NCBI GenBank assembly: GCA_022563885.1
Contig: JADFMM010000001.1
Location: 1-64,000 of the forward strand
DNA from: Planctomycetota bacterium
Lineage (GTDB): Bacteria; Planctomycetota; Phycisphaerae; Sedimentisphaerales; Anaerobacaceae
DNA length: 64,000 nt
Reading direction: 5' to 3'
Shown piece by piece: positions 1-64,000 of this stretch. The notes under the pieces were generated by a model. It was given only the letters and a program-made list of their open reading frames with translations, searched no databases and had not been told where the DNA came from. How positions within the stretch are numbered: position 1 is the first letter of the stretch; each line of letters starts with the position of its first letter. The position numbers were made by a program, and so were the translations under genes.

Positions 1-151
1 ACCCGATGGCCTAATGCCCTTCGTTAGCTATTTCGTGTACGGTGTACGGTAACGTGAACGACGCACATTGCAGTCGTGTTACCCTTGACTGAACCAAGCC
101 CAAAAAACAAATGCCATCCCATGGCTTGCGGAGGCAAAATAGCCACGATTC

Positions 152-757
152 TCAAACCAACGCCGCCAGAAATCGATCTGCAGAAATGAGGCGGACTCCT
201 CTGTGGTCACTATCGATTCCGGCTTTCCACACGACTTGATAGGCGAAAGGGATGTTGAGTCTCTGTGTGAAGTAGGTGAGATTCTGAGAGACCTTCTGAT
301 CGGCGAGTTTGGCTGCCACGCAGAACCAAGGAGCCGCGCATCATTAAATGAGTCATTTATCGCTCAGATTTGCGTCAGATTCAGTCGCGCCCGATTGAGC
401 GAAACCGGAGTTGTAGTTGTCCTACTGCGGAGGATTTTGCGATTGAGAAGCGGCTGAAGATGGCGTGAAGATGAGATGAGAAATGGTTCATTTAATGATG
501 CGCGGGTCCAAAGGCTGATTGTCGATGGTCACTAGAAAATCGACTTCCTTCTTGTCCACATTGCGCAGAAACGTCAGGTCCGCGCGATAGCCTTCGTATT
601 CATAAAGGTACTGGACGAATTTCAGGAGGTGGGAGGCCACCCTATTTTCAAAGCGAGCCGCCTTGTCGGGCACCTCGGACCAGTCCAACAGGTAGAGCTT
701 GGGTTCCTTCTTGATGGAGCGGATCTTTCGTTCCCGAAAGGGGTAGATTCGTCTTTT
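152..757 (-). pseudogene. DUF4143-type AAA ATPase gene, C-terminal part, split by a repeat
   Basis: Two minus-strand pieces together give the C-terminal half of a DUF4143-family ATPase. The upstream piece (about 757 to 510) reads YPFRERKIRSIKKEPKLYL, then WSEVPDKAARFENRVASHL and KEVDFLVTIDNQP. The downstream piece (about 329 to 152) resumes with WFCVAAKLADQKVSQNLTY and IPFAYQVVWKAG and ends RFLAALV. The 180-bp element at 330-509 lies exactly between P and W and brings in a stop (RIIK then TGA). The N-terminal ATPase half is missing: an in-frame TGA lies just upstream of 757. In this family such ATPases are often linked to toxin-antitoxin or mobile regions. This copy cannot be functional. Confidence 0.85.
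330..509 (+). mobile_element. Repeat class A, copy A1 (180 bp, MITE-like)
   Basis: The ends form an imperfect terminal inverted repeat of about 29 bp, GGAGCCGCGCATCATTAAAT on the left and its counterpart starting GGACCCGCGCATC on the right. The core carries GATTGAGCGAAACC, a GTAG-N5-CTAC hairpin and GCGATTGAGAAGCG. A second copy at 8169-8348 is inverted and differs at only about 8 of 180 positions. Removing the element plus AAA rejoins the DUF4143 reading frame exactly, so the boundaries are well defined. It encodes no transposase, so it would need one in trans. Confidence 0.85.
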
Positions 758-1172
758 TTTGCGTCAACGCAAATTTATTCGCTAGTTTTTTTGCGTTTGG
801 TGGAAAAAACACGAAGGCGTCGGGGCTGGTCCGGACGGTCAACCCGGTTGACCACCAAGGGCCGATTACGAGCACGAGCTGCGCTGAGTACGAGTACGAA
901 GCTGAAACCCGAAGACACACAGAGGTCGCAGAACGTTGCGTTTGCAGGCAGACTCCCGTTTTCCACGGGTGAGACCGCCCGCGAAAGCCGGTAGACCCAA
1001 GGCCGATCTCTACGTTGGTCCAGGTACGCATCCCAGATTTCTTGAGGGAAACTGCTTGCTCTCAGGGCTTCAGCAGGTTAAAGTTGCGACCGTAATTAGA
1101 AGGGCCCTGGAAGTGCCGTCTGCATAAGGGTCTTATACCAGGTGTACTCTCCCGCCATGAAAGGAAACTCTG
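758..1172. other. Non-coding stretch with degenerate CGAGTACGA-type repeats
   Basis: No convincing gene is visible. Around 860-900 a stretch reads CGATTACGAGCACGAG, then CGCTGAGTACGAGTACGAAG. A near match, CGCTGAGCACGAGCACGAAG, occurs near 33398. The interval also holds the upstream region of the peroxiredoxin gene. No promoter can be assigned safely. Confidence 0.4.
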
Positions 1173-1850
1173 ATGTCGTACCGTCTCTTCACCCTCGTCA
1201 CTGTCGTGAGTGCCCTCTTCTGTCTAACCTCCTGCAAGGACTCACCCTCATCTGATTCTGCCGAAGATCAAGCCCCCCCATCCGCCACTGAGCCGGTAGA
1301 AGAGCCAGTGGTCGAGCCCGTCGCTGAAGAACCCGTAGCCACGGAGCCGGTCGTGCGAACTCAAGCCCTTGCCATGGGCGAGACGGCCCCGGACTTTACG
1401 CTCTCGACGCCGGATCAGACGCCTTTTCATCTCGCAAAGCAACTGGAAGAAGGGCCCGTGGTACTCCTCGCCCTGCGGGGTTGGCCCGGTTACCAGTGTC
1501 CCATCTGCACCCGGCAGGTGGGAGCGTTCGTTGCCCAGGCCGATGCACTCGAGGCCGCCGGCGCGCACGTGGTGTTGGTCTATCCCGGTCCCGCCGAGCA
1601 GTTGGCGGAGCACGCCCAGGAGTTTGTCAGCGATACCACTCTGCCTGCCAATTTCTCATTCGTGATCGATTCGGACTTCGGCTTCACGAATCGCTACGGG
1701 CTGCGCTGGGACGAAGCAGGGGAAACGGCCTATCCTTCGACCTTTGTCATCGATACCCAGGGGATTGTCCAGTTCGCGAAGGTCAGCCAAAGTCACGAAG
1801 GGCGGGCCAAGATGGCCGATGTGCTGACGGCGTTGGGTGAGTTGAAGTAA
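1173..1850 (+). CDS. Peroxiredoxin-like (AhpC/TSA fold) lipoprotein
   Basis: A thiol peroxidase or thioredoxin-fold protein, probably anchored as a lipoprotein in the periplasm. The N-terminus is a type II signal peptide with lipobox LTSC, cysteine at about residue 21. A Glu/Pro/Val-rich linker follows (EPVEEPVVEPVAEEPVATEP, about 40-60), then an AhpC/TSA domain from about residue 67 (GETAPDFTLSTPD). The active-site region is RGWPGYQCPICTRQVG, with two cysteines in CPIC; this variant is typical of the peroxiredoxin-like family rather than classical AhpC. The C-terminal YPSTFVIDTQG fits the fold. It is convergent with the glycosyltransferase gene, 13 bp away. The substrate is unknown. Confidence 0.85.
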   Translation: MSYRLFTLVTVVSALFCLTSCKDSPSSDSAEDQAPPSATEPVEEPVVEPVAEEPVATEPVVRTQALAMGETAPDFTLSTPDQTPFHLAKQLEEGPVVLLALRGWPGYQCPICTRQVGAFVAQADALEAAGAHVVLVYPGPAEQLAEHAQEFVSDTTLPANFSFVIDSDFGFTNRYGLRWDEAGETAYPSTFVIDTQGIVQFAKVSQSHEGRAKMADVLTALGELK

Positions 1851-1863
1851 AAGAAGGGTGTGG

Positions 1864-3174
1864 TCACCCCGCGACGCGGTGCGTCTGCACAATCTCCTCA
1901 TAGAGATCCAACAGCTCTCGCGTCGTATCCCCGCTGTCAAACCGCGCTACGACGCCCTTTCTCCCTTGGCGACCGAGTTGCGCGGCCCGTTCGGGGTCGG
2001 CCAGCAGTGGTTTGAGGGCGTCGGCCAGGGCCGCGGGCGTCTGCTCCTGGTACAGGACACCGCCCTGGATCTGGGCCAACAGTTCCGAGAAGACGCCCGT
2101 GTCCGGCTGGACTACCGGTACCCCGGCGGCCCAGGCTTCCAAGACATAAAGACCGTAGGCAACGGGCCGTCTCTCGGGGACACTCATCACGCTGAGCGTC
2201 TGCAGGAAGCGGGCGCGATCCTGTTGATTGAACTCGGTGAGAAACTCGACATCCGCGCTGAGACCCAGCGCCGCGATACGCTGCTGGAGCTTGCGTACAT
2301 AGGCCTTGTCCTCGACGCTTCGGCCCCCGGCCAAACGCAGTCTGGCCTGGGCAAATGGCGGGTCCTGCTTGAGCAGGGCGAAGGCTTCGAGCAGCAGGTC
2401 CGCGCCCTTGGGGGGACAGAGTTGTGACAGGAAGCCGATGGTCGGCGCATCGGGGGCATCGGACCTGACCTCAAAGGCATCGACATCGATCCCGGCGCGT
2501 GCAACATGGATGCTGCCGGTGGCCAACCCCAGGCGCCGCTCCATGTGGTCGGCATAGTACCGGCTCACGGCCACGAAGGTGGTGACGTCCTGGGCCTTCT
2601 CTGCCAATATCTGCCAGGCCTGGTCCCGATAGGGCGGGATCAGATCATCGAGAAAACCATCTTCATCCTGGAGCAGACAGACGACCGGTATCCGCAGCCG
2701 CTCTTTGATCTGCCCTGCCAAGCCCAGCAAGAGGACATTGGAGAGACAGAGCAGATCCGGCTTGTTTTGGGGCTGTTCCAGCCAGTCGATGAGTTTGTGC
2801 AGTTCCTTGGCCTGGCGCCCTTCCTCCCCCTGCAACATGGAGAGCATCATCTCCCCCAGATCTCGGGCGCCAGTCATCCCCACACGCTTTCCCGCCCAGG
2901 TCAACAGACCGGTCTGGTCGAAGAGACGATCGATCCAGAGGGGCGTCCGGCGAAAGAGGGAAAACTTCTGCTGCAGGTAGACGTTGATGCCCCCAAAGAA
3001 GACACGGGTGGGCCGGCATTGTTCGACCTGGTCCAGATTCAGGGGCAGATAGAGCGGCATCATGAGGACTTCGTGACCGAGTTGCTGCATGGCCTTGACC
3101 AGGGCGACGTCACGCAGACAGTTCTCGCAGTAGAAGCTGCCTCCCGATCCCGGTGTCAGTTGGGCGATTTTCAT
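1864..3174 (-). CDS. GT4-family glycosyltransferase
   Basis: A 436-residue GT-B glycosyltransferase. The N-terminal domain starts MKIAQLTPGSGGSFYCENCL. The C-terminal nucleotide-sugar domain holds IGFLSQLCPPKGADLLLEAF and RLRLAGG, then a donor-site region EAWAAGVPVVQPDTGVFSEL, the usual position of the GT4 E-x7-E motif. Its ATG overlaps the stop of the DUF3179 gene (ATGA), so it is the last gene of the minus-strand group that begins near 8911. The acceptor is not known; the context suggests a small aromatic product or a cell-surface glycan. Confidence 0.85.
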   Translation of the reverse strand: MKIAQLTPGSGGSFYCENCLRDVALVKAMQQLGHEVLMMPLYLPLNLDQVEQCRPTRVFFGGINVYLQQKFSLFRRTPLWIDRLFDQTGLLTWAGKRVGMTGARDLGEMMLSMLQGEEGRQAKELHKLIDWLEQPQNKPDLLCLSNVLLLGLAGQIKERLRIPVVCLLQDEDGFLDDLIPPYRDQAWQILAEKAQDVTTFVAVSRYYADHMERRLGLATGSIHVARAGIDVDAFEVRSDAPDAPTIGFLSQLCPPKGADLLLEAFALLKQDPPFAQARLRLAGGRSVEDKAYVRKLQQRIAALGLSADVEFLTEFNQQDRARFLQTLSVMSVPERRPVAYGLYVLEAWAAGVPVVQPDTGVFSELLAQIQGGVLYQEQTPAALADALKPLLADPERAAQLGRQGRKGVVARFDSGDTTRELLDLYEEIVQTHRVAG

Positions 3175-5063
3175 GATTTTGGTTTCGTCCTCATGTCACT
3201 AGCCTCGACAAAGGCCGCGAGGTTTGACTGGAAGGTCTCGTCCTTCAGGAGCGGGGACCAGGTGATCTCGCTGTCGGGAAGTTGTCCCATTTCATAGTGC
3301 GGGTCGGCGTACATCAAGACCGGTGTCGAACGCAAGACCCAGGATCCCACCTGCAGGGCATGCGTGACTTCGGCGGCCACGATAGCCGCGCATTCGGGGT
3401 CGCGGCAGCGATAGAGGGCGAAGCGATCGCCTTCGATGGTGGCGGCGATGGCACTGAGCGTGCCGACGCGCAGTTGGCTGTGGGGGAGAAAGGCACAATC
3501 CACCAAGTCGTATCGCTTGCCCTCCAGATAACGGATAAGGGCAACAAAATGGCCCTCGCTCTCGACCGAGGGCATCAAGTCGGCGGCCCAACCGTCTGTG
3601 AGTTGCTTGGGCTGCACCAGCGGGGACCAGGGGGTCTCGTTGTCGGGGTAGTGAACCGTCTGAGTCGGTTCGGCAAAGCGCTTCACCGGATCGGACTCCA
3701 CCACGAAGGACCCCATGCGCAGGGCCCGCTTGCGCGCTGTCTTGGGGTCGAAGGGCCGGCAAAACCAGGCCCCCTGCAGGACCACGTAGTCTTGGGCGGC
3801 CGCGGCCGATGCGAACCGGTAGAGATTCAATCGGTCTTCTCCCTGGAAGACACAGATGCCCTCATGCGCCTCATGCGGCAGGGCCAGCTCTAATGCGACA
3901 TGGGAGAAGGTGAGTTTCGACTCCAGGGTGGCCAGTCGCTTGAGCACGGCTGCAAAGACCTCGACCTGGGGATAGGCCGGGAAGTTTGGATAATGGGGCT
4001 GCGGCTCGGACGAGAGGAAGAGTTCCGTCTGGGGATGGGGATAGATCCAGGCATGCCAACGGACATACTGCCAGCGCAGGGGCTGAAGGCCTTCGCCTGC
4101 CAGTGGACCCGAGGTGGCTCGGCCTTCGATGCTCCAGCAGGAACCGGTATCCAGGTCCCGAATCTCGCCCTGGTCCAGCTCGAAACTCAGCAGGCGGTCT
4201 CCCAGGAGGCGGCAAAAGGCCGACATGGTGACCTGTTCGGGAGCGGGACCGGCCAGCACCAGGATCGGACAGCCGCCCAGGTCGTCCTCGACCAGGCCGC
4301 CCTCCCGCTTCACCTCGGCCAGGGGGTAGGCACGGATACCGGCGTCCACGTTGATTCCGAGGACCATTTCGTTCTCCGGGTATTGATGGTCGAAGCAACC
4401 GGTGATGGTCTTGGCCAGGGGCGGGTCCATGCCCGGTCGGGAGAAGTACTCCTCGCGACCGTGGCCGTGCCGCGCGTCTCGATGATGGGGGTCCTTCGGC
4501 GCGGTCATGACGTCGGTCTCCGGGTGGGCGGTCATCCAGGCCTTCCAGGTCATGTGGTAGGTGGGTATCTGCTCGAGGAAGCGACCCTTCTGCGGCCCAT
4601 CGATGGCGACGCCTTCATAGTGCAGCCAGAGGCTGTGCGGCTCCGCCTTCTTTCCTCGTCTGCGGTTGACCATGGAGAGAGAGGCGTTGTACATGCCCAT
4701 CGCGCTGAACTTGGCCGCCTGACCATTGACCTCGGACACAAAGGCGGAACCCGATTGGCAGCGTTCACAGGTACTGAAGAGGATCGGCTTATCGGCGATC
4801 CTGTCGTTGATCATGTGGTAGTTGTCGGTGATCCAAAGAGGATAGGCACGACACTGGCCGGCGTATTCGAGACCCACCACGTAGTCGTCCGGCCGCATGT
4901 GACAGGCCTCATCGACCGAGACAAACTCGGGACGGTCCCAGCTGGCGATCAGTTTGCCGATATGCTGAGGGATCTCAAAATTTGCGGCGATCGTAGGGTC
5001 GTGGGGCGCCAGGCGGGCGGCCGCGATCTCGCTGCAGCCCAGGCCTAGATCGGCCAGGGTCAT
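3171..5063 (-). CDS. DUF3179 domain-containing protein
   Basis: A protein of about 630 residues. I chose the start MTLADLGLG at 5063 because its ATG overlaps the TGA of the upstream ligase gene (ATGA). The middle has the DUF3179 hallmarks: FVSVDEACHMRPDDYVVGLE, AYPLWITDNYHMINDRI, STCERCQSGSAF, and later DLDTGSCWSIEGRATSGPL followed by WYP-type HPQTEL. The C-terminal 230 residues contain two similar segments of about 100 residues (LNLYRFASAAAAQDYVVLQG and DRFALYRCRDPECAAIVAAE), which looks like a small duplicated domain. No signal peptide is evident. The function of DUF3179 is unknown. Confidence 0.85.
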   Translation of the reverse strand: MTLADLGLGCSEIAAARLAPHDPTIAANFEIPQHIGKLIASWDRPEFVSVDEACHMRPDDYVVGLEYAGQCRAYPLWITDNYHMINDRIADKPILFSTCERCQSGSAFVSEVNGQAAKFSAMGMYNASLSMVNRRRGKKAEPHSLWLHYEGVAIDGPQKGRFLEQIPTYHMTWKAWMTAHPETDVMTAPKDPHHRDARHGHGREEYFSRPGMDPPLAKTITGCFDHQYPENEMVLGINVDAGIRAYPLAEVKREGGLVEDDLGGCPILVLAGPAPEQVTMSAFCRLLGDRLLSFELDQGEIRDLDTGSCWSIEGRATSGPLAGEGLQPLRWQYVRWHAWIYPHPQTELFLSSEPQPHYPNFPAYPQVEVFAAVLKRLATLESKLTFSHVALELALPHEAHEGICVFQGEDRLNLYRFASAAAAQDYVVLQGAWFCRPFDPKTARKRALRMGSFVVESDPVKRFAEPTQTVHYPDNETPWSPLVQPKQLTDGWAADLMPSVESEGHFVALIRYLEGKRYDLVDCAFLPHSQLRVGTLSAIAATIEGDRFALYRCRDPECAAIVAAEVTHALQVGSWVLRSTPVLMYADPHYEMGQLPDSEITWSPLLKDETFQSNLAAFVEASDMRTKPKS

Positions 5064-6310
5064 GAGTCGACTCCTCGGCATTCGGCCAGCTTGATCCACC
5101 GTTTCGCCTTCATCTCGTAGCGCGGCAGGCTGCCCGCAGCCGCCAAGTCCACGGGGACCCGCAGAGTGAGCGTGCGTTGGATCCGCTGTTGCAGGTCCCG
5201 GCAGACCGACTCGCCGGCTTGGGCTTCGATGGTGATCTTCATCTCGGCCAGGTCTTCGGCCGTCCTAAGTTCCACTTGGTACTCCTCGATGCCGCCGGTC
5301 GCATAGACCAGTTCTTCGATGACGCTGGGAAAGACGTTAACGCCGCGAATGATGGCCATGTCGTCCTTGCGTCCCAGGATGCCGCCCAGCAGGCAGAGTT
5401 CGACGCTGCCGCAGGCGCAGGGCAGGCGGCGTTCGGCCCGAACCACGTCGCCGGTCCTGTAGCGCAGTAGCGGTGAGCCGGTACGACGTAGCGTCGTAAG
5501 GATCAACTCGTCGTCGATCACCTCCGGATAGTGGGCGTCTTCCATCACGTGCAAGACACCGGGTTCGGCCGGGCATGCATAGCTGACCGGACCGACCTCG
5601 GTCATGCCATGGTGATCGAAGACACGGGCACCCTGCCAGAGATGCGAAATATGCTTGCGGGTAGCGGGGATGCTTCCCCCCGGCTCGCCTGCCACCACGA
5701 TGCGACGGACATTCAACTCGCCCATGTCGATGCCTTCCTGTTGAGCGACGCGGGCCAGGCGAATGGCGTAGGTGGGGGTGCAGCAGAGGACCTCGGCCTG
5801 GGTGTCCACCAGCAGCCGCAGCCGAGCCTCGGAGGAGAGCCCGCCGGCAGGAATTCCCATGTGGCCCATCTTCATGGCGGCGTCATAGGCGGTCCAGAAG
5901 CCCAGGAAGGGGCCGAAGGAAAACGCGAAGAAGACCCGCTGCCCGCCTGTCACCCCGGCGGCGGTAAAGACACGAGCCCAGCAGTCCAGCAGGACATCCC
6001 ATGATTCCCGGGTATCGAGCCAGATCATGGGATGACTGGTGCTGCCGCTGGTACGATGGAATCGGACGTAGCGTTCCCTAGGATAGGTGAGATTGCTGCC
6101 GAAGGGTGGATGAGCAAGCTGGTCTTCGGTCCACTCCTTCCGGGTCGTGAAGGGCATGCGCTCGCTGAACTGCTCGAGCGTCATTCTGTCGAGATCGAGT
6201 CCTGCGTCCTTGAGCCTCGGGGTGTAGAAGGCATTGCCCGGGATCAAGTCCTGGCACAGGGTGCGAAGCGCTTCGGTCTGCCCCTGCCTGAGGACCCCGA
6301 CATCATTCAT
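5060..6310 (-). CDS. Phenylacetate-CoA ligase (PaaK)-like adenylating enzyme
   Basis: An acyl/aryl-adenylating enzyme of the PaaK branch, about 416 residues. Signature pieces are RFHRTSGSTSHPMIWLDTRE (P-loop-like TSGST), VFDHHGMTEVGPVSYACPAE, LLRYRTGDVV and the C-terminal lid with RGVNVFPSVIEELV. The start at 6310 (MNDVGVLRQGQ) overlaps the end of the permease gene. The family activates phenylacetate or other aryl acids as CoA thioesters with ATP. The nearby chorismate-lyase-like gene makes an aryl acid such as 4-hydroxybenzoate a reasonable substrate (inference). Confidence 0.85.
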   Translation of the reverse strand: MNDVGVLRQGQTEALRTLCQDLIPGNAFYTPRLKDAGLDLDRMTLEQFSERMPFTTRKEWTEDQLAHPPFGSNLTYPRERYVRFHRTSGSTSHPMIWLDTRESWDVLLDCWARVFTAAGVTGGQRVFFAFSFGPFLGFWTAYDAAMKMGHMGIPAGGLSSEARLRLLVDTQAEVLCCTPTYAIRLARVAQQEGIDMGELNVRRIVVAGEPGGSIPATRKHISHLWQGARVFDHHGMTEVGPVSYACPAEPGVLHVMEDAHYPEVIDDELILTTLRRTGSPLLRYRTGDVVRAERRLPCACGSVELCLLGGILGRKDDMAIIRGVNVFPSVIEELVYATGGIEEYQVELRTAEDLAEMKITIEAQAGESVCRDLQQRIQRTLTLRVPVDLAAAGSLPRYEMKAKRWIKLAECRGVDS

Positions 6311-6863
6311 TGGCAGTGTCCCCCGTTGCATGGGCCGCTGCCCGGGCCGCCGGGGGTGCCGCAGCGCCCGGCGTCGGCTTGTAGAGCGTGACGAGCGATG
6401 CGCCGATGACGGCCAAGAGAATGCCCGCGAAGAAGGGAAGCGGTATGGATTTCCAGCCGCCTTGAGGCGGATGGAGGGTCAGGGCGACGATGGCGTTGAC
6501 GATGGGCGCACCGGCGAAGATGATAGTCATCACGGTGGCCGGCGTTCCCTTGGCCCCGAAGGCGAGCAAGACGCAGAAGGCACCGGCCGCTCCGACCAGG
6601 CCCGCAATCAGCGACCAGGACATGCCCTTCATGGGAAAGGACCAGGAGGCGCCCTTGGCGACGAGCATGCCGGCCGGCGCCAGGACCGCCACCAGGAAAT
6701 AGGCCAGTCCCACCCAGAGGAAGGCCTTGTAGCGGCCATTCACCGGGTCTGCCATGCCGATCTGCCCGGAGTGCAGAAAGACGCCATAGAGTCCCCAGAA
6801 GAGCACTGTCATCAGTGCGAAGATCAGCCACATCATTCCACCGCTTGCGCTTGGGTTCGGCAT
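6303..6863 (-). CDS. Small EamA/DMT-like membrane protein
   Basis: A 186-residue protein with about five hydrophobic segments (MMWLIFALMTVLFWGLYGVF, FLWVGLAYFLVAVLAPAGML, LIAGLVGAAGAFCVLLAFGA, VMTIIFAGAPIVNAIVAL, PFFAGILLAVIGASLVTLY) and an Ala-rich tail. This is the size of a half EamA transporter that would work as a dimer. It lies between the flavoprotein and ligase genes with short or overlapping junctions, so it may carry a substrate or product of the cluster. Substrate and direction cannot be told from sequence. Confidence 0.75.
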   Translation of the reverse strand: MPNPSASGGMMWLIFALMTVLFWGLYGVFLHSGQIGMADPVNGRYKAFLWVGLAYFLVAVLAPAGMLVAKGASWSFPMKGMSWSLIAGLVGAAGAFCVLLAFGAKGTPATVMTIIFAGAPIVNAIVALTLHPPQGGWKSIPLPFFAGILLAVIGASLVTLYKPTPGAAAPPAARAAAHATGDTANE

Positions 6864-6883
6864 TGAGTCGTCTCCTAAACTAA

Positions 6884-8137
6884 TTACATCTTGGCCCGTC
6901 CATGTGTAATGGCATCCGGCAAATCGAGGAACTCAGACAGTCCGCGATTCAACTCGCTGAAGTCCCGGTCCAGATGACCAATCAGACAGTCCGTGATGGC
7001 CCCCTTGAGGTGGGGGTGTTTGGTAATAATCTGTTTGAAGCTGAAGTCCCGTGCGTAGAAGGCGTAGACCAGGCGCCTGAGAATTTCAATCCGCGTGCAC
7101 ATGGTCTCACCGTAGCTCCGGAATCGTTTGCCCGAAAGGTCATCCTGGGCGAAGCCCTCGATGATGGCGTCCGCCGCCAATTCGCCGCTCACCAGGGCCA
7201 GGTAGAGGCCGGTCGAGAAGACCGGATCGAGGAAGGAGAGCGCGTCCCCCACCAAGACCAGGCCCGCCTTGGCGCAGTATCTGGCACGATAGGATGTGTG
7301 CACGCAGGCGTAGTAATCGCCTTCGACCCTTCCCGGGGCAAGGTGCTCTCGAATCCAGACGTTCTTACCCACCTCACGCTTGAAGATGGTGGCAAGGTCG
7401 CCGGTGTCTCGGTAGAGATAGTCCCGGTCCCCCACCGCCCCGACGCTGACGAGATCGTCGCGGAGGGGGATGTACCAGAACCAGTTCTTGCCCTCCAGAT
7501 AGGTGATGGTCGTGGCCCCCTCGTCGCGTCCCGGATCGCGTTTGGCGCCTCGGTAGTAGGCCCAGATAGCCCACTTTTTCAGGCCCTTATCGTCGATGCG
7601 CCACTTGAGGTTTCGCATGGCGAGTCCCGCCCCCCCGCTGGCATCGACCGTCATCCGGGCGACAAATGGCTGCGATCCGCCTGGGCCGTCCGAGCACTCC
7701 ACTCCGACGGTCCTGTCCCCCTCTTCGATGAGCCTCTCGGCCCGCAGGCCTTCAAAAACCTCGACGCCGTGCTCGCGGGCGTTGTCCATTAGGCTCGCGT
7801 CGAACACGTCCCGCGTCACCTGCCAGGTCTGGGCGCAGGGATGATCCAGGTGCTCGGAGAAGTAGAAGGGTTGTGACTGCCTGCCGCTGCGGCCCACGAA
7901 CTGAACGCTGTACTTCTTGGGGAAATCCAGGGCCGCCATCTTCTCGATCATGCCAATACGCGCCAGAGGAAAGTAGTTGTAGGGAATCATCGACTCCCCG
8001 ACCTTGTAGCGGGGAAACCTCTGCCCTTCGATCAGCGCGACACGCAAATCGGCATCGGCCAAAACCGTTGCCGCCGTCAGTCCCGCGGGACCGCCGCCCA
8101 CGACAAGGCAGTCGTACTCTCTCGTTGCGCTCGCCAT
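6884..8137 (-). CDS. FAD-dependent oxidoreductase, flavin-halogenase-like
   Basis: A flavoprotein of about 417 residues. The start is placed at MASATREYDCLVVGGGPAGL; the 13 residues upstream run towards the inserted repeat A2. The N-terminal GGGPAGL Rossmann motif binds FAD, followed by GESMIPYNYFPLARIG. A NWFWYIPL segment resembles the GWxWxIP signature of flavin-dependent halogenases, and LVGDALSFLDPVFSTGLYLA is the second FAD motif. The family covers halogenases, geranylgeranyl-reductase-like enzymes and aryl hydroxylases. A halogenating role is only a possibility, since the W-x-W-x-I-P motif starts with N instead of G. It lies in the same direction as the ligase and chorismate-lyase-like genes. 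Confidence 0.8.
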   Translation of the reverse strand: MASATREYDCLVVGGGPAGLTAATVLADADLRVALIEGQRFPRYKVGESMIPYNYFPLARIGMIEKMAALDFPKKYSVQFVGRSGRQSQPFYFSEHLDHPCAQTWQVTRDVFDASLMDNAREHGVEVFEGLRAERLIEEGDRTVGVECSDGPGGSQPFVARMTVDASGGAGLAMRNLKWRIDDKGLKKWAIWAYYRGAKRDPGRDEGATTITYLEGKNWFWYIPLRDDLVSVGAVGDRDYLYRDTGDLATIFKREVGKNVWIREHLAPGRVEGDYYACVHTSYRARYCAKAGLVLVGDALSFLDPVFSTGLYLALVSGELAADAIIEGFAQDDLSGKRFRSYGETMCTRIEILRRLVYAFYARDFSFKQIITKHPHLKGAITDCLIGHLDRDFSELNRGLSEFLDLPDAITHGRAKM

Positions 8138-8168
8138 CGCTAGTCTTTTCCGAATTCTTCTTCGCTTA

Positions 8169-8348
8169 GGAACCACGCATCATTAAATGATCCATTTCTC
8201 ATCTCATCTTCGCGTCATCTTCAGCCGCTTCTCAATCGCGAAATCCTCCGCAGTAGGACAACTACAACTCTGGTTTCGCTCAATCGGGCGCGACTGAATC
8301 TGACGCAAATCTGAGCGATAAATGACTCATTTAATGATGTGCGGCTCC
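8169..8348 (-). mobile_element. Repeat class A, copy A2 (180 bp, MITE-like)
   Basis: An inverted copy of A1 with the same length and about 95% identity, bounded by GGAACCACGCATCATTAAAT and GATGTGCGGCTCC. Its right end lies inside the reading frame of the chorismate-lyase-like gene and supplies that gene's last six codons and stop (EPHIIK then TGA). It separates this gene from the flavoprotein gene, with which it was probably once closely linked. Confidence 0.85.
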
Positions 8349-8911
8349 AGCGGTGGAAGGATTTCAAACACCGCGGCAATCGCATGCCCGTTGGGGGCCA
8401 CCAGCCGGTGTCGTCGCCCGAAGAGATCCGAGGAGACGGACACGCCAAAGATGTCGGAGAAGAAGGCCGCCGGTCGCATCTTGAAGTACCTGAGCGTTTC
8501 GACGGAGTGGGGACAGTCGCAGCGCTTCAAGACCGTGCCCAAGGGCAGCTTGGCCTCCCTGATCAGTTTTGACGCCTCCTCAGGCAGGTAACGATGAAAG
8601 ACCCAACTCGCGCCATACTCGACCGCGTGGTCATCCGACTGACGACGCAAGATGACCTCCCGACTCGTTTCTTGCTCATCCTGCACCATGTTGAGTGGGT
8701 CGATATAGACGGGCCCGGCGTGGAAGGCCTCCAGCGTCGACGTCATGTTCCGATCATGGACCAACAGCTTCCGGTAGGGCTGCGGAATGTCCTTAGCGGT
8801 CAATGGGGTAATGTCAGGGATTTTGCGCCCGTTGCTCGCGTAGAAGGCGTTCAACGGCCAGAGCGGGGATTTGCTCTGCTCAGGCAGGTCGTCCGGATAG
8901 GCCAGGTTCAC
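8327..8911 (-). CDS. Chorismate pyruvate-lyase-like protein (UbiC/DUF98 fold)
   Basis: A 194-residue protein with the layout of chorismate-lyase-like proteins: LLVHDRNMTSTLEAFHAGPV, then VEYGASWVFHRYLPEEASKL, PLGTVLKRCDCPHS, MRPAAFFSDIFGV, and the closing LFGRRHRLVAPNGHAIAAVFEILPP. Family members cleave chorismate to 4-hydroxybenzoate and pyruvate. Assignment is by motif spacing and is moderate. The family-type C-terminus EILPP is followed by six residues encoded by inserted repeat A2, so the natural end was altered slightly. It heads the minus-strand group running down to the glycosyltransferase. Confidence 0.7.
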   Translation of the reverse strand: MNLAYPDDLPEQSKSPLWPLNAFYASNGRKIPDITPLTAKDIPQPYRKLLVHDRNMTSTLEAFHAGPVYIDPLNMVQDEQETSREVILRRQSDDHAVEYGASWVFHRYLPEEASKLIREAKLPLGTVLKRCDCPHSVETLRYFKMRPAAFFSDIFGVSVSSDLFGRRHRLVAPNGHAIAAVFEILPPLEPHIIK

Positions 8912-9100
8912 GGTGCGCGCCTCCCCGCCGTCTGGGCCGAGCGCGTCGGCGTCGATCGCCCATAAGGCTCTGTCTGAAAACTCGAATAGATTGCCTTCAT
9001 GGGCAAATGTCTTTCAAGAACAATTGCGAGTTACAACACAGATACTGTCAATACCCGGAGAGGGTTCTCTTCCGCTGTGAGAACGCCACCCGCGGGTTGA

Positions 9101-10537
9101 TTACAACGCGGCTTGAGCCTCTTGCGTCACCTGGTACGCGCGCGCGCGGAAGAGGAAGTCGATGATGCTGCCTTCGTGGGGCTGTAACCAGTTCAGTTTG
9201 CTGGTGGGAATGGGGCCGATGTTCAGGCGATCGATGTGGCTGGCGGCGGTGAGGTCGCCGATCAGTTTCTCGTTGTTCGTGATGCCGGTGCAGACCAGAG
9301 TCGGGCCGATCTTGGCGACCAGTTGGTCTTCGGGGCATTCGACAACCGTCGAGAAGGGGAACATGTATTCTTTGTTCGCAATCTCGCGTTCCGGGGAATC
9401 GCAGTGCACCACCATCGGTCGCAAGTACGAGCAGCGTTCTTGCTCGACCAAGCGCGGCCCGAATTGTTCTGTCATGTCGGTGACGCCGTCTTCCTTCAAA
9501 TCGGCTTCGATCATCAACCACACCGCCTTGCCCATGCCGGGAACGGTGAAGGCTGCCAGACCGGCTTGGGGATCTGTCGGCGGTTTGACCTCGATCGGGC
9601 CAATCTTATCGGCGATGGCCCGCGCGATCTCCTTGGTATGTCGCGAAGCCCAAACGCCCGAGCAATTGATGCAACCACGGCCACTGTTGATGGTGATGCT
9701 CTCGACCATCAAGTCCAGGTACTTCTCCCAGTCATCGACGACGTCGTCGGCCAACAGGATCTTCGCAAAGCCGGGACCGTGGGCTTGGACGCGTGGGTTG
9801 CCTCGGTACTGCTCGACGGTAGCCGTTCCGCCGAAGATCATCGCCCGCTCGGAAGCCGCCAAGACCGCGGCGCCGGCTTCCGGGCCGCCCGGGTACAAGG
9901 CGAAGACCTCCTTCGGGATGCCGGCTTCCGTGAAGGCCGCCATCATGCGGTAGGGAGTCCACGGTTCCTGTGGACCGGGTTTCAAGACCAGACCCATCTG
10001 CAGGGGAATCGCGGGCAACCACAAGGTGTGAACGCCCGGCGAATTGGAGGGCAAAACCGCGCTCAGTACGGATGTCTGCGCTTGATAGCTCACGACGACG
10101 CCCCGATGCTCGATCCCGTAACCGCGTGTCAGGATATTGAGATCCAAACCGCGGGTCAGGCAGTCCAGGATCTTCTGCATGTTACGCAACACGAACGAAT
10201 TTTTGGCCATGTTCTGCCGGCACATGTGCTCCGGCAGTCCTGTGCTGGCGGACTGCTGATGAGCGAACTGATCGGGGCTTTGGCTGCCGTCGCCGATGGG
10301 CAGCGACTCGTTCTCGTAAAGATCGGCGGCCTTTTTCAATAGTTCGATGATCTCGGTGCAGGGAATGTCTCGCAGAATCTGACGCGCCTTCTTGGCTTGC
10401 CGCATGTCGCGCGCTATGATGCCCCCGTTGGCTTGACTCACCTTGGCAATCGGTTCACCGGTCGAAAAATGGAGAACCTCGTCGACCTCCAAGGATTCAT
10501 AGGGCTTGCCCCAGCGGATGACAGGAATATTGAGCAC
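9101..10537 (-). CDS. Aldehyde dehydrogenase-family protein, possibly an acyl-CoA/acyl-ester reductase
   Basis: About 478 residues. I start it at the GTG at 10537 (reading LNIPVIRWGKPYESLEVDEV) because an AGGGAGAC ribosome site lies just upstream; the longer open frame has no such support. The ALDH-type active-site cysteine region is SITINSGRGCINCSGVWAS, and the Rossmann part includes ALYPGGPEAGAAVLAASERA. The C-terminal half has FPFSTVVECPEDQLVAKIGP. It follows an adenylating enzyme in the same direction, 67 bp apart, which recalls LuxE/LuxC-type carboxylic acid reduction. Whether it is oxidising or reducing cannot be told. Confidence 0.75.
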   Translation of the reverse strand: MLNIPVIRWGKPYESLEVDEVLHFSTGEPIAKVSQANGGIIARDMRQAKKARQILRDIPCTEIIELLKKAADLYENESLPIGDGSQSPDQFAHQQSASTGLPEHMCRQNMAKNSFVLRNMQKILDCLTRGLDLNILTRGYGIEHRGVVVSYQAQTSVLSAVLPSNSPGVHTLWLPAIPLQMGLVLKPGPQEPWTPYRMMAAFTEAGIPKEVFALYPGGPEAGAAVLAASERAMIFGGTATVEQYRGNPRVQAHGPGFAKILLADDVVDDWEKYLDLMVESITINSGRGCINCSGVWASRHTKEIARAIADKIGPIEVKPPTDPQAGLAAFTVPGMGKAVWLMIEADLKEDGVTDMTEQFGPRLVEQERCSYLRPMVVHCDSPEREIANKEYMFPFSTVVECPEDQLVAKIGPTLVCTGITNNEKLIGDLTAASHIDRLNIGPIPTSKLNWLQPHEGSIIDFLFRARAYQVTQEAQAAL

Positions 10538-10604
10538 GGTTGTAGTCTCCCTAATTGGGGTGAGAGTTGGACTCGACATGAGTAGCAATCTTCGCGCCCA
10601 CTGT

Positions 10605-11735
10605 CTAGTAGACGCCCACTGTGGTCTGCGCAGCGAAGCCGTGGAAGGGTCGTACACCGCTGACGCCATCCCACGGATAGGTCTCGAACGGTCGCTCGCG
10701 TTCGCCCTCATCGCGTTCCAAGAAGCCGGGAACGAAGAATTCCTTGGTGAGTGTCGTCAGCTTGACTCGCCCTGTTTCGCCGTAGCCGACGGCTTGCTGA
10801 TCGTCATCAAAGCCGACCACTTCAATGACCGCGCGGGGTTGTGGGGCGTAATAAGTGATCTTGTAATCGTCCGCGGCGGTAACCGGCTTGCTGCACGCCA
10901 GGCCCATCAGCGTGTTGCCATAGGTCGGGGTCATATAGATGCCGCTCACGTCGGGTGGACCGCCGAAATACTCTTCGATGCAGAACCGCGTCCACTGCGG
11001 TGTGAACTCTGTTCCACCCGAGAAGATGCCGGTGATCCCGGTGTCCGGGAAACTTTTGCCTTGCTCTTCGAGGGCATTGCAGAGGCCTTCCAACAGTTTG
11101 GGCGTGGCGAACAGGCACTTGATGTCATGCCCGGCGGTAAGGATCGTTAGCGCCTGATCGATGCAATGCTTCTTGTACGCCTCGAGGTGTTCCATCCAGC
11201 CCTTCTTGATCAGCTTAACAACCCAGCGTGGATCGAGATCGACACAGAAATTGATGCCACCGCGAAACTGGGCCAGGTGTTCAACGGCCAGCCGCAGTCG
11301 CCGCGGCCCCGAAGGCCCGAGCATCAGCCAGTTCGCGCCCCTGGGGAAGTACTGGTCGGGGAGCGTGTCGCTGAACAGTTCATAATCCGTCCAATGATCT
11401 TCGATCACCATGCGGCTCTTGGGAATTCCCGTGGTACCACCGGTCTCGAATACATAGACCGGCTTGCCTTCGAAGCCCTTGGGCACCCAACGACTCATCG
11501 GCCCCCCCCGGAGCCAGTCGTCTTCGAACGGCGGGAACTTCTTCATGTCGTGGTAACACTTGACCTCGGTCAGCGGATCAAAGCTCAGCTCCGACCGCTT
11601 TTGCAGCCAGAACGGGCTTCCCGTCGACTCGTGGAAGTGCCACTGGACAATCTCGTGGGTGTGGGCGTCGAGCGATGCTTGCGCTTCCTTTTCCCGGGCC
11701 TCTAGACTGGCGGCCGACGATTCGGCTGTGCTCAT
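10605..11735 (-). CDS. LuxE/PaaK-like adenylate-forming enzyme
   Basis: A 376-residue protein of the LuxE/PaaK type. The adenylation motif is YVFETGGTTGIPKSRMVIED, followed by GITGIFSGGTEFTPQWTRFC and TPTYGNTLMGLACSKPV, and a late GYGETGRVKLTTLTKEFFVP. The usual C-terminal lid domain of PaaK is short or absent, as in LuxE. It probably activates a carboxylic acid and passes it to the neighbouring aldehyde dehydrogenase. The substrate may be a fatty or aryl acid; the nearby chorismate-lyase-like gene makes aryl worth testing. Confidence 0.75.
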   Translation of the reverse strand: MSTAESSAASLEAREKEAQASLDAHTHEIVQWHFHESTGSPFWLQKRSELSFDPLTEVKCYHDMKKFPPFEDDWLRGGPMSRWVPKGFEGKPVYVFETGGTTGIPKSRMVIEDHWTDYELFSDTLPDQYFPRGANWLMLGPSGPRRLRLAVEHLAQFRGGINFCVDLDPRWVVKLIKKGWMEHLEAYKKHCIDQALTILTAGHDIKCLFATPKLLEGLCNALEEQGKSFPDTGITGIFSGGTEFTPQWTRFCIEEYFGGPPDVSGIYMTPTYGNTLMGLACSKPVTAADDYKITYYAPQPRAVIEVVGFDDDQQAVGYGETGRVKLTTLTKEFFVPGFLERDEGERERPFETYPWDGVSGVRPFHGFAAQTTVGVY

Positions 11736-11999
11736 TCAGAATTCCTCAGTTGTGCATCAAACAACGGATAGAAGATTACGGATACGCAATATGATTTTAC
11801 GACCATAGATTAAGCTTATACCCCCGAGGGAAAGACAGATCAATGGGAAAACAGCCCTGGGGCCGTTGCACGTGCGGGTCGCACCCGGTCCACTTGAGCC
11901 TACAGACCGTGAAGAAAGCTGTAGATGGGGGTGGGTCTGTGGGTCAATGGGTCAATGGGTCGATATGGGGAGTATCAGCCCTCTCCCCCTCCATTCTAA
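11736..11999. repeat. Intergenic region with short tandem repeat GGGTCAAT
   Basis: The interval between the ligase start and the end of the YgfZ-TPR gene carries no gene. At about 11941-11964 an 8-bp unit is repeated, GGGTCAAT twice then GGGTCGAT. It must include the promoter of the ligase-dehydrogenase pair, but no clear -35/-10 pair stands out. Confidence 0.4.
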
Positions 12000-13709
12000 C
12001 TATTCGCTTCTCAGTTCTTTCAATTCTTCCTCCATGGAATTTTTGGGCATTAGGTCGCCTTTGGCCCCGGCAATGGATATGCCTTTTTTCAGAATGGCCA
12101 TGGCCTCATCTGAATGGTTGTTTTTTTTGAGCGCTGATCCTAGCAGGGCATAGGCAGCGGAATACTGTTCATTATTGTTTATAACCATTTTCAGGGCCTG
12201 GATAGAGTCTTCATATTTCCCTGTCTCTAAATACAATTGTCCAAGTCCAAAATTTGCGACCTCATCTTCCGCATCCATTTCGAGAACCTGCTTGAAAATA
12301 TTCAAGCGCCGCTCTTGATCGGCAATCTTCTCTTTCTCCTGGCTGTCTTGATCTGTTTTTTGTTTATGACCTTTGGCCGCAAGTGTCCATCCAATGGCGG
12401 TGGCCTTGGCTTGTTCTTCTTCCGCTTTTTCTTTCCAGCCTTTTAACATATACAGACGGGACAGGTTTGTTCGGGCCATCACTGCCTTGGGGTCTAGGTA
12501 AGCAAACTTCTTATTGAGGACAATGGCTCCGTCAATATTGCCGGTTTTTTCTAAGACTACGCTCAGGGCCTCATGGGCATCTGAGTCATAAGAATTAATG
12601 GCAATGGCCTTTTCAAAATGTTCTTGAGCCGCGGGGTAATCATTGCCATGGTAAAGGTTCATGCCTGCTGTATATTCCTCTTTGGCTTTTTCCGTGATTC
12701 CCGGTGGCACATAAAATGGAGGTCGGCAAACGGTAGCCTTTAATTTTTGATCGCCAACTTGTATTTCAATTTCATTTTCCTGGGATTGTAGGTTGCGGTT
12801 TAAATAAGCGAAATAAATTGAAGCATTAAGTGTAGGGGACCATACTCCGCTTTTAATAGGACCGCTGGTCTTTCCATTGAATTGTATGCTTTCTCCAGGT
12901 GGAATGTTGACCTGATCTTTAATTTTCAGTCCCATTAGTTTTTTCTGAAGCTGGCCCCTGCTTTTGGTTCGAGCCACGATCTCCTGTCCGGGAAAACACC
13001 CTTTATCCAAATCGACTATTTCTTCATCTAAGCCGATTTCCAATAGCATAGTGGTCTCATCCATGTCTTTGCCGTAGACGGGAATTCCTGATTCCGTTCG
13101 AAGGACGTTTAAGACTTCCAGGCTGCAGGGATGCGCATGAGGGGGGAGGGACTGATTGGTAAGGCAATTTATCAAATCTTCTTCTTGGGCAATATCACAG
13201 AGGAGTAGATAGCCTGCTTCTCCAGTGAAAGAGCGCTGAACGATTTTGGTTTCCACATTCTGAATTTGGCCTGTTATAAGTCCGTTTACCCCCAAGGATT
13301 CTAACGCGGTTTGGGAGCTTAGCCTGACTTCAAGGCAGTCTAAGGAAGAGGGGCCCTGAACGGCCAAAATGGCTGTTTGTCCGGAAATATCTTTAAAACT
13401 AATGTCTTCATTAAAATGAAATTGATTGAATAGTTTTAAAATTTGGGGCAGCTGAGATTTTTCGGAGACAATGATGTGTTTTTGGTCTTCACGATAAAGC
13501 CAGAATTCAGCCTTGATATAGGACTTTGGGGTTAGGAAGGCATTATGCTGGCCTTGCCCTGGATCAAGGGCATTGACATCATTGCAGGTAAGGGCTTGCA
13601 GAAAGGAGACACGATCTTGACCTTCTAGGGCAAGAAGTCCATGGGTTTCGGAGAGATTGAATAAAGCGCCTTTGGAACGCGCTAGAGAAACTGCTTCTGA
13701 TATATCCAT
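12000..13709 (-). CDS. YgfZ/GcvT-like folate-binding protein fused to TPR repeats
   Basis: A 569-residue protein. Residues 1 to about 330 are a YgfZ-type tRNA-modifying-GTPase-like/GcvT-fold domain with the family signature DKGCFPGQEIVARTKSRGQL. YgfZ helps the synthesis or repair of some Fe-S enzymes and uses tetrahydrofolate. From about residue 345 the protein continues as tetratricopeptide repeats (AAQEHFEKAIAINSYDSDAH, AVMARTNLSRLYMLKGWKEK, DEVANFGLGQLYLETGKYED). The fusion is unusual; YgfZ proteins normally end near 330 residues. It directly abuts the A-type carrier gene with no gap. The DNA is clearly AT-richer than its flanks, suggesting transfer. Confidence 0.85.
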   Translation of the reverse strand: MDISEAVSLARSKGALFNLSETHGLLALEGQDRVSFLQALTCNDVNALDPGQGQHNAFLTPKSYIKAEFWLYREDQKHIIVSEKSQLPQILKLFNQFHFNEDISFKDISGQTAILAVQGPSSLDCLEVRLSSQTALESLGVNGLITGQIQNVETKIVQRSFTGEAGYLLLCDIAQEEDLINCLTNQSLPPHAHPCSLEVLNVLRTESGIPVYGKDMDETTMLLEIGLDEEIVDLDKGCFPGQEIVARTKSRGQLQKKLMGLKIKDQVNIPPGESIQFNGKTSGPIKSGVWSPTLNASIYFAYLNRNLQSQENEIEIQVGDQKLKATVCRPPFYVPPGITEKAKEEYTAGMNLYHGNDYPAAQEHFEKAIAINSYDSDAHEALSVVLEKTGNIDGAIVLNKKFAYLDPKAVMARTNLSRLYMLKGWKEKAEEEQAKATAIGWTLAAKGHKQKTDQDSQEKEKIADQERRLNIFKQVLEMDAEDEVANFGLGQLYLETGKYEDSIQALKMVINNNEQYSAAYALLGSALKKNNHSDEAMAILKKGISIAGAKGDLMPKNSMEEELKELRSE

Positions 13710-14051
13710 TCAAACTGAAAAAGATTCCCCACAACCACAGGTATTGGTGGCATTCGGATTATTGAATTTGAAACCATGATCTTTTAAACCGGCTTCGTAT
13801 TCCAGGACAACGTCTTTTAAATAAAGGCTGCTTTTCGGATCCACAAATACGTTGAATAATCCCTCTGTTTGAACCCGGTCATTTTCCTGTTGGGTCCCCA
13901 ATTCAAAGACATAGGATAATCCTGAGCAACCCCCGCCTTTGACGCCAATTCTGAGTCCAATATCGGGGCGGCCATCTTCTTTCACCATGCGGGCAATCTC
14001 TTGAGTTGCCGTTTCTGTGAGTGCCAATATTTTTGCCGTTTCAGTCTTCAT
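13710..14051 (-). CDS. A-type iron-sulfur cluster carrier (IscA/ErpA family)
   Basis: A 113-residue HesB-like protein with the three conserved cysteines: GVKGGGCSGLSYVF in the middle and TCGCGESFSV at the C-terminus. Family members carry [2Fe-2S] or [4Fe-4S] clusters to apo-enzymes. The gene is immediately followed by YgfZ-TPR, which also acts in Fe-S enzyme maturation, so the pair forms a small two-gene unit. Both share an AT-rich composition unlike the rest of the window. Confidence 0.9.
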   Translation of the reverse strand: MKTETAKILALTETATQEIARMVKEDGRPDIGLRIGVKGGGCSGLSYVFELGTQQENDRVQTEGLFNVFVDPKSSLYLKDVVLEYEAGLKDHGFKFNNPNATNTCGCGESFSV

Positions 14052-14385
14052 AATAAATAATCCTTAAACATGAGACTATACCTACATTACCTGAATGTCA
14101 GCCAAGGCCTCGACGCAAAACCGCCTGTCAGAGACCCAATTATCTGGTCTACTGTCAAAATGGGTACAAAGACCAAAACAAGCCCAACACGCTTTAATGT
14201 GGCGAAGGGACCGGACCAGTCTACCGGTCATTTCGGCTGATTAAGCCCGTTTCGCAACTTAAAATCTCCGGTAAAGTTGCTACAGTCTCTTAAAATAACG
14301 GTCTTCTTATACCTACTACCATATAAGAATGCTAAAATCAAGGTTTTTTAGACGCCTATTTCTACCTGGGAAAGACTCTATGCCC
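14052..14385. other. Intergenic region upstream of the Fe-S pair
   Basis: No gene is seen in these 334 bp. An inverted repeat GACCGG-N9-CCGGTC lies at 14209-14229, upstream of the A-type carrier, and could be an operator or part of a terminator. The adjacent sequence is AT-rich (for example 14285-14345), a plausible promoter region for the minus-strand Fe-S pair. Confidence 0.35.
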
Positions 14386-15813
14386 TCATTTCACGTTCTC
14401 ATTCGCAATCGCATACAGCTTTGACTTGGTGGCGATGTAGAGCACACCGTTGGCCGCCGTAGGCGTGGTATACACATTCTCGTCGAATTTCATGACGTTG
14501 ATGACCCTCTTGGTCCTGCCGTGGGCGAAGATGGTCAGGTCTCGGTTTTCGGCCCCGATGTAGACCTTGCCGTCGACCAGCATGGGAGAGCCCCATATGG
14601 CCGATTTGAGGTTGTGCGTCCAGATGGCCTTGCCGGTAGTGACATCCAGGCAGTAGAACTTGCCTTCCAAGTCAGCGATGTACAGCAGCCCATCCGCGAT
14701 GGCGACCGTGCTCAGGGTGCGACCGAAGTCGGCCCCGCCGCGATGCCACTTGCCATGGGTGGCGGTGACATCTCCCTTGCCCGCCGGGTCGATACAGTGC
14801 AGGTGACCGACCCCGGTGCCGTGTTCAGGATCCTGACCGACGCCCACATAGACCCTGCCGTCCACGAACACGGGCGTGGCGATGATATTGTTCTTGGTCC
14901 CGTAGCCACCGAGTTCCCAGACAGAGTCGGCGGGGTTGCAATTGAATTTCCAGATCAGTTTGCCCGTCTTGGCATCCAGCCCATACATCCAGCCATCGCC
15001 CCCGGGAAAGAATATCTGCATCCTGCCATTGACCGAGCCCGCCGAGCAGGAAGACCATTGGCCATGAAGGACCTGGCCGTGGACCACAAACTCCCAGGCC
15101 CACTCGCCGGAATTCTTGTTGAAAGCCACGACACTCGGTGAGGTCTGCGAGGGAATGCCAAGATGTCCCTCGTCGACACCGTTCCCGGTCACAAAATAGA
15201 GCAATTCCCCCAAAATCAGAGAGGAAGAGGTCGCAAGGTTGTGGGGGAAGACGCCCAGTTCTTCGATCATATCGTGACGCCATATAATATCGGCCTTTCC
15301 TTTGCCTTGGTAGGCCTCATCGGTCACGCCAAGATTCTTCTGGCCCAAGCCCTCCACGGTGACGCAGATGGCTTCGCATCGATTGTTGAGGTACCAGGCA
15401 CGATTGCCCTCCACTTCGACCGCGGAACAGATGCCCTGTAAGGGCCAGTCGTTGACGCGACCCGCCTTGAGCTTGTCGTGGACAGCCTGCCAGAGGAAGG
15501 ATCCGTCCGATTCCTTGAAACAGAGAATATTGCCCTTGTCCCCGTCGACGGCCTTGTCATACAGACCCGAATTGTTCGTCCCCACATAGATGCGCCCCCC
15601 GGCAACCACCGGATTGCCGTAGGCCAGCGAGCCCAGCGGCTTGACCCATTTGATGTTCTCACCCGTCTGGATGTTCCACTGAGTAGGCATGTTCTTTTCA
15701 GTGCTGTTGACCATGTTGCGTCCGAGACCTCCGCCCCAGTGGGGCCAGTCGGCCGCGAAGCTTGGCAGAGCGACGGTTAGTAAGAGTACGAGGCTGATCA
15801 TTCGTCTAAGCAT
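14386..15813 (-). CDS. Secreted PQQ-type beta-propeller protein (short)
   Basis: About 475 residues. The start MLRRMISLVLLL at 15813 is preceded by AGGAGAAG, 7 bp upstream. A cleavable signal peptide ends near LPSFA, followed by ADWPHWGGG, a motif common to secreted PQQ-like propellers. Several blades repeat the pattern of a strand, then GKLIWKF, GKFYCLDVTTGKAIW or SKLYAIANE. Such proteins are usually not quinoprotein dehydrogenases; no Ca/PQQ site can be seen. It is the last of three related genes in tandem and probably derives from duplication. The role is unknown; periplasmic or surface scaffolding is likely. Confidence 0.85.
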   Translation of the reverse strand: MLRRMISLVLLLTVALPSFAADWPHWGGGLGRNMVNSTEKNMPTQWNIQTGENIKWVKPLGSLAYGNPVVAGGRIYVGTNNSGLYDKAVDGDKGNILCFKESDGSFLWQAVHDKLKAGRVNDWPLQGICSAVEVEGNRAWYLNNRCEAICVTVEGLGQKNLGVTDEAYQGKGKADIIWRHDMIEELGVFPHNLATSSSLILGELLYFVTGNGVDEGHLGIPSQTSPSVVAFNKNSGEWAWEFVVHGQVLHGQWSSCSAGSVNGRMQIFFPGGDGWMYGLDAKTGKLIWKFNCNPADSVWELGGYGTKNNIIATPVFVDGRVYVGVGQDPEHGTGVGHLHCIDPAGKGDVTATHGKWHRGGADFGRTLSTVAIADGLLYIADLEGKFYCLDVTTGKAIWTHNLKSAIWGSPMLVDGKVYIGAENRDLTIFAHGRTKRVINVMKFDENVYTTPTAANGVLYIATKSKLYAIANENVK

Positions 15814-15875
15814 GAGTCTTCTCCTAGTATATGAGCACCCTGTCAACTGAAGGCATTCCAGTGCACATGAACGTG

Positions 15876-18095
15876 TTAGGGATTGGGCGTAATACTGACA
15901 TTGTCAAACAGGACCTCGGTCCCCTTGGACTTTTCGGTGATGGAGACGGCATAGGCGTAGAGGCCGGGACTGCCGGCGAGGTTGGGCGTCGCGTCCTCCA
16001 TCGTCAGGGTCCACGCCTGGGGCTCGTCCTCACCGCGGGCCCAGACCTTGGCGGCCACCTGAGCCTTGCCACGGACAATATCCACGCTCAGCTTGCTGGT
16101 ATACCAGGTGTCAGCCTTCCACGGGAACTCGATCTCCTTGACGATACGCGGGACGGCCGCCCAGGACACCAGGCGTAGCTTTCGGGTCCGCTCGGTGGTC
16201 CCGGTGAGGATCAGGAGGTAACGGCTGTTGATGAGTCCCATGTCGGGCAGAAATCGTCTTTTCTTGACCTTTCCCAACATATCCGACTGAACCGTGTAGC
16301 CGGCTTCGATGGGCGGCATCATATAGCAACGCAAGCGGGCAAAGGGCGGTGAGGGTCGATCTGCTGTCTTCAGCAGGACCTTTTCGCCCTCATGCTCGAC
16401 CACTTTGGCCTTGAGCGGGGAGGTGATCCAACCCGCCGGGGCGGCCCCGATGGCGATGTCGTCAAAGTTTTCAACATAGGGGAGTCGAGGGACAATCCTT
16501 ACCCGGGCCGCGGCCTTCATGTCACCTGAAGTCGCGGTGACCAACCCCGCCTGAATCCGCGTCCCCGCGGCCCGAAACCCGCCCCGGGGCCCCAGTTCGC
16601 CGGCCAGGCCGGCGCTCGTGAAGGAGGCCCTGACCCGACCCGTGGCCGTTCCCTTGGCATCGAAGCCCTGCGCGACGAAGGTGACCTCGTCACCCGGGGC
16701 CATGACCACTTCGGCAGGTTCTACGCGGATGGTCACAGCCTTACCGGCGACGATCTTGTCCGCGGGACCGAACACAGCATCTGTCCCCGGGGAGCGATAC
16801 CCCGGTCTCTTTTTGGAAATGCAGAAGGTTCGCGTCATGGTCGAGAGGATGACGCGTCCGTGGGCCACGGCCGCCGTGGCGTAGACCTCGTCCGGGGCGT
16901 CGCCGTCCCGGAAGAAGCGTTGCTTGCTCAGCAGGGAGCAACCCTCCCGATTCGCCTCGAGAATGGCCCAGCCTCCCGGTACGTCGCTGACGTAAATTTT
17001 GCCATCGGCCACGACCGGCGACCCTTTGGCCTCGTTACCGTAGTTAAAGTCCCAATAGACCTCGCCGGTGACGGCGTCCACACAAAATAGGTTGGCCGCG
17101 TTGTTGGCCACATAGATCAGGCCATCGTGCAGGGCCGGCGAACTGTATTGGCCGGTCAGGCCGTCTACCCGCCAGATCTCCGTGCCCCGGCGGGCGTCCA
17201 GGCAGACCAGTCGGCCCATGTTCCCGGTGTCAACGTTGGTTTCGCCTTGCACGGCATAGACGCGTCCCCTGTCGTAGACGACGGAACTCATGATCCCCAC
17301 CCTGCTGAAGGGAAAGCGCCAGAGCGTTTCGCCGGTGGTGGGTCGCATGGCGGCGATGCTGCCGTCGGCCAGACCGGTAAACATGACGCGGGCCCCATCC
17401 AGGGTCGTCGTCACCGGCACCGAGTAGGTCGTCACCAGGGGACGTTCGCCCGCCGGTGTCACCCACTTGATGACGCCCGTTCTCTTGTCCAAGCCATAGA
17501 AACGGTGCGCCCCGGGCCCGTGCGACCCCCAGCCGCTGGTCAGCGAGCTGATAATGACTTCGTCGCCTTCCAGGATAGGACTGATGGTCCGTCCGCCGTA
17601 GCCCGAGATGCGGCCCAGTTCCTCGGTGAGCGAGTGTTGCCAGATCACCTTGCCGTCCCTGTCGAAGCAGAAGAACATCCCCTGGACACCGTGAGCATAG
17701 ATATAGCCCGTGCCGGGATCGCCGGCGAGGTTGGTCCATCCGAGGCGGTGAAAGACCACGTCCGTGAGGAAGGCGTTGAAACGATGTTCCCATAAAGTGC
17801 GACCGGTATCCAAATCCAGCGCGATCACGCGTTCCTGCCGCGACTGGCCCTCTCCGGCCCGGGAGATCAAGTAGACTCTGCCGTTCATGATCAAGGGGGT
17901 GGAACGACACCCCACGGGGACCTGCCACATCAGGTTTTCGCCCTGCGGAGACCAGGTGGAGGGCAGGTCTGTTTCCGGAGAGGTGCCCAGTTGATTGGCA
18001 CCACGCCAGTGCGGCCAATCGGCCCAGAGCGTCCCCGCGCCCATCAGCACCAGCATGAGGCTCAAGCGTCCAAACCTGACCGTATGACTCATCAT
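15876..18095 (-). CDS. Secreted PQQ-type beta-propeller with C-terminal Ig-like and LamG-like region
   Basis: About 740 residues. The start is placed at MMSHTVRFGRL, after AAAGGAG. The signal peptide ends near GTLWA, followed by DWPHWRGANQLG. Residues to about 450 form the propeller (IALDLDTGRTLWEHRFN, FYGLDKRTGVIKW, LFCVDAVTGEVYWDF). A segment rich in beta-strands follows (TIRVEPAEVVMAPGDEVTFV), then a region of about 200 residues starting YVENFDDIAIGAAPAGW that resembles LamG/3-keto-disaccharide-hydrolase-like sugar-binding folds. This end may bind a polysaccharide (inference). Its 5' end lies just before the stop of the next propeller gene upstream. Confidence 0.8.
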   Translation of the reverse strand: MMSHTVRFGRLSLMLVLMGAGTLWADWPHWRGANQLGTSPETDLPSTWSPQGENLMWQVPVGCRSTPLIMNGRVYLISRAGEGQSRQERVIALDLDTGRTLWEHRFNAFLTDVVFHRLGWTNLAGDPGTGYIYAHGVQGMFFCFDRDGKVIWQHSLTEELGRISGYGGRTISPILEGDEVIISSLTSGWGSHGPGAHRFYGLDKRTGVIKWVTPAGERPLVTTYSVPVTTTLDGARVMFTGLADGSIAAMRPTTGETLWRFPFSRVGIMSSVVYDRGRVYAVQGETNVDTGNMGRLVCLDARRGTEIWRVDGLTGQYSSPALHDGLIYVANNAANLFCVDAVTGEVYWDFNYGNEAKGSPVVADGKIYVSDVPGGWAILEANREGCSLLSKQRFFRDGDAPDEVYATAAVAHGRVILSTMTRTFCISKKRPGYRSPGTDAVFGPADKIVAGKAVTIRVEPAEVVMAPGDEVTFVAQGFDAKGTATGRVRASFTSAGLAGELGPRGGFRAAGTRIQAGLVTATSGDMKAAARVRIVPRLPYVENFDDIAIGAAPAGWITSPLKAKVVEHEGEKVLLKTADRPSPPFARLRCYMMPPIEAGYTVQSDMLGKVKKRRFLPDMGLINSRYLLILTGTTERTRKLRLVSWAAVPRIVKEIEFPWKADTWYTSKLSVDIVRGKAQVAAKVWARGEDEPQAWTLTMEDATPNLAGSPGLYAYAVSITEKSKGTEVLFDNVSITPNP

Positions 18096-18106
18096 CTTCT
18101 GCTCCT

Positions 18107-19336
18107 TTATTCTAGATTCAAACATACCAACTCCTTCGGGCTGCGAACGTAAAGCAACTTGTTCGCTACGACGGGGGCCACCCAGTAGGTTTTCGATTTG
18201 GCCAGCGGCGTGATCCGCCCCAGCTCATGGTAGGCCTCCGACGAAAGCTCGACCTGGACAACCGTACCCGTGTTGCCCTCCATCAAGATCAAGGTGCCGT
18301 CGACCGCACACATGCCCCCTCTCCCGAAGCCGCGCGCCGTGCCCTTGTCTCGCCACTTCTCTTTGCCTGTTCCCGCTTCGAGGCAGATCAGATAGCCCGG
18401 CAGGCCCGAGGCGTAGAGATGTCCATTGTCCAAGATGGCAGAACCCCAGGACGGCGACGGCAGTTTGGCCTTCCACACCTCATTGACCTGCCCGCCTTCG
18501 ATCTCCAGCAAGGTACATCCACTTTTGTAGCCGCTGCCGATCCACACGCGATTCGCTGACACCACGACAGGCGTGCCGGCATTGCAGCCAAGCCTCGTCT
18601 CCCAGGGGTGTCGCCATAGCAGCGTCCCCGCGCCGGCGTCGACACCAATCAAAGACTCTCCGGTAAAGATGAGGTACTGTCGCCGACCGTCGAGCGTCGC
18701 CACCATGGGCGTCGCATAACCGGCCGGGTGAGTCCCCCCCCCGGCCCAGAGCATCTCACCCGTGGTCTTGTTAAGCGCCACCACATGTTTGTTCTCACCT
18801 GCACCGATGGCAATCACCTTGTCCCCATCGATGAACGCCGAACTGGCGATGCCCCACTCGGCCGGCTTGCCGCCGACCAGGGCCATCACGTCGGTCCGCC
18901 ACAACTCTGTGCCCGCTTTGGCATCCAGGCAGTAGAGAACGCCGCTACGACTCAGCGAGTAGACGCGTCCCGACTCGACGGTCGGGGTCGATCGGGTGTA
19001 GCCGTAGTTGTCCGGCTTGGCCTGCGGGTAGACGAAGCGCCAGATCTCCTCACCCGTCTTGGCCTTCAAGGCCAGAACAATATCCTGCCCACCGTCATGG
19101 TCGAGGATATAAAGGATGCCGTCTGCGATCGCCGGACCGGAAAACCCGCCCTTGCTGTCATGCAAGTCGACCCGCCACAGCTCCGCCGGAGGTTTCTCGC
19201 CCCAGTTCTTGTTGATCCCCGTCTCCGCGGATCTCATGTTTCCGGTCGGCCCCAGGTAGTGCGTCCAGTCCGCCGCTTGCAGGCAGCCGCCCCACAACAG
19301 CGCCAGAATCATTGGCCTAATTGTGTATTCTTTCAT
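18107..19336 (-). CDS. Secreted PQQ-type beta-propeller protein
   Basis: A 409-residue propeller protein. The signal peptide MILALLWGGCLQAA is followed by DWTHYLGPTGNM, the same post-signal motif type as its two neighbours. Blades show DIVLALKAKTGEEIWRFVYP, VLYCLDAKAGTELWRTDV, LIGVDAGAGTLLWRHPW and LICLEAGTGKEKWRDKG. Its ATG overlaps the stop of the thioesterase gene (ATGA), so it is translationally coupled to the transporter group upstream. No enzymatic motif was recognised. Confidence 0.85.
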   Translation of the reverse strand: MKEYTIRPMILALLWGGCLQAADWTHYLGPTGNMRSAETGINKNWGEKPPAELWRVDLHDSKGGFSGPAIADGILYILDHDGGQDIVLALKAKTGEEIWRFVYPQAKPDNYGYTRSTPTVESGRVYSLSRSGVLYCLDAKAGTELWRTDVMALVGGKPAEWGIASSAFIDGDKVIAIGAGENKHVVALNKTTGEMLWAGGGTHPAGYATPMVATLDGRRQYLIFTGESLIGVDAGAGTLLWRHPWETRLGCNAGTPVVVSANRVWIGSGYKSGCTLLEIEGGQVNEVWKAKLPSPSWGSAILDNGHLYASGLPGYLICLEAGTGKEKWRDKGTARGFGRGGMCAVDGTLILMEGNTGTVVQVELSSEAYHELGRITPLAKSKTYWVAPVVANKLLYVRSPKELVCLNLE

Positions 19337-19779
19337 GCGTCCTCCTTCTCAGAATCATTAGGGATCCGATAGGCCTGCAACTTCTCTACGATGTCCCCGG
19401 GCACAGCAACGGCCTTCAATTGATGAGCAGGACCAACTTCGCAGCAGGCGCAGGTCGAGTGGCCCTTGGCCAACACATTTCCCGCTTGCACGATCTGGGC
19501 CTCGTAGGTGATCGACTTGGCGCCAAGTCGGGCGACACCTAGATGGACCTCTATTTCGCCGGGGAAGCGAACCGGACGCAGGTACTCGAACCCACAGGAG
19601 ACGCGGGGCCAACCGAGCGGGCGCTCTTCCGGCCGGGCGACGACCGGTATACCCAGTTTCCGCAAAAGCTCATGCTCGGCCGTCTCCATGTAGCGGAAGA
19701 AAGTGGCAAAATGGACGATGCCCGCCATGTCCGTGTCCATGAACTCGACACGTCTGCGCGTCACAAACGCGTTCTTCAT
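19333..19779 (-). CDS. Acyl-CoA thioesterase, 4HBT/YbgC-type hotdog fold
   Basis: A 148-residue single hotdog domain. The active-site region TRRRVEFMDTDMAGIVHFATFFRY has the catalytic Asp (D before MAG) and the helix of 4-hydroxybenzoyl-CoA thioesterase/YbgC proteins, followed by ELLRKLGIPV. It overlaps both neighbours by ATGA, the TRAP permease upstream and a propeller downstream, so the three are one transcription and translation unit. A link with the imported carboxylate (transport, activation, release) is likely but not shown. Confidence 0.85.
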   Translation of the reverse strand: MKNAFVTRRRVEFMDTDMAGIVHFATFFRYMETAEHELLRKLGIPVVARPEERPLGWPRVSCGFEYLRPVRFPGEIEVHLGVARLGAKSITYEAQIVQAGNVLAKGHSTCACCEVGPAHQLKAVAVPGDIVEKLQAYRIPNDSEKEDA

Positions 19780-21791
19780 GGGTTCAGCCCTTCACCGGTC
19801 GCGGCCGAAGCGCTGACACCCTCCGGATACCTTTCCCGTACCGTCTGGGAAGCTTTTTTGGCATTAAGATAGAGCAGCCCTCCGCCCAAGACGGCGATGA
19901 TCAGGTTAATGGCCAGACCCCTCTCAAAGAGGTCTATCCCTAGCCGGGTCACATCCCCCCAAGGCAAGAGCACCAAGACCATGGCACAGACGAAGAGGAC
20001 GGCGCGTGATATCACACTGACCCGATCAAAACAGTAGCCCACCAGGCTTACGGTCAAGAACAGGATGCCGAGCAGGACGAAGAAGATGGTCACGATGGGA
20101 TCCCAGCCATGCCCGCCTTCGAGCGGCATAAGCAACAGGGAGGGGTCCAGCACGAAGGCGTAGGGCAGGACAAATCCGACCAGAGAAAAGCGGAAGGCGG
20201 CGAAACACGTGCGCATGACGTCTGCCTTGGCGATGGCTGCGGCGGTGTAAGCGGCCAAGGCCACCGGCGGTGTCACCATCGACATCATGCCGAAGTAGAA
20301 GATGAAGAGATGGGCGGCCAAGGGCACCAGGCCCAGATCGCTCAACAGCGTCCCGACAAAGGTCGCCATCAAGAGATAACAGACGGCGGAGGGCAGGCCC
20401 ATGCCCAAAATAATCGTCGAAACCATCAAGAGAAACAGGGCGGCCAGCAGATTGTCCTGGGCCAGAGGCAGGATGAGTGAGGGCAAGCGTGAGCCAATGC
20501 CCGTTAACGTCACCACCCCGAGGATGATGCCAACACAGGAGGCGGCTGCGATAAGCGGCGTGCCCGTCTTGGCGGCCCGGACCAGCATCTCCAACATCTT
20601 ACCGGGGCCCAAGCGTGTCTCCTTGGCCCAGGGCGCGATCAGCAGCATGAGCACGAGACTGAAGGTCACCGAGCGGAATGGCGTATAACCATAGACCAGA
20701 AACGCGATCAGACTCAGGATGGACACGAAGAAAATCACGCCCTGCATCACCGACAGTGACAGTGAGTCGGCCTCGGCATCCCCCTGCACCACACCGGTCT
20801 TGCGGGCATGTAGGTGGACCACCAAGAGCAAGGCCACGTAGTAGAGCACCGCAGGGACCAGGGCCGCCTTGATGATCTGTAGATAGGTCACATCGGGAAC
20901 GATCTCGAGCATCATATAGGCGCCAGCGCCCATGATGGGCGGCATCAGGGCCCCGCCGGCGCTGGCCGCCGCCACCACACCCGCCGCCATATGGGGCTTG
21001 AAGCCGGCACTACTCATCATGGGGATGGTAAAGGTCCCCGTCGTGGCGGTGTTGGCCACCGCACTGCCGGAGAGCGAGCCCATGAGACCGCTGCTGAGCA
21101 CGGCCACCTTGGCCGATCCGCCGGTACTACGCCGAAAGAGGCGTTCCGAAAATCGAATAATGAAACCCGTTGCCCCGGTCGCCTCTAGGAAGGCTCCAAA
21201 GAGCACGAAGGGAAAGACATAGTAGAACATGACCCTAAGCGCGATGCCGAAGACGCCCTGACTTTGCAGAAAGGACTGGCTCGCGATACGCGACCAGGAG
21301 TAGCCGCGATGGGGCAAGAGCCAATCGGGCAGGATGGGTCCCAACTTGGCGTAGATCAAGAAAATCAGGGCAAGCAGGGGCAGCGCCATGCCGACCGTCC
21401 GTCGGGTGCCCTCGAAGACCAGCGCCAGCCCCACGAATCCAACGGCGTAGTCCAGGGCGGCCTCCTGGCCGGCACGATTTCCCAGGGTCACGCCACCCAG
21501 CCAGAGAGACTCGAATAGCGGCTCGGTCTGCACAATGACATAGCCAAAACAGAGGACCGAGGCCGCGAAGGGCAGCCAATCCAAACGCCGCAGCAGGGAG
21601 CCCTCGCTCAGGCCTTTCTTCACGGGCAGATGCAGGAAGACGATGCAGAGACCCAGGAGCGCAAAGAGGGCGAGCTGTGACTGTACCTGCAATCGAGGAT
21701 AGTTGACCTCGAGCATGACAAACACACACAGCCCAATTCCGGCACCCTTGATGATGTGCCTTCGTATCCCTGTCATCGAGTCCGCCGTCAC
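19776..21791 (-). CDS. TRAP transporter, fused 4TM/12TM permease
   Basis: A 671-residue inner-membrane protein with about 16-18 hydrophobic segments, the size of fused DctQM permeases. Typical DctM pieces are SGLMGSLSGSAVANTATTGTFTIPMMSSAG, GALMPPIMGAGAYMM, and STIILGMGLPSAVCYLLMAT, with MMSMVTPPVALAAYTAAAIA. It forms a transporter with the TAXI-type binding protein just upstream. Import is driven by a Na+ or H+ gradient. Substrates of TAXI systems are dicarboxylates or glutamate-like acids. The start could also be a Met six codons later. Confidence 0.9.
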   Translation of the reverse strand: MTADSMTGIRRHIIKGAGIGLCVFVMLEVNYPRLQVQSQLALFALLGLCIVFLHLPVKKGLSEGSLLRRLDWLPFAASVLCFGYVIVQTEPLFESLWLGGVTLGNRAGQEAALDYAVGFVGLALVFEGTRRTVGMALPLLALIFLIYAKLGPILPDWLLPHRGYSWSRIASQSFLQSQGVFGIALRVMFYYVFPFVLFGAFLEATGATGFIIRFSERLFRRSTGGSAKVAVLSSGLMGSLSGSAVANTATTGTFTIPMMSSAGFKPHMAAGVVAAASAGGALMPPIMGAGAYMMLEIVPDVTYLQIIKAALVPAVLYYVALLLVVHLHARKTGVVQGDAEADSLSLSVMQGVIFFVSILSLIAFLVYGYTPFRSVTFSLVLMLLIAPWAKETRLGPGKMLEMLVRAAKTGTPLIAAASCVGIILGVVTLTGIGSRLPSLILPLAQDNLLAALFLLMVSTIILGMGLPSAVCYLLMATFVGTLLSDLGLVPLAAHLFIFYFGMMSMVTPPVALAAYTAAAIAKADVMRTCFAAFRFSLVGFVLPYAFVLDPSLLLMPLEGGHGWDPIVTIFFVLLGILFLTVSLVGYCFDRVSVISRAVLFVCAMVLVLLPWGDVTRLGIDLFERGLAINLIIAVLGGGLLYLNAKKASQTVRERYPEGVSASAATGEGLNP

Positions 21792-21849
21792 GGTGTGCTT
21801 CCTCGGTTAAGAGTGCTTGCAAAAGATGGGGCCGTCCGGCTCGACCGAT

Positions 21850-22881
21850 TCACTCTCGGTCCGCAGGCCAGATGCCCGCCTCTTTGAAGTAGCGAATCGC
21901 GCCTGAGTGGAAGGGTGTGCCGGTGTCACGGATCACGTTTTTGGCATTGATGGCCTTGCCGGCGGGGTGTTTAGCGACGACCTCGGCGGCATGCTCGAAG
22001 AGTGTCTTCGTTACTCGATAGACGGTCTCGTCGTCGACCTCCGCGGAGGTCACCAGCGTCATGTTACCGACATTGAGGCAGTCGAAGGGCTCCGTCTGTC
22101 CCCGATAGGTGAGGGCCGGGATGGTCTCTCGTGCAAAAAAGGGAAATTGAGCGACGAGCCCGTCCATCGCCTGGGGCTCAAAGGGAACGAAGTGGATGGA
22201 CTGGGAGGCACAGGCCTGCGTGATGGAGGCCGTCGGTACGGCGCCGCCCAAGAAGGCCGCATCGGCCGCTCCATCCGCGAGGAGTCCCACGGCGCCGCCC
22301 TGTGTGTCATTGAGGACTTTGATATCGTCATAGCTGAGGCCATGCGCGGCCAGGATGGGTTTGATAAAGTGCTCAAAGCCGGCCCCAGCCGGTCCCATCA
22401 CCACGCGTCGGCCCTTGAGATCGGCGATCGATTTGATCCCGGTGGAATCGGGCGTGATAAAGAAGGCAATATTGGGGGCCAGGGTCATGACAGTCCGAAT
22501 GGGGTATTCCTTTTCCCATTTCTCCTGACCCCGTACCGCGAAGAAGGAGATGGCGGCGTTGGCCAGAGCGAGATCGATTTCCATGCTGTCTAGACGCCGC
22601 AGATTCTCCTGCGTGCCCTTGGTGGCCTCTGCCGATACTTGCCAACCCAGCGATTTGGTATGCACACCAATCACCTCGGCAATGGCGCTACCCACGACAA
22701 AGAAGGCCCCACCGGGCGGTGCCGTGCCGATGCTCAGGAACCGCCGCTCGGGCCGGTCGCCGTTGGAATCCGCCCCTTCGCCACCCGGCTCCGACTTCTT
22801 GCTGCAGCCTAGCACCAGCAGGCCCAGGATTAGGATTAGGATTAGGATTAGACCTTGCCATAGCACTCGTCTATTGGTCAT
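21850..22881 (-). CDS. TAXI-family TRAP solute-binding lipoprotein
   Basis: A periplasmic binding protein of about 343 residues. The start MTNRRVLWQG at 22881 follows GGAGATAAGC. The signal peptide contains a Leu-Ile run, LILILILILGLLVLGC, ending in a lipobox cysteine. The mature part has RRFLSIGTAPPGGAFFVVGS, which is the TAXI substrate-entry motif, then TKGTQENLRRLDSMEIDLAL and DLKGRRVVMGPAGAGFEHF. It is the first gene of the transporter-thioesterase-propeller group. The Leu-Ile run is encoded by a hexanucleotide tandem repeat (see separate entry). Confidence 0.9.
   Translation of the reverse strand: MTNRRVLWQGLILILILILGLLVLGCSKKSEPGGEGADSNGDRPERRFLSIGTAPPGGAFFVVGSAIAEVIGVHTKSLGWQVSAEATKGTQENLRRLDSMEIDLALANAAISFFAVRGQEKWEKEYPIRTVMTLAPNIAFFITPDSTGIKSIADLKGRRVVMGPAGAGFEHFIKPILAAHGLSYDDIKVLNDTQGGAVGLLADGAADAAFLGGAVPTASITQACASQSIHFVPFEPQAMDGLVAQFPFFARETIPALTYRGQTEPFDCLNVGNMTLVTSAEVDDETVYRVTKTLFEHAAEVVAKHPAGKAINAKNVIRDTGTPFHSGAIRYFKEAGIWPADRE
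22826..22851 (-). repeat. Hexanucleotide tandem repeat AGGATT x4 within signal-peptide codons
   Basis: Four exact copies of AGGATT and a partial fifth. Read on the minus strand they encode alternating Leu and Ile in the hydrophobic core of the binding-protein signal peptide. Because the unit is six bases, gain or loss of copies changes the core length by two residues without shifting frame. Confidence 0.9.
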
Positions 22882-23233
22882 GCTTATCTCCACATTCACG
22901 TTTTTAGGACCTTCTCCACTCTATACCTCACGGCTCAGTTTCTGTTCTGGGGCGGACAAAGTCCCGCATACTAGTAAAAAGGCAGGGACGCGTCAAACGG
23001 CTCAAGGACTAGATGAAATGTGCCTTGAAACACGACCTGAGGGGCGGCAGCAATTTGAAGTATTGCAGAAACAGCTTGAAATCGCTGACACCGTGTATAT
23101 AGTAGTTTGCCCTAAGGAACTTAATAATAGGCCTGCCGGTGCCCGGTATCCACCCAGAAATAGTCCATTGAACGCACTGTCATCGGTCAGTCCAAAAACG
23201 AGGGCGCTGGGTCACGAAAACAAGGAACCCCCA
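22882..23233. other. Divergent intergenic region
   Basis: About 350 bp separate the TAXI lipoprotein gene (minus) from the Mrp gene (plus). The plus-strand frame is open upstream of the Mrp start but shows no similarity to anything I know. Promoters for both directions should lie here; none is clear enough to call. Confidence 0.4.
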
Positions 23234-24556
23234 ATGGTTACAGAAGAACAGGTGCTGGCTGCACTGTCGGTGATCATCGACCCCGACCTGCACAAGGACA
23301 TTGTTACACTGGGTTTCGTCAAGAAACTATCGATCGATCAAGACACCGTCTCTTTCGCGGTCGAGCTGACGACGCCCGCCTGTCCCATCAAGGCCAAATT
23401 CAAGGACGAGGCCGAACAGGTCGTGATGGCCTTGCCGGACGTGAATCAGGTCAAGGTGACGATGACCTCTCGAACCGCGCCTCGGCAGACCAAGGCCGAG
23501 GGCCTTAAGAACGTCAATTCCATCATCGCCGTCGCATCCTGCAAGGGCGGCGTGGGGAAATCCACCATCGCCGCCACGATTGCCCGTGAACTGGCAAACC
23601 GCGATTTCCGTGTCGGACTCTTGGATGCCGATCTCTTCGGTCCCTCCATTCCCACGCTGCTGGGCATCCAACAGGCCCAGGTCATGCAGCAGGGCCAGTT
23701 GCTCATGCCGATCGATGCAGATGGGCTCAAAGTCATGTCCTTCGGTTTCCTCCTGGGAGACGCCCCCGCCATCATGCGCGGCCCCATGGTCGCGAACTAT
23801 ACCCAACAACTCCTCAACGGGGTGGACTGGGGCACACTCGATTACCTAATCCTCGACATGCCGCCGGGGACCGGCGATGTCCAGTTGACCATCGCCCAGA
23901 CCGTCCAGTTGGACGGGGCCGTGATCGTCACCACGCGGGCGACCCTCTCCCTGATCGATGTCGTACGCGGCATCTTGATGTTTGAAAAGGTGGATGTCCC
24001 GCTCCTCGGCGTCGTGGAAAACATGTCCAGCTTCATCTGTGACGGCTGCGGCAAGGAACACGCGGTGTTTGGCGAGCAGACCAGCTCTCTGAGCGACCGT
24101 TTCGGGCTGAAGACCTTGGCTCAGATACCGCTGGACGCCCGCTGGGCCAAGACCCTGCCTACAAATCTCGACGACTCCCGCATCGGCCAGCTCGTCGATG
24201 CGATGGTTCGCCAGTTGGGGATGCTCTCGGCGCAGAAATTTGCGCAGCCTGAGATTTCCACGGGCCCCAAGGAGGTAACTATTCGCTGGCCAGAGGCAGA
24301 CGAGTGGGTCCTCGACAATTTCACGCTACGCAGCAGCTGCCGCTGCGCCCACTGCATCGACGAGTTCTCCGGTGTCAAAAAGCTGAATCCGCAAGACATC
24401 CCCGCGGACATTCATGCCACCGCCTCGGTCTGCCTGGGCAACTATGCGATCTCCATCACTTGGAGCGATGGACACTCATCCAGCATCTACGCCTATGGCC
24501 TGCTGCGTCAACTGGGTCAGGTGAGACCCGAGGACCTAGCAAATCAAGCTGTCTGA
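23234..24556 (+). CDS. Mrp/ApbC-type Fe-S cluster carrier ATPase with C-terminal DUF971
   Basis: A 440-residue protein starting MVTEEQVLAALSVI. An N-terminal MIP18/DUF59 domain (residues 1 to about 90, with VELTTPACPIKAKFKDEA) is followed by the ParA-like ATPase (SCKGGVGKSTIAATIARELA, then DADLFGPSIPTLLG and LDMPPGTGDVQLTIAQ). A C-x2-C metal site lies in SSFICDGCGKEHAVF. From about 350 on a DUF971/GBBH-like domain follows (IRWPEADEWVLDNFTLRSSC, then ITWSDGHSSSIYAYGLLRQL). Family members carry [4Fe-4S] clusters to targets. The gene starts a plus-strand run with folE, folB and folK. Confidence 0.9.
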   Translation: MVTEEQVLAALSVIIDPDLHKDIVTLGFVKKLSIDQDTVSFAVELTTPACPIKAKFKDEAEQVVMALPDVNQVKVTMTSRTAPRQTKAEGLKNVNSIIAVASCKGGVGKSTIAATIARELANRDFRVGLLDADLFGPSIPTLLGIQQAQVMQQGQLLMPIDADGLKVMSFGFLLGDAPAIMRGPMVANYTQQLLNGVDWGTLDYLILDMPPGTGDVQLTIAQTVQLDGAVIVTTRATLSLIDVVRGILMFEKVDVPLLGVVENMSSFICDGCGKEHAVFGEQTSSLSDRFGLKTLAQIPLDARWAKTLPTNLDDSRIGQLVDAMVRQLGMLSAQKFAQPEISTGPKEVTIRWPEADEWVLDNFTLRSSCRCAHCIDEFSGVKKLNPQDIPADIHATASVCLGNYAISITWSDGHSSSIYAYGLLRQLGQVRPEDLANQAV

Positions 24557-24562
24557 CTCGAC

Positions 24563-25126
24563 ATGGTGAAAAGCAAAAACGCTATGGAAGACCTATTCAG
24601 AAAACTCATTGAAGAGACCGGTGAAGATATCACGCGCGAGGGATTGGTTAGGACACCCGCCCGCGCCGCGAAGGCCTTCAAATACTTGACCCAAGGCTAC
24701 CAACAGGATGTGGACCAGGTCATCAATGGGGCGATCTTCGCCTCCGAAACCAACGAGATGATCCTGGTCAAAGACATTGCGGTCTATTCCCTCTGTGAAC
24801 ACCACCTGCTCCCCTTCATCGGCAAGTGCCACGTGGCCTATCTGCCGCAGGGGAAGATCATTGGCCTGTCGAAGGTGGCCCGTATTGTCGATCTCTTTGC
24901 CCGCCGTCTCCAGATTCAGGAGTCTTTGACTTACCAAATCGCCGACACCCTGCGTCGGAAACTCAACGCGGCAGGCGTCGGCGTGGTGATTGAAGCCCAA
25001 CACCTCTGCATGATGATGCGGGGCGTCGAGAAGCAGAACGCTATCATGAAGACCTCCTGTATGTTGGGCTATTTCCGCGAGAGCGTTTCCACGCGACAGG
25101 AGTTCTTGAGTTTGATCCGCGACTAG
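24563..25126 (+). CDS. folE: GTP cyclohydrolase I
   Basis: A 187-residue enzyme that opens GTP to 7,8-dihydroneopterin triphosphate, the first step of folate and queuosine synthesis. Family motifs are [20 protein letters not shown], the zinc and catalytic segment [40 protein letters not shown], and [15 protein letters not shown] with the second zinc-ligand cysteine. Length matches the family. It lies 6 bp after the Mrp gene and upstream of folB and folK. Confidence 0.96.
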
Positions 25127-25151
25127 GGGCCCGGCAAGGGGAAACGCAAGG

Positions 25152-25508
25152 ATGACGCTCAGAGTACATGTCGAAGACCTGCGACTACGGGCCATCATAG
25201 GCATCAATGGCGATGAGCGCGTCGCCAGGCAAGAGGTGCTGATCAGTCTGGAATTCGACTACGATGCCGACGCCGCCATCGCCTCGGACAGGATTGAGCA
25301 CACGGTGGACTACAAGAAGATCAAGAAGCAGGTCATCGCGCTGGTGGAGGGGAGCCGTTTTTTCCTGCTGGAGAAACTGGCCGCAGCGGTGCTCGACCTG
25401 TTGCTCAACGCCGAACGGGTCATCTGGGCCAAGGTCCGCGTCGACAAGCCCACGGCCTTAAGCTCTGCGCGTACCGTCGGCGTGACGGTATCCGGGAACT
25501 GCCCATGA
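25152..25508 (+). CDS. folB: Dihydroneopterin aldolase
   Basis: A 118-residue FolB-type enzyme of the tunnelling fold. It starts MTLRVHVEDLRLRAIIGING and has RQEVLISLEFDYDADAAIAS, HTVDYKKIKKQVIALVEGS, FFLLEKLAAAVLDLLL and the conserved lysine in KVRVDKPTALSSARTVGVTV. It converts dihydroneopterin to 6-hydroxymethyl-dihydropterin. The stop overlaps folK by ATGA. Confidence 0.93.
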   Translation: MTLRVHVEDLRLRAIIGINGDERVARQEVLISLEFDYDADAAIASDRIEHTVDYKKIKKQVIALVEGSRFFLLEKLAAAVLDLLLNAERVIWAKVRVDKPTALSSARTVGVTVSGNCP

Positions 25509-25891
25509 TCCACGATGTGTGTATTGGTGTCGGTTCCAATATTGCACCAAGGGACAGCATTGCAGCGGCCCAGGTGATCATGCAGCAAGCGTTTTCAGGA
25601 TTTCGTGCCTCTCAGCTCGTTACGACGACCCCTATCGGTGACTCCGGACAGGACGACTATCTAAACGGTGCCTTTTGCATCCGGACGACCTGGACCGAGG
25701 CACAACTCACCGCATGGCTCAAGGCGACAGAGACACGGCTCGGGCGCACCAGAACCACCGACAGGTACGGTCCTCGGACCATCGATCTGGATGTGGTCGT
25801 CTGGGATGGCAAAATCAGGGACGACGATTTTTACGGACGAGACTTCTTAAGGAAGGCCGTCCTGGAAATGCTGCCCAACCTGCAGTACTGA
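25505..25891 (+). CDS. folK: 6-hydroxymethyl-dihydropterin pyrophosphokinase
   Basis: A 128-residue HPPK with CIGVGSNIAPRDSIAAAQVI at the start and the signature RTRTTDRYGPRTIDLDVVVW. The protein is shorter than the usual 155-170 residues; the C-terminal helix part after DFLRKAVLEMLPNL is trimmed. It transfers pyrophosphate from ATP to the pterin. It is coupled to folB. Confidence 0.88.
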   Translation: MIHDVCIGVGSNIAPRDSIAAAQVIMQQAFSGFRASQLVTTTPIGDSGQDDYLNGAFCIRTTWTEAQLTAWLKATETRLGRTRTTDRYGPRTIDLDVVVWDGKIRDDDFYGRDFLRKAVLEMLPNLQY

Positions 25892-26001
25892 GGGACTGGC
25901 TTGACTCGTATTGGAGAGTGGTTTACGATGGTTTAACAAGCATGGGGACTAATAGGCTCTCTACTGACAAGGTGTTTCGACACCGATGAAAGGAAATAGA
26001 C

Positions 26002-26673
26002 ATGAATAAGGCAATCGTCTTGACCCACGGCGGAATTCACTCGACCACTGCCCTGGCCGTTGCCGCCAGTCGCGACTATGAACTCTACGCCCTGAGTTTC
26101 GATTACGGCCAGAAGAATCGAATCAAGCTGGAGGCCGCCAAGAAGATCGCGGCAAAGTATCAGGTCAAAGAACATCGCATCGTCACTTTTGACATCAGCA
26201 TGCTGCTGGAGTCCCCAGGCGGCGAGGCCTACCGGGAGGGAGGGATCCTCTCCGTGCCGGCGCGCAACAACCTCTTTCTCTCTTTCGCCCTGAGTTGGGC
26301 GGAAGTCATCAAGGCGGGCAACCTCTTTATCGGCGTGAACTCCACGGAATATGGGGACCGCCCCGACTGCCGATCCGAATTCATCCACGCCTTCGAAAAC
26401 CTCGCGGACGTGGCGATGAAGAAAGGCGATACGCTCGACCATGTCCACATCTGGTCACCCTGCATGAAAAACACCACGGCTTTGAGCATTCTAACGGGTA
26501 TGGAGTTGGGCGTCGATTATAGTGACACCTACAGTTGTCCGGACATCAACGACGAGGGCGTTTCCTGCGGCGAATGTTTGAGCTGCGAAAACCGTAAGAA
26601 TGGTTTTAAGGAGGCCGGTATCACGGATCCCACACGCTACAGCGAAGTGAGTGTGAACCAACGGGGATGTTAG
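26002..26673 (+). CDS. QueC-like protein with altered PP-loop
   Basis: A 223-residue homologue of 7-cyano-7-deazaguanine synthase. Clear QueC parts are YALSFDYGQKNRIKLEAAKK, SVPARNNLFLSFALSWAEVI, PDCRSEFIHAFENLADVAMK and the zinc cluster TYSCPDINDEGVSCGECLSC with four cysteines. However, the ATP-binding PP-loop that should read SGGxDS reads HGGIHS: Ser to His at residue 9 and Asp to His at 13. The conserved Lys of the later TKAE-type motif is also missing (NTTALSIL). The frame is intact and the surroundings are well conserved, so this looks like a changed function rather than decay. GTP cyclohydrolase upstream also feeds queuosine synthesis. Confidence 0.85.
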   Translation: MNKAIVLTHGGIHSTTALAVAASRDYELYALSFDYGQKNRIKLEAAKKIAAKYQVKEHRIVTFDISMLLESPGGEAYREGGILSVPARNNLFLSFALSWAEVIKAGNLFIGVNSTEYGDRPDCRSEFIHAFENLADVAMKKGDTLDHVHIWSPCMKNTTALSILTGMELGVDYSDTYSCPDINDEGVSCGECLSCENRKNGFKEAGITDPTRYSEVSVNQRGC

Positions 26674-26811
26674 GCTCTGCCAGAAAACTCGATCTGGCTT
26701 CCCCTCGGGTCTGAGCCTCGGGGTCGAAGGCGAATGGCGTGTTTTCCACCTGTAGATTTCGATCACCCCAGTCAATACGTTACCCATTGTAGGGTATATG
26801 GTTACATAGAG

Positions 26812-29196
26812 ATGCAAGCAGAAAAATCTTCAAGCCTCGAACCCTTTTTCGGCGAGGACCCGACAGATCCACAGGACAAAAATGGTGAGTTTGTATTGCC
26901 CGGTACGCTTCCGGTCCTGCCGCTGAGAAACGTGGTGGCCTATCCCGGTACGGTCACCCCGCTTGCCATCGGTCGCGAGTCGAGCCGGCAGCTCATACTG
27001 GGGTCCACTCCCAATGAGTCCATTATCGGCTTGGTGACGCAACGCGATCCGGAGACGGATGATCCGGAATTTGATGATCTATTCACGGTGGGCACGGCCG
27101 CCTCGATCCTAAAAATCATCAAAATGCCCCAAGGCCCCATCCACGTGGTCGTACACGCGCTGGCCCGCTTCGAGATCGTCGAACCGTTAGGCACCGACCC
27201 TTATCTCGAGGCGGTGGTCGCCCCCATGGCGATCAGATCCAGACTCACCAAGAAACTCCAGGCCCTGATGGCCAGTGTGCGCCTGACGGCCCACCGGGTC
27301 ATCGAATTGAGTCCCAATGTCCCGGAAGAGGCGTCCGTCTTGTTGGAAAACATCGATCACCCTTCCGCCCTGGCCGATTTTCTGGCTGCCAACATCAACT
27401 TGAGCATCCCCGAAAAACAGAACCTGCTGGAAGAACTCAATGCCGCCAAGCGCTTGGACATGATTGCCATGGCCCTGGCCAATCAACTGGAGGTCCTGGA
27501 AATGAGTCACAAGATCCAGGGCCGAGTTCGCGAGTCGATTGACAAGACCCAACGTGAGTATTTTCTGCAAGAGCAGCTCAAGGCCATTCAGTCGGAGTTG
27601 GGCCATGGTGACACTCAGGGGGAAGAACTCAAGGAGATCGCCAAAAACATCAAGAAGGCAAGAATGCCGAAGAAGGTTGAGGCCGAATCGCTCAGGGAAC
27701 TGGACCGACTCGGCAAGACGCCCGTCGCCTCCCCCGAGTACAGCGTCATCCGCACCTACCTCGATTGGGTGTGCGAACTGCCCTGGTCCCTCAGCACCGA
27801 AGACCAACTCGTCATTGACAAAGCCGAACGGATCTTGAACAAGGATCACTACAATCTCATCAAGGTCAAGAAACGCATCCTGGAATTCCTGGCCGTCCGC
27901 AAGCTCAATCCCACCGGCAAGAGCCCCATTCTCTGCTTCGTCGGACCGCCCGGGGTGGGCAAGACCTCCTTGGGAAAATCGATCGCCCGGGCCATGCACC
28001 GGAACTTCGTCCGCATGTCACTCGGTGGCATCCGCGATGAAGCCGACATCCGCGGGCACCGGCGCACCTACATCGGCGCACTGCCGGGTCGGATCTTGCA
28101 GGAGTTGCGCAAGTGCGGAAGCAACAATCCGGTCTTCATGCTCGACGAATTGGACAAAATCGGCGCCGACTTCCGGGGTGATCCGGCCAGCGCCCTACTG
28201 GAAGTCCTGGACCCCGAACAGAACAGTACCTTCTCGGACCACTACCTGGACCAGCCTTTCGATCTATCCCGAGTCATGTTCATCGGCACCGCCAATTACA
28301 CCGAGCCCATTCCCCTGGCACTCTACGATCGCATGGAAATCATCGAGCTGCCCGGCTACACGGACAAAGAAAAGCTCAGCATCGCCAAGCGCTATCTCCT
28401 CCGGCGACAGCTCAAGGAACATGGTCTCAGCAAAAACACCTTGACCATCAAGGACGACGCCTTGCTCTTTATCATCGAAAACTATACCCGAGAGGCGGGG
28501 GTCCGAAATATAGAGCGTCACATCGCCGCCGTGTGCCGTCACGTGGCCACCGACATTGCCCGGGGCAAGAAGCGTCGCGCCACCATCGGCAAGACGCAAA
28601 TCCCCAAGATCCTGGGACCCACTCAATATGAGTCCGAACTCGCCCTGCGCACCGGCATCCCCGGCGTCGTCACCGGCCTGGCCTACACGCCCGTCGGGGG
28701 TGAGTTGCTCTTTATCGAGGCGGCCAGCATGCCCGGGAAGGGAGGCCTCCAGTTGACCGGCCAAATTGGCGACATCATGAAGGAGAGCGCCGAGGCCGCC
28801 TTCTCCGTCGTGCGATCCAACGCCGACGCCCTGAAAATCCCCGAAGACGCCTTCAACAAATTTGACTACCATATCCACGTCCCGGCGGGTGCGATCCCCA
28901 AGGACGGCCCCAGTGCCGGTGTTGCCATGTTCACCTCCCTGGTCTCATTGCTGACCGGCGCAATCGTGCAACCGGATCTGGCCATGACCGGAGAAATTAC
29001 GCTACGGGGGCTGGTCCTGCCCATCGGCGGCCTCAAAGAGAAGATCCTCGCCGCCAAGCAGGCTGGCATCAAGACCGTGATCTTGCCCACTCGGAACAAG
29101 AAGGACATGGAAGAGGTTCCCAAGGAGGCCAAGCGGGGGATGCGGTTTGAGTTCGTCAAGGATGTGGATCAGGTGTTGAAGCTGGCGATGCAGTGA
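26812..29196 (+). CDS. lon: ATP-dependent protease Lon
   Basis: About 794 residues from MQAEKSSSLEPFFGED. It has the N-terminal substrate domain (LPVLPLRNVVAYPGTVTPLA), the AAA+ module (GPPGVGKTSLGKSIARAM; VFMLDELDKIGADFRGDPAS), and the C-terminal peptidase with catalytic Ser in PKDGPSAGVAMFTSLVSLLT and Lys in GGLKEKILAAKQAGIKTVIL. It degrades misfolded and regulatory proteins in the cytoplasm. The start codon is chosen because the protein family begins near this point; a longer upstream frame exists but shows no similarity. It is convergent with the aspartate kinase gene, 4 bp apart. Confidence 0.95.
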   Translation: MQAEKSSSLEPFFGEDPTDPQDKNGEFVLPGTLPVLPLRNVVAYPGTVTPLAIGRESSRQLILGSTPNESIIGLVTQRDPETDDPEFDDLFTVGTAASILKIIKMPQGPIHVVVHALARFEIVEPLGTDPYLEAVVAPMAIRSRLTKKLQALMASVRLTAHRVIELSPNVPEEASVLLENIDHPSALADFLAANINLSIPEKQNLLEELNAAKRLDMIAMALANQLEVLEMSHKIQGRVRESIDKTQREYFLQEQLKAIQSELGHGDTQGEELKEIAKNIKKARMPKKVEAESLRELDRLGKTPVASPEYSVIRTYLDWVCELPWSLSTEDQLVIDKAERILNKDHYNLIKVKKRILEFLAVRKLNPTGKSPILCFVGPPGVGKTSLGKSIARAMHRNFVRMSLGGIRDEADIRGHRRTYIGALPGRILQELRKCGSNNPVFMLDELDKIGADFRGDPASALLEVLDPEQNSTFSDHYLDQPFDLSRVMFIGTANYTEPIPLALYDRMEIIELPGYTDKEKLSIAKRYLLRRQLKEHGLSKNTLTIKDDALLFIIENYTREAGVRNIERHIAAVCRHVATDIARGKKRRATIGKTQIPKILGPTQYESELALRTGIPGVVTGLAYTPVGGELLFIEAASMPGKGGLQLTGQIGDIMKESAEAAFSVVRSNADALKIPEDAFNKFDYHIHVPAGAIPKDGPSAGVAMFTSLVSLLTGAIVQPDLAMTGEITLRGLVLPIGGLKEKILAAKQAGIKTVILPTRNKKDMEEVPKEAKRGMRFEFVKDVDQVLKLAMQ

Positions 29197-29200
29197 ACAC

Positions 29201-30547
29201 TCAGAATAAGGCCCGTCCCAACGCCTGCACCGCCTTCTTGCGGTCGACTTCTTTGACGCCGAACATGATGCTGGTCTCCGAGGAGCCTTGATTGATCAAT
29301 TCGATGTTGACGCCTGCCTGGGACAGGGCCTCGCAGGCCTTGGCGGCGATACCTACGGCGTAGCGCATGCCCTCGCCGACGATCATGATCAAAGAGAGGC
29401 CATGTTCGACACTCAACTCGTCCGGTTCCAGTTCTTCCTGAATCCGCGCCAAGACGCGTCTTTCCTTCTCGTCGGTGAAGGGTTCGCTCTTGATGATGAC
29501 GGACATGTTGTCGATGCCGGAGGGGGCATGTTCGAAGGAGAGGTCTTCTTCCTCCACGATCTGCAGCAAGCGACGCCCGAACCCCACTTCTCGGTTCATC
29601 ATGTATTTGCTGAGGGAGATCGCACTGAAGCCCCCGGCGCTGGCGATACCGGTGACTTCTCCGTGCTCGTAGCGGCGCTGGGGGACGATCAGCGTACCGG
29701 GGGCCTCGGGTCGATTGGTGTTCTTGATGCAGATCGGCACGTTGGCATGAATGACCGGTACAATCGCTTCATCGTGGAAGACACCGAAGCCGGCGTAGGC
29801 CAGTTCTCTCATTTCACGGTAAGTCAAGATATCGATGGAGGGCGGGTCGTCCACCAGACGCGGGTCCATGGCATAGACGGAATCGACGTCGGTGAAGTTC
29901 TCATACACATCGGCCTTGACGGCCGCGGCCAGGATGGCGCCGGTGATATCGGAGCCGCCCCGCGGGAAGGTCGCGATATCCCCCTGAAGTGTGTAGCCAA
30001 AGAATCCCGGAAAGATGACGATCTCTTCCATCTCCCGCAGGCACGCCAGGCGTTCGAAAGATTCCGGCAACACCTGGGCATTGCCAAAGTCGTCACTCAG
30101 CAATAGTCCCGCCGCCTTGGGATTGACATAGCGGGCCGAGATGCCCTGGGCGGCGAATGCCAGGGCAACGACCTTGGCGTGACTGTCTTCGCCTGCGGCC
30201 TTGATGGTATCCATGAACTGGGCATCGTGGCTGGAACGATTGCGGATGCGGCTGCGCAGGTCCTCTTCGATTTCGGCCACGACGGTGGGCGTCAGCTTCA
30301 GGGCCTGTTGAATGTCGGCGTAGCGTGTCACGACGGCGGCCAGTTCCTGATCGAAGGATCGTTGGGCCAGGACGGTCTCTCCCAGCGTGATCAACAGATC
30401 GGTCACCTTGGTGTCGTCCGGGTCACGCTTACCCGGGGCGGAGACTACGATCAGGCGTCGGTCGCTGTCCGCCTTGACGATGTCGATGATCTTGCGGATC
30501 TGGCCGGCATCCGCCAGCGATGAGCCGCCGAACTTCACAACTTTCAT
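29201..30547 (-). CDS. lysC: Aspartate kinase
   Basis: A 448-residue enzyme starting MKVVKFGGSSLADAGQIRKI, the kinase N-terminal motif. FPRGGSDITGAILAAAVKAD and VYAMDPRLVDDPPSIDILTY are further kinase motifs. C-terminal ACT repeats (DNMSVIIKSEPFTDEKERRV and INQGSSETSIMFGVKEVDRK) suggest feedback inhibition. It phosphorylates aspartate in the pathway to lysine, threonine and methionine. It is third in the hom - COG3635 - lysC unit, 32 bp after the previous gene. Confidence 0.95.
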   Translation of the reverse strand: MKVVKFGGSSLADAGQIRKIIDIVKADSDRRLIVVSAPGKRDPDDTKVTDLLITLGETVLAQRSFDQELAAVVTRYADIQQALKLTPTVVAEIEEDLRSRIRNRSSHDAQFMDTIKAAGEDSHAKVVALAFAAQGISARYVNPKAAGLLLSDDFGNAQVLPESFERLACLREMEEIVIFPGFFGYTLQGDIATFPRGGSDITGAILAAAVKADVYENFTDVDSVYAMDPRLVDDPPSIDILTYREMRELAYAGFGVFHDEAIVPVIHANVPICIKNTNRPEAPGTLIVPQRRYEHGEVTGIASAGGFSAISLSKYMMNREVGFGRRLLQIVEEEDLSFEHAPSGIDNMSVIIKSEPFTDEKERRVLARIQEELEPDELSVEHGLSLIMIVGEGMRYAVGIAAKACEALSQAGVNIELINQGSSETSIMFGVKEVDRKKAVQALGRALF

Positions 30548-30579
30548 TGATGCTCCTCGGGTTCCCCGGAGGCATGTCT

Positions 30580-31785
30580 CTATCGAGACGTACTCTTCAA
30601 GAAGTACTCCATGAGTTCATGGCCGCGGTCGATACGAAAGCCACTCTTGCGGGCGTTGGCCTCGCCATAACGCTGCTCGGTGATACTCTTGATGCCGGTC
30701 CCGGCCATGGCAAAGGGCACCGGATCGTCACTGTGACCGCAGGTGCGGATATGGGTCGCATGATCCGGCAAGACCATGATCCGCCAGGTGTCACGTTCGC
30801 GAAGGCCCTCCAGAATGGGTCCCACGACCTGGCTGTCGATGCGTTCGATGGCCTTCAGCTTCATCTCGGCATTGCCCTGATGAGAGGCCTCATCGGGCGC
30901 TTCTATGTGGACGAACACCAAGTCGTAGGTCTCCAAGGCCTCGAGAGCGGCCGCCGCCTTGCCGGCGTAGTTCGTCTCAAAGAATCCGGTGGCCCCCTCT
31001 ACCTCGATAAGATCGAAACCGATCAATTTGGCGAGCCCCCGGACGAGGTCCACGGCGGTGATCGCCACGCCGCTGAGGCCAAACTGGTCTTGAAAGCGAG
31101 CCAACATCATCTTACGTCCCTGTCCCCACAGCCAGATCGAACTCACCGTGTTTTCGCCCAGATCGCGGCGGACCTTGTTAATATCGTGACTTTCAAGAAA
31201 CTTCATGGATCGGAACATCAGTTCCCGCAGGAGATCCGACCCCTTGCCCCGGGGGAGGATCTTTTCGGCCGACTGGCCAATATGATCGTGGGGAGGGCTG
31301 GTCTGACAATCGAAGTCGCTGTCGCGAAAGACAAGCAGGTGTCGATAACTGACCCCGGTGTGAAACTCCAACCCCGGCTGATCTTCAAAGAGATGGGCCA
31401 GGTCCGCGATCAGACTCGTGGCCTCCGCGGTGGAGATATGACCGGCGCTGTGATCCGCCATGGTACCGTCGGCCAGTGTCACGAGGTTACATCGGAACAC
31501 CCAGTCATGGGGCCCCAGAGGGATATTTCGGGCTGCGGCTTCCAGCGGCGCCCGGCCTCCATAGTAACGTTCGGGCGGGTAGCCCAGCAGGCTCATCTGC
31601 GCCACGTCACTGCCCGGTTCAAAACCGGCCGGTATAGTTCGCACCAGACCCTGCCGACCCAGCTTGCAGATGAGATCCATGTTGGGGGTTTCGGCAGCAT
31701 CCAGCGGCGTCCGCCCGCCAAACTGCTCCAAGGGTTCATCGGCGGCTCCATCCGGGATGATGATGACGTACTTTCCCTGAGTCAT
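30580..31785 (-). CDS. COG3635 (ApgM-like) protein, probable homoserine kinase
   Basis: A 401-residue alkaline-phosphatase-superfamily protein annotated in many genomes as cofactor-independent phosphoglycerate mutase. Metal and active-site motifs: IIIPDGAADEPLEQFGGRTP, PGSDVAQMSLLGYPPERYYG, HIEAPDEASHQGNAEMKLKA and LPDHATHIRTCGHSDDPVPF. It lies between hom (3 bp upstream) and lysC (32 bp downstream). Relatives in Bacteroides and Desulfovibrio have been reported to act as homoserine kinase; no ThrB is seen here, so that role fits the operon better than glycolysis (inference). Confidence 0.8.
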   Translation of the reverse strand: MTQGKYVIIIPDGAADEPLEQFGGRTPLDAAETPNMDLICKLGRQGLVRTIPAGFEPGSDVAQMSLLGYPPERYYGGRAPLEAAARNIPLGPHDWVFRCNLVTLADGTMADHSAGHISTAEATSLIADLAHLFEDQPGLEFHTGVSYRHLLVFRDSDFDCQTSPPHDHIGQSAEKILPRGKGSDLLRELMFRSMKFLESHDINKVRRDLGENTVSSIWLWGQGRKMMLARFQDQFGLSGVAITAVDLVRGLAKLIGFDLIEVEGATGFFETNYAGKAAAALEALETYDLVFVHIEAPDEASHQGNAEMKLKAIERIDSQVVGPILEGLRERDTWRIMVLPDHATHIRTCGHSDDPVPFAMAGTGIKSITEQRYGEANARKSGFRIDRGHELMEYFLKSTSR

Positions 31786-31788
31786 GGT

Positions 31789-33114
31789 TCAGTCATCCTT
31801 ATCTTCGGGAATGTCCACGATTCGGATACAGACAGGCTTGCCGCCGATAGTGTCCAGCTCTGTGATTTCCGCGAGGGCGTCGCTCATGTTCTTTTCCTGC
31901 GTTTCATGCGTGACGATGACCACGGGCACCGTATCATCCGGGCCTCGGCCTTCATGTTGGAGAGCGCCCGAGATACTGATCCCGTGGTCGCCCAACACCT
32001 TGCCGTAGGCAGCCACCACCCCGGGATGATCTTTGGCCATAATCCGAATATAGAACCGACTCTCACAGTCGGCCATCGCCTCGATCTGCCCGGCGATCTG
32101 CTGCCTCGACTTGACTTGAACCTGGTCAAAGCTCCGTTTCGAATTTCCCAGCGCCACGTCGATCACATCTGCTACGACCGCGCTGGCGGTGGGCATCATA
32201 CCGGCTCCCCGACCGTAGAGCAGGACCTCCCCCACGGCGTGGCCGAAGAGGCTGATGGCATTGAAGGGACCGTTCACGCGGGCCAGCGCCGTCTCCTTGA
32301 GAATAAGGGCGGGATGCACGCGCAACGAAACCTTCCCGTTCGGCTTCTTCTGGCCAATGGCCAGGAGTTTCAGGCAGTATCCCATTTCGTCGGCATAGCG
32401 AATGTCATCCTGGGAGACGTCTTCGATGCCTTCCGTATAGACATCTTCGAGCTTCAACTCATAGCCAAAGGCCAACGAACCCAAGATCGTCAGCTTGTGG
32501 CTGCTGTCGCCGCCATTGATGTCCAGGGTGGGGTCTGCCTCGGCATAGCCCTTAGCCTGGGCCTCCTTCAAGGTCTCGGCGAAGTCGGTGCCTTCCGCAC
32601 TCATCTTGGAGAGGATGTAGTTGCAGGTTCCATTCAGGATGCCGTAGAGGGCCGTGATGTCATTTGCCAGCAAGCCCGTCCGTAGGGCCGACACGATGGG
32701 GATGCCCCCGGCGCAGCTCGCTTCGAAGGCAATGCAACGATCCGCTTCACGGGCCACCTGGTAGAGTTCGCTGCCGTGGACGGCGAGCAGGGCCTTATTG
32801 GCCGTGACCACATGCTTGCCGGCCCGAAGCATCTTTAACTGTATCTCTTTGGCAATGCCTGTGCCACCGACCAGTTCAATCGCCACCTCGATCGTGTTGT
32901 CGTTGAGCAACACCTCGAGGTCGCTCGTGAGGACCCCGTCGGGCAACTGCACGGGTCTGGGCGTCTCGGTGTCGAGATCCACGACACACACGAGTTCAAA
33001 TCGAATGCCCGTCTTGGCGCGGAGGATATCTCCATTCTCGACGAGCAGCCGGGCCACCCCGCAGCCGACGGTGCCGAAACCCACCAGCCCCACGCGGACA
33101 CTCTTTTCCTTCAT
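31789..33114 (-). CDS. hom: Homoserine dehydrogenase
   Basis: A 441-residue enzyme. The NAD(P)-binding start is RVGLVGFGTVGCGVARLLVE. AGKHVVTANKALLAVHGSEL, ASCAGGIPIVSALRTGLLAN and ILNGTCNYILSKMS are family signatures, and ADPTLDINGGDSSHKLTILG holds the substrate site. A C-terminal ACT domain (YIRIMAKDHPGVVAAYGKVL) suggests threonine feedback. The start is preceded by AAAGGAACGGTC. It is the first gene of the unit with the probable homoserine kinase and lysC. Confidence 0.95.
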   Translation of the reverse strand: MKEKSVRVGLVGFGTVGCGVARLLVENGDILRAKTGIRFELVCVVDLDTETPRPVQLPDGVLTSDLEVLLNDNTIEVAIELVGGTGIAKEIQLKMLRAGKHVVTANKALLAVHGSELYQVAREADRCIAFEASCAGGIPIVSALRTGLLANDITALYGILNGTCNYILSKMSAEGTDFAETLKEAQAKGYAEADPTLDINGGDSSHKLTILGSLAFGYELKLEDVYTEGIEDVSQDDIRYADEMGYCLKLLAIGQKKPNGKVSLRVHPALILKETALARVNGPFNAISLFGHAVGEVLLYGRGAGMMPTASAVVADVIDVALGNSKRSFDQVQVKSRQQIAGQIEAMADCESRFYIRIMAKDHPGVVAAYGKVLGDHGISISGALQHEGRGPDDTVPVVIVTHETQEKNMSDALAEITELDTIGGKPVCIRIVDIPEDKDD

Positions 33115-33560
33115 GACCGTTCCTTTTTCTATTGAAAGCGTGACCGCTTCACTTGGAGGTGAGGCGCAGGGAGAGCCCGAAGAATCATGCCATCACAAAT
33201 AGCGCCGAGTCAATACGATCGGAAGTTTTCGGTCAAGCAAAAACTTCCCGGATTCATCGCCGCATCGCCGGGCCGGCGATGGCTCCTCGATAGGACATTC
33301 GGGCCTGGCTCAATGCCGGGTTGGACGACTCGACGTTGGAATCGTAATCGTCATCGTCATAGTCTTCTCGGCGTTCTCGATGACGCTTACGAGTAGCGCT
33401 TCGCTGAGCACGAGCACGAAGACAGATCAGACGGACTGCGACCCCTATGCACACTTTTCTGAACCAGGCCGACATGCGGGAAGGCGTCGCCGCATGGGCC
33501 AGTCGATCGAGGGCTTCACGCCTCAAACGTGTTCGCCCCAGCTGACGGGCAACGAGCGTG
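33115..33560. other. Non-coding region with degenerate repeats upstream of hom
   Basis: No supported gene. Near 33345-33415 the sequence has GTAATCGTCATCGTCATAG and CGCTGAGCACGAGCACGAAG, low-complexity repeats also seen near 870. The stretch 33290-33345, read on the minus strand, contains ACGTCGAGTCGTCCAACC and continues as a segment closely similar to plus-strand 46528-46570. It looks like the remnant of an old insertion next to repeat B1. Confidence 0.5.
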
Positions 33561-33742
33561 AGGGATCGGCAAGAAATAACTTGGACTTTTGAATGCCCAA
33601 TTGCACCTCATCTTTGATCGCTTCTCAATCGCGACATCCGCGACGTAGAACCGCTACGCCTGTGGTTTCGCTCAATCGGGTGCGACCCAATATGGGGCAC
33701 ACTTGGACCCCAAATTGACCAACTTATTTCTTGCCAATCCCT
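33561..33742 (-). mobile_element. Repeat class B, copy B1 (182 bp, MITE-like)
   Basis: Bounded by AGGGATCGGCAAGAAATAAC and, inverted, AGGGATTGGCAAGAAATAAG. The internal core has GATTGAGCGAAACC, CGTAG-N5-CTACG and GCGATTGAGAAGCG, as in class A. The right end supplies the A of the TAA stop codon of the sensor kinase gene. TA precedes this end; the other flank is TC, so a TA duplication may have decayed. Confidence 0.85.
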
Positions 33743-36111
33743 TATTCCGCCGCCACTGCGTTCTCAAGGACGATGTCGCCTGATTCTGACAAAACCTCTT
33801 CCGTGGCACTGTGCGTGATGGGAAGATGGACCGTAAAGGTCGTCCCTTTTTCCACCTCGCTTGCCACCTCGACCCGCCCCCCATGCGCGCCGATGATCCG
33901 TTTGACGATGGCGAGGCCCAGGCCCGTGCCTTTGATCGTCTTCCCGGGTCGCTTGACCCGGTAAAAACGGTCAAAGATTTTGCCAAGGGCCTCGGGTGGA
34001 ATACCCATGCCCGAGTCCTGAACCTGAATGACAAATTCATCGTTCACGCCGTTCAGCCGAATAGACACGCAGCCTTCCGGCGGTGTAAATTTGATGGCGT
34101 TGCTGATCAGATTCGTCAGCACCTGGATGATGCGATCCGTGTCAAACCGGCCCTCGGGCAAATCGGGCTCGATGTCGAGGGAGATGCGAACCTTGCACTT
34201 GTTGGCAAAGTGGATCATGGTGCTGTAGGCGTCTTCGAGCACTTTCCCCAAATCCCCTTCTTCCATCTGGAAGTCCATCTTACTCGATCCGAGCTTCTGG
34301 AAGTCCAGCACATCATTGATCAAGCGCCACAGGCGATCGATGTTGCGCTTGGCCAGATCTAAGAAATGCTTCTGATCGTCGTTGATCTCGCCCGCCACGC
34401 CGTCCAGCACGATCAACACGGCCTCTTTCATCGAGGCCAATGGGGTCCGTAGTTCATGGGAGACGGTCGAGATGAACTGACTCTTGATCTCCATGGTTTC
34501 CCGAAGCTCTTTTTCCGCCTTGGTCCGGTCTGTGACATCATGGAGGGCCACCACTGCGTAGCGGGTCCCATCGATAATGACGGGTTCCGCACTGATAGAG
34601 AGAGACGGTTGAATGAGCCTGCCGTTGATTTTGAGCTCGGGTTGTGTTTCGACACCGTGCACCGGGAGGCCGGAGTCAACGGACTTCTTGATGGTATTGA
34701 ACAACACACAATCAGTGCACTCGGGGGCCTGGCCACAGCGCGTGTTGCCGTATTGCAAGTCGGGATCCACATGGACGCAGCCCAACACAAAGCCCGGCAG
34801 CTGATTGACGATCTCCGCGTAGTCTTTGCCCGCAAGCGTGCGGACGGCGTCGTTGGCGCGTCGGACCCGCATATGTTCGTCAATGAGCAACATCGCGATG
34901 GGCGCGGCATCAAAGATGGCTTCCAGGTTGCGCTGTTTACGATTGAGAACCTCGTGGAGGTGACGTCGTTCCGTGATGTCCACATCCACGCCGCGATACC
35001 CCATCAGATTGCCCTCTTCATCCAGAATAGGAACGCCGCTCTTGGATAACCAAATGACGTTGCCCTCGCGGTCGAGATTCTTGGTTTCAAACTCCCGGAA
35101 AGAATCCCGGCGAGCAAAGACCTCGAAGGCCCTCTTCTTGAGGCGCTCGCGCTCCTCCGGATGGAATAGATCATAGAAATGGGTCTTGCCCAGCATATCC
35201 TCGGGTTTGACGCCCAGGATCCTCTCGACGACGGGGCTGAGGTAGGTGAACAGCCCTTTCGCGTCTACTTCCCAAATCCACTCCTCCGCATTCTCGACGA
35301 CCTGGCGGAACCGTTCTTCCGATTTTCGTAACGCCTCCTCGATTTCCTTACGTTCGGTGATATCGTGAATGATGCCGATCGATCCCCGAACCTTGCCCTG
35401 TCTATCTTTCAGAACGCTCAGCGAGACGTCGACATTGATGATGCGGCCATCCTTCTTTATCATCCTGGTTTCGAGATGCTGCTGAACGCCCTTTTCCCGG
35501 ATTTGGCGGGATCGCAGGATTTGCCAGTCCTCCTCCGGATAGAAAGATTTTATCGGTTTCTGGTGGAGATCCTCGTGGCTCATGCCAAAGAGGTTTTCCG
35601 TGAACGTGTTCCAGGAAGACAGACGTTCCTCAGCATCGACCACCATAATGGCCACGGCGGAGTTTTCAAAGATGGTACGGTAGCGTTGCTCGGCTTCCTG
35701 GAGCGTTCGCTCGGCCTTCTTCCGTTCGATGGCATATCGAATCGCCCGTGCCAGGACGTTGCTATCGAATTGCCCCTTTACCAGGTAGTCTTGAACGCCT
35801 AGCTGAACGACGGCGAGGGTCGTCGCCTCATCATCCATATTGCTCAGCACGATGAGAGGCACATCCGGGGCGGCGCGCTGGAGTTCGTCCGCCGCCTTAA
35901 TGCCGGCACTGTCCGGCAGGCCCAGATCGGACAGGATGATGTCAAACGTTTCCGTCTCGACCAACTGTAGGGCGGTCTGCAGGTCACCGGCAGATTGCTG
36001 ATCTGCGATGTTCAGTGCACTCTGGGCCAGAAGTCGTTCGAGCAGTTTTCTGTCGACCTGATCATCTTCAACGATGAGGACTCTGACTCCGCTATCCACC
36101 GTCACGGTCAC
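33742..36111 (-). CDS. Multi-PAS sensor histidine kinase with N-terminal receiver domain
   Basis: A 789-residue cytoplasmic hybrid kinase. The receiver domain is residues 1 to about 125 ([35 protein letters not shown]). PAS domains follow at about 140-255, 265-385 and 400-530. The last has a cysteine set in [26 protein letters not shown]. The HisKA H-box is [20 protein letters not shown], and the ATPase has [20 protein letters not shown] and [20 protein letters not shown]. No membrane segment is seen. It follows a single-domain response regulator and the secretion operon. Its stop codon sits at the edge of repeat B1. Confidence 0.92.
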
Positions 36112-36204
36112 ATCTCCGCTTGCACAGCATCGTCCACAGAGTCCCCTAGCCCGAACACGTCGCGGCGCCAGGGGGCCGACGGTCGCGAGCGAAAGCCCGG
36201 CGTT

Positions 36205-36609
36205 TCATGCATCATTGAGCGCTCTCTCGATTTTTTCAATGAGCTCATTGAAGTCGAACGGTTTGGTGATGTAGTCGGCAATGCCATAGGCAGAAGCGGC
36301 GGCAATATCCTGGGTCCCATACTGAGCCGTCAGCATAATCACGGGGATACCCGCAGTCTCAGGATTGGCCCTCAGCTCTTTGAGCATTTCATGACCATCC
36401 ATCACCGGCATGCTGGTGTCCAGCAGGATCAAATCCGGCTGTTCCGCAGCAACCACCTCCAGACCTTCTTGGCCATTTTGGGCCGTGACCACCTGACAGT
36501 TGGAGAACTTCAGGCGATATTCGACGGTACTGATGAGATCCTGCTCATCATCCACAACCAAAATTTTCGGCTGTTCAACCTTCTTCTGTGATTTAAAGAG
36601 TCCTAACAT
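36205..36609 (-). CDS. Single-domain response regulator
   Basis: A 134-residue CheY-like protein. KILVVDDEQDL holds the acidic pair, LILLDTSMPVMDG the phosphorylated Asp, VIMLTAQYG the Thr and DYITKPFDFNELIEKI the Lys. No output domain, so it acts through protein contact. It lies between the secretin and the sensor kinase, in the same direction, and is probably a partner of that kinase. Confidence 0.93.
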   Translation of the reverse strand: MLGLFKSQKKVEQPKILVVDDEQDLISTVEYRLKFSNCQVVTAQNGQEGLEVVAAEQPDLILLDTSMPVMDGHEMLKELRANPETAGIPVIMLTAQYGTQDIAAASAYGIADYITKPFDFNELIEKIERALNDA

Positions 36610-36652
36610 TAGAGTTCCTCACAATGGACTGGCCCCTATGACAGTCTTCTGA

Positions 36653-38506
36653 TTATCTCGCGACAGCTCGTGTCGAGTGTGTCGGCTTTTCCCGCGGCCC
36701 AGGCGCACCGGTGATCGGGACCGTCTTTTTCAATTGGTGCACTCGCCGCATGACGCCCTCGGAAACGGGGCTTCCGTCGTAGAGATGAGGCGCTAGGAGA
36801 ATCACCAGTTCCATGTTCTCCACGATCTCCTTCGATCTCCTGAACAGGCCGCCCACCCAGGGGAGATCCCCCAGAATGGGGATCTGGTCCCTTTGAGTCG
36901 TCTTTTCCTGCCGTCGCAAGCCACCCATGATCACAATCTCACCATCCCTCAGGAGCAAGGAGGTTTCTTCGCTCCGGCTGTCCACCACGGGCACGCCGCC
37001 GCTGCTTTCGCCGGTCCGAACGCTCTGCGTCGTTTTCACCTCCAGAAGAATGGTATTGTCCTCAGTGACTGTCGCAGTGACCTCCAGAGTCACACCCACA
37101 TTCTTGAACTGGGTGGCCGCAAAAGAGCCTCCCGCCGAAAAGGACTGATTTTCGGTGTAGGGGATCTCCTCATTCGCCTCAATTTTCGCCGTCCTGCCGC
37201 TGAGAACCATGACGCGGGGGCTCGCAATAATCTCCACATGTCGCTTTCGTTGAATCGCATGGACCACCGCACGCACCGTTCCGATAATTATGCTGAAATC
37301 GCCGCCGGCACCGAGCGTGTTGAATGCCGTCGCAGTCCCCAAGGTTGCCGCACTCTCAACGGTCGTTGTGAGCCGCTCCGCATCGGCAGTGAGGTTCTGC
37401 CGATACAAGGCCGGACTGCGAACCTCCGTGAGCATGTCCCAGTTGATGCCGATTTCGCTGTCATTATCCAACTGCACCTCCAAGAGAACCACCTCCACCA
37501 TGATCTGTTTAGGCATCTTGTCGGCGTTCCTGATCTGGGCCAGGAGGTGGCCCAAACTCTCTTGTGTGTCACTAACAATAATGGTGTTGGTTTCTGTGTT
37601 GGCCTGTACGCTGCCATACTGAGTCACCATCTTGGTCAGGATAGGGACAAGATTTTCGGCCTGCAAGAACCTTAGATTGACGGTCTCGATGGCCAGTCCC
37701 GCGGTCTGCCGGTCGATCTTCACGACTTCGTCTAGAATCAGGTTGACATTCTTGACCAGGTCGCAGACCACCAGAGAATTGGTGCGCTCCACCACTGAGA
37801 TGGTACCGAATTCAGAAAGCAGGGTGTCCAACGCTTCCTTTGCGCTCTTGGCCTCGATGTGCGTCAACAGGATGGGTTCCACGATCAACCCTGCCGTGGG
37901 TTGATCCAGCTTCGCGAGTTCGGCCAGCATGGCCTCCGCGTGGCTCAGCAGATCGCAGATAATAATCGTATTCGATTTGGGCACGATCACTATGTGACCG
38001 TTCTGAGAGGCGATATTCAAGAGCACCTCGGCGGCCTTCTGCGCGTCTAGGTAATTCAGTCTAACGGCCTTCACCGTCAAGGTCTTGATGGGCCGGTCCG
38101 CTTTTTCAATCTCTGCGACGATGCGTTTCAGGTTGTCACTCGTGTCGAAGACAACCAGCGTATTGCTTCCCTTTTGCGGCCGCATCCGCCCCGTTGGGGA
38201 ACTCAAGCAGGCGAAGGCCTCGCTGGCGGCCTCCGCACTGATATAGCGCAGCTCTATCGTCTCTAGAAACAGTTCAGGAGCCAGCGTCGTGTCAGCCTTG
38301 GTGCTGGTGAGTCTCCTCAGTCCCTCTTCTGTGCTTTCTCTGTTCTTCCTGAGGATCGAGGCAAATGGGTTTCCTCTGCGGACTCGGGAGCCAGTGAGTC
38401 CCGGCCCAAGTTTTCCGTTCCCACTGCCCGATTGACCCCAGGCGATGTCCGCTCCCATCGACACGATGATGAGCCATAATCCAAGTCGTTTCAATGCCTC
38501 AATCAT
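36653..38506 (-). CDS. Secretin (GspD/PilQ family)
   Basis: About 617 residues. The start MIEALKRLGLWL at 38506 overlaps the stop of the PilO-like gene (ATGA). A signal peptide ends near GADIAWG. Repeated N-domains follow (TVKAVRLNYLDAQKAAEVLL, VEPILLTHIEAKSAKEALDT, ETVNLRFLQAENLVPILTKM), then the secretin domain (PKQIMVEVVLLEVQLDNDSE, SPRVMVLSGRTAKIEANEEI, LLLRDGEIVIMGGLRRQEKT, PILGDLPWVGGLFRRSKEIV). It forms the outer-membrane channel for the secretion or pilus machine encoded upstream. Confidence 0.93.
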   Translation of the reverse strand: MIEALKRLGLWLIIVSMGADIAWGQSGSGNGKLGPGLTGSRVRRGNPFASILRKNRESTEEGLRRLTSTKADTTLAPELFLETIELRYISAEAASEAFACLSSPTGRMRPQKGSNTLVVFDTSDNLKRIVAEIEKADRPIKTLTVKAVRLNYLDAQKAAEVLLNIASQNGHIVIVPKSNTIIICDLLSHAEAMLAELAKLDQPTAGLIVEPILLTHIEAKSAKEALDTLLSEFGTISVVERTNSLVVCDLVKNVNLILDEVVKIDRQTAGLAIETVNLRFLQAENLVPILTKMVTQYGSVQANTETNTIIVSDTQESLGHLLAQIRNADKMPKQIMVEVVLLEVQLDNDSEIGINWDMLTEVRSPALYRQNLTADAERLTTTVESAATLGTATAFNTLGAGGDFSIIIGTVRAVVHAIQRKRHVEIIASPRVMVLSGRTAKIEANEEIPYTENQSFSAGGSFAATQFKNVGVTLEVTATVTEDNTILLEVKTTQSVRTGESSGGVPVVDSRSEETSLLLRDGEIVIMGGLRRQEKTTQRDQIPILGDLPWVGGLFRRSKEIVENMELVILLAPHLYDGSPVSEGVMRRVHQLKKTVPITGAPGPREKPTHSTRAVAR

Positions 38507-39099
38507 TTTGATGCGGCCTCCTTCTCCTGAATGACATAGATCGTCATGGCTATATTGCACACTAATCGACCTCCTTGTTCGTCAAGTACGCTCATGGTCA
38601 GTGAATGAATCCACATCTTGCGATCCCTCCCCTGCAATTTTTTGATGAAGGCCATCAAGCCGTTGTAGTCCCCGACGACCGATACTAGTGCCTCCACGGC
38701 ATCTATGCTCCTGTCCCCAATCTCCTCGTCAAAAATGGAGAGCGGCTCGTCGGAAAAATCAACGGTCCTGACCCTGCAGTGATACTGTTCGGCCACGGCG
38801 CCAAACTCTTGAGCCAGCTCTCTGGCCTGCACGTAGGTAAAGAGGGTACCCCTCAGATCGTCAAACTGCTTATCGATTTCGTCGAGCATTTTGCGACGAC
38901 GAAGCACCGTGTCCTTCAGCTGGTCCTTTTCCCGGGCAATCTCATCCAGGGCCGGTTCATACTTTTGCACGGCCCGCAAATACTTCACATGGGGGGCCAC
39001 CACCCAGCTGTACATAGCCACCGCCCCAATGAGAACGAGACCCGTCATCACCACGCCCGACGATGACCCATGGTAGTTCATAAATCGCTTCACTCGCAC
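38503..39099 (-). CDS. PilO/GspM-like inner-membrane protein
   Basis: A 198-residue protein with a membrane segment at about 14-33 (SGVVMTGLVLIGAVAMYSWV), a coiled-coil stretch (DEIAREKDQLKDTVLRRRKM) and a C-terminal ferredoxin-like part (LVSVVGDYNGLMAFIKKLQG) typical of PilO. It lies 27 bp downstream of the PilM-PilN fusion and is coupled to the secretin. Confidence 0.85.
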   Translation of the reverse strand: MRVKRFMNYHGSSSGVVMTGLVLIGAVAMYSWVVAPHVKYLRAVQKYEPALDEIAREKDQLKDTVLRRRKMLDEIDKQFDDLRGTLFTYVQARELAQEFGAVAEQYHCRVRTVDFSDEPLSIFDEEIGDRSIDAVEALVSVVGDYNGLMAFIKKLQGRDRKMWIHSLTMSVLDEQGGRLVCNIAMTIYVIQEKEAASK

Positions 39100-39126
39100 T
39101 CCTGCGACTGTCTGTCTCGATACAGG

Positions 39127-40695
39127 TTAGATTCCCGATGTGGCCACTACCTTGCAGAGAATTTGATAGTTCACCACACTCTCCTCGTCCTTATCCTGTT
39201 CCGTGTTCGTGATCTTCGCCTCGACTACATGGTCGGACTTGTTCAATCGGTTCGCAAAGGTGGTGACCAAATTGACATTTCTGGCCTGACCATCGATCAC
39301 GACGGCCTGTTCATGTCCGCTTTCCAGTTTCGTGATACACAGGTCGTCCGGAGTCATGTCCCTGACATCGGCCAGGAACCCGCTCCAGTTGACCTCTAAC
39401 CGAGAATCCAAGATCTCTTTAAGCCGTTTCGGTACCTTGGACATCCACTCGATGCGTGCTTCCAGTTCTCTGCGGGTATCGACCATCATGGCCGTGTTGG
39501 ACAGACCCGTTTGCGAGCGTTTTTCGGCAATACTCTGTCGCGTTTCATCTGTTTTGGCCATGAGGCCCCTGACGGCCAGCCCCATTAAAATCAGGATGAC
39601 AGCAGCAGCCACGGCCGCATACAAGACGTTCTTCTTGGCAAGCTTGAGGCGGATGATGGCCACGGGCAAGAGGTTGACCTGCGGAATACCGGGCGTCTCC
39701 CTGAGGAGCCGCAGGGCGTGTCCAATGGCGGCGACAGAGGTGTCCTGAATGGACACATTCTCCCTAACCTCCAATTCCAGGGCATCACCGATATTTTCGG
39801 TCGAAATCACCTCACATTTGGCGCCGCCCGTCACCTTTTCGAGTTGGGCCGGGAAATTGTCCGTCAGCGGAAATTGTGTGTCGGTGACGACTTTGATTTC
39901 CCAGGGCAAGGCGCTGTCCGGGACTTCAATCTCATAGTACTGCAGGATCGCGTTGATCTCCTGCTCTAGTTGCCGTCCGAGTTTCTCGGGATTCCGTTTG
40001 AGTTCCGCGATGTCTCGAAGGCGGACATAGTCCACGGCATGCCGCCGAAAAACACAGAGTATCAACTGGTCGTCTCGAAAGAAGACAAAGAGGAGGTTGC
40101 AGCCAAACCGACTGGCGATCCGGCGTTCGTACAGGGCACGAGCGAGCCCCATCAGGCCAGGCTCCACCACGTCCACGTCCACACGGGCATGGCGACAGAC
40201 CCGGACCAGCGCATCGACCTTTTTTGAGTCGGTCCCCACGGCCAGGAGGCGTCCCGGGCCGTTTGACGGGTTTAGACCGGTATAGTCCCAGAGCACCTCC
40301 ACCCCGGCTAAGGCCACACACTGTTTGATCTCCCGCTCAACGTACTGTCCAATGTTGGAGGGTGTACTCTTCGGCAACTGGATCGTCTGCACCAGCTGAG
40401 GCTTGACGGAGAGAGACAGCACCGTCTGAGAGATTGTCCATCGTTTGCAGAAACCCCTCACCTCAGCAATCGCTTTCTGCAGAGCCACGGGATCCATGAT
40501 TTGACCGTCTTTAATGCACGCGGCAGGGACAGGTGCTCGCATCGCCTTAATGAGCACTGAGACATCACCTTGCTGCTTCACCATGGCCATACTGATTTCC
40601 GTCTCCGTGATGTCCACACCCAACGTGATTCTGCGTCGTCCACGCACTACCTTCTTCTTAGGGCGTGCCCCGGTTTTCTTCAAGAGCAGTTTCAT
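39127..40695 (-). CDS. PilM-PilN fusion (GspL-like) assembly protein
   Basis: A 522-residue protein. Residues about 20-330 are PilM/actin-like (RITLGVDITETEISMAMVKQ, VERE..CVALAGVEVLWDYT, VDVVEPGLMGLARALYERR). One membrane segment follows at about 355-375 (VLYAAVAAAVILILMGLAVR), then a periplasmic PilN-like part (RLKEILDSRLEVNWSGFLAD). In type IV pilus systems these are separate proteins; the fusion matches type II GspL. ATGA overlap with the PilX-like gene. Confidence 0.88.
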   Translation of the reverse strand: MKLLLKKTGARPKKKVVRGRRRITLGVDITETEISMAMVKQQGDVSVLIKAMRAPVPAACIKDGQIMDPVALQKAIAEVRGFCKRWTISQTVLSLSVKPQLVQTIQLPKSTPSNIGQYVEREIKQCVALAGVEVLWDYTGLNPSNGPGRLLAVGTDSKKVDALVRVCRHARVDVDVVEPGLMGLARALYERRIASRFGCNLLFVFFRDDQLILCVFRRHAVDYVRLRDIAELKRNPEKLGRQLEQEINAILQYYEIEVPDSALPWEIKVVTDTQFPLTDNFPAQLEKVTGGAKCEVISTENIGDALELEVRENVSIQDTSVAAIGHALRLLRETPGIPQVNLLPVAIIRLKLAKKNVLYAAVAAAVILILMGLAVRGLMAKTDETRQSIAEKRSQTGLSNTAMMVDTRRELEARIEWMSKVPKRLKEILDSRLEVNWSGFLADVRDMTPDDLCITKLESGHEQAVVIDGQARNVNLVTTFANRLNKSDHVVEAKITNTEQDKDEESVVNYQILCKVVATSGI

Positions 40696-41108
40696 TCGTT
40701 GATCCTCAGTGTGTCGATGCGAACGACGTGGGGCGGTCCCGAGGCTGCGATGGTCACATCCGCCGATACTCTCGCCATGTAGTTCTGACCGGTTGTCCCG
40801 GTTGATTCAATCGTGCCGCCGCTGACGGTCACGGTGTAGGTCCCATTGTTAAAGCTCCTGTTGGTGAATCCTGTCGTCCAACTCGAATCGTTGCGGATCT
40901 CGTACAACGCGTCATTCAGTCCCGCCTCGGCCTGTGCCAGCGCCTCCGCCGCGTAGACTTGATTTTGCATCAACTGGATCTCCTCCGTGTTCATTTCCAA
41001 GATGGCCATGACAATCGTCGCCAGAAAAGCAATCACGAACACGACCATGATCAGAGCGGACCCCTCTTTTCGACACATTGGCCATTCCATCGCTAACCTG
41101 ATCCCCAT
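40692..41108 (-). CDS. PilX/GspK-like minor prepilin
   Basis: A 138-residue protein with a prepilin-type N-terminus. The leader ends in CRKEG, then SALIMVVFVIAFLATIVMAI forms the hydrophobic helix, with a conserved NQVYAAEALAQAEAGLNDAL (the ALAxAExG motif of PilX/GspK). Short compared with GspK. It is followed directly by pilMN. Confidence 0.8.
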   Translation of the reverse strand: MGIRLAMEWPMCRKEGSALIMVVFVIAFLATIVMAILEMNTEEIQLMQNQVYAAEALAQAEAGLNDALYEIRNDSSWTTGFTNRSFNNGTYTVTVSGGTIESTGTTGQNYMARVSADVTIAASGPPHVVRIDTLRINE

Positions 41109-41408
41109 GGCGCCTTCGCTAAAAATAACACTCTCCCACGACGAGCGAACTCTACTCGCTACACGTCAGCGCTTGCTTCGGCATCCGGCGCGGTGAGCCT
41201 TATCTGACGTCAATCGATTATGAGTGCGACCTAGAAATCTTGCGACGAGAAGGAGCCGCAAGGCGTTGGTCCAATTCCTATCGGACGCGAGTTCTGCTAC
41301 TGCAGGAATAAAGATCAAACTCCCTCTCACCGTCCTATATTTTCTTGGCCCTGTCACACGTCCGGAGCGTCTCAAGCGGAAAACTCAGGCTCCCAGCGGC
41401 CCGTTTCG
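41109..41408. other. Gap inside the secretion operon
   Basis: 300 bp without a supportable gene, between the PilX-like and GspI-like genes. This is where gspJ usually lies. No prepilin N-terminus can be read in any minus-strand frame. Confidence 0.4.
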
Positions 41409-41861
41409 CTAGGCGACGCGTTTCGCGCAAAGCGTGGTAAGCGTGATCACGACTTCGGAAGCGCTGAGGGTGCTGTCCCCATTGCGGTCGAACCCAACCG
41501 CCACGGAAATGGTCTTGAGGGCGGAGTCGCCATCGTCAGTCACATTGCACAGGTAGGAGCCATCCAGCACCACATTGCTCGCCGATGTCGATGTCGAAAA
41601 ACTATAGATGAGTTTGATCTTGATCTCATCCAGCTTGGCCTGGGCCAGAGTGAGGCTCCTCGTTTTCTGGTCGACAATGCGTGCCGTGACCTGCCCCACG
41701 GTAAGAGCCTTGAGAATGGGAATCAAGCTGGTCAACAGCAGCGCCGAGGCCACGACCACTTCGATGAGGGTGACGCCCAAACGGCGCCTCATGGAACGGT
41801 TCAGCCGCGGGCGCTTGACATGAAGAGTGCGCCACCCATGCATGATCAACTCGTCGTGCAC
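41409..41861 (-). CDS. GspI/PilV-like minor pseudopilin
   Basis: A 150-residue pseudopilin with leader ending RRRLG, cleaved before VTLIEVVVASALLLTSLIPI (Glu at +5). It has a long leader or a later start (MRRRLG). The C-terminal domain is short. It overlaps the GspH-like gene by 16 bp. Confidence 0.85.
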   Translation of the reverse strand: MHDELIMHGWRTLHVKRPRLNRSMRRRLGVTLIEVVVASALLLTSLIPILKALTVGQVTARIVDQKTRSLTLAQAKLDEIKIKLIYSFSTSTSASNVVLDGSYLCNVTDDGDSALKTISVAVGFDRNGDSTLSASEVVITLTTLCAKRVA

Positions 41862-42313
41862 AAAACATGACCGGTAGCGGAAGTGATCGTGAGAGTAAAT
41901 GTTTTCCCGTTGGCTGAAACGGTGATCTCCGTCCCGCTGCCCGATTTCAGGTTACCGAGGGGTCCGAAGTCGAAATGGGTGTAGCCGGAACAGGTGACCG
42001 TCACATTGGGTGCGAACGAAAAAGAATCGACGACACTGCTCGTATCGAGGTTCTTGATGTCATAGCCGGTGTAGGGGGAGGACCCTGTCATAACCACCTG
42101 GTAGCCTTGGGTATTCGAAGCCGCGTCCCGCAGCGCCATCGACCGCGACCGTCTCAGATCGGTGACGAGTTTGCGTGCCACGCCATTGGCCGCCTTTTGA
42201 TGCACCGCGCCGAACTGCAGACGTGGAACCGCGATAAAAGCAAAAGCACCGACGATCGCCACGACCACGATCAACTCCACCAACGTATAGGCATTCTGAT
42301 GTTTCAAGAGCAC
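41846..42313 (-). CDS. GspH-like pseudopilin with Ala at the cleavage site
   Basis: A 155-residue pseudopilin, MLLKHQNAYTLVELIVVVAI. The usual Gly before the cleavage point is Ala, which peptidases tolerate in some systems. The mature part has KLVTDLRRSRSMALRDAASN, a typical GspH segment, and NVTVTCSGYTHFDFGPLGNL. Coupled with the GspI-like gene. Confidence 0.87.
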   Translation of the reverse strand: MLLKHQNAYTLVELIVVVAIVGAFAFIAVPRLQFGAVHQKAANGVARKLVTDLRRSRSMALRDAASNTQGYQVVMTGSSPYTGYDIKNLDTSSVVDSFSFAPNVTVTCSGYTHFDFGPLGNLKSGSGTEITVSANGKTFTLTITSATGHVLCTTS

Positions 42314-42402
42314 GCGTCCAGGAACAAGGGGACGCCTTTAACTTCAGGCCGTCCCCGGGCTTTGCTTGATGTGTCCCATGCGAAAGTACGATCGGTCACA
42401 GA

Positions 42403-42723
42403 CTAGTGGCCGTGCTCCGCCACGCGGTGCGATGTCGTGTTATAGGTATAGGCCGTCGCGTGGGGACAGGCAGGCTCACCGTCCGGGAAGTAATTGGCAT
42501 CGCCGGTGATGTTGATCAGCGCCGCGGGCCAGGATCCAGTCGTGGCATAGTAGAGTTCAATCTGCGAGTTGAGCAGATCAACGTTGGTGTCGCAGGCATT
42601 GTTCTTGGCCGTGGTCGAACTCTGACCGATGCGGGGAATCGCCACAAAGGCCAGCGCCCCTAGAATGAGTACGACAACCAACAATTCAACAAGGGTAAAA
42701 CCCAGTTTCGTACGACAACGCAT
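42403..42723 (-). CDS. Major pseudopilin, GspG/PilA-like
   Basis: About 106 residues from MRCRTKLG, start chosen because AAGGAGAAC lies just upstream and gives a normal short leader. Cleavage is expected before FTLVELLVVVLILGALAFVA. The mature part AKNNACDTNVDLLNSQIELY, then YATTGSWPAALINITGDANY follows GspG. It is short; the C-terminus ends in YNTTSHRVAEHGH. Confidence 0.9.
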   Translation of the reverse strand: MRCRTKLGFTLVELLVVVLILGALAFVAIPRIGQSSTTAKNNACDTNVDLLNSQIELYYATTGSWPAALINITGDANYFPDGEPACPHATAYTYNTTSHRVAEHGH

Positions 42724-42864
42724 GGTGTTCTCCTTATGCAGAAAAATAGAAACTTTTTTTGCCGGTGCATTCAAAACAGACATTCCGGAACTCGCTTGTT
42801 AACATGACCTGTATCGACATTAGCACCCGACCACTTTACCCAAAAAACGGAAAGCATCGCCTCA

Positions 42865-44058
42865 TTAAATGTGATTCATATAATCAAACATCGGTAGGTA
42901 GACGCCGAGTAGAATGACGCCGATCAGGCTTCCCATGCCCAGCGTGAGCGCAGGTTCCAGCTTGATCAGCAGACTCTGAACCGTCCTGTCGATGTCTTTG
43001 TCCAAAAACTCCGCCCCTTTGTTCAACATTTCCGGCAGCACGCCCGCCTGCTCTCCGGAGTCCGCCATCTGGATGACCACGGGGGGGAAGATAGCGTGTG
43101 CCTTAAAGGACTTGGCCACGGAGCTACCCGTCCGGATGGCCTCCTTCATTTCGTCGATAATGCCACTCATCTGCACATTATCGACCACGAGCCGGGCACC
43201 ATCCAAGGCCTCTAGCAGAGGCACGCCAACCGACACCAGGGTGGCAAAGGTCCTGACGAAACGAGCCACAACGATCATTCGGTTGAGTTTGCCAAATATC
43301 GGAAGGGAAAGTTTAATCCGGTCCACGCTGGCACGAATGTTGGGCTCGCGAAGAAGCCGTTTGGCGATAAAGACCACCGCAACGATCCCCCCGATCACCA
43401 AGGGCCACCACTTCGTGGCAATCTCACTCAGCACGATGAGGAACAGCGTAGGCCCCGGTAAGGCAACGTTCATACGTCCATAAATCTGGGAGAACATGGG
43501 CACCACGAAGATGATCAGTCCGGTGATGACAAGTATGCACACCACCGACACGACGGCAGGATACACAAAGGCCGCCTTGATCTTCTCTTTGAGTTCGAGA
43601 CGTTTCTCGAGATAGACAGCGCTCATCTCCAAGGATTTGACAAGTTGCCCGCCCGTTTCGCCGGCCTCGATCATACCCAGGAAAAAACTGGAGAAGATCT
43701 CTTCATAGGGCTCGAAGGCCTTTTTCAGGCTCGTGCCCGTCTCAACACTCTGTCGGACCTCTCCCAGAATCTGCCGGAGCGCATGGTTCTCGGACTGTTC
43801 CTCCAGGGTCTCCAGGCACTTTAACACGCTGAGACCGGCAGAGTACATCCCGGAAAACTTAAACGTAAAGGCGACGATTTCTTTCTGACTGACGCGTGTC
43901 GTACGCTGCCTCGCTTCTTTCTCCTTGCGGGCTTTTACCAGCGAATAGCCGATTTTCGTCAACTCTTCTCGCAGATGGCTGACACTGTTGACGTTGGAGT
44001 ACGTCCCCGACAGCTTGTTCCCGTTTTCGTCTTTTGCGATGTACCAGTAGGACGACAT
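42865..44058 (-). CDS. gspF: Inner-membrane platform protein GspF/PilC
   Basis: A 397-residue polytopic protein with two T2SF domains (FTFKFSGMYSAGLSVLKCLE; VARFVRTFATLVSVGVPLLE), and membrane segments such as AFVYPAVVSVVCILVITGLI and LTLGMGSLIGVILLGVYLPM. The ATG overlaps the stop of gspE by one base. It connects the ATPase with pseudopilus assembly. Confidence 0.95.
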   Translation of the reverse strand: MSSYWYIAKDENGNKLSGTYSNVNSVSHLREELTKIGYSLVKARKEKEARQRTTRVSQKEIVAFTFKFSGMYSAGLSVLKCLETLEEQSENHALRQILGEVRQSVETGTSLKKAFEPYEEIFSSFFLGMIEAGETGGQLVKSLEMSAVYLEKRLELKEKIKAAFVYPAVVSVVCILVITGLIIFVVPMFSQIYGRMNVALPGPTLFLIVLSEIATKWWPLVIGGIVAVVFIAKRLLREPNIRASVDRIKLSLPIFGKLNRMIVVARFVRTFATLVSVGVPLLEALDGARLVVDNVQMSGIIDEMKEAIRTGSSVAKSFKAHAIFPPVVIQMADSGEQAGVLPEMLNKGAEFLDKDIDRTVQSLLIKLEPALTLGMGSLIGVILLGVYLPMFDYMNHI

Positions 44059-45764
44059 TATTTCTCTTTGATGTCAATCACGCGTGAGATTTCATCGATG
44101 GTCGTGACACCGTCCAACACGGCGCTCTTACTGCTGGCAGCCAACGTCTTCATGCCTTCTTTCACTGCCTGCTCTCTGATAACGTCGTTGTTTTCACCCT
44201 GCACGATCAGCCTTCGTATGGCAGGTGACACCTGGAGGATCTCATAGATGCTCTTGCGTCCCTTGAATCCTGTTTCGTTGCAGTCGTTGCATCCGCTCCC
44301 CTTATACAATTTCGGTCCTTTGGCTTTCTGGTTAGCGGACGCCTTGTAGTTGAGCAGGGAAAGGTCACGTTTGACCGTTTTAATGGGCTTGCGGCATTTG
44401 GGGCAGAATACCCGGATCAGTCGTTGTGCCACAGCACCCGTGAGTGCGGAGCCCACCAGGAAAGGAGGCACGCCAATATTGACCAAACGAGAGATGGCGC
44501 CCACAGCATCGTTGGTGTGAAGTGTACTCAGCACCAAGTGGCCGGTTAACGCGGCGCTCACGGCTATCTCGGCCGTTTCGAGATCGCGAATCTCACCGAT
44601 CAGGATGATGTCCGGGTCTTGTCTAAGGATGCTCCGCAAAGCCGACGCAAAGGTCATGCCTGCCGCCGGTTTTATCTGCACCTGGGTGATGCCTTCCAGA
44701 CGGTACTCGACCGGATCCTCAACGGTCACGATGTTTCTCTCGGGCGTATTCACCAATTGCAGTAAGGAGTAGAGTGTCGTGGTTTTGCCACTCCCGGTCG
44801 GGCCCGTGATCAGAATCATGCCATAGGGATTGGCGGCAAGCTCTCGTAAGCGCTGATTGTCTTGCGGGTGGGTCACCACAGAGTCCAGATTCCACTTGTT
44901 CGAGGACTTGTCGAGAATACGAATGACGATCTTTTCGCCACCCACGGCGGGCAACGAGGAGATACGTAGGTCATACTCCTTGCCGCCATGGCGGACCGAC
45001 ATGTGACCATCTTGCGGAACACGCTTCTCGGAGATGTCCATCTCGGCCATGATCTTGATGTGAGACACGACTTCGTGCTTGACGGACGCAGGGACGGTGA
45101 TGGCACTGCGCAGGAGGCCGTCCACACGATATCGAACTCGGACATCCGCTTCCTGAGGCTCGATATGAATGTCACTGGCACCGGTATCGATAGCACCGCG
45201 GATGACCGAGGCCACCAGTTTGGTGACCGGATCATCCGCGACCCTCTCAGAGACCTGCTCTTTGCGGTCATCCACTTCCTCCGCTTGGTCCTCCTTCAAG
45301 CGCATCGACGCGATGGCCTGCTTGGTGACACTGGCCACGTCGAAGTGGAAGTGAATGGCCTGACGGATCGCAGTGGGGGTCGCAGCCACGGGTACAATCT
45401 TGTAACCCGTCTTCATTTCAATCTGGTCACGGACCACCAAGTTCATGGGAGATGCCATCGCCAGGATCAGCTTGTTGTCCTCACGTTTTACCGGAATCAG
45501 CGTATGGCGGTTGGCCACCTCGTAGGACACGAGGTGGGCAACCACAGGATCAATCGCATCCGGCGCCAGATTGAGAAACTCGATCTGGTTGCTCCCGGCC
45601 ACCAACCGCAGCATCTGGTCCTCATTGACGTAATGCTCATTCTTGAGGATGTTCAAAATGCTAAGACCGGACGCTTCATGCTCCTTGAGCACGTCTGCCA
45701 AGACATCTGGGTCCAGCATTTGCTCCTTTTCCAGGAAATCTAGAATGGGATCTTGCATTGCCAT
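44058..45764 (-). CDS. gspE: Assembly ATPase GspE/PilB
   Basis: About 568 residues from MAMQDPILDF. N-terminal MshEN-type domain, then ATPase with GMILITGPTGSGKTTTLYSL (Walker A), TVEDPVEYRLEGITQVQIKP (Asp box), LRSILRQDPDIILIGEIRDL (Walker B), STLHTNDAVGAISRLVNIGV (His box) and a CxxC pair plus C-x2-C (VFCPKCRKPIK, GCNDCNETGFKGR), the usual zinc site. It is the first gene of a minus-strand operon ending with the sensor kinase. Confidence 0.95.
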   Translation of the reverse strand: MAMQDPILDFLEKEQMLDPDVLADVLKEHEASGLSILNILKNEHYVNEDQMLRLVAGSNQIEFLNLAPDAIDPVVAHLVSYEVANRHTLIPVKREDNKLILAMASPMNLVVRDQIEMKTGYKIVPVAATPTAIRQAIHFHFDVASVTKQAIASMRLKEDQAEEVDDRKEQVSERVADDPVTKLVASVIRGAIDTGASDIHIEPQEADVRVRYRVDGLLRSAITVPASVKHEVVSHIKIMAEMDISEKRVPQDGHMSVRHGGKEYDLRISSLPAVGGEKIVIRILDKSSNKWNLDSVVTHPQDNQRLRELAANPYGMILITGPTGSGKTTTLYSLLQLVNTPERNIVTVEDPVEYRLEGITQVQIKPAAGMTFASALRSILRQDPDIILIGEIRDLETAEIAVSAALTGHLVLSTLHTNDAVGAISRLVNIGVPPFLVGSALTGAVAQRLIRVFCPKCRKPIKTVKRDLSLLNYKASANQKAKGPKLYKGSGCNDCNETGFKGRKSIYEILQVSPAIRRLIVQGENNDVIREQAVKEGMKTLAASSKSAVLDGVTTIDEISRVIDIKEK

Positions 45765-46240
45765 ACCAAAGTATAACCTCTCCATCGGGACCGGCAAGAA
45801 AACAGCGACTTCGGTGTTACAATCCTGACTGCGATAGCAGCATCATGAAAGAACCACAAAATAACTTGGACTTTTGCATGCCCAATTTACTGAGTGCCGA
45901 TCCCTTAACTGTGTTTCTGTCTCCCCGTCCTATCGACCCATCACCCGACCAACTTAAACAGAGAGTTTGCCTAAGAGGGTCTAAGGCGCGGGTTCGAGGC
46001 CGCGTCGATGTCCCGCCGGCGTGAGACACGGGTGGGTAGACTTTCACGAAACCGGCAAAACGAAATCAAGAGTGAAGACCAGCGCAGGATTTGATGCAAT
46101 CCATCCCTCGTCGTGCCCGAGGTCTCGAGTGAGCGCTTATCCAATAAAAACCGGCCGGATTTGTCCGCACACCGTGAAGGTTTTGGAGTTTGGCCTCCCA
46201 ATTGGATACCATGGCGTCCTTCGCTAGCAGTGACCTCGGT
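45765..46240. other. Intergenic region with a class B repeat fragment
   Basis: No gene is supported. At about 45858-45905 lies a short piece, AATAACTTGGACTTTTGCAT followed by GCCGATCCCT, which joins the inner left and outer right ends of a class B element, probably an internal-deletion remnant. The gspE promoter should be near 45780-45850. Confidence 0.5.
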
Positions 46241-46320
46241 AAACAGGCGGCGAAGACGATTTATGGGACCTCACCCATCGCGTCCTTGAACGACGAGACG
46301 ACATCTTCAACACTCTGCGG

Positions 46321-46665
46321 ATGCTGGCCTTTGTCGATCTGACCGACGCCACGGCACGCTTTACTACGGACTATGTCCTGCAGTCGAGGCGGTCCGCCAT
46401 TGTGGATCGGATTAGGAGAAACCGTCAGAGCGTGCAACTCGTGCTGGACGGCAAACTGATCGAGGTGTCCTTCGAGCAGATCCGCCAAAATGCGTGGCGG
46501 CTGAACACGAATTCCGAGCACGATTCCTACGTCGAGTCGTGTGACCCGGAATTGAACCAGGCCGAAAAAATGGCTCGCTCTAGGGCCAACGGTGGAGTTT
46601 TCAGACAGAGTCTAGTTTTCCCTTGCCACCTGGCCGAGGGCGCGGTATTATCAGCCGACACTTAA
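46321..46665 (+). CDS. Hypothetical protein, probably a gene remnant
   Basis: 114 residues; the same frame stays open upstream to about 46240 (reading DDLWDLTHRVLERRDDIFNT). The composition looks coding: AFVDLTDATARFTTDYVLQS, RRSAIVDRIRRNRQSVQLVL. No family is recognised. The C-terminal part (SYVESCDPELNQAEKMA) is similar at DNA level to minus-strand 33290-33345. The end includes GAGTTTTCAGACAGAG, a word shared with 8968-8983. It lies in a repeat-rich region and may be only a fragment. Confidence 0.3.
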   Translation: MLAFVDLTDATARFTTDYVLQSRRSAIVDRIRRNRQSVQLVLDGKLIEVSFEQIRQNAWRLNTNSEHDSYVESCDPELNQAEKMARSRANGGVFRQSLVFPCHLAEGAVLSADT

Positions 46666-46931
46666 GGATGTGTGTGATCAAGTTCGGTTCAATACGTTGT
46701 ACAGTCTACAAAAGGATGTTGTAGAACAATGCTTGGGAATGGATTCTCACGGTGCAGTACAATGCAGTGTTACACGCCTGTCTGTCCTCATCTGAGTCCT
46801 AATAGGATTTTCCCATTCCCACTCTCATCCGAGTGATCATCACTCGCCTCTACCTCATTCCATCCAGGCTGCTATTGAAGGAGTCAAGATAAACGGCACC
46901 GGGAGTGCTCCGTGAAACACCGTTGTGAATA

Positions 46932-47113
46932 CGGGATCGGCAAGAAATCAATTGGACAATTTGGGATCCAAGCGTACCTCATATTTGGTCGCGCTCGATT
47001 GAGCGAAACCACAGGCGTAGGTGTTCTACGTCCGAGATTTCGTGATTGGGAAGCGATCAAAGAGGGCGTGCAATTGGACATTCAAAAGTCCAGGTCATTT
47101 CTTGCCAGTCCCT
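46932..47113 (+). mobile_element. Repeat class B, copy B2 (182 bp, MITE-like)
   Basis: Bounded by CGGGATCGGCAAGAAATC and, inverted, GGGACTGGCAAGAAATG. Flanked on both sides by TA, which suggests a TA target duplication as used by IS630/Tc1-mariner elements. The core hairpin CGTAG-N5-CTACG is intact. It lies 73 bp upstream of the YSPYAFG protein gene. One plus-strand frame is open through the whole copy. Confidence 0.85.
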
Positions 47114-47186
47114 AAGTGAAGCACTGCAGAGACGGGTGATGGCTGTCATGGTCTAAATCGCAACATGGTGCAAAGGGGGACTAAGA

Positions 47187-47978
47187 ATGAAATGGATTTC
47201 ATTTTTTGTCTTGTTGATGTTGACGGCAAGTCCTGCCCTAGGAAGGACGCGTGGGTATATGTCCTATGCCACGAGGATTCGATATTCGCCCTATGCCTTT
47301 GGGATTCATCACTCGGGCCTTATTCCCGCGAGGATTCATTATAGTCCCTATGCCTTTGGCGTCGGCCATTCGGGCCTTATTTCTGATTACATCGTTTATT
47401 CGCCTTATGCATTCGGCGTCCGACACAGCGGTTTGGTGTCCCAGTGGGGAATCCACCGCTTGCCCCTGGTCGCCTGGTGCGAAGAGGGCAGACGGGGAAG
47501 GGGGCAGATAGTCGGCCCTACCGGCTCGCAGCAAGCCCAAGCCAGTAGGCCGACCCATCACCGGCGCGTCAGCCGTGGCCCTGCCCCTCGCAAGCGGACC
47601 GGCCGCGGCGCGGATGTTGCATCGCGGATTGATCAGGTAACGATCGCACGCAACTGTCTCGATAAGGTGATTCCCGGTCGATATAGGATCACGCGACTCT
47701 TGAGGATCGGCGGAGAAACGGTGAGCTTCGACGTCCACCTCAAGGATACGGGGTGCATCATCAAGTATTGGAATCAAGCCAAGATTAATGCCATCAAGCA
47801 GGATGCGGGAAGCCAGGAAAGAGTGTATTCCCGGTACTTAAAATCATGGGCGCGGTATGCCAACGAGATTGAGTTGAAAGGCGGTAAGGTGCTGCATCTT
47901 GTCTCTTACGATGAACACAAGATACCAGAGAAGCTAGCCGATCTCTTGCCGGTGAGGGTAGCGCAGAGCGTCAACTGA
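47187..47978 (+). CDS. Secreted protein with YSPYAFG repeats
   Basis: A 263-residue protein. The signal peptide MKWISFFVLLMLTASPALG is followed by three tandem repeats of about 22 residues: IRYSPYAFGIHHSGLIPAR, IHYSPYAFGVGHSGLISDY, IVYSPYAFGVRHSGLVSQW. A basic, Pro/Arg-rich linker follows (about 105-145), then a C-terminal domain of about 120 residues (VIPGRYRITRLLRIGGETVS, FDVHLKDTGCIIKYWNQAK). No known enzyme motif. A good terminator follows at 48018. The function is unknown. Confidence 0.75.
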   Translation: MKWISFFVLLMLTASPALGRTRGYMSYATRIRYSPYAFGIHHSGLIPARIHYSPYAFGVGHSGLISDYIVYSPYAFGVRHSGLVSQWGIHRLPLVAWCEEGRRGRGQIVGPTGSQQAQASRPTHHRRVSRGPAPRKRTGRGADVASRIDQVTIARNCLDKVIPGRYRITRLLRIGGETVSFDVHLKDTGCIIKYWNQAKINAIKQDAGSQERVYSRYLKSWARYANEIELKGGKVLHLVSYDEHKIPEKLADLLPVRVAQSVN

Positions 47979-48017
47979 TGAGTCAACATTTTCTTTTCTT
48001 ATCTTAACCTGCAACAG

Positions 48018-48046
48018 AGTCCTCACCTTGGTGGGGACTTTGTTGT
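48018..48046 (+). terminator. Rho-independent terminator
   Basis: The stem is AGTCCTCACC/GGTGGGGACT with a two-base centre (one G-T wobble), followed by TTTGTTGT. It lies 40 bp after the YSPYAFG gene. A second hairpin, TAGCC-GAAA-GGCTA at 48050-48063, overlaps the stop codon of the HNH gene on the other strand. Confidence 0.75.
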
Positions 48047-48060
48047 ATATAGCCGAAAGG

Positions 48061-48696
48061 CTACCGCAATTCCACAGACCAGTAGGCGTGATCCAGGAAC
48101 TGTTTCCAGCTCCGGTAACGCTGATGACCCAGGTGCACGTGTACCACCGGATTATGTTCCGGTTGTAGGGGCTTCTTGACCAGGGTCATCCGAGCCTGCT
48201 CAGGCGTACGTCCGCCCTTCTTAGTATTGCAGGCGACACAGGCGCAGACAATGTTCTCCCAAGTTGCCTTGCCACCGATACTACGGGGAACGACATGGTC
48301 TAAAGAGAGTTCGTGTGTCACAAATCGTTTCCCGCAATACTGGCACCTGTTCTTGTCTCTAGCGAATATATTGCGACGATTGAACCGCACCTCGTTGCGG
48401 GGCAGGCGATCATAGAAGAGAAGCCGGATGACCCGGGGGGCGGCAATGTAGAAATTGACCGTGGAGATCCAGTCATGGTCTTGCGGTTCGAAATCACGCT
48501 TCAATTGAGATAGTTCACACCAACTTTCAAAATTGTGATTGGCATAGTACCCCTCGTCGCAGGCAATCACTTCGGCCAGTTCGCGTAAGAGTAACGAAAA
48601 CGCCTTCCTCACCCCCACGATCCGCACTGCCATGTAGTGCTTGTTTAGGACGAGCACACTGCAGTCCAGTCCAACATTGCTTTGAAAAATCGCCAT
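48061..48696 (-). CDS. HNH endonuclease family protein
   Basis: A 211-residue protein. The HNH domain is in the C-terminal half: RCQYCGKRFVTHELSLDHVV followed by PRSIGGKATWENIVCACVAC and NTKKGGRTPEQA, with CxxC pairs as zinc ligands and DHV as the catalytic core. The N-terminal half (SVLVLNKHYMAVRIVGVRKA) is shared with a widespread chromosomal HNH family of unknown cellular role. It is not obviously part of a phage or restriction system here. Confidence 0.9.
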   Translation of the reverse strand: MAIFQSNVGLDCSVLVLNKHYMAVRIVGVRKAFSLLLRELAEVIACDEGYYANHNFESWCELSQLKRDFEPQDHDWISTVNFYIAAPRVIRLLFYDRLPRNEVRFNRRNIFARDKNRCQYCGKRFVTHELSLDHVVPRSIGGKATWENIVCACVACNTKKGGRTPEQARMTLVKKPLQPEHNPVVHVHLGHQRYRSWKQFLDHAYWSVELR

Positions 48697-48740
48697 TCCG
48701 ACACCGTTTCAGGTCAACCCCCTATGTGTCGCAACCTGAG

Positions 48741-49055
48741 CTAACGCGACTTATCGGGCGTGTGAACAGCGTTTGAAGACAAACGTTCCCGCATCAAACG
48801 CCCCATTTTAAACTTCACAGTCCTCTTCGCAGGTACTTCGACCCGCTCCAGTGTTTTCGGATTTTGGGCCACTCTGGCTGCCCGTGTCCGGGTTTCAAAT
48901 ACGCCAAAATCACGAAACTCCAAGCGATTGTCTTCGCACAACTCGTCTGTGATTTCATCAAGGAAGGCCTGCACGATGCTTTTCACTGCGACGCGTTTGG
49001 CCTGCGTGCGCTCAGCAATACGATCGATGAGTTCTTTCTTGGTAATTGTCGCCAT
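48741..49055 (-). CDS. HU/IHF-type DNA-binding protein
   Basis: A 104-residue histone-like protein: MATITKKELIDRIAERTQAK, then VKSIVQAFLDEITDELCEDN and RLEFRDFGVFETRTRAARVA with QNPKTLERVEVPAKRTVKFK, the DNA-intercalating arm region. Slightly longer than HU. The final stretch MGRLMRERLSSNAVHTPDKSR is an extension. Confidence 0.92.
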   Translation of the reverse strand: MATITKKELIDRIAERTQAKRVAVKSIVQAFLDEITDELCEDNRLEFRDFGVFETRTRAARVAQNPKTLERVEVPAKRTVKFKMGRLMRERLSSNAVHTPDKSR

Positions 49056-49415
49056 AACCTACCTCACCTCAGAAAAGAGCTGTCAGAAAACGACGCTTTG
49101 ATGCTTGCGGTACGTGCGCGAGTCCAGACCAAACCTCTACTATCCCCTGCACAAAACCTTGACACACGTATTCACCGGTACCGAGCAAAATACCGTCGCC
49201 CGACAGCCCCCTAGAGGGATCAAAAGCAATCAGTGAGTGAACACGTCAACAACTGCAAGCCACTATACTGCAAAGACTTCGAGTCAGCAAGCCATTTTCG
49301 TAAAAAACCTCCAGTGTCGATCGGAGCAGCTTTTTCCGCCGATTTTCCGCCTACGAATGGGCCGATCCCATCCCGCCGGCTCAAACCGGATCCCCCCGCT
49401 AGCCCTCCGGCCCGC
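49056..49415. other. Intergenic region between HU and ribF
   Basis: 360 bp without a gene. It holds the upstream region of the HU gene and the end of the ribF transcript. A short inverted repeat ATGGG-N5-CCCAT lies near 49357-49371. No clear promoter was found. Confidence 0.4.
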
Positions 49416-50387
49416 TTACTGGGTCAGCACGCGCATGGCCTCCTGGCAATCCAGCTCAATCTGTCGAACCAGGTCCTCGGCTGAAGGGAACTTGTGTTGA
49501 CTTCGTAAGTGAGCGACGAAATCAAGGGTCATGTGCGCGGCTGCCACGTCGGTCAACGATCGATCCAATACGTGCGCTTCGATGGAAAGAGGGAATTGGT
49601 CTCCGAAGGTGGCCGTCTGTCCGAGGCTAAACACGGCCGGAAGCGCATCGCTCTCGCCCATGAGTTCTTCAGTCGAGTCTTGCAGACGAACATATCCGGC
49701 ATAGACGCCCTCCGCCGGGATTATTTGGTCTGGCTTGGGCATGTTGAGCGTCGGAAAACCCAGTTCGCGTCCCTTCCCCCTGCCCGATGCGATCTGGCCC
49801 GTCAGCCGGTAGGGGCGCCCCAAGGCCAGCGCTGCCTCGGCCACATGGCCGCTCTCCAACATATAGCGGATCATCGTGCTGGAAACGCGGATCCTCTGTC
49901 CCGTAGACAGGTGGATGTACTTCGCGTCCACAACGACGACCTCAAACCCGTAGTCCTGTCCCAACGCCGTGAGTGTTGCAATGTTTCCCTGTCGATTCGC
50001 TCCAAAGTTAAAATCATCCCCTTCCACGATAACAGAGGGGCGGATGCGCTCCGCCAGAAAGTCTGCCACGAATGCTCGGGCAGAGAGAGACAATAGCTCA
50101 CGGTTGTCTTCCAGGACGAGGATGCGATCCTCTACGTAGGGATAGAGCAAACGACGCTTAGGAATAAGCGGGGTCAGCACCCCGGGGGCCCTGTCGGGGT
50201 AGAGCACTGCCACCGGGTGAGGCTCAAAGGTCAAGACCACCAATTCAGTCTGTCGCGCTTCGGCAATGCCCTTCGCTCTCGCCAGAATCTCGCGGTGTCC
50301 CAGATGGACGCCGTCGAAATTGCCAATCGTGAGGACACAACCCGCCTTGACCGAAACAGAATCTGACAAAGCCCTTGCACTATTCAT
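49416..50387 (-). CDS. ribF: Bifunctional riboflavin kinase/FAD synthetase
   Basis: A 323-residue enzyme with an N-terminal FAD synthetase domain (VLTIGNFDGVHLGHREILAR, VEGDDFNFGANRQGN, RVSSTMIRYMLESGHVAEA) and a C-terminal riboflavin kinase domain (YRLTGQIASGRGKGRELGFP, TLNMPKPDQIIPAEGVYAGY). It makes FMN and FAD from riboflavin. It is divergent from the RNase R gene. Confidence 0.95.
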   Translation of the reverse strand: MNSARALSDSVSVKAGCVLTIGNFDGVHLGHREILARAKGIAEARQTELVVLTFEPHPVAVLYPDRAPGVLTPLIPKRRLLYPYVEDRILVLEDNRELLSLSARAFVADFLAERIRPSVIVEGDDFNFGANRQGNIATLTALGQDYGFEVVVVDAKYIHLSTGQRIRVSSTMIRYMLESGHVAEAALALGRPYRLTGQIASGRGKGRELGFPTLNMPKPDQIIPAEGVYAGYVRLQDSTEELMGESDALPAVFSLGQTATFGDQFPLSIEAHVLDRSLTDVAAAHMTLDFVAHLRSQHKFPSAEDLVRQIELDCQEAMRVLTQ

Positions 50388-50404
50388 GCCTATTCCTTTT
50401 ACTT

Positions 50405-50435
50405 GCCCTTTGGTGGAGTCACCCTGACAAAGGGC
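50405..50435. promoter_or_regulatory. Inverted repeat in the ribF-rnr divergent region
   Basis: GCCCTTTG-N15-CAAAGGGC, a perfect 8-bp inverted repeat midway between the divergent starts. It could be a regulator-binding site or a transcript hairpin. No FMN riboswitch features are present. Confidence 0.35.
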
Positions 50436-50510
50436 CGTTCATTAGAACCACAAAGACAACGAAAAATCAACAGGGTTCCGATGGCCCCCACGGGAAACGC
50501 ATGAGAAGGC

Positions 50511-52712
50511 ATGAAAGAACTGCACAAAGAAAACATCATCAAATACCTGAAAAGTGAAGCGTATACACCGCTGAAGCTGTCGAAACTGGCGCAGGAGTTG
50601 GGTGTTGCCGCGGAAGATCAAGCGCTCTTCAATAGTGCCTTCGAGGAATTGACGAAGGCAGGGCATGTGGTCATTGGGCAGCGAAATCTCATCGACCTGC
50701 GGCCTCTCCCCAGTGAACTGGTCGGCATCTTCCGAGCCAATCCCAAAGGATTCGGGTTCGTCATTCCCTCCGAGCCCAACTCACACGGAGACCTCTTTAT
50801 CGGAGCCAATGAAGCGGCCGATGCCATGACCGGTGATCTGGTGCAAGCCCGCATACTGCGGAAGCGCGGCGGGGCCCGTCAACGCAGGTGCAGTGGCGAA
50901 ATCATTGGCATCCTGGAGCGAGCACACGACCAGTTTGTTGGCACGCTCTTCTCGGAGGGGAAAAACTGGTTTGTTCAGCCCGAGGGAGGGGCCTGCTTTG
51001 ATCCCATCGCCGTGGACGATGTGGCGGCAAAAAACGCCAGAGCGCAGGATAAGGTGGTTGTCGAAATCCTGAGCTACCCCTCTGTCGACCAGATAGCGCG
51101 CGGCGTCATTCTCAAAGTCTTGGGCCGGGCCGGCCTCTATGAAACCGAGATTCAGGCCGTCATGCACCAATTTCACCTGACGCAAGAGTTCGATCATGAC
51201 TGCAAAGCGCAGGCGCAGAACGCAACAAAGCGATTCAAGCCTGAGGCGGGCGCCCATCGAGAGGATAAGACGGACACATGGATCATCACCATCGATCCAC
51301 CCGACGCCAAAGACTTCGATGATGCCATCAGTCTCGAAGAAGCGGGCAACGGCCAGTGGATTCTAGGGATTCATATTGCGGACGTGAGCCACTTCGTCGA
51401 ACCTGATTCCCCGCTCGACCTTGAGGCAAAGGGCAGGGGCAATAGCGTCTATCTACCGGCCCGCACCATTGCCATGCTCCCGGAAGTGCTCAGCAACGGG
51501 GTATGCTCGCTTCAACCCGATCAAGATCGTTTCACCAAGAGCATCTACATCACCTATGACGGCGAGGGGCGGGTCGCCCATCGACACTTCGCCAACAGTG
51601 TGATCCGCTCCAAGCAGAGACTGACCTATCTCGGTGCGGACGCGATCCTGCGGGGGGAGACCGCAGGCTGCCCTCCCCAGACCGTTCAGTTATTGCAGGA
51701 GATGAGTGCCCTGGCGCGGCTGATCAGCAAGCGACGTGCAGGTCAGGGTATGATCCACCTTGACTTGCGGGAAACAGACATCGTTTTTAACGATTCCGGT
51801 GAGATCGTGGATGCCATGCCGGCGGAAAACAGCTTTCCCCACACGATCATCGAAATGTTTATGGTGGAAGCCAACGAGGCGGCCGCGACCCTCCTCGATC
51901 GGCTTGACATCGCGTTCATCCGGCGCGTCCATCCGGAGCCCGATGCCGTCAGTTTGAAGAGCCTTGCCGCACTGGCGAAGAGCTTTGGCTTCACCATGCC
52001 CAAGCTCCCCGACCGTCTTGCGGTGCAAAATCTGCTCGCCGCCGTGAAGAACACCCAGTACTCCTTGGGCATCAATTTGGCGGTCCTGCGTAGTCTCGCA
52101 AAGGCCGAGTATGGTCCCCAGCACGTCGGTCATTACGCCTTGGCCTCCAACTGCTACTGCCATTTCACCAGCCCCATCCGCCGTTATGCCGATCTGCTGG
52201 TCCATCGCGTCATCCAGGACTACCTGACCGATCAAGTGGAGCAGACCAAGCTGAAGGCCCAATCCATCGACCTCGTCGCCATTGGCAAGCAGATTAGTCT
52301 GACTGAGCAGAACGCGGAACGCGCAGAACGCGAACTCAAGAAGATCCTCATCCTCATCCTCTTGAGCAAGCGGATAGGGGATGAATTGAAATGCGTGATC
52401 ACGGGCCTGACCAACTTTGGTGTCTTTGTGCAGTCTTTGAAACTTGGCATCGAGGGACTGATCAAGATCTCCGACCTCGGGGGGGACAAATGGCAGTACC
52501 ACACGGAGACCCACTCGATGGTGGGACAACGCTCCGGCCGTACCATCCGCCTGGGCCAGCCCATAACCGTCAAGATTGTCGCGGTCAACATTCCGGCGCG
52601 TCATCTGGACCTGACGCCGGTGGATCCCATCCTGAACACCGTCCGATCGACCTCTCCCACAAAGAAGCCCGCCAAATCACGAAAGGGGCGGGCTCGCAAG
52701 AGGCGACGGTAG
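50511..52712 (+). CDS. rnr: Ribonuclease R
   Basis: A 733-residue 3'-5' exoribonuclease. N-terminal winged-helix and cold-shock domains (GIFRANPKGFGFVIPSEPNS), the RNB catalytic domain (IDPPDAKDFDDAISLEEAGN; HIADVSHFVEPDSPLDLEAK; GNSVYLPARTIAMLPEVLSN; HFTSPIRRYADLLVHRVIQD), a C-terminal S1 domain (CVITGLTNFGVFVQSLKLGI) and a Lys/Arg-rich tail. It degrades structured RNA. Confidence 0.95.
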   Translation: MKELHKENIIKYLKSEAYTPLKLSKLAQELGVAAEDQALFNSAFEELTKAGHVVIGQRNLIDLRPLPSELVGIFRANPKGFGFVIPSEPNSHGDLFIGANEAADAMTGDLVQARILRKRGGARQRRCSGEIIGILERAHDQFVGTLFSEGKNWFVQPEGGACFDPIAVDDVAAKNARAQDKVVVEILSYPSVDQIARGVILKVLGRAGLYETEIQAVMHQFHLTQEFDHDCKAQAQNATKRFKPEAGAHREDKTDTWIITIDPPDAKDFDDAISLEEAGNGQWILGIHIADVSHFVEPDSPLDLEAKGRGNSVYLPARTIAMLPEVLSNGVCSLQPDQDRFTKSIYITYDGEGRVAHRHFANSVIRSKQRLTYLGADAILRGETAGCPPQTVQLLQEMSALARLISKRRAGQGMIHLDLRETDIVFNDSGEIVDAMPAENSFPHTIIEMFMVEANEAAATLLDRLDIAFIRRVHPEPDAVSLKSLAALAKSFGFTMPKLPDRLAVQNLLAAVKNTQYSLGINLAVLRSLAKAEYGPQHVGHYALASNCYCHFTSPIRRYADLLVHRVIQDYLTDQVEQTKLKAQSIDLVAIGKQISLTEQNAERAERELKKILILILLSKRIGDELKCVITGLTNFGVFVQSLKLGIEGLIKISDLGGDKWQYHTETHSMVGQRSGRTIRLGQPITVKIVAVNIPARHLDLTPVDPILNTVRSTSPTKKPAKSRKGRARKRRR

Positions 52713-52722
52713 GAGTCCTGCC

Positions 52723-53601
52723 ATGAAATTCACCAAGATGCACGGTCTGGGAAACGACTACGTCTATGTCAACTGTTTCGAAGAGACCGTCCAGGATCCC
52801 TGTTCCCTGTCACCTTTGATCAGTGATCGGCGTCGCGGCATCGGTGCCGACGGGCTCATTTTGATCAGCCCTTCCGAAGAGGCCGATGCCAGCATGCAGA
52901 TTTTCAATGCCGACGGCTCTGAAGCAGAGATGTGTGGCAACGGCCTTCGTTGCGTGGCCAAGTACGTGTATGATCATGGTTTGGCGGAGTCGCACGGTCC
53001 ATTCGCGCCGCCGGGCGAACAATCCGGATACCCTGCTTCACTGAGGATCGAGACGGGTCGTGGGCTGCTGACCGTCGGGCTGACCCTCGACGCAGAGAAC
53101 CGTGTCCAAAGCGTCTGCGTTGACATGGGTCAACCCATCCTCGACCCAGACGAGATCCCGGTCCGTCTGGCTGGCCCTGAGATCATCAACCATCCCATAC
53201 GCGTTGACCACCAGAGCCTGGAGATGACGTGCGTTTCCATGGGGAATCCACATGCCGTCTTCGTTGTCGACAGTTTGCAGGAGATCGATGTTCCCCACTT
53301 GGGCGCAATGATCGAAAGCCACGATCACTTTCCCAACCGGACCAACGTCCATTTCGTGGAAATCTTGAACGAGCGGGAACTCCAAGTCCGCACGTGGGAA
53401 CGCGGCAGTGGTATCACCATGGCCTGCGGCACCGGCGCCTGCGCCTGTTGTGTCGCAGTCGTGCTCATGAACAGAGCAGAACGCGTGTGTACGACACATC
53501 TTCCGGGAGGAGATCTCGCTATTCACTGGAACGACACGGACGGTCACGTATACATGACAGGGCCGGCCATAGAAGTCTTTGACGGCATTTGGCCTCTTTA
53601 G
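52723..53601 (+). CDS. dapF: Diaminopimelate epimerase
   Basis: A 292-residue PLP-independent racemase. MKFTKMHGLGNDYVYVNCFE at the start, first catalytic Cys in NADGSEAEMCGNGLRCVAKY, second in TMACGTGACACCVAVV (the Gly-Thr-Gly loop). It makes meso-diaminopimelate for lysine and peptidoglycan. It starts 10 bp after rnr. Its TAG stop includes the first base of repeat A3. Confidence 0.95.
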   Translation: MKFTKMHGLGNDYVYVNCFEETVQDPCSLSPLISDRRRGIGADGLILISPSEEADASMQIFNADGSEAEMCGNGLRCVAKYVYDHGLAESHGPFAPPGEQSGYPASLRIETGRGLLTVGLTLDAENRVQSVCVDMGQPILDPDEIPVRLAGPEIINHPIRVDHQSLEMTCVSMGNPHAVFVVDSLQEIDVPHLGAMIESHDHFPNRTNVHFVEILNERELQVRTWERGSGITMACGTGACACCVAVVLMNRAERVCTTHLPGGDLAIHWNDTDGHVYMTGPAIEVFDGIWPL

Positions 53602-53780
53602 GACCCGCACAACACTAACTTACCGCTTCTCCATCTCATCTTCAGGTCGTCTTTGGCCGTTCCTCAATCGCGAGAGCCTCAACGTAGGCACACTACGTCT
53701 CCGGTTTCGCTCAATCGATCACGACCCAATCCAACCTAAATCTGAGTGGATAAGTCAGTTACTTATTGTCGTACGCGTCC
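53601..53780 (-). mobile_element. Repeat class A, diverged copy A3 (180 bp)
   Basis: Same length and orientation as A2 but more diverged. It begins GGACCCGCACAACACTAAC and ends GTACGCGTCC, with TCTCATCTTCAGGTCGTC and the core (CTCAATCGCGAGAGCC; CTACGT; GGTTTCGCTCAATCGATC) recognisable. The left end overlaps the dapF stop codon. It fills almost all the space between dapF and mtnP. Confidence 0.8.
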
Positions 53781-53793
53781 CTATAAAGCAAAT

Positions 53794-54669
53794 TCACTCG
53801 AAGAGGGGCGCCAGCTTCAGCGTTTTCTCCGCATCTAGCCCGCCCTGCGGCGTCCACACGGCCAGGCCCAGACTCGCGCGGCATGAGCACTCACTATCAA
53901 CGAGATCGGCAGTGCCGGCCAACACCGCCCGCATCAACTCCAAGCAATTCTCTGTCGCCGTCCCCAAATTAGCCATAATCTCAGCCAGTAGCGCCTGTTT
54001 CTCTCGGGTCCCCTCTGGGGGGCGCCAACAGTCGTAGTCGCTGACCAGGGCCACCAGGGTGTAGCACATCTGCGCTTCCCGCGCCAGTTTTGCTTCGGGC
54101 ATGGCGGTCATGCCGATGAGATCGCCTCCCCCAGCGCGATGCATCAGGGATTCGGCGCGAGTCGAAAACTGCGGCCCTTCCATGCAGACGTAGGTCCCTC
54201 TGTCATGCGTCCGACAGTCCAGTGTGCGGGCGGTCTCCACAATGGCCTGATGAACACGTGAACAGACAGGTTCCGCCATTTCGCAATGAACGGCCCCATA
54301 GTCATCGAAGAAACTCCCCAGGCGTCGAACGGTCTTATCGATAAACTGATCGACCACCACCAAGTGGCCGGGTGCGATCTCTTCCCTCAGGGACCCGACC
54401 GCCCCACTCGCCAGTACCGTTCGCACACCCATACGCTTAAACGCATAGATGTTGGCTGCATAGGGGACGCAACTCGGATTGAGCCTGTGGCCCAGGCCAT
54501 GCCGATTCAAGAAGGCCACCTCGCGATCCCCGAAGGTCCCCACCGTTATGGGACCACTGGGCGCTCCGAAAGGCGTGTCCATGTTCACTGTCTCCGTGTC
54601 GGTAAAATGCTCGACTAAGGCATCGCCGAGTCCCGATCCACCGATAATTCCCACCCGATCTGTCGCCAT
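53794..54669 (-). CDS. mtnP: S-methyl-5'-thioadenosine phosphorylase
   Basis: A 291-residue nucleoside phosphorylase: RVGIIGGSGLGDALVEHF, phosphate site FLNRHGLGHRLNPSCVPYAA, DRGTYVCMEGPQFSTRAESL, IGMTAMPEAKLAREAQMCYT and VSDYDCW, whose Asp residues fit purine specificity for methylthioadenosine. It recycles MTA to adenine and methylthioribose-1-phosphate. Confidence 0.93.
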   Translation of the reverse strand: MATDRVGIIGGSGLGDALVEHFTDTETVNMDTPFGAPSGPITVGTFGDREVAFLNRHGLGHRLNPSCVPYAANIYAFKRMGVRTVLASGAVGSLREEIAPGHLVVVDQFIDKTVRRLGSFFDDYGAVHCEMAEPVCSRVHQAIVETARTLDCRTHDRGTYVCMEGPQFSTRAESLMHRAGGGDLIGMTAMPEAKLAREAQMCYTLVALVSDYDCWRPPEGTREKQALLAEIMANLGTATENCLELMRAVLAGTADLVDSECSCRASLGLAVWTPQGGLDAEKTLKLAPLFE

Positions 54670-55092
54670 GGAGCAAGTTCCTTATTTTGATGTCAACACG
54701 GGACGGAGGATAAGGGAAAGGGTTCTGTGGTCGTTGGCTGGGGTGGAACGGGACGCGTCGAAGAAGAGGGAAATACCCTGATCAACACCACGTCCCTCAC
54801 TGAGACCGCGCCGACGCCATGAAGTGCCCAGGATGTTCCCCTAGCGCCCCATCCGCCAGGCGCTGTCTGGACAGCGGGCGCGTGACTCTGCAACCGTCTC
54901 GTTGGTTTTGCACGTCGTTTTGTCATGACCCAAGCCTAAGATTACGCAGTAACTGAGGGCAGTATCTTGATGAAAGTCGGTTCTGTCAATTCCTTCTTTT
55001 CTTGGACTGCGCACCCTCCTCTTTATCTACAGTCGCGAGTGAACGCGCTCTCAACAGTGGCGTCACAAGGCACTAGAATCGGGTGAAAACCT
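54670..55092. other. Divergent intergenic region
   Basis: 423 bp between mtnP (minus) and the SDR gene (plus). No gene, no convincing hairpin. Promoters for both are expected but were not located. Confidence 0.4.
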
Positions 55093-55860
55093 ATGACCAC
55101 AGACCTTTTCTCAGTCCAAGATAAGACGGCGTTGTTCACCGGATCCAGTCAAGGGCTTGGCCTGGCCTTGGCCCAAGGGCTGGGTCGGGCCGGATCGACC
55201 ATCATTCTCAACGGCCGCGACCCCGACAGACTTGACAGAGCCGTTGAGTCCATGCGATCCACGGAGATCGCGGCGCATGGCTTCGCCTTCGACGTGAGCG
55301 ATGAAACGGCCGTCACAGAGGGCATCGGGTTAATTGAGTCGCAGGTAGGACCCATCGACATCCTGTTCAACAACGCAGGGATCATGGTCCGCAAAGAGTT
55401 GCATGCCTTTTCCTTGGCGGATTGGCAAGCCACGTTGGATGTCAATCTGACCGGCGCCTTCCTGGTCTCCAAATGCGTCGCGCAGGGAATGATCAAGCGG
55501 CGCGCCGGGAAGATCATCAATATATGCTCCATGCAGAGCGAGATGAGCCGACCCATGATCGCCCCCTATGCCGCCTCCAAGGGAGGACTCAAGATGCTGA
55601 CCCGCGGCATGGCGACCGATTGGGGAAAGTACAACATTCAAACGAACGGCCTGGGGCCGGGATACTTCAAGACAGAACTCACCAAGCCACTCTATGAAGA
55701 TCCGGAATTTGATGCCTGGCTCTGTCGCCGCACACCTGCCAAGCGTTGGGGCGAACTGGACGAACTGATCGGGGCCGCCCTGTTTCTCTCCTCCAAGGCC
55801 TCTGATTACGTCAACGGGCAGATTCTCTACGTCGACGGGGGCCTGTTGGCCTGCCTATAG
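55093..55860 (+). CDS. SDR oxidoreductase, gluconate 5-dehydrogenase-like
   Basis: A 255-residue short-chain dehydrogenase. Cofactor motif ALFTGSSQGLGLALAQGLGR, NNAGIM, catalytic Ser in INICSMQSEMS and YAASKGGLKMLTR with Tyr and Lys. The C-terminus, GPGYFKTELTKPLYEDPEFD, then WLCRRTPAKRWGELDELIGA, is typical of IdnO/gluconate 5-dehydrogenases. It probably interconverts a sugar acid and its keto form. Its TAG stop is immediately followed by a class B terminal repeat. Confidence 0.9.
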   Translation: MTTDLFSVQDKTALFTGSSQGLGLALAQGLGRAGSTIILNGRDPDRLDRAVESMRSTEIAAHGFAFDVSDETAVTEGIGLIESQVGPIDILFNNAGIMVRKELHAFSLADWQATLDVNLTGAFLVSKCVAQGMIKRRAGKIINICSMQSEMSRPMIAPYAASKGGLKMLTRGMATDWGKYNIQTNGLGPGYFKTELTKPLYEDPEFDAWLCRRTPAKRWGELDELIGAALFLSSKASDYVNGQILYVDGGLLACL

Positions 55861-55877
55861 GGATCGGCAAAAAACGG
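55859..55877 (+). repeat. Solo class B terminal repeat
   Basis: AGGGATCGGCAAAAAACGG, matching the outer end of class B elements, directly at the SDR stop codon. No matching other end was seen before B3 at 56110. It may be a remnant of a deleted element. The rest of the gap to 56067 shows no gene. Confidence 0.55.
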
Positions 55878-56067
55878 AACCCTGTCGGAACATCCCAGTT
55901 GACCATCGCATACGCCGGGTTGAAGGCGGATCAAAACCAGGAGCGGCCAAACCGGCCGATTAGATCTTCTAATAAGTTGGTCGAAAAGATAGTATTATTC
56001 AATGAATGGACGACCAAGTATCCGAATCTCATACACGGCAGCCAACGAGAAATCGGGCGGACTCCGT

Positions 56068-56805
56068 ATGAAAAGGCAGACAAAACGAAGACGGCGACAC
56101 GCGTCGCTAAGGGATCGGCAAGAAATAAGTTGGACAATGTGGGGTACTAGTGTGCCCCATGTTTGGTCGCGCCCGATTGAGCGAAACCACAGGCGTAGAG
56201 GTCCTACGTCGCGGATTTCGCGATTGAGAAGCGATCAAAGACGGGGTGCAATTGGGCATTCAAAAGTCCAAGTTATTCCTTGCCGTTCCCTAAGCGTACA
56301 GACGCCTCCCAAGGACTCGGCGAAGCGGCTAAGACGAGGGGCCGCTGTCGTGGTCGTTATAGGCCTGGTCACAATCGGAATCTTTATCATTGGCCGATGG
56401 GATAAAACGCGCCGAGTTCCAACCCTTCGGCAGAGCCAAGCGAAAGACATGCAGCGCACGACGACGACGCCCTCGCCGCCTCCTCGCTCAACTTCCGCAG
56501 CCCTTCCACTGACTCCCTTCAAACCTGATCATCCACTGAGCCGCGTGTTCACGGAAGAGGCTTTGGCTGTGGACACGATTGAAGTCGCAGAGATGACGAT
56601 CGCCGACCTCTACCTGGTTAACAATCGCATCCCCTCTCGGCTGGTTTCTATGGCACAACAGGCGGTAGACCGGGGACAAGCCGCCACCAACTACTTTCTG
56701 TTAAGCTGGGCGCACGACATCAACGGCGACACCGCCCAGGCGCTCATGGCCATTGAGACCGCGATCAAACTCGACCCCACAAATCTAAACTACCAGGCTG
56801 CGTAG
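56068..56805 (+). CDS. Membrane-anchored TPR protein carrying an in-frame class B repeat
   Basis: About 245 residues from MKRQTKRRRRHASL. Residues about 15-75 are encoded by repeat B3 (RDRQEISWTMWGTSVPHV to VIPCRSL) and have no stop codon. The original protein resumes with SVQTPPKDSAKRLRRG, then a membrane segment GAAVVVVIGLVTIGIFIIGR, a Thr/Pro-rich stretch (TTTTPSPPPRSTS), and one TPR-like unit near the C-terminus (NYFLLSWAHDINGDTAQALM, AIETAIKLDPTNLNYQ). The start is uncertain; a Met 22 codons upstream is possible. It lies 4 bp before the CRTAC1 gene and probably works with it. Confidence 0.6.
   Translation: MKRQTKRRRRHASLRDRQEISWTMWGTSVPHVWSRPIERNHRRRGPTSRISRLRSDQRRGAIGHSKVQVIPCRSLSVQTPPKDSAKRLRRGAAVVVVIGLVTIGIFIIGRWDKTRRVPTLRQSQAKDMQRTTTTPSPPPRSTSAALPLTPFKPDHPLSRVFTEEALAVDTIEVAEMTIADLYLVNNRIPSRLVSMAQQAVDRGQAATNYFLLSWAHDINGDTAQALMAIETAIKLDPTNLNYQAA
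56110..56291 (+). mobile_element. Repeat class B, copy B3 (182 bp) inside the TPR gene
   Basis: Bounded by AGGGATCGGCAAGAAATAAG and AGGGAACGGCAAGGAATAAC (inverted), flanked by TA on both sides. Element plus one TA equals 183 bp, or 61 codons, so the frame of the host gene is kept, and the frame is free of stops. Core hairpin CGTAG-N5-CTACG present. Confidence 0.85.
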
Positions 56806-56809
56806 GACC

Positions 56810-58541
56810 ATGTCAAAAGCAAACTCTCCCCCCAGTGACGCTCGACCGAGCGGTAAACGACCCGCTGGGCCTCTGTGCTGCGCGCTGACGCTCACACTGT
56901 GTGTCCTCTCTGACGTAGCTGCCGCAGACAACACGCCCCGCCTATCCGATGTCACGAGCCTCACTGGTATTACTTTTCAGCACTGCGACGGCTCAACGGG
57001 TCTCTATCGAATTCCCGAAGCCGCCGCCAGTGGCCTGGCCCTATTTGACTACAACGGAGACGGTCGAATCGACATCTACTTCCTCAGCGGGGCCTACCCA
57101 AAAGACTCTCATCAAGACACCGTTCCCCGAAATGCGCTCTATCGCAACGACGGGAATTGGAGGTTTACGGATGTCACCCAGGAGGCCGGCGTGGGTGACC
57201 CGGGGTTTGGTCTGGGGGTGGCCGTGGGCGACTACGACAACGATGGAGATCTGGACATCTATATCAACAATTTCGGACCCAACGTGCTCTATCAAAACAA
57301 CAGCGACGGCACCTTTACGGCAGTCACACACGAAGCAGGCGTCGTCCACGGGACACATATGGGGGCCGGGGCCAATTTTTTGGACATGGATATGGATGGC
57401 GACCTCGATCTCTATGTGTCGAGCTACACGGAATACAGCCGGGATAGGCATGTCCCCTCGGCACCCCACGGGTATCCTGTCTACCCGGGCCCCAGCCTCT
57501 ACACGTCCACGTACGAAGCCCTTTTTCGTAACAACAACGACGGCACATTCACCGATGTCAGCCAGGCCTCGGGCATCGCCTTCCAGCGGTGTCCGGGCAT
57601 GGGTACGATCTGTTCCGATTTCGACCGGGACGGGGACACCGACATCTTCGTCGCCAACGACACGCGACCCAACTTCCTTTTTCAAAACGACGGGTCCGGG
57701 CACTTTGAAGAGGTCGGATTGCTCTCAGGCATGGCCTTTGATGTGCATGGCAACCCTCAGGGAACCATGGGGATCGACCTGGGCGATATCGACAATGACG
57801 GCTGGCCGGATCTTTATGTCACCACCTATCAAAACGAGTGGGCATCGCTGCTCCGCAACTTAGGGGACGGCGTTCGAAGACGTCACCTTCACGTCGGGTG
57901 CCGGGATGAGTTCCCTGACGGATGTCACCTGGGGGATTGGCTTCGCTGACTTTGAAAACGACGGGGACCGTGATATCTTCGTCGCTTGCGGTCACGTCCA
58001 AGACAAGATTGATCTGTTTGATGACCGAACCACCTATCTCCAGACCAACCGGCTCTATAGGAACATCGGCAACGGCAAGTTTGTCGATGTATCGGACCGC
58101 AGCGGTGAGGGAATGAAGGTCAACCTCAGCAGCCGGGGCATAGGACTGGATGACCTGGACAATGACGGTGACGTCGATGTCGTCATTCTGAACTCTCGCC
58201 GGGAGCCTACACTATTGAGAAACGACACGCCTAATCAAGGCCATTGGCTGCAGACGACGCTTCAGGGCACCACCTCCAACCGGGATGGCATCGGCGCTCA
58301 GGTGAGGGTGTTCACGCAAGGCGTGATATTGTCCGATGAAGTCCACAGCGGACGGAGCTACCAGAGTCATTTTGGCACTCGCCTCTACTTTGGCTTAGGG
58401 AAGCAAGCTAGCATCGAGCGAATTGAGGTATTGTGGATAGGCGGAGGTAGGGATGCGTACGAGAATGTCAACGTGGATCAGCATGTCTTATTGATTGAAG
58501 GTGAATCCACGGCCAGACCGATCGGTCCGGCGAAAGACTGA
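56810..58541 (+). pseudogene. CRTAC1/ASPIC-UnbV (FG-GAP/VCBS repeat) protein, frameshifted
   Basis: A secreted beta-propeller protein in two frames. Part one (56810 to about 57873) has a signal region (CCALTLTLCVLSDVAAA) and FG-GAP repeats with Ca-binding loops (DYNGDGRIDIYF, DYDNDGDLDIYI, DMDMDGDLDLYV, DFDRDGDTDIFV, DIDNDGWPDLYV). After NLGDG a shift of one base (net) occurs and the second frame continues FEDVTFTSGAGMSSLTDVT, FADFENDGDRDIFVACGHV, DLDNDGDVDVVILNSRREPT and the ASPIC/UnbV end (DGIGAQVRVFTQG, SYQSHFGTRLYFGLGK). Either a disrupted gene or an assembly error. Confidence 0.85.
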
Positions 58542-58599
58542 ACGCGATAGCCTGGTGGCACTCGGATTCGAGGCGTCACAAAGCGCCTGCTTGTGCGTG

Positions 58600-58985
58600 C
58601 AAGCGACCTCGTCCAGCAGCATCAGATCACCGGCAAAAACCCGCACCTGGGCTCCGATACCATCCCGATTGGTCTGAACACCTCGGAGCTGCACCTGAAG
58701 CCAATGCCCGGGTGAGGGCGTGTGGTTTCTCAAAAGCGTGGGTTTATCACAGGAATCGAGAATCACCACATCGATATCTCCGTCTCCGTCCAAATCGTCA
58801 AATCCGGCGCCCCGACTCACGTGATTCACCTACAAACCCGTGCCGGCATGCTCGGAGATACTCGTATAGTGACCGGCCCCCTTGTTCTCGTAGAGGATAT
58901 TAAGTTGTCGGTAGGTGCTACGGTTGTCGTAGTGTTCGATGTGGGGCTGCAAATGGCCACAGGCAACAATAATTGTCGCAACTTG
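58600..58985 (-). pseudogene. Inverted fragment of a second CRTAC1/ASPIC-UnbV gene
   Basis: On the minus strand the sequence reads IVACGHLQPHIEHYDNRSTY, NILYENKGAGHYTSISEHAG, then a TAG stop, then SRGAGFDDLDGDGDIDVVIL, NHTPSPGHWLQVQLRG, DGIGAQVRVFAGDLMLLDEV. This matches the C-terminal third of the neighbouring gene but is not identical, so it is a paralogue rather than a fresh copy. Both ends and the middle are broken. Confidence 0.8.
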
Positions 58986-59063
58986 TTTGAACAATATTTT
59001 CACTACAAAAATCCTCTTCTGAGAGCTGACTTCAAGATCATAACGGTTTACCGCTATTCTCTT

Positions 59064-60328
59064 TCAATTCTTCGTGGTATTTTCGGCGTGGCGATTATGA
59101 GCGATTTCGGATTCACACGCACCAACATCATAACCCGAAAGTTGTGGCACCTGCGCCCCATAAAAATCTCGTTCTCCTATCTCGATTCCAAAAAGAGAGC
59201 GTAGGTCAAGCCCAGAATCGATCATGGGTGAATCTGCGAGAAGCATGTAAGCGGTCATCGATTGTAATTTAGCGGGATCACCTATGGTTGCGCCTCCACC
59301 CACTTTGGCCAATCTTGGCTCCATGTGGAAGCCAACTGGAGCACCCTTAAGTGTCTCCTGCCCTGTCGCGCTACGCCAGCCTGATAGACTGCTGTACACT
59401 ATTCCATTCCATTTGATTTCGGGATGTTCGCCCGCTGTCCAGTAACAATCGCCCTTGAAACTCCAGCCAGCGGCAGGGCGCGGTATATCAACAACATGTT
59501 TCCCTGGAGCAGTGACAATGATGTTGTTATAAATCTCCGAATTATGGACGTGTGAAATGCTGGGTTCGTCAGAAATTTCGCCGATCCCGGCTCCAGTTGT
59601 TTTGGCAGAAACATGGAGGGTGTTGTTATACACCCTCGTGTTCTGGATCCCGCCATGGGAACGGGTGGACCGGAAATAAATGGCTCCATAGCCTCCAATC
59701 TGGCCATCATTCTCGCTGATGTTGTAGCGGACAATGTTGTCCTTAAACGCGCTGGCACCTTTGAATTGATAGAGACCGTAACCAGCCCCATAGTTGTCAT
59801 GAGAATAGTTGTATTGCAGGGTGGAATTGACGCAGCCACCATCGAGATCAAAACCGCCACCGTCTAGTGTTCCTGTCTTGTTGTGATGAGATTCGCAAAA
59901 CTGAATGACAACATTGCTGCTTTCCCATGCCCAAATGCCGATCGGCCCGCCTGCTGTACTTCTGTTGAGTTCCCCATTGTTGAACGCTTCGCAATACTCA
60001 ATGACGGCGCCATCCACTCCGGATATGACAATTCCAGTTCCGGAATGACCCTTCTTCTCCGGAATGCCGCGATTGTCGAACACTTTGCAATTGCCAATGT
60101 AAACATTTTTATGAGAGCGTCGGCCATGAGCCGATGGAAAATGACCGTACCGCCGGTTGAGTCCGTCGCACCAGAACCAACGAAATTCAGATTCTGGACC
60201 ACGAGCCCAGCGCAGTTGAAGGCCCATAGCCCCTCATTGCTGCCCGAACAAATCGTAGCACGTCCCTCGCCGTACGAAGTCACTGTGACCGGATGATTGA
60301 GGGCGCCGCTATCCTTGCCATCAAACAT
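59064..60328 (-). pseudogene. Right-handed beta-helix (parallel beta-helix repeat) protein, frameshifted and N-terminally truncated
   Basis: The first frame, from 60328, reads HPVTVTSYGEGRATICSGSN, LVVQNLNFVGSGATDSTGG, IFHRLMADA. Near 60110 the reading moves to the frame that continues HKNVYIGNCKVFDNRGIPEK, GIVISGVDGAVIEYCEAFNN, VVIQFCESHHNKTGTLDGGG and ends SGYDVGACESEIAH. Such proteins are secreted polysaccharide-binding or -lyase-like. The usual N-terminus with signal peptide is absent. The DNA is AT-richer than most of the window. Confidence 0.8.
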
Positions 60329-60841
60329 TTTCTTTTCATCATTTTGTGACTTCCTCCATTCAAAACATTACGAAAGAAGGTTGTCCTACTCAATAATTCG
60401 AACTTGCTTAATTCCAACACCTTATGTAAGCTTTCTGAATATCCATTAAGAATGAATTCTATGGGAATATTCGGGGCAAGCAATATTGAAAATACTCACC
60501 AGGCTCATCTCTGAGTGACCGCTTGATCATTAACGCAGGATGGGGTCCCCACAGAGAAAGTCTCTTCATATGACAGAATCTCTAGCCCAGGGCCATCCTC
60601 ATCAAAGGACAAGCCACTGCCAAAACGCCTTTGAGATATCAGATTGCATCTAACATTCTGAGAAGTAACTTCTGAAAGACCAGCGACCTAGCACCCATGA
60701 ATAATTACACCGCAGTCACAGCTTCCTTATTAAAAATGCTACCTTGCAAAATATGGGTGAACGCGCTACGGTATTTCCTCTTGGACACACGATTAGGATA
60801 CTTGGTTTGGCCAGACATAGGGTTTTTTCCGCGACCATAAA
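60329..60841. other. AT-rich intergenic region
   Basis: Around 510 bp without a supportable gene between the broken beta-helix gene and the sirtuin. It may contain decayed sequence from the beta-helix gene's 5' end (60329-60480). No repeats of class A or B. Confidence 0.4.
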
Positions 60842-61579
60842 ATGCAGACCTTGAAATCGCTCATCGATACCCATGAACGTATCACCGTTTTTACGGGGGC
60901 GGGTATCAGTACGGAGTCGGGAATTCCCGACTTCCGGAGCCCGGGCGGGGTATGGACGAAGTACCAGCCGATCGCGTTCGAGGACTTCATGGCCTCGGAG
61001 GAGATGCGGCGGGAGTCGTGGCGGCGGAAAATGGGATTGGACAAGGTGCTTCAGAAGTCGAAGCCGAACCGCGGACATCACGCGATTGTGGAACTCGTGC
61101 GGCGAGGAAAAGTCTTTAGCATTATCACTCAGAACATCGACAACCTTCATGAGGATTCGGGCGTCGATGCGGAACAGATCATTGAGTTGCCCGGAAACAG
61201 TACCTATGCGTCGTGCCTGGACTGCAAGAAGCGGTTCGAGTTGGCGCCGATCTTCGAGGCCTTTGGGCAGGATGAAACGTTGCCGGTTTGCGATGCGTGC
61301 GACGGAATCGTGAAGACGGCGACGATATCGTTCGGTCAATCGATGCCGGAACATGAGATGGACCGTGCGCAGGAGGCGACGCTACAGTGCGATCTGTTTC
61401 TCGCGATTGGATCGTCGCTCGTCGTGTATCCCGCGGCAGATTTTCCGGTTATGGCGCAGCAGAACGGCGCGAAGCTGGTCATTTTGAATCGCGAAGCGAC
61501 GCCGCTGGACTCCTATGCCGCTTTGGTTGTGAACGATGAGATCGGGCCGGCCCTGGGCGAGGCGGTGGGCGTGGAGTAG
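60842..61579 (+). CDS. SIR2-family protein with Pro in place of the catalytic His
   Basis: A 245-residue sirtuin-type protein. NAD-binding motifs are intact: ITVFTGAGISTESGIPDFRS, FSIITQNIDNLHEDSG, LAIGSSLVVYPAADFPVMAQ. Two zinc CxxC pairs are present (CLDC and CDAC). The catalytic-His position, ELHGN in active sirtuins, reads ELPGN: residue 117, codon CCC at 61190-61192. This is a single-base change from CAC. The Ile-Pro-Asp-Phe-Arg motif is normal. It may be inactive as a deacylase or carry a different NAD activity. Next to degenerate genes. Confidence 0.9.
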   Translation: MQTLKSLIDTHERITVFTGAGISTESGIPDFRSPGGVWTKYQPIAFEDFMASEEMRRESWRRKMGLDKVLQKSKPNRGHHAIVELVRRGKVFSIITQNIDNLHEDSGVDAEQIIELPGNSTYASCLDCKKRFELAPIFEAFGQDETLPVCDACDGIVKTATISFGQSMPEHEMDRAQEATLQCDLFLAIGSSLVVYPAADFPVMAQQNGAKLVILNREATPLDSYAALVVNDEIGPALGEAVGVE

Positions 61580-61667
61580 GGTGTCTCCCCAGTACTCTTG
61601 CACACGCGTTCTCCTGTATACTTTCGCCTGGTGTGTTGCACTCAAGCGTGACGCGTTCCAGCGAGTG

Positions 61668-62063
61668 ATGAATCATCACGAGGACAACCATCTCGATGAG
61701 ATCCCACGGCTGACCGGTGGCCGAGGCGCGGACGTCATTATCGAGAACCTCGCGAACGTCAATCTCGGCAAAGATCTCGGTGCGCTCGCGACCAGGGGCC
61801 GAGTCGTGGTCGTCGGCAGCCGGGGCGAAGTCACGATCGATCCGCGCCACCTCATGATGCGGGACGCGGAGGTCCGTGGCATGGCGCTGATGAATATCTC
61901 GGACCGGGAGCGTGACAGCATCCACGCCGCGATCCACATCGGACTAGAAAACGGCACGCTTAACCCCGTCGTCAGCCGCGAGATGTCCCTCGCCGACGCC
62001 GCCCAGGCGCACCACGCAGTGATTGAGTCGAGTACGCACGGAAAAATAGTCCTCATCCCCTAG
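61668..62063 (+). pseudogene. Zinc-type alcohol dehydrogenase/quinone oxidoreductase, C-terminal fragment
   Basis: About 131 residues matching the C-terminal 40% of NADPH:quinone-oxidoreductase-like proteins: LTGGRGADVIIENLANVNLG, LATRGRVVVVGSRGEVTIDP, LMMRDAEVRGMALMN, ADAAQAHHAVIESSTHGKIV. The catalytic and early Rossmann parts are missing; upstream sequence does not continue the family. Confidence 0.75.
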
Positions 62064-62252
62064 AACCCCACAGTACCTCGTGCGGTGCAAATAGTAATCT
62101 CGCATAAGTCCTTCTGTGGAATTGCCATAAGGGCGTGTCGGATGAAAGTATTTGCCTGTTGGATGATGATTTCGTAGCGTATGCGGCTAAACAACAGCCA
62201 GCGGATGAGGGGGGCGGCCAAGGCAAAGCGGCTCAGTCTGATGATGCTGGAA
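62064..62252. other. Short intergenic region
   Basis: No gene or hairpin that I can support; the GH2 stop and the dehydrogenase-fragment end face each other here. Confidence 0.4.
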
Positions 62253-64000
62253 TCATTTGCTGTTTGCGATCGACGTGATCGCTACCTCGGCAGATTCAAG
62301 GCCCTGAGACGCCGCATGTAGTGTGATAGGTCCTGCTCTCTGCGATGATTTGACGATGGCCAGGCAGCGGCCCTGATAGGCTCTTCGGCGCGGCTGCCGG
62401 AAACTCTCGGTGCTTCGTGGATTCGAACTGCCCACCGCAATAATTGTGCCGGGACCCTGGATGCCAAACTCAATGAGATTTTGGGCTTTGGGGTGACGGG
62501 TTCCGTTCTTGTCGAGCAGTTCGACTGTAATGTACGACAAGTCCTGTCCATCCGCTCGGATCTCCATTCGATCTGCAATCAGTTTGATTCTCGTGGCGTG
62601 TTCTGCCGTTCGGAGTTGCCAAGAAGCAAGCTTCTTACCGCCCTCATAGCCAATCGCTACGAGCGTGCCCGGCTGGTAGGGTACCTGCCATTTGGCGGTC
62701 CATTCTGTGCCACGATTGGTTTCTTGGGTCCCAAGTGACCTATCATTTAGGATCAGTTCCACTTTCTCATAGGCAGAGTAAACGATCACTTCAAGAGACT
62801 CTCCCCCATGGCCAGGCCAATTCCAGTCCGCTACCACATCGTGCCAGTTCCATTTGCTCCAACTCTTCTTGCCGGGGACCATCGCAAAGGAGGGTTGCGG
62901 TGGCTTTACGAAAATCGAGAGCGGGCTACCCTCCCGGTGTTGCCAGAGGGCATCGCGGTAATAGGACTGCGGCCGTTTGAAACCACATATATCGATGTCA
63001 CCACAAAAGGCCTGGTGCCACGGGTAGAAATTGTCCCTATGGAGATACCCCAACCAGCCGATGCTTGCTTCACCGAGATAATCAAAACCAGTCCAGACGT
63101 AATCACCAAATACATAGGGATAGTCTAATACGTTCATCCAGGCCCCGAATGCCGCAAGCGGGTATGATTCCGAACAGTACATGATTCGATCCGGGACACG
63201 GTCCCGATCCAGTTCAAAGATGCTCTTCTTGCCGTGATCTCCCCCGAACGCATAGTTGTACCCGGCAATATCCAGGGTGGCAAAAAAAGAGTCTTTGTCG
63301 GGTCCGAGATTATTGGCGGCGGCGGTGACGGGGCGGGTTGGATCTAAGGCATGCACATAATTCGTCAATTCCTGTGAGACTGAAACTCCCCCGGGCGTCG
63401 CCATCTCCTTGATCTCGTTACCGGTACTCCACATGAATATCGAAGGATGATTGCGGTCACGCAGTACCATGCTTGCGATATCCCTTTTCCACCATTCCTT
63501 AAAGTAGAGATGGTAGTCTTGCGGCCAATTCTGAACTTCCCACATATCAAAGGCTTCATCAATCACAAGTAATCCCAACCGGTCACAGGCATCCAGAAAC
63601 GCTTCGGAGGGAGGATTGTGCGCACAGCGGATGGAATTGTAGCCGCTCGCCTTCATTAACTCCACGCGTCGTTCTTCTGCTCGGTCATAGGCCGCCGCAC
63701 CCAGGGGACCGTTACCGTGATGCATGCAAGCGCCCTTTATCATGATCGACTGGCCGTTGAGTAGCAGACCCTTCTCTGCACTGAATTCGATGCTGCGAAT
63801 ACCGAAGGGTGTTTCAATCCGATCCAACAGAGCGCGACCGCTTGAATCCGAGCGATCAATGACCTCTGTCACGGCCGTGTAAAGAACCGGCGTGTCCGTT
63901 GACCAGAGCGCCGGCGAATGGACCTGCAAATCCTGACGAAGCTCCGTTTTGTCGCCGGCCGGCAGCAGCTGCTGGGTGGTGACGGTAGCTGCCTGCATGC
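62253..64000 (-). CDS. Glycoside hydrolase family 2 (beta-galactosidase-like), partial
   Basis: More than 580 residues; the 5' end lies beyond the window. The Ig-like domain (ALWSTDTPVLYTAVTEV, ETPFGIRSIEFSAEKGLLLN) is followed by the TIM barrel: GACMHHGNGPLGAAAYDRAE, YNSIRCAHNPPSEAFLDACD, acid/base Glu in IFMWSTGNEIKEM, nucleophile Glu in IMYCSESYPLAAFG, WTGFDYLGEASIGW. C-terminal beta domains include SLEVIVYSAYEKVELILNDR. It likely releases terminal sugars from plant or algal polysaccharides, and fits the nearby broken beta-helix gene. Confidence 0.92.
   Translation of the reverse strand, partial: MQAATVTTQQLLPAGDKTELRQDLQVHSPALWSTDTPVLYTAVTEVIDRSDSSGRALLDRIETPFGIRSIEFSAEKGLLLNGQSIMIKGACMHHGNGPLGAAAYDRAEERRVELMKASGYNSIRCAHNPPSEAFLDACDRLGLLVIDEAFDMWEVQNWPQDYHLYFKEWWKRDIASMVLRDRNHPSIFMWSTGNEIKEMATPGGVSVSQELTNYVHALDPTRPVTAAANNLGPDKDSFFATLDIAGYNYAFGGDHGKKSIFELDRDRVPDRIMYCSESYPLAAFGAWMNVLDYPYVFGDYVWTGFDYLGEASIGWLGYLHRDNFYPWHQAFCGDIDICGFKRPQSYYRDALWQHREGSPLSIFVKPPQPSFAMVPGKKSWSKWNWHDVVADWNWPGHGGESLEVIVYSAYEKVELILNDRSLGTQETNRGTEWTAKWQVPYQPGTLVAIGYEGGKKLASWQLRTAEHATRIKLIADRMEIRADGQDLSYITVELLDKNGTRHPKAQNLIEFGIQGPGTIIAVGSSNPRSTESFRQPRRRAYQGRCLAIVKSSQRAGPITLHAASQGLESAEVAITSIANSK

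Follow-up and report, generated by a model that had tools for sequence, protein, structure and literature searches.

The window analyzed here is a whole 64,000-nt stretch of contig JADFMM010000001.1 (GCA_022563885.1) from a Planctomycetota bacterium (Sedimentisphaerales), and all coordinates are positions within it (Table 1). In the ORF listing, positions 1864 to 8911 hold six ORFs, all on the minus strand, as originally predicted. Gene starts were placed at the initiating Met that relatives have in common, and longer ORF ends are given separately. With these starts, the three junctions predicted to overlap by 4 to 8 bp do so: the GT4 and DUF3179 genes by 4 bp, DUF3179 and PaaK by 4 bp, and PaaK and the permease by 8 bp. 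The group reaches beyond this interval: EhpG-like and EhpF-like genes lie directly upstream, and the same-strand run, including propeller, 4HBT thioesterase, and TRAP transporter genes, extends to position 22899 (∼22.9 kb).

Table 1. Genes of the minus-strand run in the window
Feature	Coordinates	Strand	Evidence and remarks
GT4-family glycosyltransferase	1864..3174	-	Pfam PF00534 9.5e-25; orthologs in G040 and many lyase loci
DUF3179 protein	3171..5063 (ORF to 5099)	-	Pfam PF11376 3.7e-41; CxxC (CERC) motif; uncharacterized C-terminal half
PaaK-like aryl-CoA ligase	5060..6310 (ORF to 6331)	-	Pfam AMP-binding_C_2 9.7e-14; phenylacetate-CoA ligase 4r1l, E 2.6e-61
Small EamA-type membrane protein, possible flippase/permease	6303..6863	-	77% identity to L009 protein
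Flavin-dependent-halogenase-clade flavoprotein	6884..8137 (ORF to 8176)	-	Pfam Trp_halogenase 5.4e-28
Chorismate-lyase-like protein	8327..8911	-	Predicted fold and profile alignment to UbiC
EhpG-like aldehyde dehydrogenase (acyl-adenylate or acyl-thioester reductase)	9101..10579 (ORF to 10711)	-	Pfam Aldedh 6.5e-24
EhpF-like adenylating enzyme without C-terminal domain	10605..11735	-	PDB 3l2k/3hgu (EhpF), E 1.6e-55
GcvT/YgfZ-like protein fused to TPRs	12000..13709	-	Insertion relative to L009
IscA/HesB-like Fe-S protein	13710..14051	-	By sequence inspection; insertion relative to L009
PQQ-type beta-propeller protein	14386..15846	-	Pfam PQQ_2 3.6e-21
PQQ-type beta-propeller protein	15876..18125	-	Pfam PQQ_2 3.2e-32
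PQQ-type beta-propeller protein	18107..19336	-	Pfam PQQ_2 9.2e-41
YbgC/4-hydroxybenzoyl-CoA-thioesterase-family hotdog protein	19333..19779	-	PDB 1z54, 5wh9, 1bvq
TRAP-type transporter permease	19776..21791	-	By inspection; 4 bp overlap with thioesterase gene
TAXI-type solute-binding protein	21850..22899	-	By inspection

The lyase-like protein is predicted to have a chorismate lyase fold. Its AF2 model (pLDDT 83.7) gave 2nwi (DUF98) as the top PDB match in Foldseek (TMt 0.77) and also returned UbiC (1g81; E 8.9e-5). The link to UbiC was visible by profile and structure only, since BLASTP against UbiC gave no alignment; a PDB search with the sequence alone found no match, and no Pfam model, those for chorismate lyase included, matched at E ≤0.1. 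Alignment with UbiC by hhalign (E 4.3e-5) matched the active-site Arg and Glu of UbiC to R84 and E183, and both residues were kept in all 63 relatives. The chorismate-binding pair, whose absence would have refuted the original proposal, is present. The protein is a putative enzyme of a divergent chorismate lyase subfamily (UbiC/DUF98).

The halogenase-like and PaaK-like assignments were likewise upheld, the former by the Trp_halogenase match, PDB scores, and conserved motifs, and the latter by its AMP-binding_C_2 and phenylacetate-CoA ligase matches (Table 1). In the flavoprotein, catalytic Lys K88 was found in 36 of 37 relatives and aligned with K76, the catalytic Lys of CndH; GxGxxG and SxG were present in all 37 relatives, and WxWxIP was present in 35. 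The high-scoring PDB matches were halogenases (151 to 228 bits) together with the uncharacterized 3nix, against 61 bits for geranylgeranyl reductase. These comparisons place the flavoprotein in the FADH2-halogenase clade; halogenation itself is a prediction, which the motifs do not prove. The small permease gave no Pfam match, and its ortholog at locus L011 matched EamA at 2e-4, below the cutoff. At L009, a locus from the window's genus, a similar TRAP-type gene adjoins the thioesterase gene. An Fe-dependent alcohol dehydrogenase (FeADH) ortholog (53%) is encoded at C436 in the window genome, adjoining the Na+/solute symporter usual for the cluster, and no close radical SAM ortholog was found in that genome (best match, 26%). 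The cluster-linked transporters (SSS and TRAP) belong to importer families.

The most informative pathway partners, absent from the original prediction, are the EhpF/EhpG-like pair. In the PDB search, the EhpF-like protein matched the EhpF structures across its full length (Table 1), and its gene is paired across loci with that of the EhpG-like dehydrogenase, in which Cys347 was kept in 44 of 44 relatives. The EhpG-like label is based on the Aldedh match, Cys347, and this pairing. A LuxE/LuxC label was dropped for the pair: Pfam matches were limited to AMP-binding and Aldedh, and the PDB match was EhpF. In an ehp-type phenazine cluster, EhpF and EhpG are adjacent (PMC11278526), and EhpF-O convert phenazine-1,6-dicarboxylic acid to D-alanylgriseoluteic acid, with a precursor that carries a hydroxymethyl group (PMC3175449). 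Taken together, the data support the fold, family, and catalytic-residue assignments.

Across a phyletic profile of 392 Planctomycetota genomes, with the flavoprotein counted at a strong cut, the lyase was found in 67 genomes, the EhpF-like protein in 88, and the flavoprotein in 88. Every one of the 67 lyase genomes also carried both of the others (Fisher p ∼3e-57 for the lyase with each, a naive value that ignores shared ancestry), and the EhpF-like protein and flavoprotein coincided in 85 of 88 genomes. About one-sixth of the sampled planctomycete genomes carry the gene set. No lyase was detected in 21 EhpF-like-positive genomes; near the complete-looking clusters of G076 and G259, there was no obvious lyase substitute among the matches listed, and G259 has a weak lyase match elsewhere, adjoining a PaaK-like gene. 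The complete order, EhpF-EhpG-FeADH-PQQ-radical SAM-lyase-FAD-GT4-thioesterase-permease-PaaK-ABC, is repeated in different families. The lyase also lies within the cluster at two Opitutae loci (L052 and L054), and no flavoprotein (FAD) gene was found near the Opitutae clusters. Among 60 lyase loci drawn from the phylum, the flavoprotein gene lay no more than 10 kb from the lyase in 31, always as its immediate neighbor; radical SAM was nearby in 43 and FeADH in 31, and at least 7 of 9 partners were present in 15. The grouping is more than chance, since similar gene sets in a similar order are found across Planctomycetota as well as in Opitutae. These observations strongly support a functional link of the lyase, flavoprotein, and EhpF-like protein in one pathway. 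A lack of co-occurrence elsewhere would have refuted the original proposal, but the core genes do co-occur in other genomes. We found no description of this gene set in the open-access papers searched.

The proposal that DUF3179 would here gain a first pathway context did not survive the neighborhood check. DUF3179 was near the lyase in only 1 of the 60 loci and, overall, only in the window's genus (the window and L009), and three further DUF3179 matches lie elsewhere in the window genome. On this co-occurrence we rejected DUF3179 as a pathway member; its gene appears to be a local passenger, not kept with the cluster. An AF2 model of the protein from its single sequence was unusable (pLDDT 36). 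The GcvT/YgfZ-TPR gene is missing at the matching position in L009, and a pathway role for its product is doubtful.

Of the aryl-acid pathway originally proposed, the linkage of the core genes and the lyase, halogenase, and PaaK calls stand, whereas DUF3179 membership does not. We put at about even the chance that the genes belong to a single, widely shared pathway from chorismate to 4-hydroxybenzoate and on through halogenation or oxidation, reduction, glycosylation, and export. The lyase-like protein would cleave chorismate to 4-hydroxybenzoate and pyruvate. The PaaK-like ligase would handle an aryl-CoA, the 4HBT thioesterase would serve for release, and the flavoprotein would halogenate (or hydroxylate) the ring. 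The EhpF-like enzyme would then adenylate the aryl carboxylate, the EhpG-like dehydrogenase would use its Cys to reduce the adenylated acid to the aldehyde, and the FeADH encoded elsewhere in the genome would reduce this to the alcohol. Finally, the GT4 enzyme would add a sugar, and the membrane proteins would move the product. We infer the order of steps, the substrates, halogenation versus hydroxylation, the product, the glycosylation target, and export.

4-Hydroxybenzoate might instead serve as head group in a compound that is prenylated or resembles a quinone, with the flavoprotein a monooxygenase or reductase. The lyase adjoins a DUF116-polyprenyl synthetase fusion in L165 and related loci, and the flavoprotein also fits geranylgeranyl-reductase and QhpG models; however, its halogenase scores are well above that for geranylgeranyl reductase, the recurring neighbors showed no UbiA-type prenyltransferase, and the EhpF/EhpG-like pair would be left unexplained. 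We consider such a compound unlikely. A role in taking up and breaking down acids, aromatic or otherwise, instead of biosynthesis would suit the SSS/TRAP importer families and the PaaK-like ligase, 4HBT thioesterase, and Fe-ADH common in catabolism. This seems quite improbable: a chorismate lyase is a de novo source of aryl acid, GT4 and export-type ABC genes recur in lyase loci, and no ring-cleavage or beta-oxidation genes were seen.

It is very unlikely that the lyase-like protein is a nonenzymatic, UTRA-fold ligand-binding protein. Foldseek also gave many GntR effector domains, which belong to the same superfamily, but the best structural matches were DUF98 rather than GntR, the protein is without a DNA-binding domain, and its invariant R84 and E183 pair with UbiC residues. 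That the genes are chance neighbors without shared function would fit the local insertions (DUF3179 and YgfZ-TPR/IscA) and is, for the core genes, already contradicted by the phyletic profile and recurring gene order; we give it almost no weight.

Within the aryl-acid pathway reading, we tentatively suggest a more specific possibility, to which we assign well under an even chance: a widespread, undescribed route in Planctomycetota and sister phyla in which 4-hydroxybenzoate is halogenated and reduced via the EhpF/EhpG-like pair and Fe-ADH to an aryl alcohol and a glycoconjugate is exported, with no PKS, NRPS, or carrier protein. This route could supply the aromatic unit of compounds such as alichondrichlorin. 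The near-perfect joint presence and absence of three proteins, in a phylum rich in unexplained genes, points to a real, undescribed pathway. For organisms of which few metabolites have been characterized, it offers a route from chorismate to an aryl product that can be put to the test. The PKS/NRPS marks on which cluster-finding tools usually depend are missing from the gene set.

Aryl polyene and xanthomonadin clusters would share with the present cluster 4-hydroxybenzoate supply, an AMP ligase, a halogenase-like flavoprotein, and a 4HBT thioesterase. Unlike them, it has no ketosynthase or acyl carrier protein among the window genes scanned or the recurring neighbors, in keeping with the earlier view that this is not a standard aryl polyene or resorcinol cluster. 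Two halogenated planctomycete compounds, 3,5-dibromo-p-anisic acid from strain 10988 and alichondrichlorin from Alienimonas chondri, contain a 4-hydroxybenzoate-type unit, a likeness at the level of the compounds; the genes behind alichondrichlorin are reported as unknown, and those proposed for the dibromo compound as only postulated (PMC12078418). In bmp-type bromophenol clusters (e.g., the 4-BP cluster, PMC10579414), which combine a chorismate lyase, a flavin-dependent halogenase, and a P450, 4-hydroxybenzoate passes from lyase to halogenase within one cluster, as proposed here. The present cluster differs in having propellers, GT4, radical SAM, PaaK, a thioesterase, and the EhpF/EhpG-like pair and in a lyase nearest in fold to DUF98 AF1396; no P450 was recognized in the window group or among the recurring neighbors, part of which was scanned. 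As in the ehp cluster for D-alanylgriseoluteic acid, an ANL adenylating enzyme without the C-terminal domain adjoins an aldehyde dehydrogenase, with an aromatic acid of chorismate origin; here, however, there are no phenazine core genes, and the substrate is probably a hydroxybenzoate.

The original prediction of a 4-hydroxybenzoate-based pathway placed six genes between positions 1864 and 8911. An ORF check recovered all six there, in minus-strand orientation and with three junctions overlapping by 4, 4, and 8 bp. Pfam hits bore out four of the assignments (GT4, DUF3179, PaaK-like, and halogenase-like), and no Pfam model matched the lyase-like or the permease-like protein. The limit at 8911 did not hold, as further minus-strand genes, an EhpF/EhpG-like pair, lie directly upstream. 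Beyond this pair, the same-strand run extends to 22899 with YgfZ-TPR and IscA-like genes, three PQQ-type propellers, a 4HBT thioesterase, and TRAP genes. Since the window starts at contig base 1 and a plus-strand peroxiredoxin gene faces the GT4 gene, the operon probably ends at GT4. Positions 12000-14051 carry an insertion that separates the EhpF-like gene from the propellers and consists of a GcvT/YgfZ-like-TPR fusion and an IscA-like gene, both missing there in one related locus (L009).

Features of the minus-strand gene group
Feature	Positions	Strand	Remark
GT4 glycosyltransferase	1864-3174	minus	
DUF3179 protein, C-terminal half	3171-4000	minus	
Halogenase-like flavoprotein	6884-8137	minus	
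Chorismate-lyase-like gene	8327-8911	minus	
ALDH-family gene (EhpG-like)	ORF 9101-10711	minus	directly upstream of the six genes; start near 10579 suggested by relatives
Adenylating enzyme (EhpF-like)	10605-11735	minus	directly upstream of the six genes
4HBT thioesterase	19333-19779	minus	within the same-strand run

Scanning named genome contigs with an EhpF-like alignment yielded 80 loci spanning Planctomycetota, Acidobacteria, Poribacteria, KSB1, Calditrichia, and Opitutae. Recurring neighbors were ALDH, Fe-ADH, PQQ propellers, a HemN/HemW-related radical SAM protein, GT4, and a LolD/FtsX-type ABC pair, with lyase, flavoprotein, thioesterase, permease, and PaaK-like genes in a subset. In the surroundings of 60 lyase genes drawn from the whole phylum, the full order seen most often was symporter-EhpF-EhpG-ADH-PQQ-radical SAM-lyase-FAD-GT4-thioesterase-permease-PaaK-ABC. 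In family f35, many complete genomes carry a reduced run, ADH-PQQ-radical SAM-lyase-FAD, and encode the EhpF/EhpG-like pair at a separate locus. Wherever the flavoprotein lay within 10 kb of the lyase, the two were immediate neighbors (31/31 loci). Among 392 Planctomycetota genomes, the lyase was present in 67, EhpF-like in 88, and the flavoprotein in 88 by a strong score cut chosen after the score gap was seen. No lyase-bearing genome lacked EhpF-like or flavoprotein genes (0/67), and the latter two occurred together in 85 of 88. Fisher values for this co-occurrence ignore ancestry; within-family contrasts add support for linkage. One genome of family f10 (G297) has all three genes and three others (G170, G241, and G286) have none, as with G419 against G306 and G348 in family f11. 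That these genes form one functional unit is well supported.

At ten lyase loci (L136-L139, L147, L148, L155, L165, L170, and L174), a DUF116-polyprenyl synthetase fusion and a squalene-cyclase-repeat-like protein adjoin the lyase, and a second radical SAM gene is frequently present as well; these loci may represent a prenylated branch. By inspection, lyase-negative genomes of one family (L216, L220, and L222) carry CobW-like GTPase and 4Fe-4S ferredoxin-like genes near the flavoprotein, joined by a GcvH-like protein at L216 and L220 and a DUF116-like protein at L220.

BLASTP and Pfam do not detect the lyase-like protein, whose sequence has diverged too far. Its AF2 model, built from an alignment of seven relatives, was confident (pLDDT 83.7) and matched AF1396 (DUF98) best in the PDB, then UTRA domains of GntR regulators and product-bound UbiC. 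Profile comparison with Escherichia coli UbiC (E 4.3e-5, probability 69%) placed R84 opposite the Arg in WLREILL and E183 opposite the Glu in TELFLP; in the mature numbering of the UbiC structures, these two UbiC residues are R76 and E155. R84 and E183, like the PxG and GR motifs, are invariant in 63/63 relatives phylum-wide; the prediction therefore survived its own proposed refutation, absence of the chorismate-binding Arg and Glu. We consider the protein a putative chorismate lyase that may yield either 4- or 3-hydroxybenzoate.

The flavoprotein profile matched FADH2 halogenases (8zop, CndH, ChlB4, 5buk, PltA, CmlS, and RadH) and, ranking among them, uncharacterized 3nix, at 151 to 228 bits; tetracycline halogenases (62 bits) and a geranylgeranyl reductase (61 bits) scored far lower. 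K88, which pairs with CndH K76, is kept in 36/37, WxWxIP in 35/37, and the S-x-G loop in 37/37. Its placement in the FADH2-halogenase clade is well supported by these sequence comparisons, which make the protein a putative halogenase.

EhpF was the sole PDB match of the adenylating enzyme (full length, 1.6e-55), and the Cys of its ALDH partner is conserved in 44/44. In an ehp-type phenazine cluster, ehpG (ALDH family) adjoins ehpF (AMP-binding) (PMC11278526); EhpF-O convert phenazine-1,6-dicarboxylic acid to D-alanylgriseoluteic acid, which derives from a hydroxymethyl-bearing compound (PMC3175449). By analogy, the pair would convert an aryl carboxylate to an aldehyde. The window pair is 80 to 81% identical to that of a Planctomycetaceae MAG locus (L013) versus 54% and 41% for the same-genus genome G002. 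Unlike the pair, the window flavoprotein, PaaK, permease, and lyase have their closest relatives in G002; the pair beside the lyase seems, from these identities, to have been exchanged for one of foreign origin.

In the window genome, an Fe-ADH orthologue (53% identical) lies on another contig, C436, with a cluster-type symporter four bases away; the pathway therefore seems divided between two loci. A search of this genome for the radical SAM orthologue found no close one. DUF3179 was not borne out as a conserved pathway member: it adjoins just two of the clusters, those of the window and of G002, which belong to a single genus, and three more matches lie elsewhere in the window genome. A redox role is possible, since DUF3179 appears in a published list of selenoprotein families that have a UxxC/T motif (PMC9312934) and a CxxC, in the form CERC, occurs in the window copy. 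Its C-terminal half appears to hold two copies of one domain, with alike PDxExxWSPL motifs. Cluster GT4 proteins share an N-terminal CxxC (C16 and C19) in 23/24, which to our knowledge is not typical of GT4 enzymes.

The proposed reaction scheme is moderately supported, and no specific product is supported at all. Our search of the open-access literature found no description of this gene combination. Among described systems, those that come nearest are the bmp-type clusters, which combine a chorismate lyase with a flavin-dependent halogenase (PMC10579414), and the EhpF/EhpG step in the synthesis of griseoluteic acid.
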